Part shown: positions 1 through 64,000 of the stretch, one piece after another
Layout: each line of letters starts with the position of its first letter
How positions within the stretch are numbered: position 1 is the stretch's first letter
NCBI GenBank assembly: GCA_038049695.1
Contig: CP142453.1
Location: 34,700,501 to 34,764,500 of the forward strand
Length of the DNA: 64,000 bases
From: Cinnamomum chago
Lineage: Eukaryota; Streptophyta; Magnoliopsida; Laurales; Lauraceae
Reading direction: 5' to 3'
Made by a program: the position numbers and the translations under genes
Notes under the pieces: model-generated
Told to the model about the DNA's origin: nothing
What the model saw: only the letters and a program-made list of their open reading frames with translations
Database searches by the model: none

Positions 1-95
1 AAATAAAAGTTTGGGGTTCGCCTTTGGATGCTTACTCGCTCTTTTGGATCCTCAGGTAGGATTCCGAACATGATGTAATCAATGAACGGATCCCT

Positions 96-629
96 CTAGT
101 CGCCGATCAGAGGTTTAAGGACGGAGATCCGACTTCCAACCACTTGGTGGCATTCAGCAACTGCTTGATGTGTGTTGAGAGGAGGGAGAATCCTTTTTTG
201 ACACACTGTAACTTGCATGTTTTCCCCTTCTTGGATTGCCATAGACGCAGCAAGTCTAGCCAGGGCATCTGCACGAATGTTTTCACCTCTGAGGATGTGG
301 GTGATGTGACAGATGTCGAACTTTTGTCGAAGCGATTGTGCCTTGTTGTAGTAAGGCAACAGATCGGGCTTCCTGACTTCAAATTTCTGATTCATCTGGT
401 TGACGATCAGTTGAGAGTCTCCAAAAGCTTCCAGCGTAGTGATGCCGGATTCAAGGGCGAGTTCCAATCCTATGATCAGGGCTTGGTACTCAGCTGCATT
501 GTTTGAACATGGTTCCAGTAGCGAGAATGCATGCGGAATCATGTATTTGTCGGGACTAACAAAGAGAATGTCAATTCCCGATATTTGATTTCCCTTTTCA
601 TTTGTCCTGGTTGCGCCATCGAAGTACAT
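96..629 (-). pseudogene. Archaeal-type second RNase H domain of the Ogre-like element
   Basis: The minus-strand reading starts with MYFDGATR, continues with NNAAEYQALIIGLELA and FGDSQLIVNQ, and ends with RGENIRADALARLA. These are the D-E-D-D type motifs of RNase HI as found in the extra RNase H of plant Tat elements, which follows the RT-linked RNase H. In the polyprotein this domain sits between the RT/RNase H block (immediately to the right here) and the integrase, which would lie beyond the left window edge. It is part of a broken polyprotein and is not a host RNase H gene. Confidence 0.8.
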
Positions 630-639
630 GTGCTAGGAA

Positions 640-2170
640 GCATTTGATAAGGAAGTCTCCACACTGTAGACTGATTCGTCTGGGAGGTCATCCCTGAGTG
701 GAGAATCTTTAGGCAATGGATGCTCCGCGAGGAAGTCTGCTAGATCTTGGCCTTTGATTGCTTTTTGTGGTACATACCTAATGTCAAATTGTGACAGGAG
801 GATGGACCATTTTGCCAGTCGGGCATTGAGAGAACCTGCTTTTGTGACAAGGACCTTTAGGAGGTTAATCCTCGAAATTAGGTACACTGTGTTGGATAGC
901 AGGTAGTGACGCAGTTTTTGTACGGCGAACATCACTGCCAAGCATTCTTTTTCGACTGGAGAGTAGCGATGCTCTGCACCTATCAACATGCGGCTAAGGT
1001 AATATAGAGCAGCTTCTTTTCCCTCGTCATTCTTTTGTGCGACTAGAGCGCCTAAAGAACAGTCAAGGGCTCTTGTGTACAAGAGGAATGGTTTTCCAGT
1101 TGTGGGGGCAGCCAACACTGGAGGTTTAGTCAGGTATGACTTGATGTCCTGGAACGCGGCTTCACATTCAGCATCCCAGACAAAATCAACACCTTTCTTC
1201 ATTAACCGAGAGAATGGACGGCACTTCCCTAATAGGTTGGAGATGAACCGTCGAATGTATGCCAATCTTCCTTGGATCCCTTTTAATTGTCTTAGGGTTC
1301 TTGGAGATGGCATTTCTAGGATAGCCTTGACTTTGGTGGGGTCAAGCTCTATGCCAGCTTTCCGTACTATGAATCCGAGAAACTTACTCGATGAAACACC
1401 GAAGAAGCATTTGAGGGGATTCATTCGCAATTTGTGTTTGCGAAGTCGAAGGAAGACTTCTCGAAGATCTTTGAGATGGTTTTCTTTTCTTTTGCTTTTG
1501 ACGGCGAGGTCATCGACATAACATTCGACCGTCTTGTGCTGCATATCTTAGAATATCTTCATCATAGCCCTCTGATATGTTGCGCCGGCATTCTTCAGAC
1601 CGAACGGCATGACAGTGTAGCAATACACGCCAAACGGGGTCCGAAATGCTGTGTGTTTTTCATCTTCAGGATGCATCTTTATCTGATTGTAGCCAGAAAA
1701 GCCATCCATGAATGTCATTTGCTCGAACCCACAGGTGTTGTCGATCATCACCTCCGGTATAGGGAGCGGGAATTCATCTTTTGGGCATGCATTGTTCAGG
1801 TCTCTGCAATCAATGCAGACCCTGATTTGCCTATTTTTCTTTGTCACGGGGACGATGTTGGCCAACCATTCAGGATGCTGTTCCTCACAGATGAAGCCAA
1901 CGCTTTTGAGTTTTTGAACTTCTTGTTCAATTTTGTCCATCACGTCAGGACGGAACCTTCTTTGGCCTTGTTTGACAGGCTTGATATCTTTTTGAAGATT
2001 GAGTTTGTGGACTGCTATTTTGGGGTCTAAACCAGGCATCTCAACGTAAGACCATGCAAAACAATCAACGAACTCATGAAGAAACGCGATATACTCGGGT
2101 AACTCATCATCCTTTATATTCTTGCTTATGAATACAGGACGTGGGTTATCAGGTGTTCCCAAGTCTATCT
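640..2170 (-). pseudogene. Reverse transcriptase and RNase H region of the Ogre-like element
   Basis: The minus strand encodes the RT core: RVCIDCRDLNNACPKDEFPL, then FMDGFSGYNQI, MPFGLKNAGATYQRAM, the catalytic YVDD box within VECYVDDLAVKS, and the thumb GFIVRKAGIELDP. RNase H follows with LLYTRALDCSLGA and SPVEKECLAVMFAVQKLRHY. The block copies the element RNA into DNA and removes the RNA strand. It lies in the order protease, G-patch, RT, RNase H, second RNase H. The region is a fossil polyprotein fragment. Confidence 0.85.
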
Positions 2171-2599
2171 TTTGAACAGAATCTTCAGTTGGAAGGTTTA
2201 AAGGTGGTTCCTCCACAATATTTTCGGAGGCTTCCAACCCAACAAAACCTTCTGGAGTTCCAAAGGTATCTACAGACCACGGCTCTGCTTTTGTCCATGG
2301 GTTTTCTTGATTGGTACTTTTCTCAAGATTTGCTATGAGATGGTCCCAATCACCTGTTGAAACTAGGTCGAAGTAGGGCATTTCTTTTGGAGACAGTGGT
2401 TCTTCTAGGTCAGAGAACCGTGTGTCTGTATCATCGGACAATTCCTCTTCATCATCAGAGAAATCGTACCAATTGGATGAACTTCCTGGTTCCTTGACGG
2501 TCAATTCTTCAAAGAGATATCCAGGGAGATCGATGTCTTCATTAATATGAGATGTTGAGGCTTGGTCGGCAAGATGACTTTGCAGCCTTTGTGTCAACT

Positions 2600-2830
2600 G
2601 TCTCAAGGGAGCGTCAGGATCATACCCCAGCCCATGTGAAGACTTTTTTATGTGGCGGTGGGGTTTCCAACCTTCCAGTTGACTTTTGGTCAGGGTTGGT
2701 TCCAATGGCGTGATAATACCACGGCCACCTCCCAAACCGATTGGGTTCTGAGCGTCGTAGCCCATTTTCTTCATGATAGCTTGTGCCATTGGACTATACA
2801 GGGATAGTTGAGGCATACCTTCATTTTGGA
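2600..2830 (-). pseudogene. G-patch segment between protease and reverse transcriptase
   Basis: The minus-strand reading contains IMKKMGYDAQNPIGLGGGRG followed about 35 residues later by SSHGLGYDPDAP. This is a glycine-rich G-patch signature, which in other proteins contacts RNA or RNA helicases. G-patch segments at this place are known in retroelement polyproteins, and the giant element to the right has one in the equivalent position (near 59690). The flanking linker is acidic and low in complexity. What this segment does in plant elements is not settled. Confidence 0.6.
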
Positions 2831-3239
2831 AAGGTTCAAGCGAAGAATTTGATGAAGAAACTCCCGATTTATGGAAGAAGATTGGCTTTTCTTCTGCTGA
2901 TGTTGCTGGAACAACGAAGGAAGCAGATGCCGGATCTTCTATGTCAACGGTTGTCTCCATCGGAGTGAGATCGGGCTGAACTTGTTGATCATCAGCTTGG
3001 CTTGACGATGTGTCGTCTTCTGGCTCTGAGTCCGAATCCGTGTTTTGCAAGATAGTCACGAAGGAGACAGCAAACTTGCCCCCAGCCTTTTGTTTTATCT
3101 TCTTTGCTTTGGTGGTGATCACCAGAGGCTTTGAAGACTTGAGGGAGACCATGAAGGGAGATTGATTATTCTCTTCGGTTTTGATAGAGGGTTTGTTTTC
3201 TTCCGGTGATTGCTGAGGAGCCTTGCCTTTGTCTTTCTA

Positions 3240-3971
3240 GAGATTTTCGGCAAAGGGTGCTATTTCTTCCTCCCTTTCTTCTTTTTCATCATTGTACATC
3301 TGAGCATCTGCGAAATAGACTTCTTTGCCTTTGAAGGGCTTTTTGTCTGCGAACACTCGATGTATCAAGCCGTCATTGCCAACGAACTTGATGCACTGAT
3401 GTAAAGTCGAAGGGACAACACCATTCTCGTGTATCCAGGGGCGTCCGAGAAGGATGTTGTAGCATGAAGGTGTCTTTATTGCATAGACAGTGACCTCGAA
3501 GATAAGATCACCGATTTGCAACTTGAACCTGATTTTGCCGATTGGCCTTTGAGCGCTGCCATCATATCCAAAGATGGACACAGACGTGTGGCTCAGCTTG
3601 CTAGGCGGAATGCCCAGTTCTTCGAGTGCCGAAGTGGAGATGAGGTTGAGTGCAGAACCTGGATCGATCTGGATTCTGCGTACTGGCACCTCTTTGATGT
3701 ACCCGGTGAAGTACATGGGTCGGTTGTGCTTTGTCTCGCCTAGCAGGAGGTCTTCCTTGGTGAAGGCGATGGTTGCACTTGCTGCTTTTTGAACCGAGAG
3801 GCATTCGATGCAGAATCCCTCAATTTTCTTATTTTCTCCTTTTGAGGGAGTTTTTGATTTTTTGACCCTATAGTCCATTTCAATTTGTAGGACTTGTGGG
3901 GCATGTTTGTCGACATCCGCATCCAGCATTTGTAGTTCTGAAATGAGACTATCACGAGTCTGTGGTGACAT
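3240..3971 (-). pseudogene. Aspartic protease region of the Ogre-like element
   Basis: The active-site region reads RIQIDPGSALNLISTSALEE (a D-[PT]-G-S/A type site with P in place of T), and is followed about 70 residues later by the hydrophobic-glycine motif NILLGRPWIHE. This is the retropepsin-like layout of Ty3/gypsy elements. DPGS rather than DTGA is common in Tat elements and is also seen in the Retand-like element of this window. It lies downstream of gag and upstream of the G-patch and RT. Confidence 0.75.
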
Positions 3972-3982
3972 TCGTAATAAGT

Positions 3983-4594
3983 CTAGGATGTGCAGACGTG
4001 CAGGATGTGTTTGAAGTGCTGAATCAAGTCGTACTTGAAAGCTTCCTTGGGGCCTGCATTTTCATTATTCTTGCCACTATGGGCGTTTACAGCTTGTTTT
4101 CCCGAAGGATTTACATAAGAAGCAGAAGGTTGGTTGTAGTTTTTGTGGTAATCCCGGCCAGAACGGGTACCTCTACCAACTTCAAGAGCTTCTGGAGAAG
4201 GGTCTTTGTTTGGAAGATCATCCTCGAGATCGAGGGGTTGTTCCTTCTCATTTGCTGAAGATGTCTCTGTGTCAACATTGCCATCTTCAGTAATTGTGTT
4301 GCATGGAGCATTTTCCGGGAGCAAGTCCTGAACAGCATCCAGCAACTTTCCTTCTTTATCGAATATTTTGTCGGTCCAGACATCACCGATGAAATCGGGC
4401 ATTTGGGACCAATTGACCGGATTTTCTCTGGAGAAGATTTCACCGGCTGGAATTTCTTCAAGGTGATCAGTCGGAAGAGGTTTGAGTTCCGATGTCACTG
4501 TTCCAGGAGACGAAGCCTGAGAAGGTGTGGTTCCGGAGGAATTATCATCCTGAGCTATTGCATTGTAAATAACTTTGACGGAAGATGCCTCCAA
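3983..4594 (-). pseudogene. Gag-protease linker region, no recognisable domain
   Basis: An acidic, serine- and proline-rich reading of about 200 residues (starting MEASSVKVIYN) fills the space between gag and protease. I recognise no domain. In Ogre elements this part of the polyprotein is variable. It is best treated as part of the fossil element rather than as a gene. Confidence 0.5.
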
Positions 4595-4674
4595 GATGAA
4601 CTGTTGGGAATCAGATTCGTCCTCAGATGTAAGGGGATCATCGATCCAACAACTTTCTTCGTTTTTCGGGGTTA

Positions 4675-7613
4675 CCGGAGGAGATTCCTGTAGATTTTCA
4701 GGAACTTCCGGTGCTGGGTTGTGACGAAGCTGGTTGATTCAGGGATCCATTCCTCGTCGGAGAGATATTCACCTGTTTCGAGGGATTCCTCCCACTCATC
4801 GATGTCGCTAGCGGTGTCACTGGACTCGTATCCATCCATGGGGAATCCGACCACCGAGTTGTAAGAGTATGATGCCCCTTGCATAGTTTCTTCTTTGAGG
4901 TGTGGTGGCATAAAATCACCAAGAGTGAATTTTCTTGCCGCCTTTGAAGTCTTAGGAGAGGACTCTTCTGTTGTCCCCAGTGAAGCGGTAAAGGAGGTTT
5001 CTGCCTTTTCAGCGACTTCTTGCTTTTTCGGAGCTTTCTCCTGCTGTTTGAGTTTGCGGAGTTGTCTCCTGGCTTGCCTTCGCTGTTGAGCGGTAGGCTT
5101 TGTTTTGACGACCTCCCAATTTTTATCTTCTAGGAGATCGGGGTGTACCCATATGGGTTGTCCGTCTGATGTTGGATATGGAACCAACTGTTGGGATGTT
5201 TGGGTCATCTTTATCACCTTGAAGGAAGTAGTGATCTTCTCTTTTGGTGATTTTTGTTTTTGTCCACACGACACCATGTTGACTGAGGCAGACCCATAGT
5301 TCTTGTCGAAGGTGATGACTCCATTTTTCCACATCTCATTTATCTTCTCTCTCACAACAAAGCATTGATTGAGAGGATGCGAGACCATCTGATGGTATGG
5401 ACAGTACCGAGGATCGTTGGTTTTGCCAACATCTCCTGGTCTTTTGGGGTCAGGCAATGTAAGTTTGCCGTTTGCGAGAAGTGCCCCAAAGATTTCTTCA
5501 ACATCTTCATCGAACGGGTATTTCTTCTCTACTCGTTCTTTAAAGGCATCAGAGAGTTCAGGCTTTTTACTTGCAGCTTTGTTTTCAGCTTTCTTTGGCT
5601 GCTGAGGAGCTGACTTGGTTTGCACATTGAGAACCTCCTTTTTCTTTGATTTTGAGGTTGCAATGGCAGTCAGCTCTTTCTTTGATGATTTTTGACTATT
5701 AAGGTCTTTGATCACCGTTTCAGCTTCCATAGCTGCTTCCAGGAGTTCTCTCAGGTTCTTTGATTTGTTGCCGATGATCATGGAGCGGATTCTTGCTCTC
5801 ATGTTGTTTCGGCAGATGTCGACTAGTGACGCTTGTGGCAGTACATCGGAGCATTTGTATGTCATTGCCTTCCACTTGTGAATGAAGTCATATGTTGACT
5901 CATTCTCTCCCTGTTTTAGGCTGTAGAGCTGAGCCATAGTAACAGGATGATCCTCACCTTTGAAGTGGGTTAGGAAGCGTGTCTCCAGCATGGCCCAATT
6001 TTGAATGGAATCCTCCGGCAGAGTGGAATACCAATCAAAGGCCGTACCTTTTAGGGTACTTACAAAGAGGCGGATTTTGAAGGCATCTTGATCCGCAATA
6101 GCTCCCGTCAGGATCTTGAAATGGATGACGTGCTGTCTGGCTGAACCTTTCCCCGTATATGTTTGGAGAGTAGGTTGCTTGAATTTTGTAGGGAACGGGA
6201 TCGAGTCCATCCACAAGGGATATGGTGGCTTGATCCCATGCTCCTTTAGTGTATCCTCTTCTTTTGCTTTGGCGAGAATATAGTCAACGTCCTTTTTGGT
6301 AAGGGCGCGTGACTCACTGTTTTTCGAATTTTCCTCGTCGCCTTGATGGCTCGAAGGAGCTTCATTGTTTGGCGGACGTTGGATAGTGAGAAGGAGGTTT
6401 TCCATTAGGGCCTCTATTCTCTGCTGTCCTTGTTCCAACTGCTGGATGCATGCAGCTACGTCATCATGTGGCGGAGGTTGCTCAGCATTTGTGACCAGGA
6501 CGTTCATTCCTCGAGAGTTGAATGAAGATATTGTCTTGGTGACTGAGCTGGAGCTCATCCTTTTAGATGAAGAGCTCGAAGAGTGGTCACTCCGATGTCC
6601 TTGACTTGAAGGAGCGGGAGAATTTTCTTTATGTCTTCGTGTCCGGGAGACGCTGTGAGTCACCGGACGCCTGACATGGATTTTTGTTGCTGACTTCTGA
6701 CGTCTTCTGGTCTTGCCAACCATATGGACAGCAGCAACTTGGTCGGGTCTTTCTTTTTCGACCCATTTTTGGGAGACCTGAAGTGCAGAATCCTGGGTTC
6801 TTTGCTTCTCTAGTCTCTTTTGTCGATATGCCGTACAACGGCGCATACGACGAGCAATTTGAGCTTCGGTTAGCTCCGGCTGTGCTCTGGCAATGAAGGA
6901 CGTAGTCCCTGGTGCGCAGCAGCCGAGCTTGTCTTCTTTGAAGACTGGCAGTGACAGGATCTGGACGCGGTCCTTTGCCTGTCGCAGCGAAGCTTTGAAT
7001 TTGGCGAGTTCGGCTCCTGTTGAGAGGAAGGGTCGACTCGCAGGTGTGCAGGCCTTGGCAGGTTCTTGCGGAGGCCTTACGATGCACGATTTGATTTTGG
7101 GCTTGTATGAGCAAGCCGGCTCGTGCTGAGTTGGTTTTGTTTGGCGGAGGGTAGGTTTCTCCTCTTTCATGTATGCGAGAGGGTAGAACCGGTTCTCCTT
7201 GAGCGGGGCCAGGTAGGCTGGCTTTGCTGATGTTTGTGACCTTCGCTGTTTGGGTGAAGGCCTTGGAGACCAAGTCTTTGAGCGGACCTGGTTTCTTGTA
7301 GGTTGAGGTTTTGCAGGAGCGCTACGGGCCTCAGGCTTCTTGATGATCGCCCTTGGTATCACTGTAGTGATACGTTGAGGGGCGGTTCTCTGCTTCTTGG
7401 CAGGTGCGGTTTCTTCTGCGGGTAGTGGGAATGGTCCCAATGACCCGAAGACAATGGTCCGGGGAGTAGAGTTTGACCCGGTGTCTTCTAAGTTGCCAAG
7501 GGAAATGACGCTTCGGCAGCTGGCAGGGCGCTTGTAAGTGCGCTTGGTTTGTTTGTCTTGGAGCATGAGCTGGTACTTGTTCTCATCAAAGGTGATGGTT
7601 AATGAAGCTGCCA
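4675..7613 (-). pseudogene. gag region of the Ogre-like element
   Basis: A long minus-strand frame whose most likely start is MAASLTITFDENKYQ (near 7613). The first third is basic and low in complexity (rich in R, K, P and Q). The capsid-type Retrotrans_gag homology is in the middle: FKIRLFVSTLKGTAFDWYST, then QGENESTYDFIHKWK. A zinc-binding-like CPYHQMVSHPLNQC motif follows in the last third. Plant Tat gags have this arrangement: a capsid domain, then a CxxH...H...C cluster instead of a classic CCHC knuckle. The protein would package the element RNA. Part of a fossil. Confidence 0.8.
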
Positions 7614-9510
7614 TTGTTAGTTTTTGGAAAACTACTGAAACAAGACCATATCCATTAGTAATCACAAGAATATGGTGATCATAAATGGAAAATACTATGG
7701 TTTCGCCTCTTCAAGTCGCCCGAGGGGTCATGGCCCAGCCCAAGCAACATGAGGAAGGCGGAAAAGCCATAGAGGGCACAATTGTTCTAAACGCAGGTAG
7801 GGTCAGCTCAGAATGAGCGTCCCAGTGACTGCTAGAAGCAATTGTGAACCTTAATTCAAATTACCGAGAAGCAAAGCTCACTCAAGGTAAAATGATATAA
7901 GGTTGAGATACAAATGTGTCGGTTGCGAATACAGTAGACCCGAAAGGGCGTACTAGCACCGCTAGGCACAAATGTTGCAAATCGCATCCTTGGAAAGGAC
8001 ACGAGATGGGATTTTTGAAAGGTCAAGATTGGATTCATAGGAGAGAGCAAATGGTATTCCAATCCGAAAATGAGCTCAACATTTCTGCGAGCTCGAAAGT
8101 CCGAAGAAGAAGGAACCAGGATTTCTCAAATGTGAATCCAAAAGTGACGGAAGTTTGTTTTTTGAAAGTGTCAAGATTGGACTTTATAGAAGAGAGCAAA
8201 TGGTATTCCAATCCGAAAATGAGTTCAACATTTCTGCGATCTCGAAGTCCGAAAAGGAAGGAACCAGGATTTCTCAAATATGAATCCAAAAATGACAGAA
8301 GTTTTTTTTTTTGTTCTTTTTTTTTTTGAAGATTGTTTTTTTTTTAAGAGTTCACATAGATCTCCAATTCGATCTTATGAAACCTCAGTTGATAGATCAG
8401 CCCCCAGGTAAGGGTAGGTTTACTTAATGAACCCGTTTGGAGGACCCTTGCCTAGAACAGTCTAGCTGTCTCCACACTCTGGACAAGACTTTTCTTAGAT
8501 CCACTTTGGTCAAAGAACGCAATTGGTGCAACCTTAGTGGTTTTTTTTTTTTTTGAAAGATTTTTTTTATGGATTCATAGAAGAGAGCGAATGGTGTTCC
8601 ATTCCGAAAATGAGTTCAACATTTCTGCGATCTCGAAGTCCGAAAAGGAAGAAGCCAAAGTTTCTCAACTTAAACCCAAAAGGGAGAAATCTGAAAAAAA
8701 AAATTTAATCAGATTTTTTTGTGGATTCATAGAAGAGAGCGAATGGTGTTCCATTCCGAAAATGAGTTCAACATTTCTGCGATCTCGAAGTCCGAAAAGG
8801 AAGAAACCAAAGTTTCTCAATTGTGAATCCAAAAGGGGGAAATCTGAAAAAAAAAATTAAATCAGATTTTTTTTTTGTGGATTCATAGAAGAGAGTGAAT
8901 GGTGTTCCATTCCGAAAATGAGTTCAACATTTCTGCGATCTCGAAGTCCGAAAAGGAAGAAACCAAAGTTTCTCAACTTAAACCCAAAAGGGAGAAATCT
9001 GAAGTTTTTTTTTTAAATCAGATTTTTTTTTGTGGATTCATATAAGAGAGCAAATGGTGTTCCATTCCGAAAATGAGTTCAACATTTCTGCGATCTCGAA
9101 GTCCGAAAAGGAAGAAACCAAAGTTTCTCAACTTAAACCCAAAAGGGAGAAATCTGAAGTTTTTTTTTAAATCAGATTTTTTTTTTGTGGATTCATAGAA
9201 GAGAGCGAATGGTGTTCCATTCCGAAAATGAGTTCAACATTTCTGCGATCTCGAAGTCCGAAAAGGAAGAAACCAAAGTTTCTCAACTGTGAATCCATAA
9301 GAGGGAAATCTGAAATTTTTATAAATCAGATTTTGTTTCTTTTTGAGAAATTTTTTTTTTTTTGAAACAAGAAAGACTGGAAATAAACTCAAAAAAAGAA
9401 ATTTCCAAGAATCCCATCTCATGTGTTTTTTTTTTACATGCAAGATCCAACATAGGCCACCAACTAAAAGGAGCCAAAGAATCCAAACATTGTGTTCTCA
9501 AATGAACAGG
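7614..9510 (-). other. Untranslated leader of the Ogre-like element
   Basis: About 1.9 kb between the primer-binding-site candidate and gag, with no ORF of note on either strand. Most of it is a tandem repeat (8031-9330). The rest is T- and A-rich. Long leaders with tandem repeats between 5' LTR and gag are known for Tat/Ogre elements. Confidence 0.6.
8031..9330 (-). repeat. Tandem repeat, about 150-bp unit, seven copies
   Basis: The anchor (a near-copy of GGATTCATAGAAGAGAGCGA) recurs near 8032, 8181, 8571, 8723, 8878, 9033 and 9188, giving periods of 148-155 bp except for one 390-bp gap occupied by unrelated sequence (8330-8560). Each unit carries an inner block beginning AATGAGTTCAACATTTCTGC and ends in a T-rich tract. 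The last five units are nearly identical, so this part expanded recently relative to the first two. Confidence 0.9.
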
Positions 9511-9528
9511 GTCCCACCGGGTATGCCA
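9511..9528 (-). promoter_or_regulatory. Candidate primer binding site
   Basis: On the minus strand TGGCATACCCGGTGGGAC starts three bases inside the LTR edge, the usual spacing, and begins with the TGG needed to pair with a tRNA CCA end. I could not match it to a particular plant tRNA, so the tRNA identity is open and the site may be mutated. Confidence 0.4.
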
Positions 9529-10310
9529 GCTTGATGGACCGCGCCCCTCCGTTCCTCCTCCGCTGCCATCCGCCCCGGGTCTGTCGGGGTCCGGAAGGAG
9601 GGAGAGGGAAGAAAGAAAGGCGGGTATCAACATTTTGTAGGTAGGCCAGATTTTCTTTTCTACTTGGAATTTAGAGTAGTGATCCGGAGATTCACCTTCA
9701 CAAGTAGAAAGGAAATCAACTTTTTCCTAACTTTCCATTGCACACATATTTTAAAGAAAAGAGACAAGTTTGTTTTGAATGCCGTGAGAGGCGATTTTCT
9801 TTGTTTGCCGTGAAAGGCGATTTACAAATCTCATCAAAATGAAAAGACAAGAATTGTGATTTTTTTTTGTCTCTTAAAAAAAATACAATTTACAACAGAA
9901 AAGTAAGAAAAAGGAATCTAACTTCTCATGCTATTGTGGGAGGGCTCGTTCAGATCGACGGTCGCGAGTCATGTATGGGCTCCGCCATCGTCCTTCAGAT
10001 GAGAACATAGTGCTTTGATTCTTTGGCTTGGCTCCAACCTCAGATTTTTAGAGGATAAGGACCAAGGTAAGGTCCTATATCCGGTAAAAAGCTGAGTAGA
10101 CGGACTGAAAAGCAGCATTTAGTCATGTTGGATAGGAGGAGAGGTGGCCTTTGGGGGGGGGGGTGGCCCCCCCAAGGAGCTTTGATCACCTTGTAGTGCT
10201 TGTTGCAGTAGAGTTTTCTTGAAGGAGCAGAGTTGTAGAGATTTCTCCGAGGATTTTTGAATGATTTTCTGGCGATTTTTCTGCCTCCGTTTCCCTTGGA
10301 ATGGCCTCCT

Positions 10311-10317
10311 ATTTATA
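10311..10317 (-). promoter_or_regulatory. LTR TATA box
   Basis: The minus strand reads CCTATAAATAGG here, inside the LTR and about 780 bp before its 3' edge, which suits the promoter of the element. Transcription would run toward gag. Confidence 0.6.
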
Positions 10318-10992
10318 GGCATTTGGTAGCCATTTAGGAGAGTTTATGAGCATTTATGGTATTAATGCTCATGATGGGAGGAGTTACAAGTTTTTATTTA
10401 CTTGTTTTGTAACTCCTTTTTCCTTGAATTTGATTGGCCGATGGAGAGTGATGGGCATTTAATCGCCTTTAATCTCCATGATGATGGGAGTTTCATGATT
10501 TTAATGTCATGATTACTTGGACTTGTAACTCCCATTTGCTTGCTTCTGATTGAGCCGTTCAAAATAATGAGTTAATGACCGCACTAACTTGCCATAAACG
10601 GGTCATTTAACTTCACTAATTGATTGCCTGGGCGCTTGAAGAGTCGCGGGCCATGCCGCATCCTTTGGGATTCTTCTTGCGATGATCACCAATGGACCCA
10701 CATACCATTTGATGTCGGATGGTGATCCAATTTCAGACATTGGTTGATGTCAGCGGGCCAGCAACATCTGTCCAGTCGATTTCACGATCGGGCAGGCAGA
10801 AAGTGTGCTTTCTTGGTTAGCCGTTTGACGATCTTGAGGCGTCCGATGATGATCTAATGATTCCAGTGATAGATCCGTGATGTTGATGAAGATCGACGGA
10901 TATCATGCACAAAAAATCAGATTTTGGAAAAATCACAGGGGCCAATCAACTCGAAACGCGAAAAGTACCCGAAAAACGGGGTTTTTGGGCGA

Positions 10993-11072
10993 GGTCCGGC
11001 GGCCCGGACCTCCATGGTCGCCGGCGACCATGGGCCACCGTCGCCAGCGACCATGGGGTTTGTGCCCCATGG
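10993..11072. repeat. Cluster of GC-rich palindromes in the LTR
   Basis: Three inverted repeats are packed into 80 bp: GGTCCGG/CCGGACC with a short loop (10993-11010), a perfect 22-bp palindrome (11012-11033, core GTCGCCGGCGAC), and CCATGGGG/CCCCATGG around a 6-base loop (11051-11072). They lie about 700 bp upstream of the LTR TATA box. Confidence 0.9.
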
Positions 11073-11294
11073 TTGGCCGTCTTCCGGTCGCCTTTTCTTC
11101 GCCGTTTTTCGTCCGTTTTCGCTTCTGTTTTCTCCTGCATTTTTCTTGGAATTTCCTCTCATTTATTGGCTGGATTTCCCTCAAGAAAACCTGATGAGAA
11201 GCCGTGCAAATCGGATCGCAAAGTTTCCCATTTTCTGAAAAGCCGAAGACTTTGCTGTGGAGAACTGCCGATTTTTTGTCAAGCGTCGAAACTA

Positions 11295-12240
11295 GGTCAA
11301 ACGATGTCGGAATGACCTGAAATTCGACGTGTAGCTTCTTGAGCAGTAGACGAGACCAACCATAGGCTTTTGTTCAGGTTTTGAAGCCGTTTGGGGGCCC
11401 GCAAATGCTTGACTTGATTTCACCGCGAGGGAAATTCCGAGCTTTGACTTTCGGTCAAACGATGTCCGATTGACCTGAAATTTGATGGGTAGCTTCCTCA
11501 TCAGTAGATAGGACCAACCATAGGCTTTCGTTTGAGTTTTGAAGCCATTTGGAGTCATGCAAACGCTTGCCTTTATTTCACCGCGAGGGAAATGCCGAGC
11601 TTTGACTTTTGGTCAAACGATGTCCGATTGACCTGAAATTCGACGTGTGACTCCCTCATCAGTAGATAAGATCAACCATAGGCTTTCGTTTGAGTTTTGA
11701 AGCCATTTGGAGTCATGCAAACGCTTGCCTTTATTTCATCGCGAGGGAAATGCCGAGCTTTGACTTTTGGTCAAACGATGTCCGATTGACCTGAAATTCG
11801 ATGGGGAGCCTATTGGAGTCATTTTGAGATGATCCACAAGCTCCGAATTGGGTGCCATGGCCCCGGGGTGCTCCGCCGCCGGTAGGCTTGATTTTGTTTT
11901 CGAGCATCGAAACTGGGTCAAACGTCATCGGAATGACCTAAAATTTGTTGTGCAGCCCTTTGGAGGTATGTAGAAGCCGCCCATGTGCTATGTTTGATGA
12001 GTGACGACCTCGGTAGTTCTCGCTACCTAAGGGCTTGATTTTGCTGCTCGAGAGTTTATGGAGGGTCAAACGGTGTCGGTTTGACTTGAAACTTGACATG
12101 TAGCCTTTCGGAGGTATTTTGAGACCATCCGTAGGCTCTGATCGAAGATTTGGGGTCTTCGACACTGTCGCCTTCGGAAGCTGCTACTTAGCTGTTGGAA
12201 AAGTGAAGCTAGGCCAAATGATGTCGGAATGGCCCGAAAC
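11295..12240 (-). repeat. LTR-internal tandem repeat, about 150-158 bp, seven copies
   Basis: The anchor GGTCAAACGATGTC, followed by a copy of GACCTGAAATT, recurs near 11295, 11453, 11611, 11769, 11916, 12063 and 12212. The first three periods are exactly 158 bp. The outer copies are more diverged and shorter (147-149 bp). The array lies in the U3 part of the LTR. Confidence 0.9.
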
Positions 12241-12402
12241 TTCATGTGTACCTCTCTTTTGGCTGTTTTGAATGACCTTACAGTTTTTGTTTGATTCTGA
12301 CAAGATCTGATGCTTGAAGTGGCGCCTGCCTATTTTTGGTAGGATGCGGCTCCATGTAGCTTTTGGTGTGAAGAGGCAAAGTGACATTTTTGGTGTCAAC
12401 AC

Positions 12403-13807
12403 CAAGCTACTGGAATGCTCCGAACCCTTTCTAGACAGGTCACTCGAGCGAAGTGTCATGGTCGCTCGAGCGAACTGTCCAAAAACAGATTCCGGACCAG
12501 TTCAGCTCCTCTCTATTTCTTCCTTTTTACAACCTCCTTTTAGCCCTTCTTACACATCAATGAGGAGTCTAAAACCCCATTCCAACAACCTCAAATCTCC
12601 AACAACATCCATCCCATTCTCCTCCATCAACAATACATTCAATACAAGAAAAGGGAGAAGGAAACCATTTCACAATATATATACATTTGAGACAAAACAA
12701 GAAAACATTCAATGCTATGAACTACCACTTCTCTATGATCCTAAATGTGTCATTAATACTCTATCATGAGCATTCATTTCAAACAAAACATTAAATGTGC
12801 ATTAATGGAAAAATGTCCAAAATCAATGAAAGCTTTAGAAAATCATTCATCCACTTGCCTTAGGTCTTCAAACAATGCAATCAAGCTCTAAAACTCTTCC
12901 AAGCAAGGAATCCAAGCTATGAACAAAAATACCCAAAGCAACAAACCCTAAAAGAGTCAAACAATGAAATAGCAAAGAAAATCTTCCAATAATAAAGGTG
13001 GAGCTTCTTTAAGGCTAGAGGAACACAAATCTAGAAGATGAAAGGGATTACTTACTTGCAAGGTCCTCTAATGGAAATGGTAAGCTCAAAGGAACTCTTG
13101 TAATGGTTGGTTTGCTCCACAAAGCTCTTGAAAGAAAGCTCTCAAGGAGATGAAGAAGATGATGGTCTCAAATCTCCTATTGGTGCAAGTTTGAGAGTGG
13201 ATTGAGTGATGGAGAGCAAGAGCAAGAAGAAGAAGAAGCAAGGAGAAAACCCTAACTTGTGTTTGTGCTGGAAAATGAAAATGGAAGGGAAGGGTCTCTT
13301 CTTGTAGTAAGTGAGGAGTGGGCTCCACCACTAACAATCTAATTAGGCTGAAATCATGGTTTTCGGGGTTTCTAATGGATTCGACGAAGAAGGAAGAAAT
13401 GATCGTCGAAATATCTAGTTTTCAAAAAGTATATGCTTCGCGGGTTTCGGGAATATCACGTTTTGGGTACAGATTTTGTGTGCAATGACTATTTTGCCCT
13501 CAAGGCTAGGAAATCGGGTTTCGAGATCTCGGACGGGGACGGGATCAACATGAAAGTTGAAGGGGTTAACAATACCAATAAAATGGGGTTAAAATCATGA
13601 ATGCAAAACCCTCCGATAAATCCTCAACAATGCAATGTCACGAAAAGGAACCCCTAAAGGGCCTTACTAACACAAAGCAATAAAAATACCCCAAAGCTAT
13701 GTTCAAAGCTATTCCAGGCCCAACTTAGCTAACAACACTAAACAAGCTTAGTACTAACACGCAACTTAATTAGACCTAATCGGGTTCACTCGGGTCGGGG
13801 TCTTACG
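12403..13807 (-). mobile_element. Partial Tekay/Del-like LTR, interrupted by the Ogre-like element
   Basis: The right edge reads (minus strand) GTAAGACCCCGACCCGAGTG at 13806, close to the TGTAACACCCCGA start typical of Tekay/Del LTRs. The left edge abuts the first base of the Ogre-like LTR at 12402/12403, so that element inserted into this LTR and the remainder is beyond the window. No ORF with a recognisable product lies inside. It carries a palindrome pair at 12434-12477. The assignment rests on terminal motif and layout only. Confidence 0.5.
12434..12477. repeat. Pair of CTCGAGCGA palindromic motifs
   Basis: ACTCGAGCGAA and GCTCGAGCGAAC lie 20 bp apart, 32 bp from the Ogre-like insertion junction. 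CTCGAG is self-complementary, and the flanking GC(T/G) bases extend the symmetry. Confidence 0.8.
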
Positions 13808-13934
13808 GGTCCTATGACCGAACTCAAGGAGGCTGGAGCGAGGGCCGGAGCCTTGCTCATAACTCAAAAGATACAAGGCACTTTTCTTCCATAAGACCCT
13901 TCTTTATTGATTTATCATTTGAGTACATCTAGAA

Positions 13935-15284
13935 GTAATACTTCTTGAGGTGCGCGATATTTCATGGTCGTGGCAATTGTTTGTCATCCATGCTCTCAAG
14001 TCTGTAGGCCGACCTGCCGGAGACCGAGACCACCTTGAAGGGACCAAGCTAGTTTGGTGCGAGCTTGCCCTCGTTAGGATCTTTGTCTGCTGGAAGCGCC
14101 CTTTTTAAGACTAGTTCCCCAACTGAGAACATCCTTTCTTTGACCATCTGATTGTATCCTCTGGATAGCTGCTGCTGGTAAGAGGCCAGGCGTACGGATG
14201 CCGCTTCTCTTTGCTCTTCGGCCAGGTCGAGCTCTTTGGCGACGTTCACTTCATTCTGCCCCTTGTCGAAGAGATCCGACCTCAAGGTTGGGAGGCCGAC
14301 CTCGAGAGGGATGACAGTTTCCATTCCGTAGGCCAAGGAGAAAGGAGTTGCTGAAGTGGATCGTCTCGGGGTGGTCCTATATGCCCAAAGGACACTTGGT
14401 AATTCTTCCACCCATCTTCCCTTAGCCTTATCAAGCCTCTTTTTGAGTCCTTCCAGCACCACCTTGTTTGAGATCTCTGCTTGCCCGTTGCTCTGTGGGT
14501 AGGCCGGAGTTGCATAGAGGTTCCTGATACAGAGCTCCTGGCAGAAGTTTTTGAAGAAGTTTGAATCGAATTGGGTCCCGTTGTCTGAGACCAGAGCTCG
14601 GGGGATCCCGAACCTTGTGACGATGTTCTTCCATACAAAATTCTTTGTATCGTGCTCGGTGATTGACGATAAGGCCTCTGCCTCTATCCATTTGGTGAAG
14701 TAATCGGTGTCCACCATCAACCATCTCTTGTTTCCTGGAGTTCGGTGAAGAGGTCCCACGATGTCTAGCCCCCACTGAGCGAAGGGCCATGGACTGGAGA
14801 GAGGACTCAGGTCCTGAATTGGCTGGTGCAAGGAGTGGGAGAACTTCTGACATTTTTCACATCTTCTGGCGTAGAGCTGGGCATCCTTCTGCATGTAGGG
14901 CCACCAATAGCCCTGGCTGATGGCTCTATATGCCAGTGACCTTCCTCCGATGTGGCTTCCGTAGATTTCCTCGTGAATTTAAAAAAGGAAGTCTTCTACC
15001 TTGCTCGGATGAACGCATTGGAGATATGGCCCTGTGTAGGACTTTCTATAGAGCTTCTCATCTGGGGAAAGCAAAAAATGAGCTGCTTTCATTCTGACCT
15101 TGTGGGCTTCGTTTCTGTCTTCGGGCAATCTATCTTCTTTGAGGAATGCTATGATCGGATCCATCCAGCTCAGGCCGAGATCAACGCACAGGACTTGCCG
15201 AGCTGCTAGGAGCTTTATGCTTGGTTTTTTCAATGTCCCTACATCAACTGTCCTTCTCTTTCCTGCTTCTACGGCTGAGGCCAA
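13935..15284 (-). pseudogene. Integrase region of the Retand-like element
   Basis: The minus strand encodes the zinc-binding start (residues around RRCEKCQKFSH), the DDE core segments WGLDIVGPLHRTPG and RALVSDNGTQFDS, PQSNGQAEISNKVV, and the C-terminal part PRRSTSATPFSLAYGMETVI. This is the retroviral-type integrase of Ty3/gypsy elements, which inserts the DNA copy into the genome. No chromodomain follows, as expected for Tat. Fossil. Confidence 0.8.
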
Positions 15285-15700
15285 GTTGGTTAGGGCGTCC
15301 GCGTGGCAATTGGACTCTCTGCCGAATTGCCTAACTTCAGCTCCTTCGAACTAGGAGAGGAGCTGCTTTGTGTGGGTTAGGTAGGCTGCCATTCTTTCAT
15401 CTCGGGCTTGATAGTCTCCGCTCAGCTGGTTCGTCACCAACTAGGAGTCGCTGAAGACTACTAGCCGATGTGCCCCCAGTATCCTTGCACTACCGAGGCT
15501 CGCAATCAACGCTTCGTACTCTGCTTTATTGTTGGATGCTTTAAATTCAAGGGTTATTGCTTGTTCGATGACTAGACCCTCTGGGGATTGGAGGACTATG
15601 CCAGCGCCAACCCTTCTGGATGTCGAAGATCCGTCGACGAAGACCTTCCAGGCTGACTCAAGGAATTTTTTCCAAGATTGGTCTTCTTCGGTCTTGGTCT
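15225..15700 (-). pseudogene. Archaeal-type second RNase H of the Retand-like element
   Basis: The minus strand here reads through motifs such as NNKAEYEALIASLGSARILG and VVFSDSQLVTNQLSGDY and ends NCHADALTNLASAVEAG. This matches the second RNase H of Tat elements placed between the RT/RNase H block and integrase. Fossil. Confidence 0.7.
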
Positions 15701-15839
15701 CAGTTTCATCATTACCCTTGGAGCCCCCCAGTTTGGTATCGAGTGAGGTCGGTGCCGAACTAGGAGAGGTGAATTCGACGATGAAGTCTGCTAGGATCTG
15801 TGCTTTGATCGCCGTTCTGGGTTGATACTAGATATCGAA

Positions 15840-17078
15840 CTATCCCAGTTCGACGGCCCACTTGGAGATTCTGCCAGAAAAGTCCACCTTCCGAAAAAGG
15901 GATTTGAGATGGTACTCCGTGACAACCACCACTGTGTATGTCTGGAAGTAGTGGGAGAGTTTGCGAGAGGCACTGATGAGTGCCAGTGCCAGCTTCTCGA
16001 GCGGCAGGTACCTGGTCTCGGCGTCGAGCAGGATCTTGCTGGTGTAGTAAATGGGCTGCTGCTTGTTGTTCTCTCGAACTAATACCAAGCTCACTGCGTG
16101 GTTCGAGACTGCCAGGTAGAGATAGAGGAGGTCTCCTGGTAATGGTGTGGACAATAGCGGTGGTGAAGAGAGATACTCCTTGAGTTTTTCCAGCGCTTGA
16201 TCACATTCTGGGGTCCACTGGAACTTGGAGCACTTTTTCAAGAGTTGGAAGAAGGGACGACATTTGTTTGAAGCTCGGCTGATGAAGCGATTGAGTGCAG
16301 CAGCCATACCTGTGAATCTTTGGACCTGCTTGGCCGAGGTCGGGCTTTGAATTGCCCGGATAGCTGCAATCTGCTCCGGATTGGCCTCAATCCCTCTTCT
16401 GGTCACCAGGCTTCCCAGGAACTTGCCGGAACCGACGCCAAACGCACACTTGGAAGCATTTAGTTTGAGCTGGAACCTTCTGAGGACGGTGAATGTTTGG
16501 CGCAGGTCCGCCAGGTGATCCTGTGACTTCTTGGATTTGACCACCATGTCATCGATGTAGACCTCCACTGTCTTCCCGAGCTGGCCCTGAAACATCTTCG
16601 TAACCAGCCTCTGGTATGTTGCCCCGGCATTTTTCAACCCAAAGGGCATCACCTTGTAACAGTAGATGCCTCGAGGTGTTATGAATGCAGTTTTTCCCTC
16701 ATCGGGCCCGTGCATTGGGATCTGGTTGTAACCTCGGTAGGCGTATAGGAAGCTCATTCTGTCATGTCCCGAGGTAGCGTCGATCATCTGATCGATCTTT
16801 GGGAGGGGGAAACTGTCCTTGGGACAGGCTTTGTTGAGATCGGTGAAGTCCACGCAGACCCTCAACTTGCCATTCTTCTTCTTCACCACTACTGTGTTGG
16901 CTAGCCACTTTGGATAATGTACTTCGCGGATCGCCCCAGCTTCAAGGAGTTTATCTACCTCTTCGACCACTGCCTCTGTTTGTGGGACCCCTGTCCTGCG
17001 GGCTTTTTGCACTATGGGTTTGTGCCCGGGATCAACATTCAGCTCGGGGCACATTACTTCGGGATCGATCCCGGGCAT
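15840..17078 (-). pseudogene. Reverse transcriptase and RNase H of the Retand-like element
   Basis: One long minus-strand stretch carries WLANTVVVKKKNGKLRVCVD, FTDLNKACPKDSFPLPKID, MPFGLKNAGATYQRLV, the catalytic VYIDDMVVKSK, thumb residues GSLVTRRGIEANPEQ, and the RNase H part with PIYYTSKILLDAETRYLPLE. It is typical of Retand-type elements. Fossil domain. Confidence 0.85.
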
Positions 17079-17382
17079 TTCACACGAAGTCCAAGCTAAG
17101 ACATCCTTGTTCAGAAGGAGGAAGTCTAGCAGTTCGGCCCTCTCGTTGTCGGGGAGCTAGCTTCCTAATAGGAAATAACGCTCTGGGTCATCAGAATCGA
17201 TTCTGATCTCAGTGAGCTCTTCTACACTCTTCTGCCGCGCTGTTCGCCCGACATCCTCGAGTTCAGCCTCAAGTTCGGCCATATGCACTTGCCTCGACTT
17301 CGTCTCTCCAGGCACTACGGCCGTGAGGCACTCTCTGGCCATCTGCTGATTTCCCCATACGGTCACTATTTCAACCACCCCT

Positions 17383-17847
17383 CTAGCCTTCTCTAGTGGA
17401 AACTTGAGCTTTTGATGAAAAGAGGATGGTACTTACTGCCTCCATGGCATGCAGCCAAGTACGCCCCATTATGACATTGTAAGGAAATGGCGCGTCCACC
17501 ACCAAAAACTCGGTCATCTTCGTGCTGCCTCCTATCCGGACTTCAAGCGGAATCCTCCCCTTGGGATACACCAGCTTGGCGCTGAATCCTACCAAAGGGA
17601 CGCGGGCTTCTTGCAGATCGGACTCAATCAAGCCGAGGTGCTTAAAACAACTAAAGTAGAGGATCTCGGATGAGCTCCCTGGATCTACAAGGACGCGCTT
17701 CACAGTGTAGTTGTTGAGCCGCAGGGTGAGGATGAGGGCGTCGTTGTGGGGGAGCTGGACCCCTCCCAGGTCCTCATCCGAGAACCAGATCTTGGGCCTT
17801 TCCCTCCTAGCTCTCTTCGGAGCGCTTTCTAACTCAGTCGACATCAC
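17383..17847 (-). pseudogene. Aspartic protease of the Retand-like element
   Basis: The active-site reading VKRVLVDPGSSSEILYF and the downstream NVIMGRTWLHAM are the two retropepsin landmarks, about 70 residues apart. DPGS instead of DTGA is common in this lineage. The segment lies between the gag zinc cluster and RT. Confidence 0.75.
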
Positions 17848-17965
17848 CTGTTTGCCATGAGCGGCCTTCCTGGCCTCTGACCGAGCTTGGACACTTCTCC
17901 CATTTGGAGCGGGGGCCAGGTGGATGACGTTGATGATACCTGCCGGTTCGTCGCTATCCTAATCA

Positions 17966-18170
17966 TCATTGGGCGCGACGTGCTGTTGAGCTCGGTTGAC
18001 CCTCTCTTCCTTCTTGACGTACTCGCGGAGGTGCCCATCCTTGACGAGCCTCTCGAGGTGGGATTTCAAAGCCAAGCAGTCCTCGGTCATGTGCCCATGC
18101 TGCTTGTGATAGGAACAGTTCTTGCTTCGGTCTCAGGTGGACGGATCGCCCTTCATTGGCTGCGGCCACT
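17966..18170 (-). pseudogene. Zinc cluster end of gag, Retand-like element
   Basis: The minus strand reads through a C-x-H ... GHMTEDCLALKSHLERL-like cluster, followed by a lysine/glutamate-rich segment. Retand-type gags have such a CxxH/C zinc site after the capsid domain. Fossil. Confidence 0.55.
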
Positions 18171-18453
18171 GGAAGTAGGGTTCTGCCTTGATTTTGTTCA
18201 GGAGTCTGTAAATGGGCTCCTTGAAGACGACATTGACGGCCCTATAGGGATCCCCTGCCGACTTGGCAGGTTTGAACCTCGGTTTCTTGCTGCTACCCGA
18301 GACAGAGGTTGAGAAGGTTGCCGAACTGGAGGCTGTCCTCTTTTTGTCCGGCTTTTGTCTGGAGAACGCTCCTTCCCCTTTGGAAACTTGATTCTTCTGC
18401 GGGAGCCCGAACCGTTCCTTGCCATGAGCCTCGTCCTCTTCCTGCTCAATGTA

Positions 18454-19867
18454 CTAATTTACCCTTGCCATCAGCGCCTTCATTGTGGTCACGGGAGTCC
18501 GGACCAGGTCCTTCTGGAGTTCGTTTCCAGGGAGTAAGGCCACCCGGAAACACATGATAGCGACGTCATCGTTGGCGTCAGTGATCTGGCTGTAAATCGT
18601 CCAAAACCTCCTGGTGAACGCGGTGATGCTTTCACCGTCCTTCATCCGGATTGCCATGAGGTTGCCGCCTGTCTTCGGGATGACACTGTGTGCTTGAAAC
18701 TTCTCGATGAAGGAGCTCCGGAGCTGCCACCAGCTTGAGACCGACTCAGGGGGGAGCGCGCAGAACCATCGGAGTGGGAGGTCGCCTAAGCTTGAGGAAA
18801 AGACCCTGCAATTCAGGTGGCCGACATCCCCCCAGACCGACATCCGCTGAGTGAAATGTCGTAGGTGTGCTTCTGGGTCCGAGGTCCCGTCGTAAAGGAC
18901 GAACCTCGGGACGTTGAATCTCTCGGGGAGAGTGAAGTCTGTTATCTCCTGTGAGAAGGGGGACATGCCCTGGTCGTCTTCTTCGTGGTCCTCCACTTGG
19001 CCTCGGGTGAAACCGATCTCGGCCAACCGGGCCTGGACCTCTTGTTTTACGTAGTGGTCCAGCAGTTCTTTCAGGCCCGTCGTGTTCTCTGGCCACGGGG
19101 ATCCTGGCTCGCGACGCGATCCCCCGAGGTTGCTAAGTAGGTGGCTGCTGCTCGAGCCTTCCTCTTCGCAGCGTTCTTTCCTCCTATCGTTGAGGGTCTG
19201 CCTCAGATCTCGGCTGCCCCGATGGTTCTTCTGTCGCCTGGGAGGCGGAACGCGAGACCTCCTCTCATTTGCCTTGAGCTGCTTCTGGAGATGGCGAATC
19301 AACTCCTCCTTTTCTTGGAGGACCCGGTTTTGGGTCTCGAGCTCTTCAAACAGGGGGTCACCTTCTTGTTCGTGGGCTCGGTGAAAGGATTGATCATCAT
19401 TGTGGGTGCGATGGTGAGACTGATGGGATTTCGTTCTGACAGGGGTCTTGCCAAGTCGTCGAAGATCCGACGGGGAGGCGTTTTGCTGTGGACCCCTGGG
19501 CGGCTGATCATTGAGGGGGAGAGGAACCTCACGATGGTTATCACGACGGAGGCGCGTTGTTACAGGCCGAGACGAGGAGTCCAATTGGACAACGCCCTCC
19601 ACGTACGCGGAACCAGATTTTCCCCCGGACTTCCTCTGGCGTGGAACCCCTGGTAGCTCCTGCCTGACCGGGGGAGGCTCCGTTGGTCCCGGGGGGGAGG
19701 GGGGGGAGAAGAGCAGAACGAAAGCCAGGGGGCGGTTCCGGAAGCACCGGCTGGAGCGGCTGAGGTTGCAAGAACGGTGGAAATGAAGGTTGTTCTGGCG
19801 GAGGAAAGGATAATGCTCTTCGGGACTTCGACGACCCTTCGCCGTCGTACCTGGTCTTTGGAGGCAT
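18454..19867 (-). pseudogene. gag capsid region of the Retand-like element
   Basis: Starts near MPPKTRYDGEGSS, only about 35 bp from the primer binding site. After a proline- and arginine-rich N-terminus, the capsid-type domain reads YDGTSDPEAHLRHFTQRM, then LPLRWFCALPPESVSSW and IRMKDGESITAFTRRFW. These are the canonical Retrotrans_gag blocks of Retand/Tat elements. Fossil with a few breaks. Confidence 0.8.
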
Positions 19868-19900
19868 GGCTTTTGTAAAGGCTTTGGCAAAGATCGTTTT

Positions 19901-19916
19901 CCCACAGACGGCGCCA
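19901..19916 (-). promoter_or_regulatory. Primer binding site
   Basis: The minus strand reads TGGCGCCGTCTGTGGG, two bases inside the LTR edge. Its first nine bases match the 3' end of plant tRNA-Asp, and this variant is familiar from Retand-type elements. Confidence 0.75.
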
Positions 19917-19918
19917 AC

Positions 19919-20573
19919 TGTAAGTGCCTAAAAATTACGGACTTGGTTAATAGAGGGTTAAGCTCTTGGTTTGATGATCTTGGGAAGATGAGGGAAGAGG
20001 ATCGGGCCTCTGATAACCTGAAAGAGGAAGACAAAAGTCAGAGCCCTTGGCTATAGGCCGCCGAAGGCACTCCGATGCTCAAGTCAGTGTGAGAACTGAG
20101 AGAAATGGAGAATGAGAAGTCTGGGAAGGAGATCTGTTGCATACCTCATGTGGTTCTCCTTCATGCAATATATAGACGTGAGAGTCATCATCGGACTATC
20201 CCCAGAAAGAGACCGCAATCCTATCAGTATGTACTCTTCTCTCCTAAGTGGGGGTAGGTAAAAAGGGAACGTCCCATCAGACCATCATCCCATGCCGATG
20301 GACGTGACCTTGAGATAAGGGTTGCCTCTTATCTAGGTCCGGCGCCCACTCTGTTTGTCAGTTCGCCGTCCCGGTCACGGCAGCGCATTTATGGCTGAGT
20401 GACAAGAGGCCGAGATCAGGCTTATGACCGAGACCGAGGTGGATACTTGTGAACGCGGCCACCGAGACGGGACCCGTGCTCCCCCGAGATGGTGTTATTG
20501 CCGATCTGGGATGACATCGAGACTAAGGATAGCCCGAAATCGAGGAGTGGCCCCACATAAGCCCGTGATTACA
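19919..20573 (-). repeat. 5' LTR of the Retand-like element, 655 bp
   Basis: The minus strand runs from TGTAATCACGGGC (at 20573) to GGCACTTACA (at 19919), giving TGTAA...TTACA ends next to the primer binding site. A minus-strand TATA box lies at 20168-20174. No second copy exists in the window. Confidence 0.75.
20168..20174 (-). promoter_or_regulatory. LTR TATA box
   Basis: The minus strand reads TCTATATATTGCATGA inside the LTR, about 250 bp before its 3' edge, in the orientation of gag. Confidence 0.55.
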
Positions 20574-21099
20574 AAATGCCCCCACACAACTATGATGATG
20601 ATCCTCATCCAACTAGCTTAAAGAAGAGATTTCAGAACTGTCAAAAACACCTATGATCATTAATTAATACTAACATGATAGAGAAGAATTTTTTTAAAAC
20701 TGTTTTTTTTCTCTTTTTATACTCATCCAGTTGCATTGCTTCCTTGGGTCTTACGCGATTTATCGGATATCCTTCCTACGTAACATAGGATCGGAAAAAA
20801 TTCTTGAATGACTCATCTGGAAACTGATAAAATTAATGACATCCTGAAAGATGCGGTCTTCATTTCAAGTAGTGCATAATCAGATAGATAAGCTCACAAC
20901 TCACACCAACCATCAATTTGAGATCCAATTTGAGATTATATACTTGGGAGTAAAGAAGAGGGAACTGGAAATGTAATAGTTGAAAGGGTTGAAGAATGAA
21001 ATTGTTTCTAGCTGCTTTCATTAACTGAGAAGGGTTTCAACTTAATTTGTATTTTTACAACTGATTTAGACCATCCTGATGTGGGTTCTATACCTGTAT

Positions 21100-21740
21100 C
21101 CGTACCACGAGAAGTGTAAAACGGCCTGTGCAGGCAAGGAAAATGGCTGTCCCAACAGCACTTGGGCCCGGCCCGTGCATAGGTTGGCAGGGGCTAGGCC
21201 CACCAGGGCCTATAGGCACGAGCAGCTCGTGCCGTGCTAGGCTGTGCCCTCCATGGGCCGGGCTGGCCCATGTGATTTTTTTCTCTTTTATTTTTTAATG
21301 TCAAAACTTTATTTAATGCTACATGTGGACTAGAAAAAATATCTTCCCAATCCTCCAACTTTAATGGTAAGTAATAATTTCATTGGGTTGAAGGAAATAC
21401 TAGCTTCCCAATGCTAATACCCATTTAAGCAACGCTAATGACATCGATTAACATCTTGGGGAAGATAATTTACATCCATATTAATTAATGCTAATACCCA
21501 TAAGTTAATATCCATATTAATTAATACCGTGTTGGGAAAGATAATTCCTATAATCGCAAAAGGCCCACAACCCATTGATCGGGCCAACGGGCCGGGCTGT
21601 GCCAAGTGCCACAGCCCCTTGGCCCAGCACGGCCTGTGCCTGGGATGGGATGGGCTGGGCTTTGAAGGACTGGTAACGTGACGAGTCAGACCACAACACG
21701 TTGATCAGGGTGTCAGGCCGTACTGCGCCCGGGCGGCCCG
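21100..21740. mobile_element. Possible non-autonomous transposon with GGCCCGG-rich ends
   Basis: Two GC-rich blocks packed with GGCCCGGCCC, GGGCCGGGCTG and GCACGAGCAGCTCGTGC-type inverted motifs (about 21120-21270 and 21570-21745) enclose an AT-rich centre. Plant hAT-type non-autonomous elements often have such GGGCCGGGC subterminal repeats. Clear terminal repeats and a target duplication were not found, so the class is uncertain. Confidence 0.35.
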
Positions 21741-22136
21741 GGTGAGTTAACCCAATGGTTTGGCATTAAGCTTAGCTTGGATGATTAAAAAGCATGCCAT
21801 AGAAAGACTTTGGTAAGAAAACCAACAATCTAATCATCAGTAGAGAGATGCCGTATATTGATATCTCCATGAACTATACCTTCTCTCAAGTGTGACAACG
21901 ATAATCTACCTCAATATGGTTGGTTGGAGCAATGAAGATATGAAAACACGGGGGCTCATTATAATAAATCAAAATAATCAATTTCTTCCTATTTTAGCAT
22001 TGAGAATTTATCCCTCTCCAATCAAAGTAAAAATTATGTCAAATTTAACATACGAGTCAATCTACCAAATTAATTAATAAAAATTCTTTGATTGGCTAGT
22101 TATAATTGTTTTGGGAGTCCGGATCTTGTGAGGATT

Positions 22137-22279
22137 TCCCCCACGGTGACCGTGAAGGCCTGCCACATCACCGTTGGCAGCCTGCCATGTACGCGGGCAG
22201 CTTGACATACATTCGGGCAGGGGCTGCCCACGGTGACGTGGCGGACTATGATTCGTCCCCTCACGGTCACCGTGGGGGA
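22137..22279. repeat. Fold-back of nested inverted repeats, core CACGGTGACCGTG
   Basis: The outer arms (22137-22158 and 22259-22279) are near-perfect inverted repeats containing CCCCCACGGTGACCGTGA. The inner arms (22162-22180 and 22224-22242) pair GCCACATCACCGTTGGCAG with the complement of CTGCCCACGGTGACGTGGC. The outer arms are themselves locally palindromic (GGTGACC). The flanking DNA is AT-rich. No coding potential. Confidence 0.85.
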
Positions 22280-24280
22280 AAGCATTAGATGATCTCAATT
22301 CTTGTTTTGGTGGGTCGTGACGCTATGATAGGCATGATTGGTTGAGAGGGTAGCATTTAAACTCATTCACCAAGTCAATGATAAGGTTATTTGATAATGC
22401 AGAGTTAAGAGTCTAGATCCTTGAGGGTCTCACTGATCATGCTGCTGCAACCGATGTGAAACCCCCTATAGTGGGGATCAACTTTGTTGGAGCGGATTTT
22501 AGGAACTGCCCATTGAAGCTTAGGTCTTTTATTTTGAGTGATTCGAATTTTCAATTAACCCCCAACATCAAGTTCAACTCACCTCATTGTGTGCAAAGCC
22601 CCACTTGGGTCTGCCCGAGTCCAACATAACTCTCATCCAATGAGCGATGCTCAATTTTGCGCTTGAGTGAGATGGCGGATTGTTTTTCTAGTGGGCTTCC
22701 ATCACAATCATAATGGTGCATTTTTTAAAGGCCAAAATGATTTTTCTTGCAAATCCCTCAACCAGTCCACATCTTTGCCTCCGGCTCCATAAGTTGTAAA
22801 CTGGGACTCCATCATGATAGAGTGAGTCATATAGGTCTCTTAGACCCATAGGAGCATGTTTGTCAACAGGTGAGGAATCCACAAATATAAGGATTTCTTA
22901 CTACCCTTGGAACATGATTCCCTGCTGAAGATTTATATGGCTAAAGATTTTACATCAATATTGGTGTATAACGCTGCATACATGTGAGAAAAAACGATTT
23001 AAGCGTAAATCCAAGGAAGCGAAGATTTCCAAGTCCCATAGGAGAAAGGTCAAATTTGAAAATTCACACAAATGGGGATTTCCATAGGTCTATGTCCTCG
23101 GGGATTCATAAATATTGCCAGGATTTTTCAAGACTTTGTGGAAAGAGGAAATCTCTTTCTCAAGGATCTGGTTGCCAAACGTGGGTAGCTACAAACCCTC
23201 CTTAGCTTTCGGAAATTCCTTGGACTTGGACACGTTTCTCCATCCTTTCGGAACAAGAGGATTACAAGGAAACAAATAATTATTTCATGAGGCATTATGT
23301 TTAGAGCTTGAATACATTCAAAAGTAACTTTCTCACGGTTAGCCCTGAATAAAAAAAAAAACTTTTTCCTTAAAAAGTTGCCTTGAAAAAATAGATTTTT
23401 AAAAGCTGTTTTTAGAAAAGCACCGTTGGTTTTTTATGAGCCCAACCAAATACATCCTCACATATCCACATTTGTCTGTTAGTCATGTTCCTTTATAGTG
23501 CAAATCTCCTTTTTCTTGCTAAATATTTCAAAATTTCAACCACCTGAAAAATCTCAAAAAACCTTTGGGGCCTGTTTGGATAATTGATGAGTAGAGAGTG
23601 AAGTGGAGTGAATTTCACATGAAAAGTGAAGTGGGTTGAAGTTGATTAAATTAACTTCACTTCACTCTGTTTGGTTGCTTTGTGTAAAGTGAAATCTAAA
23701 ATACTTTATATGTATTTGGATACCTATGAGTAAAGTGAAAATGGGAACATAGAGAAAAACAAGCTCTCTTTTATTCTTTCTTACGAACACTTCATGGGAT
23801 CGTTTCAACAGGTCCCATATAATATTAATATTCATGGACACGCCTAATATCATCTTTTTTATGCCCCCATCAACATTTGACCCATGCAGGTAACAAAAAG
23901 GCTAGAAAAAAAAATTAAAAAGAGATCCTTCAATGGCCTTTTCTGAGAGATAATCAAGCAATAATAATTAATAACGTCACCTAAAATAATTAATAACCAT
24001 GTCATGTAATTTTGTACGAAACCATCAACATACCCACGCCCTCAACACTAATCAAAGTACCATTTATTTTTATTTTTTTAAGTCCAGTAACAAAAAGAAG
24101 AAAAGAAAGGAAGCAATACTATCCTATTAGAACCAGCCAAGGACAACATCTAGAGTCTTGTTTGCCACCTTGGTTAGATACATCAAAAAAGTTTAGTCCC
24201 ATAACAGAAGCCACTTCGGCTTCTAAGTAAAAGTTACAGAATCTCTATTAAAAGCAAAGGAAACATAGAGAAGCACAAAG

Positions 24281-24406
24281 TCAGCCATGATCTTGATGAT
24301 ACTCGCTGCCTTGGTTGCTACTTGATGGCTGGTTCCCTGCACAGAAAGGTACTGTAAGTGCCATATGCTGATAGTCTGATTTCATGCTACTGTTGAGCAC
24401 ATGGCT
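24281..24406 (-). CDS. Candidate last coding exon of an unidentified gene
   Basis: On the minus strand a splice acceptor (GATATTGGTTGCAG) is followed by exactly 41 codons and a TGA, reading SHVLNSSMKSDYQHMALTV ... GNQPSSSNQGSEYHQDHG. The composition (polar, S/Q/H-rich) is what one sees at the C-terminus of many plant transcription regulators, but I do not recognise the family. A CT-rich 5'-UTR-like segment with a donor (CTCAG|GTAGTC near 28965) lies 4.6 kb upstream in the same orientation. No convincing intermediate coding exons were found, so this may be a captured gene fragment or a pseudogene. Confidence 0.35.
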   Translation of the reverse strand, partial: SHVLNSSMKSDYQHMALTVPFCAGNQPSSSNQGSEYHQDHG

Positions 24407-25501
24407 CTGCAACCAATATCATCATTACTAGAAATGACATAAGAAGGGAAATGCATATATTTCTATCAAATCTAAGAATTCTACACTAACCATAAATCTG
24501 AATTTAAAAACCTATTTGAGTAGTAGGAACCAAGAACACAGGAGATCCTAAACATAAAAAGTAAAAATAAAAAGCCTCACTTTGGATGCCTCAGCAGATG
24601 TAATATAATCTAACAATCAAGTTGGCAAACATGATACAAATGCTAAAAAAACAACTACCATTTTTGGCTCAGCTAATTAAGATCCATATATTCATTCAAC
24701 ATCCTGTGGATTTCTCACACAAATGAGCAGCCTAATGTAGTTTGATTATTTTATTGTTTGAGGCATTCAAGCAGAATGAGAGAGAGATTAAGGAACAGAG
24801 TATAAAAAAAGAATTATTTGTTACTAATTTGTACATGAACTAATATATAGATTCAAGAAGAACTTTTACAACTGAATTAACAGAATCATCAAAAACTATG
24901 TGCATGAAAAACTATAAAACATAGTTGGTTATAGCAGTAGAAACGGTTAACACCACAAGCAACAATGATATCTTTGTCAAGAGTCCCCTTCAAGCTGATG
25001 GGTATTTCAACAACCATTAAATTGGATATGAGAAATTGGAACTGGGCGAATGCGTTAGCCTTCATAGTTCATAACTGTATCAAATCATCGCATCTGCAAC
25101 CACAGATAACATTCACATTCAGACACACATAAAACTGAATAATTGGGCTTGTGGAATAACTTTTGCCATGGCAAAATAAATTTCAGTTTCTGCATGGGCA
25201 TTTGATCAATGGCAAAAGAATTAAGATGAACCCAGACCAGTAGTTTTTTCCTCAATAAAATCAATTGGTGTGCTGTAAATCCTTCTAAGTGTAGTGGTGT
25301 GTTGTGCCAGTAACAAGTCTGGAAAATGGCAATAGAACAATATCTGCCTAGACAAAAGCTGTATAAGAATTATAAGCAACATGTAAAGCCCCTTACATAG
25401 AGTACACAGCAGGATATAGAATTACCTTGTGCAACTTCTTAATTTTCAGCAAGGGGATGATAACCGAGACCTGGTCTGTCAAAATTATGTCTAACGTGGG
25501 C

Positions 25502-25648
25502 GACCACCCAATGCAGGAAAGAAAGCTGCTGAAATCCCAGAAACACAGCCCAAACTGAGCCAGGCTGCCTGGAACTAAACTTCCTCCAACAAGAGCTTCA
25601 AAACCAGCAAGAAGACCACCCAATGCAGGAAAGAAAGCTGCTGAAATC
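25502..25648. repeat. 35-bp direct repeat
   Basis: The same 35-bp sequence starting GACCACCCAATGCAGG occurs at 25502-25536 and 25614-25648, 112 bp apart. It looks like a small local duplication in intron-like DNA. Confidence 0.85.
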
Positions 25649-26172
25649 AGAATGCTACCCTAGGCTAAGCTGCTGAAAAAAGGATCAGCTTGGAGAGTAT
25701 TCAAAGCAGAACTCAAGGATCCCTACAATTCCTTATGCTAAACAATCATGTCCAGTAGTACCCATAGAAATCATTACTAAAACCAAAACAATCCTATAGG
25801 GCATGACAAACATCTCAGAGAACCACAGCACTGAAAACTTCAGAAGATGAGTAAAAAAAAAAAGGGCAGCAAAGCAGAGCTAGTAAAAACAACCCAGCAC
25901 ACTCAAATTTTCATGGATCACCACTCAAAACTGATGCATTCCAAATAAGCTTAAAGGCTTGAATCTATAGCAGGCAAATAGATCAAAATGTCCATTGTGG
26001 CAATCGAAATAAACTATCATTTGTTTAGTCATGCAGAATATGAAACAAACAGTTTTATTTCATCTTTGGTGCATTTAAGTCTCTCAGATGTATTAGGAAA
26101 GGTTGCTGCTAAAGTGTTTTGTAGGGGTCTGTATTTTAGAAAGTGAATGGCCCAACTCTTTTAAACCACTAA

Positions 26173-26233
26173 GATTATTATTCTAGTTGTGACAAGACCC
26201 AAAGATGACCGATTATTATTCTAGTTGTGACAA
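26173..26233. repeat. Short tandem duplication
   Basis: GATTATTATTCTAGTTGTGA occurs twice, about 38 bp apart, separated by an AGACCCAAAGATGACC spacer. Confidence 0.8.
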
Positions 26234-28925
26234 TGTGCCAAGAATTCCTTACTCCTTCCATAAACTTGGTTGATCCAATGACCAATCACCTCACCAGAAG
26301 GAAAAAGTTAAATCACAAAGAAATTACAAAAACACACTATTTCAGAAATTTAGAGTAATGATCAAGTCACACCCTATATTTCATAGGACCCACATCCATC
26401 AACAGTCAACATTTGCAGCTCTTGAATAAGAAAGGCTTAATTATATAGTTTGTGTGTGCAAATAGAAGTTGTGCTCTTACTAGTACTTTCAAAATAAACG
26501 GCTAAAACAATTCAACAAAGCAGATTTTAGCACACTCAAATTATACTATTAACAGAAATCAAGTAGAAAGTGAGTATTATTATATCATCCCTATCTGACC
26601 ATGCATCCTCCGTACAAGATGGGTTAAATTGCTATTTTAACCTCAGTTAAACTTCAATCATTTTTAATTGTCTAGGTAGGTACTAGAAAGATATAAAGAT
26701 CTCCATTTTGTATTACATCTTGCCATCTGGTTTGGTTGGCTTGGTCTACTTTGAGGCGCCTAATCCAATCCATGTATCTTGTTACCAGTAAAGTAACTAC
26801 TGAAACACTGTCAAGGCTCCTGACATACCCACTTTTTTTGTATGGTTGTTTACTTGTTTTCATTCTTTGATTTTGTCACATGTTTGAAGTTTTCAGTTGA
26901 TGGACTTATCAGTTATCCTAGTATACATGCATTCTCCACATCTCTTTTGGGTCTGCTTGTCTCAAGCTTAACGTGCAAGTCTCAGATAGCTATATTTCAA
27001 TCTTCTGTTTACTAAAACTATAATAAGCAAAAAATGTATTCAAGCTGAATGCTACATTTAGAAACACAAACCAAAAACTAAAAAATCCAATCTTTACAAA
27101 TTTAGCAAAGCAAGATACGAATCACATGGAGCTCCTGTTACTCATGTGACTCTCGCTTGTTTGGTTGCAAGTGATTTGGCGAAATCTCAAATGGTGTCTC
27201 CCTTAAACAAGAATTTTATGATGCTCCTCTCATTGGAATTTCAAACAAGGGGAATTTCCATAAGAAACGTTGTGTAGCATTTGTAGAAAACTATTTTTGT
27301 CTAAACTTGGGATATGTTTTGCATCTTAAAAACATAGCATCGCAGAAAAAAAGACCCACCTTTACTGTCTCTTGCTAAACTAAAAAAGATCAACGGTAAA
27401 TTTTCCAGAGCGAGGCAAAATTTCCATTTTGCCAAGGAAGAGCTATAGCGACAGCCATTATCAAAACAAGCAGAGAAAAACTATTAAAAACGATAATGGA
27501 AAAAAAAAAAAGGGACAAACAGAAGCAGTGGAGTAGAGAAAGAAAGGAAAACAGTGATGGCAGTGGCAGCTCAGCTCCACCAATCTCCTTCCCCAAACAG
27601 ATTATTTTCCCCATTATGCTAAAACTATCTTCATCTATCTACACTTCTAAAACCCATCCATGTTTCCAAATCCCCTCTCTATCTCTTGCTATTTACAGAC
27701 CCATTAAAGAAGGATGATATGATAGTCTCCTGTTTTAGGTGTTAAACTAAAGAAACAAAAAGACCCATTAAAAAGCAAGATGAGATGGCTCACCAAATAG
27801 CTGTGACTGGAATTTAGAATTCATCACAAACAGTAGTTTTCTGCAAGTTAAAGAAGTTAAGGGAAAAAAAATCCCAAAAGAAGAAACGATAAGTCATGAA
27901 TCAATAAGATCAACAAAAACAGTCGTCTTCTCCTTAACTTTATCAAAGTCCAAGACTAAAGAGATGGTACATGAAACGATAAGATTAATAAGAACAGTTG
28001 TCATTTCCTCAAACACTGCTGTAAGAGAGAGTACAGAATTAAAGAGTTAGGACATCAAACAATAATAAGATTAACAAAAACAGTTGTCTTTTCCTCAAAA
28101 CACTACTGTATCAGAGTTTAGAACTATATGTACATACCATTAAAAAAAAAACAGAGAGAGAAACCAATTTCTTTTTTACAGTTAGCATTACTCAAACCTG
28201 CAGTTTGTTTCCCAAAAAAAAAAAAACAAACAGAAAAGATCTATAAAAGAAGCAGAAGAAGCCATTGCTCTGATCATGAAGCTGGAAACAAACCCATTAA
28301 TGGAGTCACTTCCTTATTGCAAGAAGAAACTGCAAAGGGGGCTATCGTCCATGGCCAAAAAGAAAGAAACCCAGAACTTGGAGTCAGATTCGGACGAATT
28401 GCAATTCAGATGCAACAACCAGCTTCCGAAACCAATGAGTTCCACCAATGAAACTCCCAGCTGTGAACTGTTGTGCCTCTGTGGCACTCGTAATTACCCT
28501 GTATCCTCTTCAAAACCTCAAACCCAATCAAATCAGCCCTAAACCAAGTCCCATTCACCACAACTGCCGAAACCCAAACCCACCAAACGATTGCACTCGT
28601 CCCAAATTGTTCCAATCCTAGTCACCCACCCCATCTCCAAACCCTACAACCTCACCAGTCCTTCAATCCCATCTATCCCAAAACCCCAAAATCATTCCAA
28701 ACCCAGCATTTGAAAATTCCAAACCCTCTCATCAAATAATAACCCAACCCTAATACCCCTTTCCCCTTACCAAACCAGACCCAAACCTTAAACCCAGCGA
28801 ACAACCACCACGGTTCAATCGAACCCCAAACTGAACCTAATCCACCAGAACCATGCACCAAAATCGTAAGCCCTAATCCAATCCTTCAAACCGTGTCTAG
28901 AAACCAGAAATCGTCACCCATTATC

Positions 28926-28958
<33 letters not shown>
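28926..28958. repeat. (GA)n microsatellite
   Basis: An almost pure GA run of about 33 bp. On the minus strand this is a CT-rich tract directly downstream of the donor-like CTCAG|GTAG, i.e. at the start of a possible leader intron. Confidence 0.9.
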
Positions 28959-28959
<1 letters not shown>

Positions 28960-29206
28960 CTACCTGAGATCAAGTTGCAGACGGTTGCGTTGAAGTGAGA
29001 GTAGAGGAGAGGAGAGGGAGTAGAATCGATTTCACCCAGAGAAACCGAAGTGGTTTGCGTTGAAGTGAAATGAGATCCACGTGGGCCGACCAGAATACTT
29101 CATCTGTCGGGCCAGCCCGATCCAAACAACGATGAGTTGAAATTTATAACCGTTGTGCCTCATTTAACTTCACTTCATTCTATTAGTTCCCTATCCAAAC
29201 AGGCCC

Positions 29207-29967
29207 TTGGGAATTCAGAAATTCCATGAGTTTTACATTTTGGTGTAACTCCTGGATGCTCAAGCCCTAGGACCTAATTCGTTGCTAGAATTCAAGGAAT
29301 TTCTATCCGAAGAATTTCTGAATTCCCAGACAAGGTGAAATTCCTAGGGGGCATTTAGAAACCCCCAAGCCATGAATTCCTTAAAATCCATAAAAGAAAA
29401 GTCCCGTGCCACTCTCAAGCCGACCAAAATCAATATCGTGAGAATGAATGATTAGGAACACTAATGTGATCCTCACAAAAGGACACGTTATGCCCATAGG
29501 GAAACAAAGCCCATTATGTAGTTACATGAATTAAAAAAACAGTATGGACTGCGAAAAGTTTGAAATTAAAAAAAAAATGTCCTTAATTCTACTCTGAAAT
29601 ATTATGGTCAATTTTCAGGCACCCATACTAAACTGGATAATATGTACTCTAAGAACATGGGCAATAAATGGTTTTTGGGTCAGGTCCATAATGAAAGATG
29701 ATTCTTTAAGGGCTCATTTATTCTGAAATTTTCTTTTTTCCAATTTTAGGGCACAACTCAGTTGGATAATTGCTGCATAATCACATGTTCCACCCTCAAA
29801 AAAGAGCCACAAACGGAAAGTAGCATTCAGGCCCAATACTAACCCGCCCACATTAATATAGTTGAGAGCCCTCATAGATCAAAAACATGCTCAAGTACAA
29901 TTCACAGTTCCATTAAAGAGATGGGCTTCCAATGGTATCAACCGGTTCAATTACTTTGGAATGAGGG
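29207..29967. other. Intergenic DNA with a short inverted repeat
   Basis: No gene seen. GGGAATTCAGAAATT (29209-29223) recurs inverted as AATTTCTGAATTCCC (about 29306-29320). The rest is AT-rich with no recognisable element. Confidence 0.5.
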
Positions 29968-31980
29968 TTTTTTTTTTTTTCAAGAGTAAGTTAGGTCTTT
30001 ATTTTCTCAAAAAAAAAAAGAAAAATACAGAAATGGACATATACCATCAAAATGATAGTATAAGCATCCAAGAAGGGGCACACCCCATCAATACAAGAAA
30101 AATCCAAAGTAACAAACAAAAGCAATAAACTTTGCTTCCAAGCTCTATGCCTTATAGAGTTGTACAAAATATCTATATTATCAATATTCATTGGTGGATT
30201 TCCTGAACTTTTGTTGATGAGTTTACTAATACTCACGGTCTGAGGATGTAGGAAAGAGAAGTTTAGTTGCTCATAATGAGTAACCATTGCATGAAGCCTT
30301 CTAGCTTGGAAACGCATGGCCCATTCAGAACGGTCTGGATGAATGAGAGATTGTTGTAGAAAAGAGTTAGCCTCTATAGTAAGAGATGAAACCATTGGTG
30401 GAATGAGTTGTAGAATTTGATACACCCCGTCATAGTAATTCAATATCGGTACTATCTGACCCTTTAAAGGTTGGTGCAGGTCCCGCCGCATCATTCCAAT
30501 CAAGCTATGAGAAGTTGGAACTATAAAGAGATGCCAGCCATGAATCCCCGCTGCAACCAGACGTGTAAGCTGCACTTTGTCATTAGAAGGGACGTTCCAA
30601 TGACACTGGATACTAATTTGTAAGTTAATACCAAGGTAGAGGACTTTAGTGGTCACCACTTGAGTGATGTGTTGCACTACTGAACAACTTGAATTTGCAG
30701 TCAACCGGAAAATCATTGCATTTCTTTCTGCCCACATGCCAAACAAAAGCATTAAATAGAAGTTTACTGAGTGTTATAGTGCCATCACTTTGTTGATCCA
30801 GTCGAGAAAGGACCGATAGTAGTAGCTCTTGAGCGTCATTCCAGTGGATTGGAGCCAAGTTCAATTTAATTTAGAGAGAACGCATTGCCAAATCTCTTGA
30901 GAATAGGGGCAATGAATCATAAGATGGGAAGTTGACTCCCATGTGCAAATCACAAAGAACAGAGCAAGAGTCACAGTCCACATTTTTTTTAAGAAGGAAC
31001 TCCTTTGTTTTTAGTCTTCCTCGTAAAAACATCTAAGCACAAACGGAGTGTTTTTTAATACACCCTGTAAACCAAATTGATGAAGTCCATTGAAGTTGCT
31101 GGTTAGGGATATTACAGAGTAACTTGTAGGAAAATTTCAAAGAGAAATGACCCTACTCTTCTAGTGTCCAAACAATTTCATCATCAAACATTTGCCAAGG
31201 AACAATCTCGCTAGGAATTACCTGAAAAATATCCACCAAGGCATTTGAAGATGGCCGAGGGAGGTTCCAGCCATTATTCTGAAGAAAGCTACTAACCCTG
31301 ATACCAGCGCCCATGCCTAGATCATAAATCGGTCTGTCACCATACCGGTCCATTAACTGGTCCTTTAACCGACCCCAGTGAGCCATGGGTCAGTCCCAAA
31401 GCCTGTGATCCACCCATTCCCAATCAAAAGTTTGATATGAGGCAATGCAAAAGATTTGAGATCTAAAATACCTTTCCACCCGCAAGAAGCATCTTTTGGA
31501 ATAGAGAAATCCCAAAAGGAAGCCCCTTTCAAACACCTTGCATTAACCCAGATATTCCAGCAAGTTTGTTTATTAATTACAATGTTCCATACTTGCCTCA
31601 AGAGAGCAGCCTTGGCAACTCCGAAGATAGATCTAATACCGAGGCCTCCCATATTACATGGTTGGCATATGGAGCTCCAAGCTATGGGATGAATGTAGTG
31701 ATTAGCCCAGCAATTTCAGAAGAAATCCCTGAGCTGGCAATCTAAAGCATGCAAGGTTGCTTGAGGGAGAAGGAAAACAGTAGCCCAGAAGAGATGAAAT
31801 AAAGATAATGTAGACTTAATAAGATCCAATCTTCCTGCATAAGATAACACGTTGGCTTGAGCACATTTTAATGAGTGGCAAATCATCGCCTGATTTATCT
31901 CATAGAGTTTTCCATAGATAACCATGTTTCTAGTCTTTTTTCCTATTTTTTAGCCAGAAAATCTGCCCCTCGCACGACAT
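29968..31980 (-). mobile_element. 5'-truncated plant L1-type LINE
   Basis: The minus strand carries the C-terminal part of a plant LINE ORF2 in several frames: LSYAGRLDLIKSTLSLFHLFWATVF (31716-31925), GGLGIRSIFGVAKAALLRQVW then DPWLTGVG (31365-31652), and a zinc-finger-type end with FNAFVWHVGRKKCN and MWAERNAMIFRLT (30650-30860). This is the order RT thumb, then zf-RVT, as in non-LTR elements. The endonuclease and the RT core are absent, so it is 5'-truncated, and frame changes show that it is dead. The 3' end is marked by AATAAAG and a 13-base poly(A) on the minus strand (29968-29980). No clear target duplication was found, and the right edge is approximate. Confidence 0.75.
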
Positions 31981-32789
31981 TCTATTCAAACACAGCTTTT
32001 CTCTTATTTGAAATTTGAATGTTTTTTTATAAGATGACATGTACCAGAAGTGAGAAATTCTAGAGAAATTTCATTGAGTCAAATTTTCAATACCGAACTG
32101 AACCCATCTCACATATCCAAAGACCAGAAGAGATAATTTTTTTAACCTGTTATCATATATCTCCCTTTAAAGCTCTCAACATTGTTTGTCTTTGATGATA
32201 TTGATATTGGCATAGTTGCTGCCTTGAGGTCACTTCTGTTGTCAGTAAATTTGTCAATCTCACAGTTTGTGATGAGAATTTCGAAATGTTATTGGTAAGC
32301 ATCATTCCTACACTTTCCTTGATGCAGCATCTCAACATAAAAAATGACCCTAAGTAAAGCAATATATAGGTTAACTGCAATCCCACTTTTGCCAATCGAG
32401 GAACATGCCTACGAACAGAGATCGATATGTTTGTACATACGATTTGGATTCTCTCTTAAAAGCTGAATGACAAAAAAAAAAAAAAAAAGATTTTTAAGCA
32501 CTGTTGTGTCCTCTATCTTATAAATGAAAAAAAAAAAAAAAATCTAAGTTTGACAGATGCGAAAAAATAATGCAAGCGACCCTGGAATGACTGTCGGGAT
32601 TGGGTTTTTCATTACTTCGAACTCATGGTTACAATTTGCATATGGAAATGAAAACGCTTATGAGCATTATAATCCTCTGGTATTTCCAATCATTCATTTG
32701 ATGGTCCCTTTATAGGCTTCTATGAAGCAATGGAGATCCAACCCATCAATGTAATGCCCGATTCTATGGGGCTGCCTAGAGTCCAATCC
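31981..32789. other. Intergenic DNA with two A-tracts
   Basis: No gene seen. Two long A runs at about 32473-32488 and 32528-32542, and otherwise AT-rich unique-looking sequence. Confidence 0.5.
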
Positions 32790-32996
32790 TAGGGGTGTTT
32801 ATGCGGCCTGCATAGCTATTTTTACACACGTATTTAAAGGCTAGGCCCAACCCAACATATTTAACAGAAAAGTTTATGTGTTTTGAAATTGGACTTGGCA
32901 TGGACCTGACTTTCAGGCCTGAACATTAAACCATATAATAAGTAAGTGGGCTGGGCTTGGACAAGTTTCTTCATGGGCAGGCCCATTACACCCCTA
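32790..32996. mobile_element. hAT-type MITE
   Basis: Ends TAGGGGTGT (32790) and ACACCCCTA (32996) are inverted, followed inward by GGCC-rich motifs (GGCCTGCAT and GGGCAGGCCC) and GGCTGGGCTTGG. This matches the widespread plant hAT MITEs that begin YAGGGGTGT and contain GGGC/GGCCC subterminal motifs. The 8-bp flanks do not match, so it is old or the edges are slightly off. Confidence 0.55.
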
Positions 32997-33028
32997 CACA
33001 TTAGACCTTTACCTTTACCTTTCCGTTA

Positions 33029-33336
33029 GGGCCCGTTTGGTAACTATACTAATTGAGTCAAGTTAAGTAAAGTTGATTTTGAAGAAAGAATAAAATATAA
33101 GTGAGTTATGAAGGTATTTTGTTTTTAGTTGTTTGTTATGAAATCTTTTTGACTTTTTGTATGGAAAAGTGGAGTATTTTTGTATTTTAGTTTATAAAGG
33201 TAGTTGTTTTTTGACTTTTTATATGAAAAAGATGGTGGGAATTTTGAATAAAGCACATTTGATGTGACATTTTGTCTGAAAAATGGAGGCTTTACGTGAC
33301 TTGTATTGTATAATTAGTAAAGTGCCAAACGGGCCA
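33029..33336. mobile_element. Tourist-type (PIF/Harbinger) MITE, 308 bp
   Basis: Terminal inverted repeat GGGCCCGTTTGGTAACTATAC at 33029, mirrored by GTGCCAAACGGGCCA ending at 33336, flanked on both sides by TTA (33026-33028 and 33337-33339). A 3-bp TWA duplication and a GGSCC..TTTGG end are the hallmarks of Tourist MITEs. The interior is AT-rich and non-coding. Confidence 0.85.
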
Positions 33337-33339
33337 TTA

Positions 33340-34893
33340 TTGACGGTACAAGTCAATGTCTCCAAAATTTCTCCCATATGGAGCCTATGATTTGGACAGA
33401 GGATTCCACGCGGAGTAAATATGAGTAAAAAGAGTGGGACTCTACAATGGGCCTCACAATTATAAAATCCACCGTTAGGTTTCATTTTGGTTATTCTATA
33501 TATATATATATATAAATATATATATAGGTTGAGACTCCAAGCATTAAAAATAATTTTAAAAAATTAGAGAATGGGAAAGCGCTTACTACCACCTTCCATG
33601 CCCGTTTTAAAGGTTTCAAATGGATGGTTTTTGTACATGAATACCGACTCATAACAGCTATGAAAATTAGTGAAAATAACACCAAACAACTCAATACCTT
33701 TCTGAAACAGTTGATGAAGAAAACACAATAGCATGAATTGAATGATGGAGATTTCAAAAAATTATTCCTTTTTTCTTTTAATTAATTGACTCTTCATACC
33801 ATAGTACTTTTATATGCTTTTTTATATACTCATTTTACTTATTTAATCTTTAAGATAGTTGCTTTTAAAATTTTAAGTTTAACCATGAATGTATAATGAA
33901 TTATATGTTAATAGTCATTTACATTCCATTAAAATTTTAATAAATATCTCTATTTAAAAATTACCTCATGTGCTCATCCGGATCCCTAACTAAAATTTTG
34001 ACATGGTGTTGTTGGAGAATAGGCGAAATATGATATTTCTACTCTCCATTTTGCTCTCTCTTTCCCCCTTTTGTAAGGGATCATTTATCTTCCATGTGTG
34101 GTATATAAAAGTAGAATTTTTAATTATTCCATTGTAGAATAGAATGTCACTATCAGCCTCCTTTCCGACTGCATCCCAACATATGATACATAGCAGAGAC
34201 AACTCTAGCATCTTCACCATCGAAACCATGAAGAGCGCAGTCAGTTTGATTACGAATATGATTCAATGTTTTGCTATTTATGATGGTTTTAGATTTAGAT
34301 TAAAAATCATTTACAAATATTAGCTTTTTAATCAAGCATGCCTCCCACTCATTGTGATTTTATGAATGCCTTTTTTTTTATTGGGTCTCAATCTGGGAGT
34401 GGATTGATGTCGATCAGTGTCATGTGAATGTAAAACAACTTCCTGCTGATGCAATGATTATACATACATCCAAGTGGGTTTTGCATGTGCATTATGCAGT
34501 AAAAAAAAACCTTGTATTTTCATGTCTAATTCATATAAATGTGCCCATTTATAGATAATTCATGATAATCATGATTTTGACCCTAAAATCTCACTAGATC
34601 TTAGCCCCAAAAATATCTCTATCAATAATTATAAATCCATCTTTATAATCCATAATCACCAAACCTGTGGATTGCTTTCCATCTTTCTAATCCATAATTA
34701 GCAATCCGGTGGAATCCTTTAATGCCATGATAAAAGAAAAAAAAAACTCTAAAAAGTAAATGGTTTTGACGTAAGTGATATCACTCTCTCTCCCCATGCA
34801 ATATCCATGTCCCATGAATGGGAAGGCATAAAGGTATATGTGGTTCTTCAAAAGCTAGTAACTACTTTTGAGATTTATATGTAATTTTTTTAA
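33340..34893. other. AT-rich intergenic DNA
   Basis: No gene or mobile element could be supported. It contains a (TA)n microsatellite at 33497-33527. Confidence 0.5.
33497..33527. repeat. (TA)n microsatellite
   Basis: About 31 bp of TATATA with one interruption (TATAAATATATA). Confidence 0.9.
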
Positions 34894-35405
34894 GGGGAAA
34901 ACTTCAAAAAAGTCCTAAATTAGTTTTTACCTTATTTCAAAAAAGGACACAAGTTTTAAAACTTTTCAAATTAGTCCGTAAGTTTTTCATAAAGTTTTCA
35001 ATTAAGGACATTTATCAATTTAAAGCTATTTTCCGGCAACTTTATTCTTCAATTTTTCAAACTACCCAAATTATCCTTCAATGAAATAAAAGCCCTCGTT
35101 CACTTCCTCTATATTTTCTTCATTTTTTTCACTGGCATCCTTATAGTGATCAAGAAAAACTAGCATTTCCACAAAGATCCGCTAAATGTAGTGGCTGTCA
35201 GAACCATGTCATGACTTTAAATGAAGGTACTTTGGGTATTTTTAAAAAATTGAGAGAAAATGCCATAAAAATACCTTTAAATGACTAGATGGCCTTAATT
35301 GAAGTTTTATTGAAAAACTTAGGGAGTACTAATTTGAAAAGTTTTGAAACTTGTGTCCTTTTTTGAAATAAGGCAAAAACCTAAGGCCTTATTCAAAAAT
35401 TTCCC
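34894..35405. mobile_element. Mutator-type MITE (long terminal inverted repeats), 512 bp
   Basis: The first and last 115 bp or so are inverted copies: GGGGAAAACTTCAAAAAAGT... at 34894 against ...GGCCTTATTCAAAAATTTCCC ending at 35405, with shared inner blocks GGACACAAGTTTTAAAACTT and AATTAAGGAC. The flanking nine bases are TTTTTTTAA and TTGTTTTAA, an eight-of-nine match, as expected for the 9-bp duplication of Mutator-like elements. There is no coding sequence inside, so it is non-autonomous. Confidence 0.85.
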
Positions 35406-35450
35406 TTGTTTTAAATGGAGTGTTTCAAGACTCACATTGGATGCGGGCTT

Positions 35451-37689
35451 TGTAATGCCCCAATTCTGGATACCGAGAAATCCGTCAAGACATCCGAAGT
35501 TGGTACGCTACTTCCCGGAAAAGTCCGAGAACTCCCAAGATCGTAGGTCCGCAGTGAGGTCAAATTTAAAACTTTTTAAACGATATAAAATCAACGGTTA
35601 ATAATGCTGAAGTATGTGAATATAGCGGAAGCAATGATAAGGTATCATAACAAATATAGCAGGGCTGAAATCCAGCCTAAACTGTCAAAGTTATAAAGGT
35701 CAAAGGATTATTATAATTTCTAACAATTACCCTGCTCACTACAAAAATCACTCAAAATCCCAAAATAATAAAGAACTCTCACACCACAGGTGCCGGATCT
35801 CCAACTTCTAGCTCGACCTCTTGGTCTGCTGGTCCCCATTCGTAGTCCCCTACTACGGGTGCCTCAATTAGCGCGAGCGCGCCGTCATCGGAATCAAGGT
35901 TAAAACCTAAGAACCAAGAATGAGTCAGAACTAAAGACCTGGCAAGTCACAATACACAAGTAACATAGGATATATGTATCAAAAGAGTAAAGACAAGTAC
36001 ATAGTTTAAGGGAAAATCAAGATACATGATCTATGCAGTTAAGCAAGATAAGCATTTAGAATCAGGATAAACATAATATCTAGTCTAGCACAATATGGCA
36101 CATTCACACAAGCTGGATACCGCGGGATATTATGCCGCGGCCCTCCCATACTAGGCATAGTCACGGCGGGAAATCTCACCAGCGCTGGGGAATGACTAGC
36201 CCCACAAATCACACTCAACAGTCTCACCACATGACTCATCACTCAGGGAGATTGGACTTGGCATCACACCGTCCGTCTAGAACATAGCTCATCATGATAG
36301 CTAACTCAACACTCATAAATAGCTCCTACCAGTAATGATCAGTCCAAAGGCTGAACTCAGTACACTGAGTGAATGTCTATGCCGACTCGAGGAAACAATA
36401 AAGATCTGTGTCTGTCTAGGCTTTGCCTTGCGTGAACAAGGTCCTAACAAGGTCTCTAAGAAGTTCAAGCATCAATTCAGTCTATGGATCACAATCCAAG
36501 TCCAAGTCCACTCGTTGGATCCATACCAAGGCCCAAAGGTACATGGCCTGGTCCAAAACAGTCCAAACGAGGTAACAAGTCTATTTCCAATAAGAAACAG
36601 TTCATTCGCATCTAGAATGAGTTATAAGTCCGATATAATTCACCTCTCCAGTAACGCCCCAATTCGCCCCAATTCCGGATACCGAGAAAGTCGTCGGAAT
36701 ACCCGAAGTTGGTGCACTACTTCCCGAAAAATCAGAGAACTTTCAAGATCGTAGATCCGCAGTGAGGTCCAATTTAAAACTTTTGAACAAGATAATAACA
36801 ATGGTTAAATTGCGGAAGCTTAAGAAGTGAAACGGAAGCAATGGGTATCATAATATATTAAATAAGAGCAGAACTGTAGTCTAGTTTAAAAGTATCAACT
36901 GATAAGATCAAAGATTAATTACAATTTAACTGCTACCCAGCTCACTACAAAATCGCTCCAAAAACCCAAACAAAGGTAAACTCTCAAAGCCCAGGTAATG
37001 GCTCTCTAACCTCCGACTCGACATTAAGGTCGGCCGGTCCCCAACCGTAATCTCCGGCTACAGGCGCCTCTACGAGCGCAAGCGCATCGTCCGCGTACTC
37101 GGGGTGGAGACCTAAGCACCAAAGATGGGTCAGATCTAAAGATCTGGCAAGCCACAGTATACAAGTAACATAGGACATATATATCAAAAGAGTAGAGACA
37201 GTTACACAGTTTAAAGAATATCAAGATACATGATCTAGGCAGTTGAGCAAGATAAACATATAGAATCAAAACAATATATATATCGTCTAGTCTAATACAA
37301 TGTGGCACATTCACACGAGCTGGATACCGCGGGATATTATGCCGCGACCCTCCCATACTGAACACAGTCGTGGCGGGGAATCTCACCAGTGCTGGGGATA
37401 ACTAACCCCACAAATCACTCAACAGTCTCACCACACTCATCACTCGGGAAGACTGGATTCGATATTCGTCCGTCTAAAACATAGCTCATCATGATAGCTC
37501 ACTCAACACTCATAAATAGCTCCTACCAGGGATGATCAGTCCACAGGCTGAGCTTAAATCAACTGAATGAATGTCTATGCCGACTCGAGGAAAATCTAAA
37601 GGTCTGTGTCTGTGTAGGCTTTGCCTTGCGTGAACAAGGTCCTAACAATGTCTCTAAGAGGTTCAAATATCAGTTCAGTCCATGGATCA
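35451..37689 (+). repeat. Two tandem copies of a 1.2-kb Tekay-like LTR sequence, second copy interrupted
   Basis: TGTAATGCCCCAATTCTGG at 35451 and GTAACGCCCC ... CCAATTCCGG at 36650 start two copies about 1.2 kb apart that match along their whole length, for example CCGAGAAA, CGCTACTTCCCGGAAAAG-like, CGCGGGATATTATGCCGCG, and GACTCGAGGAAA then AGGCTTTGCCTTGCGTGAA. TGTAACGCCCC starts are typical of Tekay/Del LTRs. Copy 2 breaks off after CATGGATCAC at 37689, where the giant Ogre-like sequence starts. In copy 1 that point continues AATCCAAGTCCAAGTCCAC. Confidence 0.8.
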
Positions 37690-39010
37690 CGATCGCCAGG
37701 CTGTCGGATGTGAATTTTGATCCCCCAGGGGAGGGGAATCGCCATTCATCTATATGTGCTATTTAAATTTTTACATCGAAAATGAGGATTCCGACTATCC
37801 TCAAAATCGACGGATCACGATCGCCAGCTACGGTAACGGCCGTAACACCGTTCTTTGACAAAAGCCAAAGAAAAATGGGAGAAAATAAAAGGATGGGTTC
37901 TTCTCTCGTCTAATGTGCTGCCGGCAACACACGACGGTTTTCCTGTCACATAATTTGGGTCTCCTTGGGTCTCTTTGATATTAGGTCAATTCAGGGTTAT
38001 GAGTAAAAGTCCAAATAAGGTTAATCCTCACATAGCATAATCATAGTATATCCAAGTGAAATGAAATAACTAAAATAAAGAAAAATAAAAAGGGGGGAGG
38101 TGCCAAATATTTAAGAAGAGGATCGGCCCCGTTCCCGGGTACCCCCTTCTAATCCCTTGGAAAAATAAGGTTTAAAGGCTGACTTTTTCAAACCAAAATG
38201 ATGATGCAAATGAGACTTTGACTTGTGATTTCTGTGTTTTTCGTGTGCGATACACGAGTGATAAAGTGAAAAGCCGATGGGCTATAATTGACTGAAGGTG
38301 GCCGATGGGCCGGTGTTTGTTTGAGGGGGCCGATGGACCAGTATTTGTTTGAGGGTGGCCGATAGGCCAAAATAAAAATATGCAAAGTGTGTGAAATCAC
38401 TCATCTCATCTAGTTATTCTCATTTATTCAATTTTAGAAGTCAGTTCTTTGTTCCCTTTTATCATTAAGTTCAATTAAATATTTGGCACCTGAGGTGGAA
38501 GAAGAAATAAAGGAAAAAAATCTTTTTAGGTTTATTTTGTTGGTTTTATAGTTTTTATGGATTTTTGATATTGGGGCTAGAAGGGCCTACCTAGGGAATT
38601 TTACTTGGATTTACGTGATTAATGCTTTATTACTGATCATCGGATTAACCCTAACCTAAGGTCCTAGACCGCCCACATCAGCTCTCCCGGTCCCTTAACG
38701 GAACATGAAAAGTGATGGGACGAAGCCTAATGCTCTAATCTTTCTAATGGAGGAATCTAATATAATCCTAGGGTGCAAGTAGCCTAAGCTTGATAACCCT
38801 GCCTAAAGAATTTGGTTATGATCTTAAATAATTCGGTTTGTTTTAAGTTATGAGTTGATTAAGAGTGATTTAGGGATGTTTTAAGGTTCTGCTTAATATG
38901 TTTTTAAATATATTAAGATTCTGTTTTAGTTGTTTAAGGTTATGGAGTTTCAAGTGTTGTCCCAAATGATGGACATATGTCAGAATCGGTGAACAGGGTT
39001 GGCGGAGGAC

Positions 39011-41011
39011 TTGGGCGTCCAGGGGGTGGCGCCTAGATCACTCTGGTGACTTGGGCGCCCAGGCAGTGGCGCCCAAATGGCTGTTTCTTGGTGGTTTGAC
39101 TAGTGGCAGTGGTATTGTTGTTATCTCCGGAATCCCAGGGATCCTCACTTGTTGAATTCTAATGTTCCAAATTGCTTTAATTCTCTGGTGTTCAAATATC
39201 AAAATTATTCGGATCCGGATTTTGAAACAAAACCAAGAATTCGCGTTTTAGTGCAAATGAAAGGATAGGCGCCAAGGGGGTGGCGCCTAGGTGATGGCTT
39301 GTGATCTTCAGGTATCCCAGATGGGACTAAGTCTTCGATTTTTTGGGATCTAGGGATTATGTTGGGTTCTGGTTTTAGTTAATTTCAGTTATAAGGTGTT
39401 TAGTTACTTGTTTTTGGTCGAGGTAATAGGTCGGGGCGAAGGTGTAGGATAGGCGCCACAGGGGTGGTGCCTAGGTGGTTGTTTGTTGGTTCGTAAGAGT
39501 TTTGGGTGCTAAGTCTGAATCGATTAAAGTCTTAAGTATTTTAAGTCAAAAGTGTTTTAATATGTGGACTGGGATTGGTTTGAACGTTAATTAATTAGGC
39601 TGAGTTGTTGGTCGGGGTTTTTATGAAAACAGGTAGGCTGGGCGCCCAGGGTGTGGCGCCCAGGTGGAAATGGAGGATGGGCGCCCAGGGGGTGGCGCCC
39701 AAGTGGACTGTTCTGTGGTTGAGTCAGTTTCGTATTTTTTAGGTTGATTTGAAGTCCGAATTGGTTAAGGTTTGAGGTCTGCTGATATTAAAGTGTTTTA
39801 ATGTTAATTGGGGTTACTTTAAATATTAATTAGGTTAGATTGTTAGGTGGGGTTTTAATGAAAACAGGTAGGATGGGCGCCCAGGGTGTGGTGCCCAGGT
39901 GGAAATGGAAGATGGGCGCCCAGGGGGTGGCGCCCAAGTGGACTGTTCTGTGATTCGGGTCGGTTTCGTATTTTTTAGGTTGATTTGAGGTTGAACTTTT
40001 ATGGTTTGATGTATCTTAAAATAAAAGTGTTTTGCTGTGTCGTTAGGATTAAATTAAGTTCTAATTAATTAGGTCTTTTTGTGACTCGGGAGGTTAGGCG
40101 ACCAGAGGGTGGTGCCTAGGTGGATAGTCTTTTAAGTTTTGAGTTGGTTCAATGATCTTTAAGTTAATTTGAAGTCGGACTTCTGACTTCAATTGTTTTA
40201 AATTCTGAAGTGTTGATTATGATTGAATTCGGGATTAGTTTCAAATGGGGTTTCCAAATGACTGGGTAGGATAGGCGCCCAGAGGGTGGCGCCCAGGTGG
40301 ACTGTTTTTATGGTTCGAATCGGTTTTATGTTTTTTATTTGAATTCAAGATCAAATTGATTGAGGTTTCAAATCTTTTTAAATTGACAGTGCTTTAATGT
40401 ATTGATTCGGGTCTAATTAGTTAAGTTTTAATTTCAATTGATGGTCTCGAGGGGAATGGGGTAGGATAGGCGCCACAGGGGTGGTGCCTAAGTGGATTGA
40501 TAGGCTGGGCGCCCAGGGGGTGGCACCCAGGTGTCTGGTTCTTGGTTTTGTGCTGGTCTTGTACTCTTAAGTTGTTATGAGTTCGAATTGATTAGGGTTT
40601 CAGGTTTCTTAAGTTTAAAAGTGTTTTATTATGTAAATTAGGATTAAGTTTGGGTTGTTATTAATTAGAAGTTGTAACTGAGGGTTCCTTAGTGATGCGA
40701 TAGGATGGGCGCCAAGAGGGTGGTGCCCAGGTGTCTCGGAAGGATGGGAGCCCAGGGGGTGGCGCCCAGGTGGTCTGTTTTGGGTTTTGGTTGGTTTGTG
40801 TTTTCGAGTTAATTAGAGGTTGAGTTGATTAGGGTTTTGGTTATTTCAGGTTTAAAATGTTTTACTGTGTTGATTCGGACTAGTTTAAGGTCTTAATTGA
40901 CTGGTTTAAGCTTTAATCGGGATGTCTTAGATAATGAAGAGGTTGGGCGCCCAGGGGGTGGTGCCCAAGTGACTGTGGAAGGATGGGCGCCCAGGGGGTG
41001 GTGCCCAAGTG
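39011..41011. repeat. Palindrome array 1 (copies 1-16), in a tandem repeat of about 180-240 bp
   Basis: A 30-bp motif made of TGGGCGCCCA, a G-rich centre, then TGGCGCCCA and AGGTGG or AAGTGG occurs at about 39011, 39051, 39264, 39450, 39638, 39677, 39873, 39912, 40094, 40271, 40466, 40504, 40704, 40743, 40943 and 40983, often as pairs 39-40 bp apart. The longer unit around it (with blocks like TTTAATTGATTAGG and AAAGTGTTTTAATGT) repeats about every 180-240 bp. Confidence 0.9.
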
Positions 41012-41464
41012 ACTGTGTTTTGGGTTTTAGGTGTTTTATGTTCTTAGTTCCTTTTAACCCAAATTAATTAGGCCTTTAAAGGTGTTCTTAATGATTTGAT
41101 GGTTCTGGACTTAATTGTGATGTTCTAATTAATCCTAGGGTTTATCCTACTTAGGAACTAAATTCGATAACCTAAACTATCTAACTATTATTTTTGGGTT
41201 TTCTGGATATCTTTTAACTTGTTTTTGGTTTCTTCTCTGATTTACTAAAGAGTAAGGAAAGAGAAGAAATGATTTTACGTTTTATGATTTTTTTTGGGTT
41301 TTTTTATATGATCCTACGATTCAAATGATATGATGTGAAGTGTGACAAAGATGGCAATTCAAAATTCAGAACACATCAAACAGCCAAACGTACCACTACC
41401 AAACAGTTTCTAAGTAAACTAAATGCGGAAGATCGGAAGTTGTGCATGAAAGTGGAAAAATCCA

Positions 41465-41746
41465 CTTGGGCGCCCAGGGGGTGGCGCCTATCCTGCTCAG
41501 TCAGGGTTTTTAATGGATTACGACGAACGCGCAAAAACCTTAGTATTTTCAACACAACTTTCGATACTCAGCGACTGATGTGGATTCCTAATGCGAACTA
41601 CTGATGATGCAACTAGCAAATCTACGAGAAAGCGATGCAACGGGCGAAAGGTTAGAACCGAATCCAGTCTCAGAATGGTAGGCGCCCAGGGGGTGGCGCC
41701 CAGCCTGTCCGGGAGAGGGCAGGCGCCCAGGGGGTGGCGCCCAGCC
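41465..41746. repeat. Palindrome array 2 (copies 17-19)
   Basis: Three copies of the same motif at about 41465, 41676 and 41718, each containing GGCGCCCAGGGGGTGGCGCC, separated by unrelated AT-rich sequence. Confidence 0.9.
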
Positions 41747-42241
41747 TTTCTGCCAAGGATTTTTCGCGATCTTTATGATATGAATGATAACAATGATACT
41801 ATTAATGCGAGATCTAACCTAGTTATGCAATTAGAATTACGAAATTAATGCAGATCTACTATATTATGATGGACCTAAACATGTTTCTAGTATGATGAGA
41901 TGCTAATATTAGTTTTAACACAAGCTAATGCAGATCTATGATGCTCAAATGATCCTAAACATATTTCTAAGCATTTATGTCAATGGAATGCAGTAAAAGA
42001 AAGGGAAGATCTAGGAATACCGGTATATGACGCGTTTCTCAAGTTCCTAGAATGAAGCTTTCGCGGAGTCCCATAGCCCCAGTTGAAGATATGGAAGCCT
42101 TCTTCTCTACCTCTTATTCTTCTTCTATAGATCTGAAACTCTTTCTCTAATGGTGGCTACCTCTTCTTCTACTTCCTTATTCTCTATTTTCACTCTTTTG
42201 TTTTTAGGGTAGCTCCCCTTGCTAATGGGGGTTAAGAGGGA

Positions 42242-42248
42242 TTATATA
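42242..42248 (-). promoter_or_regulatory. LTR TATA box
   Basis: The minus strand reads CCTCTATATAATCCCTC. It lies in the LTR in the orientation of gag-pol, with palindrome array 3 ending 115-420 bp upstream. Confidence 0.6.
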
Positions 42249-42364
42249 GAGGCTTTGGGACGAGTTTAGGAGGGCTAGGGCTTCATTAATTCGTGCTTCT
42301 AGAAGGTCTCACGCATCCCAAGGCGGCTTAAGTTGTTTTAGGGTGAATTAGGGTTTGAGAGAGG

Positions 42365-42666
42365 GTGGGCGCCCATGGGGTGGCGCCCACATGGTCTGCG
42401 CAGCCTGGGCGCCCACAGGGTGGCGCCTAGGTGGAACTTAGGGCTGGGCGCCACATGGGTGGCGCCTAAGTGGAGTCGGTTCATCTTCGGTGCATGGTCC
42501 CTATGTTTGCGTGGTCCCGGGCTACTTTCAAGCCATTCTAGTGGAGTTTGGAAAGTGGGCACCCACCATGAGATGCCTAGGTGACCCTGGGCAGTATGGG
42601 CGCCCAGCATGGGGCGCCTATGTGGAATTCAGTAGCCTGGGCGCCACATGAGTGGCGCCTAAGTGA
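42365..42666. repeat. Palindrome array 3 (copies 20-25), promoter-proximal
   Basis: Six copies at about 42365, 42404, 42443, 42556, 42597 and 42637, spaced 39-40 bp except one gap. They sit 115-420 bp upstream of the LTR TATA box as read on the minus strand, the usual place for transcription-factor sites. Confidence 0.9.
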
Positions 42667-43183
42667 CTTTGACATCCTCCTGGGGCAAACTTCAGAAGCC
42701 CATAACTTTTGACCCGCTTATCGGATTTGGACGCTCCATATATCGTCGGAAAGCTCTCGGAATGTAGAATCTTGTGGTGTATAGCTCCTAATATTCAGAG
42801 GTCAGGGAAAGTAAGGGATACTCGGATCAATGATCCCAACCTCCTAATTCATGTTAATCATATCGTACTTAGGCAAACTATATGTAGTTTCTTTAGGAAC
42901 AACCTGGTTGTGTTCTATATAGTTTGGAAAGGGTTTGGAATAGTGTTGTAGTCCATGCCTGGTATGAGTAGTGGGTCGAACTCGAGATCTCAACGCGATT
43001 CGGCCTTTTCTCTCACAATTTCTATGAATTGTCGAACTAAGTCTAAAATTTTCAATAAGCATCTTCATCGTCATTAATTAATCTAAATTATGCCAGTAAC
43101 CATTCAATTTTGGGTGAAATGGGGGCATCATTATATATGATAAGTGTTTAAGGCTATCATAGGGGCCAAAATGAGGTGTCTAC

Positions 43184-44034
43184 AGTCCTGTGTACTCGGT
43201 CGACCCGGAGCAGGGCTCGGTAGACCGCGCACAATGGACTGTAAGTTCTGCAGGAAATTTAACTAAGACCTGGGTTTTCTCAGTTTTATTGTGCTCGGTC
43301 GACCTGGCTGCAAGTCGGTCGACCGGGCACACGCAAACTGCAGAAAACCCAGATTTTAGGGTTTATTCTCCTTCAACCCATTTTTCTACCAAAACTCCTC
43401 CAATCTCGCCTAAACATCATCAAATCAACATAAAACATAAAAACACTTCAATGTACTACCATCCAACACCAAAAGGGCCATTGATCTTCCAAATGGGTAA
43501 TTCTCATCCATCAAAACTAAGCTCAAGGGTAGATCTATCACATGTATAATAACTGAATTGAAATTGCAGAATCAAGGAAATAGAGACATATATTCTATGT
43601 TAAATACATATATTGCACTTGCCTTGTTTGAAATGGAAGGTTGTAGAGAGAGAGAAAGAAGAGAGCCAATCCAACAAGAAGAAAATCCCAGCTCTTTGGG
43701 TCTTCTCAAGCACTAAACCAACTCAGAACTTAGGTCTAGAAGAGAGAAAGGAGAGGGGAAATGAAGAAGATGAATAGTAGCTAGGGATGGCCTGGGAAAT
43801 GTGCTGTATTTATAGATTGGGGGTTTGGGCTGAGGACTGAAATGCCCTTCTAGTTTGTATAGGATTAGGGGTTAGGGTAGAGGGCATTTAGGTCTTTGGG
43901 GGAAGGTTCTAGAAGAGTCTTTCATGGATACCCCCTTATGGAAAATACTAATATCTAGCTAGGTCCTCCACTCACAACTAACCCTAGTTCTAAAGGTGAT
44001 GTTCACTTTTCTAGGATCAATCCTGATTCAGGGG
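43184..44034 (-). mobile_element. Partial Tekay-like LTR fragment next to the giant LTR
   Basis: Directly after the LTR start at 43183 the sequence changes to a segment with GGTCGACC palindromes (43192-43345), a pyrimidine-rich leader-like part and a minus-strand TATA box (TATAAAT at 43808-43814). The layout (palindrome pair, AACCCAGATTTTAGGG-type leader, GAGAGAGAAAGAAGAG tract) resembles the Tekay-like LTR at 12403-13807. It has no coding sequence. Whether it is flanking DNA or part of the giant element decides how the LTR at 37702-43183 is read. Confidence 0.4.
43192..43345. repeat. GGTCGACC palindrome set
   Basis: CTCGGTCGACCCGG, CTCGGTAGACCGCG, CTCGGTCGACCTGG and GTCGGTCGACCGGGC occur within 150 bp, three of them with a perfect GGTCGACC core. 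Confidence 0.9.
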
Positions 44035-44408
44035 GAAAAAATAAAAAAGAAGAAGTCACGTGCCTACTGATTTGATTGGAAACCCGAGATCTGTGCCTCG
44101 GTGCCCGTGGTATTGCCACGTGGCGGGTTGGGAACTGTGCCCCGGTTGCTAAATTTAAAAGAGATGGTGGGAACTGTGCCCCAGTGGTCTGAATCAGAAG
44201 TCGATCTTTCGATTAGCTAAGTCACTATTAAAATTTCATTTGTTCTTGCAATAGAGTTTTATTCAGTTTGTCATATATAATGTCTTTTGACTTTCATCCA
44301 CAGTTGAATGCTTAAGGCATAGTTAAAATTAACTAGCAATAATGGAGATGTTGAAGGTAATCACAAACGTAGTTCAAGCAATTGTGTGGGGTGTATGTGA
44401 GAATGAGA

Positions 44409-44930
44409 TGCATTTTTTTTTTTTTTTTGAAAAGAGATTTTATTTTTAAACTCGGGTATGCATCGAAAAAACTAAATCAATGGAAAATGTTCACCGGAAT
44501 AACCGTCACTCTCTAGGGATCTTGGTCTTCACCCAAGCTTGGATGAGAACCTGAGATAGATTCGATCATCGGTTCGTGCTTATCATGGAGAGTTTCGAGT
44601 TACACGGATTCCATTTTCCAACGTCAAGATTTGAGTCAGCAAACACCACAATTCGTGACAACACGGTATTATGGTCGCCATACCGATTATAAGCGCTTAA
44701 GGGAGGCCTACGGCGACTCAATTTCCAGACGTGGAATAAAATCACGAAAATCCATAGTTAGGTGTACTTACCTCAAGAGCTTTTCATAAATCCGACGATG
44801 GAGCTCATTGTCGCTTTCCTTCGTTGTCCATTTGCAGAAGTTTGTGTCATTCATCCCCATCAGCGTGTTGGAATCACTTTTGTTATTCTCATTCATGGGT
44901 TGTAAATCTGCAGTGGATAAACACTAAAAG
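44409..44930 (-). other. Possible retroposed segment with poly(A) end and a small exon-like ORF
   Basis: On the minus strand AAATAAAATC is followed 14 bases later by a long A run (T run on the plus strand at 44409-44426), as in a retroposed transcript or LINE 3' end. Upstream on the same strand a short reading MNENNKSDSNTLMGMNDTNF ... YEKLLR (44896 to 44772) ends exactly at a consensus donor AG|GTAAGTA. No partner exon or known domain was found. No target duplication was seen. Confidence 0.3.
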
Positions 44931-45284
44931 ATTCTGCGCTCTTGCTTGTTAGTACTCAATTTTATAACTTGCAGAAATAGTAATTTTAATTGCTACTGAT
45001 GGAGATGACATGGAATGCGATGCACAATATTAGATGTATGTGTGATGGGGCTAGAATGTATGCAATGAGTTCCCATGTGAAGGGGTGATGTCCAGTGAGC
45101 ATTTCTTCTATTTTTTTTTTCTTTTTTTTTTTTTTTTTTTGGCCACTCAGATACTGTGATTACTCTCTTTCAGTTATTATTTGTTGTTACCTTTGTTTGA
45201 TTTGATTAGTAATTATCAAAGAGCCATTTTGGTTTTGGAATCTATGCATTGTGGGGTCCTCCGGGCTAAAACATAGGGTTGGGC

Positions 45285-45630
45285 GCACATGGAAGGGCGC
45301 CCATGTGTTCCTGTGCATTTGGGCGCCCAAGTAGTCTCTCCTACTTGGTTTAGAGTTCTTGTGAGGTAACACGAGGTGTCCTTCCCTGGATAGAATTGAA
45401 GAATGAAGAACTTGGGCGCCACTAGGAGTGCGCCCAAGTGGTGTTCTTCTCCTTGGTTTAGAATTGGAACGCGAAGAACTTGGTTATGTGAGGTGTCCTC
45501 CGTGGGGAGAATTGAAGAGTGAAGAACTTGGGCGCCACTAGGAGTGCGCCCAAGTGGCATTCTCCTTCTTGGCTTAGAATTGGAAAGCGAAGAACTTGGG
45601 CGCCACTAGGAGCGCGCCCAAGTGGTGTTC
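45285..45630. repeat. Palindrome array 4, upstream of the 263-aa ORF
   Basis: GGCGCC/GCGCCC double motifs at about 45285-45325, 45413-45442, 45530-45555 and 45597-45625. The best ones read TTGGGCGCC, eight bases, then GTGCGCCCAAGTGG, and share 22 of 30 positions with the LTR motif. The last three lie in a local repeat with blocks AGAATTGAAGAGTGAAGAAC and TTAGAATTGGAAAGCGAAG. The array ends about 35 bp before the ORF start. Confidence 0.85.
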
Positions 45631-45661
45631 TTTTCCTTTTGATGTTAGGAGACTTCATTCA

Positions 45662-46453
45662 ATGGCTGGTTTCCCCGTCTTTTCATTCACCATCGGCGTT
45701 GGGGCAGCTCTCGATGCTTGCAAGCCTTATGTGCCAGGGGAGGAATACTGGTCCCCTGGAACTGAGATGATAGGTTACCACGACTCCGAGAATCGAGCGG
45801 AATTCTACCCCGGGCATGAGTCGTCCATTCCCGCTATTTATGACTGTGTGTTTGAATTTGAAAAAATAATGGATCAACGTCTTGCTGAAGTCAAACGCGA
45901 GGCGTATGATCTGTTAGTTACGAAATACAAACGAATTTGCGGGCTGTATGGGGACTTGTGCGTCGTTGGGAGGACTGCCCTTGGTAGGTTGCGAGGTTAT
46001 ACTGGGCTCATGGAGGACTTACCGGGTTTCGTCAGCGAGGTGCTTCAGTCCCTCTTATGGAGCTTGATAGACCTCAGAGCAATGCTGGGGGTTTGGGAAG
46101 CTACCAAAACTGCAAGTGAAAGGGCTCCAATCGATGACTTCAATACCCTGCAAAGGCGGATGGATCAGCTGGAGCACATGACCATGTCTTGCCCCCATGA
46201 GGCTGAAGCGTGCATTCCCAGGCGTTATAGGAAATATTTCGAGATGCAGAACACTACACTTTCAGCGCTCATTCACCCAGTATATACCGCCCTTCAGGAC
46301 GACTCTGGACAGATCCGAGAGATTTGTGATGCCCTTCGTAATCCCCTAAATAATCTCAATGAAATACAAGGGCAGCTCGAGGCTCACATCGCAAGGATGG
46401 AGACGCAGATGGCTCGTTTCCCAGTCTTCAACGACATGATTCACCCATTCTAA
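45662..46453 (+). CDS. Unidentified 263-aa protein, extra plus-strand ORF of the giant element
   Basis: I do not recognise this protein. The frame is open upstream to 45596, but that part is translated palindrome repeat, so I take the ATG at 45662 (MAGFPVFSFTIGVG). The sequence is a mixed, mostly helical-looking globular protein with a long charged/hydrophobic stretch (residues about 60-90 and 150-170) and a C-terminal helix ending ARFPVFNDMIHPF. No signal peptide, membrane segment or zinc cluster is visible. It has codon-like composition and no internal stop, so it is probably a real gene. A possible poly(A) signal AATAAA lies at 46649. It lies upstream of, and in the same orientation as, the PMD gene, and opposite to gag-pol. 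The GGCGCC palindrome array immediately upstream suggests control shared with the LTR. Confidence 0.6.
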   Translation: MAGFPVFSFTIGVGAALDACKPYVPGEEYWSPGTEMIGYHDSENRAEFYPGHESSIPAIYDCVFEFEKIMDQRLAEVKREAYDLLVTKYKRICGLYGDLCVVGRTALGRLRGYTGLMEDLPGFVSEVLQSLLWSLIDLRAMLGVWEATKTASERAPIDDFNTLQRRMDQLEHMTMSCPHEAEACIPRRYRKYFEMQNTTLSALIHPVYTALQDDSGQIREICDALRNPLNNLNEIQGQLEAHIARMETQMARFPVFNDMIHPF

Positions 46454-46648
46454 ATGACTCACCAGGAGTCCTCTTTTTAGGCTAGGTTGTGATCAAGAGG
46501 TTGGGTCATTAGGACCGCTAATAGTAGTCATAAGCCTTAAGTAGGATTTGGAAGCGGAAATGATTACCTCTTTTCGTTTTAGTTTGTGCCTAGGGCAGTT
46601 AGTTTAATTTGTCACTCCACTGTTAAACAACTCCTATCAAAATTTAAT

Positions 46649-46654
46649 AAAAGA
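46649..46654 (+). terminator. Candidate poly(A) signal
   Basis: TTTAATAAAAGAACAATATA lies 195 bp after the stop of the 263-aa ORF, at a distance usual for plant 3' UTRs. Confidence 0.4.
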
Positions 46655-46945
46655 ACAATATAGATTTTATAATTCCCTGTTTCTCTTTTGTTTATTTTTA
46701 TTTTATTATGTGATGATGCTTTAGTCTTAAATAATGGAGACTTCTCATTGCTGTGATACTATGATGAGGAGTTATGAGATTTAATCAGGAATTATTAATG
46801 TATGATGAATGGGTGATGACCAATTAATCTCATGGATTTTCTTTTATGTACTGTAATTGAGTTCATGATTATGGGGAATGTTTAAGTTTCTTAATTAACC
46901 GTTTTCTTTATGTTTATGTCTCTTTTTTATTTTATTTATTATTAT

Positions 46946-48886
46946 TATATATATATATATTTTTTTTTGAAGAGATACAGGGTTGTGCTTAAGGTGTGTC
47001 CCCCATAGAGATGGACCCCACCATATGATGGGGCTGGGCCATCCAGCGCCCAGCCTTGTGCGCTGCTTTAGGTTACGGGGTTGCCCCCTTTTCCCTCTTT
47101 CTTTTGTTTTCATTTCATTCTCTATTTCCCTCTCTTTCTTATCTTTCGTTCTTTACTTTCTTCTTTCTCTTTTGGGCGTGAGTTCAGGTGGAGACAGAGG
47201 AGCTGGGAGTGGAGTGGATAGAGGAGAGGTGCGAGGGAGGTGCAGCGCAGGCTTGCTGGCGCTCAGGTAGGTGGACCGTCCCTTCCCTCTTTCTGTTCTT
47301 TCTTCCCTCATTTTTTTTTTTAATTTAGTTATTTATTTATTTTGGACCTGCTGTCATGGTTGTAGGTAAAGAACGATTGAGGAAGGGGAAGGAAAACAGG
47401 TATGTGCTCCATTCTTTTCTTTATTTCTATTTCATTCTCTTTCTCTGTTTTTTTTTTTTTTTTTTTTTTTTATTGAATCAGCTGTTGTTATTCGTAGGTG
47501 AAAGACGACTGGAGGAGAAGAAAACAGAGAGGAGAGGCAAGAGGAAGGAAAGGGAGGAGACAGAGGACCAGGTAGGTTGCTCCATTCATCTCTATTTCTA
47601 TTTCCATTCCCTTGCTCTCTTTTATTTTTTTATTTTTATTTCACTTCTCTTTTCTGGTTTTTTTTTTTTTTTCTTGTTCATCTTTCCCTCTTCCCTTTTG
47701 TTTTGAATCTGTTGTTGCTTGTAGGTGAAGGAAGAGTGGGAATAGCACTGAAAGAGAAGCCGTGTGGGTTCAACAACGTCCAGGTGTGTGTGGGTCCCGC
47801 CCCTTCCATCTATTCATTCTTTCTATTTTTTTTTTTTTTTTGGTTGCAGAATGGGGTTTTGGGGCTCGGTTTTGGCCAAGGGCAGCCATGGGCGTGGTTG
47901 ATTTTGGTGAGGGAAGAAGTGGGGAGTTGCCTCAGCTGTGAGGTTGGCAATTGCACCCCCCCCTGATTCAGATTTGAAGAAAGATTGCAGAACGGGGAGT
48001 CCTATGATAAAATCAGTTTGGGTGGAGAGTGTAAATGGCTGTGAGTAGTTGGAGTTGATGGAATGATGAGGAGTGGGATTTGGCGTGATTCATGGAGGTT
48101 AATGACCATAATGGAGGTGGTTCAGTTTATTGAACAATTTCATTAGCCTTGGAAGAGAATGTGGCAAATATGATTTTGGATTCTTAGCACGGATCTTAAC
48201 CATTGAAGGATTGGGCATTTTTTTTTTTTTTTATTCAGGGATTTGTCTAGGTTTGTGGAGCATTTGTTTTGTTTTGTTCCTGATAATACCGTGATGTCTT
48301 TTATGCTCGCTTTCATAGTTGTGAATAAGTTGCAAATCTCCTGCTCTCTCTTTTGTTTTTTGTTATTTTTTATTTATTTTATTTTATTCTATTTCTTATT
48401 ATGATATCTGGTAGCTTAGTGTGCTTTACTTTCTGTTAATCCATTCTTGTTTCATTTACGTTCTGTGAGCCATGTTCTTGTGTTGCTCTCTTTTGTTTTC
48501 GTTCTTTCTCCCCCCCCCCCCCCCCTTTTTTATTATCATTATTATTATTATTATTATTTTAAAGTGTTGTTGTGGGATGGAGTGTGATTTGGCCCAATGT
48601 GTGTAGTGATAACATGATGAAGCAATTATGGGGTGAGAAGTTAGAGTTGAATAGGAGGGCTGGGTTGGATTGAATGTGATTCGTTTTGTTTTAATGCTCA
48701 GGTTGGGTCCATGGCCATGATCTTTGGCGTCCCCTCTTTTTATCACTTAATTAATGAAGTTCACCACCTCTAAATCAGAAACATTAGTAACCATCTTGGA
48801 CTGATCTGTTTTTTTTTTTTTTTTTTTTTTTACATGGATTGATGTTATGTTTTCATGTTCAATCTTTCATTTTGGCATTAAGTACA
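46946..48886 (+). promoter_or_regulatory. Promoter and leader region of the PMD gene, with repeated mini-exon-like blocks
   Basis: An (AT)n tract (46946-46961) could act as a TATA region. From about 47250 to 47790 there are three or four blocks of the form T-rich tract, TTGTAG or TTCGTAG, GTGAAAGA...-like purine-rich piece of 30-80 bp, then CAG|GTAGGT or CAG|GTATGTG. They look like small leader exons bounded by acceptor and donor sites, and are imperfect copies of each other (periods about 125 and 220 bp). Further on there are a 16-base C tract (48510-48525) and a (TTA)n run (48533-48559). Confidence 0.4.
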
Positions 48887-48901
48887 GGTTTACAGACGGT
48901 C

Positions 48902-51900
48902 ATGACTGGAAGGGCTACTAAGCGTGCCTCTCCGCCGGCGGATGTTCTGGAAGGGGTCGGGGTAGATCCAGTCACTATTCCCTCGAGAAAGAAGCACAAG
49001 GAGGGAGATAAAGTGGAGAAGAAGCCTCATCTTGGAGATGAAATAAGAGCTGGCCGGGTAAAACTCGGTTGTCTTTATAAATCTCATACTTTGTTGGCTT
49101 CCGTTATCACTGATATTCTTTCCTCTGATGTTTATGTTGTAGCCTGTCCCCTTTGCTCGGGCTAGGGTCAGCTGGTTACAGATGAGGGACTGGTGGGCTG
49201 AGCTCCCTGATCGCTTAAAAGACCGGGTGCGAGCGATGGGGTTAGGTGAATTTATGTCTATCGTTGCTTTCCGCACCGACCGCGCCCTCATTTGCGCTCT
49301 CTCTGAGAGATGGAGAGATGAGACGCACACTTTTCATTTCCCGCCCGGGGAAATGACGATCACATTGGAGGATATCGCGCGATGTTGGGGTTTGAGGGTG
49401 ACGGGCCTCCCTGTTTTCTCAAGAGCGAATGACGCCAAGGCCTCCATCACTCGATTACGCCTGCATAGGATGTTTGGGGCACGCCCCCAATCCGGTGTGG
49501 GGCAGATTGATGCAGAGTGGCTGAGGGAGGCGTATAGCCCAGAGAGGAAGAGGATCTTAAATAGTGAGTATTCTATTATTGCCTTTGTGGCCTTGTATCC
49601 TTCAGCTTCCATTATTTTTACTAATCGTTTCTCCTTGCTTCATCTCAGAGTGGGCTAGGAATCAGGCGGACTTCTTCGCTAAGCTGAGGGCAAGGATACC
49701 GGATCTGGAAGGTTTGCCGGTCAGAGGACGTGAGGGAGGCTTAGTCCCTACAGCGGCCGGGGTTCGGGCTGATGCCGGTAACACTTTGTTTCTTTTCCCT
49801 TAAATTGATTTTAAATCCAAAATACCCATGAGACTTGCGCCTTACTCTTCATCGACATCATTCAAAATTTCTTTGGTAGGTGAGGGCCCCTCCTCTGGAC
49901 GACCTCGAGCTGCAGGCAGCCCCGTCGATGATGACGTAGCAGTGGTGGATGCCATTGAGAGTGATGAGGAGACGAGCGGGAGTGATGACGATGCAGTTGA
50001 GTCCGAGGATTCAGACTTCGATGAGTTGGAAGGTGATCTCATCGTGTCCGATGATGGAGATGACGAGATCGATGACGGGGATAGTGAGGATGAGGGGGTG
50101 AGGCCCCGCCGGGTCGTTTCTGTTTGCATTGATGAGGGGGGTGATGGAGATGATGAGGGCGATGACGCTGGACCCTCTGAGGGTAAGCACTCGATCTAAC
50201 TTCCTTAACCGATCTCTAGTGTCTTGTATATTTCTCATCCTTGTTTCTCATGCTCTTTTTTTTTTTTTTTTTTTTTTTTTCGTTGTTTCAGGATATGAAT
50301 GGCGGGAGGTGCCCATTGACGGGTATACTCGCCGGAAGAGGGTAGGGATACCCTGCGAGACTTTCCAAGTCACGAGTGAGCACCGAAACATTTGGTAACT
50401 ACTTTGTTCTCCATTCTGATTGTCAAATGAATTTCTTAGGTCAATTTGTATTGTGTAGAGAAAGAACAGGGGAGGCAAGCTGAGGTTCGTTTGAGGAGAC
50501 CTAGGTTGAGTTCGGCACGGTTAGGTGATGAAGAGCATCTTAGGGCTTTTCTTCTATTCTTTCTGGGGAGGTGTCTCTTTGCCAATGCGACTGGCAATAG
50601 AGCATCCGGCACCCTCATCCGGTTCGTGCAGGACTTGGATAAGGTTGGTAACTACGCTTGGGGGGCAGCCACCCTTGCATTTCTTTTCCATAGTCTGGAT
50701 TCGAGGTGCCGCGTTCAGCCTGGATGCAAGAGCCTTCGAGGGTTCGTGCCGTTCTTACAGGTTAAGCTTTTATTTCGAATGTTGTGACCTTAAGTAGTTT
50801 CCTTTTCTAATCATGTTGCATGCCTCATCTTTTGTAATAACGAAGCTTTGATTTTGAGCAGGTGTGGGTATGGGAGCATATAATTCAGTGTCGGCCTGAG
50901 CGCTTGCCAGCGAGGTTGAGTTGCACTCCCCGGGCTTCGCAGTGGTATCCTAATGCGAGTTTGCGAGGCTTTGCCGACATTCTACCCCTTGAGATGGCTG
51001 AGCGTATTAAAGCTCTTGGGATGAGGCCGGGTGAGCAAGGTTATCGGTTCATCTTGAATGAACTGAAAAACCATGAGGTATGTTTCTTTCTTTCCTTTTG
51101 TTTTCTATGTTGAACGTCTGCTTCTCTTTGTTCTCATCAATTACCTATACCATGGTTTATCAGGTGATTTGGCAGCCCTACCAGGGTGGTCCGGATGACG
51201 AAATGACTGTTGTCCAGGAGGGTCGTGCTTTATTTGAGAGGGACATTTGGCTCCACGCTCCTCAGGTAGCAGTCAGATTGATCGTTAGCCGAGTCGCGCG
51301 CCAATTGGGACGCCATCAATCTATCCCCGCAGAAAGGTTCGTCATGCATCGATCGTACCCGGGGTGGGGTCTAAAAACGTTCAGGCGCCGCCATCCTTGC
51401 CTAAAAGAGATAAAAAACTGGAGAAAGAAAGGTAGGAAGGCTACCTTTGACGCGGATGCTAGCGCCTGGAGCTATTATGAGGCATATTGGAAGATGACCT
51501 CACACCGGTATATACTCCTGGAGTCATATTCTTGTGGGGCCTCATATTCTATTAGTAATTGTGCAGAAGCAGCCGAGGCGTCATCATTGATCCGGGTGAG
51601 CATTGAAGTTTTATTTGCTTTAATGTTGTCTCCTTTCATCGTGACTCACATTGTTTTTCTTCCTTTATTTCTCAGGAGGGGATACCGGCTGTAGCGGGGT
51701 ATTGGCAAGCACGTCCATCATCCGAGGGACGGGGTGAGGTGAGTCTTTTTTTTTTTTTTTTTATATGAAGTCACTAGTTTCGCTTATGAGCTTCATGATC
51801 TCGGAGATACATGTTCTTCTCATCCCCTAACTATAATTCTCGTGTGTAACAGGGGACATCCGGGGGTGCAGCGCCCGATGCAGAATCCATTCTCAGGGTA

Positions 51901-52989
51901 GAGATACTTCGACTGTCTCACTTAGTGGAGAACAAGGTATGACTTCTTGACTTAGTGTTCGGACCAAATGGTGTTCACCTCCATAGCAATGCTAATCATT
52001 TCTGGTGTAATGGCATGGTTCATGCTCTCATAGGATGCAGCGGTCACGCGATTGAGGGCCTCATTGTCGGTCGAGAGGGTACGAAAATTATCAAACTTAA
52101 TTGGCCGCATGCGACTTTGTTTGTATCTCCTTTACTAACAGTGCTGTGGTAATAGGAGCGCCGCCGGGAAAATGAAGCGGTCATCGAAGCATTGGCGGAT
52201 TCGCATGAGGTATGGGGTCACGAGGTTGATTGTCCATCTTGAATTCATGTCCATGATCTTTGGTCACTGTGCAGGGTGGTAGGGATCATGACACATCTGA
52301 GGCCATGAGGATAGCATTGGAGGGTAGGCTTCAGACACTACAAGCTGAGGTGGATCGATTGCAGGTTGGTGAGGTTTATGCTTTTACTGCATTCCTCTTT
52401 CGTATAACAACTGATTCCTAACTGTTCGCCTTTGTGATCTTTAGGAGGAGGCTCGTAGTGAGCGTGATAGAGCGCTCGCGGAGAGAGTTGCCTTAACGGC
52501 ACAGGTATGGGTCCTACTTATGTGATACTCCAATCTCGATTTTTCATTCGTTGCTGATGTAGTTTATGATCTTGGGGTTTGCAGGTTAACGAGCTACGTG
52601 CCAAACTCGTGAGCTATGAGGCCTCTACGCAAGTGAGGGCCTTTTCTTCCTTTTAAATCCCCCATTTGTTGTTACAAGGTTTATTGAATGTAATGTTTCC
52701 TTAAAATGTCGTCTTGCAGAGTGGTGCTATCGTTGCTTCCGTTCCTCCGCGTCTCAGCCTGGGGGAGGAGAGGGCTCTTATCCAGGATCAGTACAACGAG
52801 CGCATGGATCGCATGGCTCGATGTCATGAGGAGGTGGTTGCTGATTTGCGAAGGCGCCTCGATCGATATCGCCAGAGGGCGGAAGAGAGAGGTTATGCGT
52901 TTTCGGACTCGACACGAGCTCCTTCTCAGCGTGTTCCTGGTCTGTCTTCATTTGCTTCGTCGGCTCGTCATAATGGAGCTGCTTCATAG
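48902..52989 (+). CDS. Plant mobile domain (PMD) protein, 15 predicted exons, 903 aa, antisense to gag-pol
   Basis: Predicted exons: 48902-49057, 49143-49563, 49649-49777, 49880-50182, 50292-50375, 50459-50760, 50862-51077, 51164-51595, 51676-51738, 51853-51936, 52156-52209, 52275-52364, 52445-52504, 52585-52632, 52720-52989. All 14 introns are GT-AG and the joined frame stays open to TAG. Residues 1-52 are basic (RKKHK, possible nuclear signal). The PMD fold runs from about 60 to 540, with FPPGEMTITLEDIARCWGL (about 125), YAWGAATLAFLFHSL (about 430) and VWVWEHI (466). It is split by an acidic D/E-rich insert (about 245-335). Residues 703-903 are charged and coiled-coil-like. PMD proteins (MAIN/MAIL1 relatives) act in plant transposon silencing and genome stability, and PMD readings are also carried by plant transposons. 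Start chosen as the first in-frame ATG after an acceptor. Exons 1 and 9-14 are the least certain. Function here is not known. Confidence 0.75.
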
Positions 52990-55227
52990 GGTTATCGTCC
53001 TTCGATTGATCCCCTAGGGATCCATCCTTTGTGTATCCTTGTTCTGTACTGTATTCACATGTGCTGGCCATGTATTTATGTTATTTCGTGTTGTACTTGG
53101 CTCACGGCGTGAGTTCGCATGTATTTGGTCTGAGATGTATCATGTGTATGTATGTACCCTGTATGGGTAGTTGATATAGTATGTTTTAATGCCTTAGAAG
53201 AGCTACGGTTGGTGTGGTTGATTGATGAGGAGCCTTTGTGGGGGTGTCGGGGAATAGATGAAGTGTTTTTCTTCACAGGTAACAGGTTTTTTGTATCCAG
53301 AAATTTTCCGGGGGCCAAAAAACAAGGGGAGATGCTGCCGAATTTTTTTTTTTTTTTTTTAGAATTCCTCAAAATTCGTGCTCTAAGCATGGATCTCATA
53401 TGGAAGGCCATCGGTAATCAGAGATAACCAGTAACGAAACCTATACAATAGATTAAATGACTACAACTTCGTTCCGGAGATGTGATATAGACCTAGGGTT
53501 CTCAAACAATGGGAGTGCCTGGGTGTGTGTCTGTGATGGTTTAAGCAGTTCTATGTTTTAAGGCATTCACATTGCTAGCTATAAATGTAAAGACAGAGGT
53601 TCAAGATAACTGCATTTTTTAAATAGCACAGCATGTGATATTATAGAAAAGGTATGGACAATAGGCATCTATAATTAAATTCATCATAAAGCATCATAAC
53701 AGGCATAATTTATATATCTCAAATTTAAATACCACCACTGTATTTCAAATCATGAGGAGTTGTGCGCAGAATAATGCATGTAAAATAAAAAATGCCCCAG
53801 CTTGTGGGATGTTTTGGATGTGATCGGGGTTGGGTTCCCTGCAAGGTCTCAAAACAAACTTGTTAGTTTAATATTTTTAGGCCCCCTGCTTAGTCTGGCT
53901 AAGGTAGCATTTTTCTTTCTCGGTGAAAATGTCAGGGGGCCATTTCGGCACTCAAGCTTTGAGAAAAACAAGATTGAATTCATACCTTAGGAGATATGTC
54001 TTCCCTACATCCAACCAAAAGTGATTAGTAGTAAAAGCATGCATGAGGTGAGTGTGTGTGCAGGCTAGTGAGTGCTCGTGACAATCGTGTATGATGAGGA
54101 CCCAGATGGGGAGGCCGTGTAAGATAGATAGATGTTAATAAGAATATATATATATAAAAAAAAAATGCCCCAGCATAAGACTAGTGTTCATTTGGGCTGT
54201 GGGTGAGGGCGTGAAGGTAGATTAGCTTCTCGATCCATGATTTTCACTCCGGTGGTAATGTGCTCCTCCCTAACTTTCCTTTGGAGGTCGAACCCTCACG
54301 GGCCTCCTTTTGTAACTGCTTAGTCTTTTCGGTTGAACTTTGGAGCGCACTTGACTGCCTCCGGGGCTCATTTGTGAGTAATGTGTGTGTGTGGGTTGGT
54401 GAGTCACCGTGCTACCTTAGTGTTGTGATTTTCGACCACCTTCTGCTTAGTTCGCCCGATGAGTACCCATGTCATTTCAGCGAGCCTAATTCTAATAGAT
54501 TTTTTTTATTTTTTTATTTTTTTTTTTGGAATGTGACCGTGCAATGCCTGGGTCCCTTAAGCTTTCTAATCAACCCAGGTAACGAGCATTCAGCCAATGA
54601 CTCCCAAACCAGGTGGCTTCAGGGCACTAGATATGTAAATACCCCTACGGGCTTACTGGCTCGAGTTAAAAAGGCTACGAACCCAGACTAGTCAGCAAAC
54701 TTTTATTCTTTTCAAGACTTCTAACTAAATATTTTTAACATGTTTTTTTAACATGTGACTGTGCAATGTCTAGGTCTCTTAAGCTTTCTAATTAACCCAT
54801 GTAACGAGCATTCAGCCAATGACTCCCAAACTAGATGGCTTAAAGGCACTGAGTATGTAAATACCTCTACGGGCTTACTGGCTCGGGTTAAAAAGGCTAC
54901 AAACCCAAACTAGTCACGTTTTCTTTCTTTTTTTTTTGTTTTTTTTGTTTTTTTTTTTTTTGTTTTTTTTTTTTTTTGTTTTTTTTTTTTTGAAATAAAA
55001 AGCTTTTATGACACGGGCGATCCCACCTTCAAACCTTTACATTGGGTGACTTCAGCCGTGCAAAATTTGTGTGGGGTAGACTCACCATTTTGTGTGTTTT
55101 TTTTAGGTGCTAGTGTGTGTTTGAGTTCCAAGTTTAATCAATGTGCATCTCTTCGGTCCTCCTACGGGATTTCTTCAACTACGCTAAGGGGCAAGGAGGG
55201 TCATACTCCGCAAGAAGTAGGGAAGGG
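52990..55227. other. Spacer between the PMD gene and the gag-pol end
   Basis: The first part is likely the PMD 3' UTR. Nothing else coding was recognised. It holds a 155-bp direct repeat (54538-54918), long T tracts (54500-54530, 54930-54990) and AAATGCCCCAGC-type motifs near 53788 and 54163. Confidence 0.5.
54538..54918. repeat. Direct repeat of about 160 bp
   Basis: A segment of about 160 bp beginning GTGCAATG and containing AACGAGCATTCAGCCAATGA and CGGGCTTACTGGCTCG occurs at about 54538-54693 and again at 54760-54918, with scattered differences. Both copies are preceded by ATGTGAC and followed by CTAGTCA. Confidence 0.9.
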
Positions 55228-58200
55228 TCAAACTGTGTACCTTTTCAGGTACATAGCATTCCATGGATCGGGGAGCTCTTCCCCTTCTGCATTTACTAGT
55301 CTGTATGCATTTTTAGAATATACTTCTTTAATTACATAAGGGCCTTCCCAATTGGGCCGTAACTTACCTCTGGGATGCGGAAGCTGGGATGGAGTGATGC
55401 GCTTTAGCACGAAATCACCGACTTTGAATCTTCGCTCTTTGACATGCTTGTTATAGGCTCTAGCAATCCGCTTCCGATACACTTGTGCATGCTCTGCTGC
55501 CTTCATTCTTTTCTCATCGAGTAGGTCTAGCTGAAGTAGTAGTGCTTCTCTCCTCTGGTCTTCTGTTATATCTTCATTTAGCTGGACACGCAGTGACGGG
55601 TGAAGGACCTCGAGTGGAAGGACTGCTTCCGTTCCGTAAGTTAAAGAGTATGGGGTTTCTCCTGTAGGAGTTCTTATAGAAGTCCGATACGCCCACAACG
55701 CTTCAACTAAACGGTCTGGCCAATCACTACCTTTGGCGGTTTGCACAGTCTTCTTGATGATCTTCAGTAAGGTCTTGTTGGTTGCTTCGGCTTGACCATT
55801 GGCTTGGGGATAATATGGGGTTGAATGATGCAGTTCTATATCATATTTTGTGCACAACTCATTCATTTGTTGAGATATAAATTGGGGGCCATTGTCTGTT
55901 ATGAATACCTTAGGGATGCCAAACCTGGCTATTATATTCTTTTTGATGAATTTAACTACAGAGGTTGCCTTAATATTGACATATGCCTCTGCTTCTGCCC
56001 ATTTAGTGTAATATTCTATAGCTGTTAATATGAATGCCTTATTTTGTGTGTTTTCTAGTGTAGGGGCCAGGGGTCCTATGATATCAAAGGCCCATGTCGA
56101 AAAAGGCCATGGAGCTGTGGTAGGGTGAAGGGATGATGCGGGGGCATGTATTAGGTCGGCATGCAGCTGACATTCTTTGCATCTCCTAACATAATGGACT
56201 GAATCCATCTCTAGGGATGGCCAATAATAACCTAAACGGATAATCTTCTTAGCCAACATTTGGCCGTTGACATGTCCTCCACACTCTCCTGAGTGTGCTT
56301 CTTCAATTATCTCCTGCCCTTCTTCTGTGGTCACACATCGTAGGAGAATTCCACTGAATGATCTACGGTACAATAGTCCCGCGACTATGACATATCTCTG
56401 AACCATTTCTTTCAATGCTTTTTTGTCCGATCGGGTGGCGTATTCAGGGATGTAGCCATCGTGTAAGTAATTCCAGATATCATAGTACCATGGGTGATCA
56501 TCTACCAAGTCATCGTCATGTTGTATGCGGGCTAGGATTCCTTCGGGTTTGGTGTTCTCCTTGTGATCAGACTCTTTGGCCTTGGCTTTCTTACCCTTTC
56601 CTTTGGAAACTGTCGGCAGAACTTCGGCAGGGTTCCCTTTGGTCAGGTCTATTGGTTTGACGGACGGAGAATCTAGCCTTTTAATCAGGAATTCTTCGGA
56701 ATCCTTATCATTGGGCATCTCTATGATTGAGGCTAAAATTGCTAACGAGTCAGCCAATCGGTTCAAGGCGCGAGGGATGTAGAGGAAGGAAATCTTCTTG
56801 AAATCGGACATTAATTCTTTTGCTTTTGCATGGTAATGTGCAAGCTTTGGGGCGCTGACCTTCCATTCTCCGGCTATTTGGGAAATAACAACCTTGGAGT
56901 CACCGAAGACTCTTAATTTCTCGATGCCTAGGGTTTGGGCCTCTCTCAGTCCTGCTAGTAAAGCTTCGTATTCCATCACGTTGTTGGTCGCTGGAAACCC
57001 AATTTTGTAGGCCTTCGGTATGGCAACTCCTTCCGGGGATAATAATACTACCCCGACTCCTTTCCCATTTTGGTTCAAAGCCCCATCAAAATACATGGTC
57101 CATAAATCATCATTCTTAACCTCCTCAATGTCTGTAAATAAAATGTCCTCATCAGGGAACTCGGTTTCGACTGGCTCGTACCGTGGCAAAGGGAGGTGTG
57201 CCAGATGGTCGGCGATTGCTTGTCCCTTTATAGACTTCTGGGTAACATAGGTTATGTCAAATTCTGCCAAGAGCATTTGCCATCGCGCGACTCTTCCCGA
57301 AGTAACGGGTTTCTCGAAAATGTACTTCAAAGGGTCCATCCTAGCTAAGAGTTTGACTTGGTGGGCTAGGAAGTAGTGTCTCAATTTCTGAGCAGCCCAA
57401 ACAACTGCTAAGCAGGTTCTCTCCATCGGGGAGTATTTCCTTTCATAGGGTAGCAAGGATTTGCTCAGGTAATAAATAGCATTCTCCTTTCGGCCGGTCT
57501 CATCATGCTGACCCAGGACCACACCTATCGCAGATTCTGTCGTTGACACGTATAAAATGAGAGGCTCATCTTTAGTAGGGGGCTTCAGAACGGGAGGACT
57601 CAATAGATATTTCTTCAAATCTTCGAATGCCTTCTGGCAGTCGTCATCCCAGTGGTACCCCACACCTCCTTTTAGCAATTTGTAGAACGGTTCACATCTT
57701 TGCGAATGCTGCGAAATGAATCTTCTAATGAACTGTAGTCGTCCTATGAGGCCCCTCAATTCTTTTAGGTTCTTCGAGGGCGGCATTTCAAGAATGGCCT
57801 TTACCTTAGAAGGATCAACTTCAATTCCTCGGTTGCTCACCATAAAGCCCAGGAGTTTGCCAGAGGATACTCCAAAAACGCATTTCTTCGGATTCATCTT
57901 TAGTTGGGTGTCCCTAGATCGTTGAAGGACTCTCCTGAGGGCCATGACATGGGTGTCACGGGTTTTGGATTTGATTAAAATGTCGTCCACGTAGACCTCC
58001 ACACAATCGTGTATCATATCATGAAATATTGCCATCATGGCCCTTTGATAAGTGGCGCCGGCATTCTTCAAGCCGAAGGGCATAACAACATAACAGTAAG
58101 TCCCCCAGGGTGTAGTGAACGAGGTTTTCTCCTGATCTTCTGGTGATAACCTAATTTGGTTGTGCCCCGAATAACCATCCATAAATGACAGCATAGCGTG

Positions 58201-61200
58201 CCCTGCGGTATTGTCAATAAGCATGTCGATGTGAGGCAAGGGGAAATCGTCCTTGGGAGATGCCTTGTTCAAATTCCGAAAATCAATACAGACTCGGACG
58301 CGTCCGTCTTTCTTCTTTACCGGGACTATATTGGCGACCCATTGAGGAAACAACACAACCCTGATGAACTTAGCCTGGTGGAGTTTGTCAACCTCCTCCT
58401 TCACTTTCAGTGCAACATCGGGGAGCATTCTTCTCAGCTTCTGTTTGACGGGTCTAGCATTTTCCTCTAATGGGATCCTGTGTTCTACCAGGTCGGATGC
58501 AAGTCCGGGCATGTCGTTATAATCTGATGCGAACACGTCTTGGTATTCTCTTAGGGCTTCAAGGATCTCAATCTCTTCGTTAGGTTCCAGGCATGCACTA
58601 ATTTGGACTTGTTTGGGTCTCTCTTCCGTCCCCAGGTTTATCTCTTTTGTCTTTTCAGCAGCTGCTTGGGTTTCCTCATCAAACTTTTTGATTACTCTCC
58701 TAAATTCCTCAGAGACTTCATCATCCCCTTCTTCGGCGTCCACTAGTTCATAAACACCCATTCCATCATTAATGTTTGCATGTTCTGTGGAAGGCTCAGG
58801 CTCTAAAACGACAGGTAGAGATTCGCAGCCTAACTTATTGATATTGGTCATAATTTCCTCTAGTCGAGACTGTGCTACCGGTGGTATCTTCCATCGTCTT
58901 AGGTTGCCCACATTCTGATGATGACTAAAGTCTTCTACTCCTACGGTTCCTATGTTTTTGGGTTTTCTATTTTCTATTTTTTTTGGGTTTTTGGGGTTTT
59001 CTATTTTTTTGGGATTTTTGGAATGATATGGTACAGATGGGATCGAGGATGGATTATCTACCGAGGAGGATCCTCCCCGCTGGCGTAGCCAGGCGGTGGG
59101 GCGGTATACCACTTCGTGATCATTGAGGTCATCGGTTTCCCAGATTTTGCGGTTTTCTTGAGAGGGGTCTTCTCGCCAGTGGCGCCAGGCAGCCGGCCAA
59201 TATACCACTTCTTCGCTAGTAGGGTCTTCGATTTCCCACGTTTCGCGACTTTCCGGGATTTTGGCAATCGGCGTTTTTTTTTTTTTGGGTAAATGAGTTG
59301 ACTCGCTCACACTTAGCATGTTACATGATAAGGTATGGGATCTCAGGTCAATGGTGTGGTCTATATTGTTCACTTCCTTTAGCGGATGGAGCTCTCTCCA
59401 AGTGCCGAAGATTTCCTCGTAAGTCTCGCTTTCGGAAGATGTCGAATCTCCCCAATCCTCTACTAAAACGAACTTACCTTTATCATTTGGGTCTAAATTG
59501 TAGCATCCCTCCCTGGTCGGTGGTGTATTGGGATCTAGGGCCTTGTTGGACTTCACAAAATATTCGTTTAAGGTCCAGTCCTCCCATTTATACCTTATGT
59601 CATTGTGTGTGTCGTACCCTAACCCTTCTGCTCTCGCTCTGGGATCTGGTATGTAAGGGTCAATAATTCCTTCTCCGTCCCTTCCTAGTCCAAATCCGGG
59701 TTGATACCCCATCTTTTTCATCAGGGTCCATCCTCGATCTTGACCTTCGTTGTCCGCTGCAGGATCCTGCAGGCAGGATAGATCAGAGAACATATGTTGC
59801 ATCAAGTCTGTATCCATCAAGGAGATGAGAGGGTCGACCCTGTATCCATGAATTTTGACTTCTGGCGTAATAGGAGCGGGTTGTAGGGTTGGGAGTATCT
59901 GAAGTTCTTCCGGTTCAATGACAGGCGGGTCCCCCATTAGTTTCATGATCTTGCCTAAGTAGGGGAATTTGACGCATTGATGCCTGCTCGACATGACAGC
60001 ATTCATATGATTCAACCATCGGCGTCCCAAGATTAAGTTAAAAGTGGCGGGGATATCCATAATATAAAATTCTTCCGGCATTGAGAGCGGGCCTGCTTGC
60101 ACTAATAACATAATTTTTCCACAAACTGTTTTCTTATTCCCGTCATAGCCGGTCACAACCATAGGGGCTGGAGTTAGGTCTTTTACTGTGAGTCCTAAAG
60201 CTTTGTAGGTTTTCAACGGATAAATATTCAGTGATGCGCCAGTGTCAACCAAAGCTCCTGACATTTCCTTCCCTGCTATCTTGACTGTCAGATGTAAAGG
60301 AGATGTCCTCGCCTCAGGCGGTATCTCCTTTAATTCTTCCTCAGTAAAAGTGATGGCAGGGAATGAAGCTCCCGGGGCCAAGGCCGCGATAGATGTCCTC
60401 AATTCCTCTGGAGTTATGCCTACCGGGACTTGTAAGCGCGTAATAGCCTCGAGTAGTTGTTGCTGATGCTTGGGGGATGTCTTAATTAAATCAAGGACGG
60501 ACACCTTAGCTGGGATCTTAGTGAGGTGTCCTAAGAGGTCATACTCTATCCCCGTTTCTATCGAAGTATAAGCTCTTTCATCAACAGACTCCTCAACTTG
60601 ATCATTGGGATTTTGCGAATCTAAGTTTTGAGTAACTGGATGAGGAGGTAGCCGGGGAGGACGGATCCGTCCAGATCGTAGGTGGGCCTGAGGTGCATTT
60701 GTATCTGGGTGAGGATCTGGCTGTGAGTTCGTGATGATGGGTGATTCTCGATCGTCTGGCTCATCAAAATTTACCTTGTAAAGGTCAGGGGAGTCAACGA
60801 TCGCCTCCATCCCCGAGTTAAAGATTTTGAATTTGGTCTTCCCATCCCATGGCGTAATGTATTTTCGATAATCCTCCTCTTCAAAGAAATCATCATGACA
60901 TGGTTGGCTATGGTGTATACTCCCCTGAGCTGGGGCATCAATGTGCCTGTGCTCTATTACGGCGATGTTTATTAGTTGGGCATGTGGGCCCTGTCCAGAG
61001 GTTGATGCTCCATGCTGAGGTAACGGGTTCGTATAGATCTGTATGTTGGGAATATTCTGCGCTGGATTAGCGGTTGAATTTTGATTAGGAGTGGCACCTC
61101 GCAGGTCATTCCCGCCTATTGGCCTAATGTTACCCCAATCAATTCTACCTTCGTCATTGAGGTCATAGATCAAATCTCTAACCGTGTAGCATTGGGTGAG

Positions 61201-63636
61201 GTCATGACCCGGCATCCTATGGTAGGCGCAAAACTTAGTCTTGTCCAGGTGTTCGGACCATGCCTGCGGTCGTTCCGGTGGGAGTTGGAGGGCGTTCTGG
61301 CTTAAAAGAGACCAGAAGACAGCAGTCCATGGTTGAGGAAGGGATGGGTAGTTTGCCCTCTTAGGTCCGAATCTTCTTCTATTTCCGTTGTTCGGGTTAT
61401 TTTGGTTGCCGTTGTTGTCTCTATTGTAATTGAAGGGGACAGTACCATAGTTAGGTTGAGGATTCACGTTTCGATTTTGCGGCGGAGCCGTCAGATTTTG
61501 AGCCGGTTGCATAGGATTAGGATTCTGATTTTGATTCATTGGAGGTCCTTGGTTCCTTGGCGGTTGGTCAAAACTTTGGTTATTCCTCGGAAGGTTCCGG
61601 TAGTTCTGATTATTTCGTGGAAAATTTTGGTTATTCCTTTGGTGATTCGGGTTACCACCTTGGAAACTAGGATTGCCATTCTGCGCTTGGTTTTGATGTT
61701 GGTTAAAGCTAACATTGGTACGCTCTTGGTACGGTCGGTAGACCTCTTCCTGATTCAAGCTCACCTCAGGAGTTGCGCGGCTCTCTGGTTGGGTGGTTGT
61801 GCCTACCCTACGTGTGTTCTTCTTATGGTCAATGATGGTGTTCAACACACCCTCATCTAAGTTTTGTTTCATCCTAGACAACCTACGGTATAGGCCACTC
61901 CAACTAACAACCTCTCCGATTGTCATCAAAGCCCTCATCGGATCCTTCATATTTGATATAGCCATTCTCACCTGTTCTTCTTCCTGCATGTTGCAGTCCG
62001 ATCGTGCGAATTGGTTTTGCCACCTTACTGCGAATTCCTCATAGTCCTCGTTGTTCTTTTGTTTGAGGTTAGCCAAGTCATGCCATAAGGGTTTGTTTTT
62101 AGTTAAGTGCTGGTATCGCGCTAGGAATTTCTCTACCACATCCTCGAAAGTATTAATCTCGTGGGACGGCACGGATGTGTACCAAGTCAATGCATCTCCG
62201 GTCAATGACTCTTGAAAATAATTTATGAGCATGGAGTCATTGTCGGCGATGGCCCGACATTTGTTGCAAAATGAGACTAGGTGATGCTGAGGGTCAGTCG
62301 TCCCATCGTAAGGTATGAATTTTGGAGCTCTAACAGGGAAAGGTGATTTCTCTTTTTCTTCCTTTTTGGTAAAGTCGTAAAATCCTAATTTCTTACCAAT
62401 TGAGCTTGAGGACTTCTTCTTAATTTCGTTCTTAAGCTCCTCTACGTTTTTCTGCAATTCTTTGAATGCTAAAGGATCCAGGTATTGAATTGTCTGCGCA
62501 TGATGCTCTCTTTGTGGTTCTAGCGAAGTAGGGGCATAGGCCGGTTCTTGAAATTGGCCCTGGAAATGCGGCTGCGGGATAGGCTGATAACTTTGGTTCA
62601 ACTGAGCTCCCCCATGAGTAACTGACTGTCCTCTGTATGGGTCAACTATCGGGCTTAAGGTAGGCAGCGGATAAGCCTGCTGATAGCGCGGTTCTTGATA
62701 AGAATTTCTAAGGCCCGTGGGGTTAGTAGCTTGCGCGTTCTGGATTAGGGGATTCTGGTCCGTATTGGGCACCTGATAGATCGGGACTGTTCGATTTTGA
62801 TAAGTGGGAAGCCCCCCCTCGTATTGAATCGGCTGGGGATATAACATACTAGTGTCGGACGTTACAGGGTTGTAACGAGCTTGGTTCATTGGTGGAGGAG
62901 TCATTACCTGGAATTGGGGTCGGGCCATCTCATATTGTCCGTAGGTATCTGGTGTTCCTACATGGATTAAAGGGTTTTGGTGCAAGGTATTAGATGTTGC
63001 CGACTGACCCACGTTCACTGGACCACGACTCACCTGATGATATGGGCTTTCATTTATTGCAAGGGTCTGAGAAGGGGCGATGATTCTACTTGGGGTTATG
63101 ATAGGTGCATCAGTAGGCATCCCGTACTGCGGGATAGAAGACGTAATTGGCTCCGTCTGACTAATTAGGGAAGAGTAGGGTATAACCTGTGAAACCACAG
63201 GATCGCTTGCGAGGAGAGAGTGATCCCTTGACGAAATATTATCGTGAACCCTATATCTTATAACCTGGCCAGTGGGGCTGACTAAGTCCGTGTAAGTAAC
63301 CCCTGAATGCGAGGAATGTTGATTCCTCCCTGACGAAGGAGAAGGGGTGGACGCATGGGAATGATTCCTCCCCATTGTAATGGTATTAGCTGGTAGCGGG
63401 CCTCCTTCGAAAAGGGACCGTCTTATCTGTTGTGAGTCATAGCTTGAAGTTGCTAAGGATCCATCGAATACCCTAGAGGGTTCCGGATTTTGCAGGGTTT
63501 GGTGTGACCCGCCGGTGGTGCGGATCACTAGTGGAGGTGAAATGGGTTGAAAGTCGGACATTCCGAATGTCTGGCCCTCCATTTGTGAAGAAATGCTTAG
63601 ATGAGAAGAGAAAGAGTGAAGGGAAGAGAAGAGCAC
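55228..63636 (-). CDS. gag-pol polyprotein of the giant Ogre-like element, looks whole
   Basis: One uninterrupted minus-strand frame of 2,802 codons. The likely start is MEGQTFGMSDF (near 63582). In order: proline/glutamine-rich N-terminus; gag capsid domain (about residues 420-600, YDGTTDPQHHLVSF); zinc cluster CAYHRMPGHDLTQC (about 810); protease ALVDTGASLNIYP (about 1135) with NLILGRRWLNH; G-patch LMKKMGYQPGFGLGRDGEG (about 1312); RT (about 1730-1950) with VYVDDILIKSK; RNase H (about 2000-2150); archaeal-type second RNase H (about 2185-2305, MYFDGALNQNGKG, FGDSKVVISQ); integrase (about 2440-2700) with FDIIGPLAPT, FITDNGPQF and PYYPQANGQAEATN. The order and the second RNase H identify a Tat/Ogre element. 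All catalytic landmarks I looked for are present, unlike in the two left-hand elements. It faces the PMD gene tail to tail. Confidence 0.9.
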   Translation of the reverse strand: MLFSSLHSFSSHLSISSQMEGQTFGMSDFQPISPPLVIRTTGGSHQTLQNPEPSRVFDGSLATSSYDSQQIRRSLFEGGPLPANTITMGRNHSHASTPSPSSGRNQHSSHSGVTYTDLVSPTGQVIRYRVHDNISSRDHSLLASDPVVSQVIPYSSLISQTEPITSSIPQYGMPTDAPIITPSRIIAPSQTLAINESPYHQVSRGPVNVGQSATSNTLHQNPLIHVGTPDTYGQYEMARPQFQVMTPPPMNQARYNPVTSDTSMLYPQPIQYEGGLPTYQNRTVPIYQVPNTDQNPLIQNAQATNPTGLRNSYQEPRYQQAYPLPTLSPIVDPYRGQSVTHGGAQLNQSYQPIPQPHFQGQFQEPAYAPTSLEPQREHHAQTIQYLDPLAFKELQKNVEELKNEIKKKSSSSIGKKLGFYDFTKKEEKEKSPFPVRAPKFIPYDGTTDPQHHLVSFCNKCRAIADNDSMLINYFQESLTGDALTWYTSVPSHEINTFEDVVEKFLARYQHLTKNKPLWHDLANLKQKNNEDYEEFAVRWQNQFARSDCNMQEEEQVRMAISNMKDPMRALMTIGEVVSWSGLYRRLSRMKQNLDEGVLNTIIDHKKNTRRVGTTTQPESRATPEVSLNQEEVYRPYQERTNVSFNQHQNQAQNGNPSFQGGNPNHQRNNQNFPRNNQNYRNLPRNNQSFDQPPRNQGPPMNQNQNPNPMQPAQNLTAPPQNRNVNPQPNYGTVPFNYNRDNNGNQNNPNNGNRRRFGPKRANYPSLPQPWTAVFWSLLSQNALQLPPERPQAWSEHLDKTKFCAYHRMPGHDLTQCYTVRDLIYDLNDEGRIDWGNIRPIGGNDLRGATPNQNSTANPAQNIPNIQIYTNPLPQHGASTSGQGPHAQLINIAVIEHRHIDAPAQGSIHHSQPCHDDFFEEEDYRKYITPWDGKTKFKIFNSGMEAIVDSPDLYKVNFDEPDDRESPIITNSQPDPHPDTNAPQAHLRSGRIRPPRLPPHPVTQNLDSQNPNDQVEESVDERAYTSIETGIEYDLLGHLTKIPAKVSVLDLIKTSPKHQQQLLEAITRLQVPVGITPEELRTSIAALAPGASFPAITFTEEELKEIPPEARTSPLHLTVKIAGKEMSGALVDTGASLNIYPLKTYKALGLTVKDLTPAPMVVTGYDGNKKTVCGKIMLLVQAGPLSMPEEFYIMDIPATFNLILGRRWLNHMNAVMSSRHQCVKFPYLGKIMKLMGDPPVIEPEELQILPTLQPAPITPEVKIHGYRVDPLISLMDTDLMQHMFSDLSCLQDPAADNEGQDRGWTLMKKMGYQPGFGLGRDGEGIIDPYIPDPRARAEGLGYDTHNDIRYKWEDWTLNEYFVKSNKALDPNTPPTREGCYNLDPNDKGKFVLVEDWGDSTSSESETYEEIFGTWRELHPLKEVNNIDHTIDLRSHTLSCNMLSVSESTHLPKKKKTPIAKIPESRETWEIEDPTSEEVVYWPAAWRHWREDPSQENRKIWETDDLNDHEVVYRPTAWLRQRGGSSSVDNPSSIPSVPYHSKNPKKIENPKNPKKIENRKPKNIGTVGVEDFSHHQNVGNLRRWKIPPVAQSRLEEIMTNINKLGCESLPVVLEPEPSTEHANINDGMGVYELVDAEEGDDEVSEEFRRVIKKFDEETQAAAEKTKEINLGTEERPKQVQISACLEPNEEIEILEALREYQDVFASDYNDMPGLASDLVEHRIPLEENARPVKQKLRRMLPDVALKVKEEVDKLHQAKFIRVVLFPQWVANIVPVKKKDGRVRVCIDFRNLNKASPKDDFPLPHIDMLIDNTAGHAMLSFMDGYSGHNQIRLSPEDQEKTSFTTPWGTYCYVVMPFGLKNAGATYQRAMMAIFHDMIHDCVEVYVDDILIKSKTRDTHVMALRRVLQRSRDTQLKMNPKKCVFGVSSGKLLGFMVSNRGIEVDPSKVKAILEMPPSKNLKELRGLIGRLQFIRRFISQHSQRCEPFYKLLKGGVGYHWDDDCQKAFEDLKKYLLSPPVLKPPTKDEPLILYVSTTESAIGVVLGQHDETGRKENAIYYLSKSLLPYERKYSPMERTCLAVVWAAQKLRHYFLAHQVKLLARMDPLKYIFEKPVTSGRVARWQMLLAEFDITYVTQKSIKGQAIADHLAHLPLPRYEPVETEFPDEDILFTDIEEVKNDDLWTMYFDGALNQNGKGVGVVLLSPEGVAIPKAYKIGFPATNNVMEYEALLAGLREAQTLGIEKLRVFGDSKVVISQIAGEWKVSAPKLAHYHAKAKELMSDFKKISFLYIPRALNRLADSLAILASIIEMPNDKDSEEFLIKRLDSPSVKPIDLTKGNPAEVLPTVSKGKGKKAKAKESDHKENTKPEGILARIQHDDDLVDDHPWYYDIWNYLHDGYIPEYATRSDKKALKEMVQRYVIVAGLLYRRSFSGILLRCVTTEEGQEIIEEAHSGECGGHVNGQMLAKKIIRLGYYWPSLEMDSVHYVRRCKECQLHADLIHAPASSLHPTTAPWPFSTWAFDIIGPLAPTLENTQNKAFILTAIEYYTKWAEAEAYVNIKATSVVKFIKKNIIARFGIPKVFITDNGPQFISQQMNELCTKYDIELHHSTPYYPQANGQAEATNKTLLKIIKKTVQTAKGSDWPDRLVEALWAYRTSIRTPTGETPYSLTYGTEAVLPLEVLHPSLRVQLNEDITEDQRREALLLQLDLLDEKRMKAAEHAQVYRKRIARAYNKHVKERRFKVGDFVLKRITPSQLPHPRGKLRPNWEGPYVIKEVYSKNAYRLVNAEGEELPDPWNAMYLKRYTV

Positions 63637-63850
63637 GCGTTATGTAATTTTGTTGGTGAAGGTTTGTTTCTTATGATGTAATGGGGGAAAGCTTAGTGGA
63701 CGGTCCATTGGAACCTCAGGTTTAATTTAGGACTAGACTCATAATAACCCTAAACTGATTGGGACACGGACATCTGATCATTGATTGGATGTTCGTGTCT
63801 TAGAATAACATTCCAGGAAAACCCAAATAAGTGACAGGAAAACAAAAGAG
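63637..63850 (-). other. Short leader between primer binding site and gag
   Basis: About 215-270 bp without an ORF. It is much shorter than the 1.9-kb repeat-filled leader of the Ogre-like element at the left. Confidence 0.6.
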
Positions 63851-63868
63851 GTCCCATCACGATCGCCA
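63851..63868 (-). promoter_or_regulatory. Primer binding site, tRNA-Arg type
   Basis: The minus strand reads TGGCGATCGTGATGGGAC starting three bases inside the LTR edge. It would pair with a tRNA 3' end ...ATCACGATCGCCA, which fits a tRNA-Arg. tRNA-Arg priming is reported for Ogre elements. The exact isoacceptor is my inference. Confidence 0.6.
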
Positions 63869-63871
63869 GGC

Positions 63872-64000
63872 TGTCGGATGTGAATTTTGATCCCCCAGGG
63901 GAGGGGAATCGCCATTCATCTATATGTGCTATTTAAATTTTTACATCGAAAATGAGGATTCCGACTATCCTCAAAATCGACGGATCACGATCGCCAGCTA
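63872..64000 (-). repeat. Start of the 5' LTR of the giant element (continues beyond the window)
   Basis: The 129 visible bases are identical to 37702-37830. They include an internal GGATCACGATCGCCAG that resembles the primer-binding-site region. About 5.35 kb of this LTR should lie to the right. Confidence 0.85.

Follow-up and report, generated by a model that had tools for sequence, protein, structure and literature searches.

An open, many-exon PMD gene antisense to gag-pol in a Tat-lineage LTR retrotransposon of Cinnamomum chago

The window analysed here, a stretch of 64,000 nt from Cinnamomum chago (GCA_038049695.1, CP142453.1, 34,700,501-34,764,500, forward strand), contains a Tat-lineage Ty3/gypsy element of about 31.7 kb with an intact gag-pol, and between pol and the 3' LTR this element hosts, in antisense orientation, an open PMD gene of many exons. 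This observation is not due to chance, since most exons of the gene are open only in the frame used, its introns recur in other copies of the element and its splice sites have changed less than the sequence around them. Judging from variation among copies, the gene looks like a selected, spliced gene rather than passenger DNA. Outside the coding part of the PMD gene, the element is composed as follows (window coordinates):

37702-43188, minus strand: 3' LTR, about 5.49 kb (repeat comparison)
43189-43987, minus strand: repeat of about 800 bp, occupying a site of 126 bp in copy L054
45662-46453, plus strand: single-exon second antisense gene of 263 aa, beside the PMD gene
47267-48901, plus strand: probable 5' leader of short non-coding exons (alignment with nine other upstream regions)
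47267, 47400, 47572 and 47784, plus strand: leader donors
47366, 47498, 47725, 47850 and 48888, plus strand: leader acceptors (first base past the junction)
55228-63582, minus strand: gag-pol
63850-63868, minus strand: probable primer binding site, beginning with TGG 3 nt past the LTR (sequence position)
63872-64000, minus strand: 3' end of the 5' LTR, which runs beyond the window to about window-equivalent 69359

The gag-pol, called uninterrupted in an earlier note on this DNA, indeed reads as one open minus-strand frame from 63582 to 55228, in which a profile search recognised gag, protease, G-patch, RT, RNase H, a second RNase H and integrase. The second RNase H (aRH; RVT_3, residues 81-197 of the final pol piece), which marks the Tat lineage, is placed after RT-RNase H and before integrase, in accordance with the rule given for angiosperm Tat elements (Ogre/Retand) that aRH sits between RH and INT (PMC6317226). 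However, in classical Ogre elements an intron splits gag-prot from pol, whereas here both lie in one frame. Thus, the label "Ogre-like" is appropriate for the order of pol domains but not for the Ogre intron. The element was also described as young, and the 6303-bp repeated block spanning the LTRs, with 11 mismatches, speaks for this, with the caveat that the element ends are irregular in the window copy. The repeat of about 800 bp next to the 3' LTR also flanks the 5' LTR on the outside, while the 126 bp found at its site in L054 include a purine-rich tract adjoining the LTR.

The coding part of the PMD gene is best modelled with 16 exons:

48902-52989, plus strand: PMD gene, coding part, antisense to gag-pol
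48902-49057, 49143-49563, 49649-49777 and 49880-50182, plus strand: exons 1-4
50292-50375, 50459-50760, 50862-51077 and 51164-51595, plus strand: exons 5-8
51676-51738, 51853-51936, 52034-52078 and 52156-52209, plus strand: exons 9-12
52275-52364, 52445-52504, 52585-52632 and 52720-52989, plus strand: exons 13-16
49143-49563, plus strand: exon 2, opening portion of the PMD at profile positions 4-104 (PF10536 alignment)
49649-50375, plus strand: exons 3-5, a 172-aa insert between profile positions 104 and 105
50459-51595, plus strand: exons 6-8, remainder of the PMD (PF10536 alignment)
51676-52989, plus strand: exons 9-16, charged tail (composition)

Joined, these exons form an open frame of 2757 nt that encodes 918 aa; each of the 15 introns has GT...AG ends, and in 11 of the 16 exons open reading is restricted to the frame used. 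The earlier note had proposed a product of 903 aa from 15 exons with 14 introns; its open frame and GT...AG introns were right, and its exon count is one below that of the better model. The 903-aa model probably omitted exon 11 (45 nt), because the gap of 15 aa equals the size of that exon. Since the frame stays open without exon 11, forms with and without it are both possible; at introns 10 and 11, no loss of splice dinucleotides was seen in any of the 16 other copies. The predicted splice sites of the leader for the most part align between copies, with exceptions, among the nine other upstream regions. The first leader exon would begin upstream of 47267.

Against Pfam, the spliced protein matches PF10536 with an E-value of 9.5e-53 and 180 bits (cut-off 34.9). 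Together with the presence of the gene in other copies, this match upholds the proposal of a PMD gene lying antisense inside the element. Taken singly, exons 2 and 6 score above the cut-off and exon 8 below it (17.5 bits), while exon 7 alone gives no match to PF10536. The insert encoded by exons 3-5 is partly very acidic (25 D/E within aa 241-300); the lengths of these exons are multiples of 3, and the flanking introns are in phase 1. The tail is possibly a coiled coil, to judge from its composition together with the low similarity (E 0.022) of aa 739-780 to a designed filament, the sole hit in a PDB search at E up to 1, in which no PMD relative was found. For the second antisense gene nothing in Pfam exceeded the cut-off, and PF04195 (Transposase_28) was absent, at E up to 0.1, from both this gene and the spliced PMD protein.

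Several other PMD loci of the genome were compared with the element protein. In the host-like locus L001 the PMD is continuous, lacks the acidic insert and lies within a single frame of 597 aa, whereas that of the element protein is split by the three-exon insertion. Only two local stretches align with L001 (27% and 46%); matches to L002 are likewise short and local (27-46% for the two loci), and none was found for L003 at E 1e-3. A recent capture of a host gene is therefore disfavoured, since matches to host-like loci are at most short and local and the gene is common to many element copies. A more distant PMD family, the L004-type loci, has intron 7 (51078-51163) in common with the element gene in position and phase, although identity is only 22-37% over local stretches and no insert is present at that site of the PMD. 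At the one locus inspected of the 27 in this family, no pol match was found within 10 kb on one side and 8 kb on the other, and a MULE/FAR1 transposase frame lies within 8 kb, which argues against residence of this locus on a Gypsy element. PMDs on MULEs are already in print (PMC5418596); in or beside such elements the domain has a DNA transposon context, unlike the LTR retrotransposon described here. The same paper states the order of origin of Gypsy and genic PMDs as open.

The earlier note called an intact, many-exon copy striking; as a kind, such a gene is less unusual than this suggests. PMD has reportedly been linked with Gypsy elements by Steinbauerova et al. 2011. According to Neumann et al. 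2019 (PMC6317226), 57% of Ogre elements carry it; these, like the Gypsy PMD-A clade described by Ikeda et al. 2017 (PMC5418596), are also of the Tat lineage, with pfam10536 in an extra frame. The Ogre survey set a minimum of 250 codons for extra frames, and the part of it considered here does not mention a many-exon gene. Antisense ORFs occur in all recent Retand clusters (Vicient 2025, PMC11963269), and these elements, like Grande with its gene23 (PMC7264820), likewise have an antisense gene between pol and the 3' LTR in a long internal region. However, the usual domain of the Retand gene is Transposase_28 instead of PMD (PMC11963269), and the word "intron" has no occurrence in that article. 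What appears to be new is the many-exon, spliced antisense PMD gene, which we did not find in the article text searched; PMD on Ogre and antisense ORFs on Retand were already known.

Introns are normally lost when retrotransposons are copied through RNA. At least 17 full-length copies with the PMD gene, counting that of the window (at least 16 others), were found. In the family searches, 40 of 250 and 40 of 130 candidates were scored. The introns are kept in all 16 other full-length copies, one of which (L033) has a deletion across the intron-1 acceptor. Presence of the gene in other copies, on which the earlier note had made its reading depend, is thus established. The spliced exon 7-8 junction, the one junction searched for, had no match in the genome, compared with 35 matches for the exon 7-intron 7 boundary, at up to 3 mismatches in both cases; the junction pattern was longer (50 letters against 37) and therefore less sensitive for diverged copies. 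We thus see no sign at this junction of a retrocopy of spliced mRNA. Such evidence fits the earlier proposal that antisense orientation explains intron survival. Read in gag-pol sense, as in the transposing RNA, the introns would not be recognised as such and would therefore persist; we add that the spliced mRNA of the gene, having neither LTR nor primer site, would be unable to replace the unspliced copy. Of elements whose LTR ends are almost identical to those here, two with LTR pairs 16.5-17.5 kb apart were sampled. Within the 10 kb searched in each, only the integrase end of gag-pol was found and no PMD gene; these were set aside as PMD carriers and count against a selected accessory gene.

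Overall, we suggest that the gene serves its Tat-lineage LTR retrotransposon as an accessory gene, encoding a putative nuclear protein with a possible role in a silencing pathway, an explanation that, taken whole, we regard as having about an even chance of being correct. The gene would be transcribed from its own upstream promoter through the spliced leader, and its product, with a basic N-terminus, PMD, acidic insert and charged tail, may be nuclear. There it would most likely act on the chromatin or transcription of the element. MAIN and MAIL1, which likewise bear the PMD, are required for TE silencing in Arabidopsis (PMC5418596, PMC7156037); the host comparison made here is with the host-like loci L001, L002 and L003. 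It is tempting to suppose, as a hypothesis on the role against host silencing, that the element protein mimics or competes with host PMD proteins of the MAIN/MAIL1-PP7L pathway. The most specific version, namely that the lineage keeps a many-exon gene with working introns by antisense placement, extended its PMD by exon insertion and blunts host silencing with a MAIN/MAIL1 relative, seems to us rather doubtful as a whole.

Antisense proteins serve as accessory regulators in some retroviruses. The protein might similarly regulate the cycle of the element itself (nuclear import, control of transcription, packaging), independently of host silencing factors with a PMD. Accessory ORFs in antisense are the rule in Retand (PMC11963269), the maize Grande antisense protein is nuclear (PMC7264820), and the acidic insert is peculiar to the element protein relative to L001. 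However, such a function leaves the retention of a PMD unexplained, and we consider it possible but not likely.

In a further reading, a host or transposon PMD gene was inserted long ago and is now functionless cargo. Breakage in 14 of the 16 other copies would suit mere cargo (only two are free of stops and frameshifts, one of them without the intron-1 acceptor), as would equal divergence from the window copy in exons overall (6.2%) and intron interiors (6.3%). Three exon indels of frameshift length are common to at least two copies, and multiples of three are no commoner among shared exon indels than among those in introns (one in frame and three not, against four and six; p 1.0), so that frame preservation by indel length is not supported. 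However, two-allele exon variants tell otherwise when singletons (N 312, S 130; stop involved in 28 of 442) are set against variants shared between copies (N 156, S 147; stop involved in 2 of 303). By Fisher's test, shared variants have a lower N/S (p 1.4e-7; 1.6e-4 without CG/CHG transitions) and relatively fewer stops (p 3.5e-5), while normalised N/S is 0.88 for transitions and 1.43 for transversions among singletons, against 0.46 and 0.80 among shared variants. The dN/dS of 0.18-0.41 among three stop-free copies is biased low because these were picked for being intact. Splice dinucleotides diverge by 1.1%, compared with 6.3% in intron interiors; donor GT is kept in 237 of 240 cases, whereas GT elsewhere in the introns is kept in 1164 of 1370 (p 5e-12), and acceptor AG in 231 of 239 against 383 of 431 for other AG (p 4e-4). 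Both splice-site conservation and purifying selection are therefore seen, the latter in shared versus singleton variants though not in indel lengths, and functionless cargo is improbable. Regulation by the antisense RNA itself, for instance as dsRNA with the sense RNA, the protein being of little importance, has been proposed for antisense ORFs (PMC7264820) and would accord with phased siRNAs from tea PMD genes (PMC10673657), but amino-acid-level constraint among shared variants and conserved splice sites make it very improbable.

Returning to a selected accessory gene, we note that a gene of 16 coding exons has come through transposition within a family and shows signs of selection, and thus an element copied through RNA can carry a complex gene. 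Intron 7, common to separate PMD families, provides a new character for the history of Gypsy and genic PMDs. The gene shares its domain family with host silencing factors; should the silencing role prove true, the element would possess a gene for countering silencing whose host target family is known.

Joined on the plus strand of the window (G000:C3:34700501-34764500), 16 exons give 2757 nt (918 aa) without an internal stop, and all 15 introns have GT...AG ends. The earlier note counted 15 exons and 903 aa; its open PMD gene stands, a model of 16 exons is the better one, and the difference of 15 aa is exon 11 (45 nt). Since skipping of exon 11 leaves the frame open, a 15-exon form is possible too; introns 10 and 11 have lost their splice dinucleotides in none of the 16 other copies. 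A Pfam profile search of the spliced protein returned PF10536 (PMD) at 9.5e-53 (180 bits), in line with the family first named. The gene, richer in G+C in exons than in introns (55% versus 36% in the window copy), lies antisense to gag-pol, with a second antisense gene upstream:

45662-46453, + strand: second antisense gene, open frame of 263 aa
48902-52989, + strand: PMD gene, 16 exons
63582-55228, - strand: gag-pol, single open frame with gag, protease, G-patch, RT, RNase H, second RNase H and integrase (Pfam domains)

The PMD domain is distributed over exon 2 (profile positions 4-104), exon 6 (105-180) and exon 8 (240-324, alone scoring below the cut-off). Exons 3-5, each a multiple of 3 in length and flanked by phase-1 introns, interrupt it between positions 104 and 105 and contain an acidic stretch (25 D/E in aa 241-300), unlike the host-like locus L001, where PMD is uninterrupted. 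Exons 7-15 all have lengths that are multiples of 3, with phase-0 introns. The protein begins with a basic N-terminus (14 K/R in aa 1-60) and ends in a charged tail; we infer a nuclear location and a coiled-coil tail.

The host element shows the same RH-aRH-INT order as the angiosperm Tat elements Ogre and Retand (PMC6317226). A G-patch follows the protease in the polyprotein (59434-61536, - strand, E 1.1e-8); it has already been published in plant Gypsy elements as another atypical domain. A 6303-bp block is present at both ends of the element, with 11 mismatches and one gap between them. Substitution rates of 6.5e-9 to 1.3e-8 per site and year would put the age implied by the LTR difference at roughly 0.07-0.13 million years, in agreement with the earlier description of the element as young. 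Searched against the genome, the low end of this block gave a listing of 40 matches. Of these, 25 start at query position 187 and thus include primer-site bases as well as the LTR, and 13 start at 200-203 and cover the LTR alone; one match starts at 196, and that of the window at 1. These starts place the 3' end of the LTR at ~37702, and comparison with the element copy L054 places its 5' start at ~43188. With both boundaries so placed, the LTR would measure about 5.49 kb and the whole element about 31.7 kb, longer than the 'up to about 24 kbp' given in a published survey (PMC6317226).

At the window element, the 3' LTR is followed by 16 nt of primer-site sequence, and no target duplication can be seen. 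An 800-bp repeat (43189-43987) fills the position that in L054 is taken by 126 bp including a purine-rich tract; it also adjoins the 5' LTR on its outer flank (locus L031, window-equivalent 69360-70158). The irregular ends perhaps arose from recombination or joining without integrase. Within the 3' LTR, a 60-nt GGGCGCC-rich stretch recurs in 14 imperfect copies (39243-42442). Further separate ORFs for gag and RT, at 633-7710 and 15843-20037 (both - strand), are remains of other LTR elements.

In the genome (1.06 Gb, 14 contigs), the whole 4088-bp gene as a DNA query gave at least 48 matches, at least 17 of them over the full query, including the window (40 of 250 candidates scored). The 16 others share 89-98% identity with it and measure 4040-4106 bp; as their summed intron gaps are at most 53 bp in each copy and the shortest intron is 65 bp, no intron is absent from any of them. 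Other copies of the element thus carry the gene with its introns, a point on which the earlier note had staked its reading. A 50-letter pattern of the spliced exon 7-8 junction, the single junction tried, had no match in the genome, and a 37-letter pattern of the exon 7-intron 7 boundary had 35. The retrotransposing RNA would be gag-pol sense, with the introns reversed and hence unspliced, and the spliced PMD mRNA, having neither LTR nor primer site, could not re-enter the cycle. Intron retention would therefore need no special mechanism, and the earlier account of intron survival by antisense orientation fits both the copies listed and the junction search. Three sets of matches to the PMD and second genes, at ~20.1 kb spacing (G000:C6:533395-579536), look like a tandem triplication.

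No PMD gene was seen within the 10 kb read of each of L058 (C10:27524064) and L059 (C5:60388857), two elements whose LTR ends are 97-98% identical to those of the window element. Their LTR ends are 16.5-17.5 kb apart; of gag-pol, the integrase end alone was seen, and a frame of 1323 or 1336 aa stands behind the leader, that of L058 without a Pfam match.

Two-allele exon variants in 17 aligned copies were sorted into two classes: singletons, which presumably stem for the most part from decay after insertion, and shared variants, which presumably date for the most part from the period when the elements moved; positions with more than two alleles were excluded. Amino-acid or stop changes stand to synonymous ones as 312 to 130 among singletons versus 156 to 147 among shared variants (Fisher p 1.4e-7), and as 198:67 versus 81:63 with CG and CHG transitions excluded (p 1.6e-4). 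Stop variants account for 28 of 442 singletons versus 2 of 303 shared variants (p 3.5e-5). These contrasts point to purifying selection on the protein. Per opportunity, the ratio for transitions is 0.88 in singletons versus 0.46 in shared variants, and for transversions 1.43 versus 0.80. Among the stop-free window, L034 and L035, dN/dS is 0.18-0.41, a range shifted downward because intact copies were selected.

Relative to the window as reference, 11 of 958 cells diverge at splice dinucleotides, 976 of 15543 in intron interiors and 2722 of 44074 in exons; exons and introns do not differ in overall divergence. Donor GT is retained in 237 of 240 cases versus 1164 of 1370 for other intronic GT, and acceptor AG in 231 of 239 versus 383 of 431. 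Such conservation indicates that the function of the gene would need splicing. Only L034 and L035 among the 16 other copies are free of stops and frameshifts, and L035 lacks the intron-1 acceptor, so that L034 is the sole other copy intact in frame and splice sites. Shared exon indels have no in-frame excess (1 in frame and 3 out, versus 4 and 6 in introns). One out-of-frame exon indel of 7 bp is common to L042 and L047, copies apart in the tree, and could reflect parallel slippage, alignment, recombination or mobilisation in trans.

Ten regions upstream of the gene were fetched, and nine (all except L056) were aligned with the window. At nine candidate splice sites (47267-48888), most aligned regions retain the window's GT or AG, which suggests a spliced leader and the gene's own promoter. 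Exceptions are L054, unmatched at the first sites, and L050, without the block holding 47498 and 47572; 47725 is lost in L052, 47850 in L053 and L054, and 48888 in L049, and at 47784 three regions align only with a 2-bp shift. The putative leader mini-exons at 47267-47850 (+ strand) are mutually similar, as if they had arisen by duplication, and differ by indels; from copy to copy, neither their length nor their presence is constant.

The second antisense gene has no Pfam family above the cut-off. At least 40 matches were found in the genome, that of the window plus 39 further ones at 85-99% (40 of 130 candidates scored). Within the ten upstream regions, it is full-length and open in L048, L050, L051 and L053, broken in L049 and L052 and partial in L055 and L057, with no match in the stretch read of L054 and L056. 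The open copies fall into two types that are 66-68% identical at the amino-acid level. Between the types dN/dS is 0.05-0.10 with dS saturated (YN00), pointing to strong constraint; L050 versus L053 gives 0.13-0.21, and within the window's type, where changes are very few (dS 0.006-0.012), the value is 1.4-1.7.

PMD matches in the genome number at least 133 (117 of 5124 candidates scored). All 27 fetched loci of a distant family (L004-L030) have a 90-bp GT-AG intron after a glutamate codon and before a conserved V-x-W stretch. In L004 it has the place and phase of PMD-gene intron 7, and so this intron probably predates the retrotransposon family. One locus of this group has a MULE/FAR1 transposase frame within 8 kb and no pol match within 10 kb on one flank and 8 kb on the other. 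L001-L003, at G000:C10:59768590-59801066, are three PMD loci whose domains are open and uninterrupted; they are possibly host genes.

Because Arabidopsis silences transposons with PMD proteins (PMC7156037, PMC5418596), it is tempting to suppose that the element's PMD protein may interfere with or divert the host pathway, as the earlier note had guessed. Nearly as likely, the protein would serve the element's own nuclear steps. PMD has been published as the commonest atypical Gypsy domain and is present in 57% of Ogre elements (PMC6317226), a Gypsy-only PMD-A clade has been published (PMC5418596), and antisense coding regions occur in all recent Retand clusters (PMC11963269). In the literature consulted, we found no description of a many-exon antisense gene. 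PMD on Ogre/Gypsy elements and antisense frames in Retand are thus already in print, and what appears new here is the many-exon antisense form.
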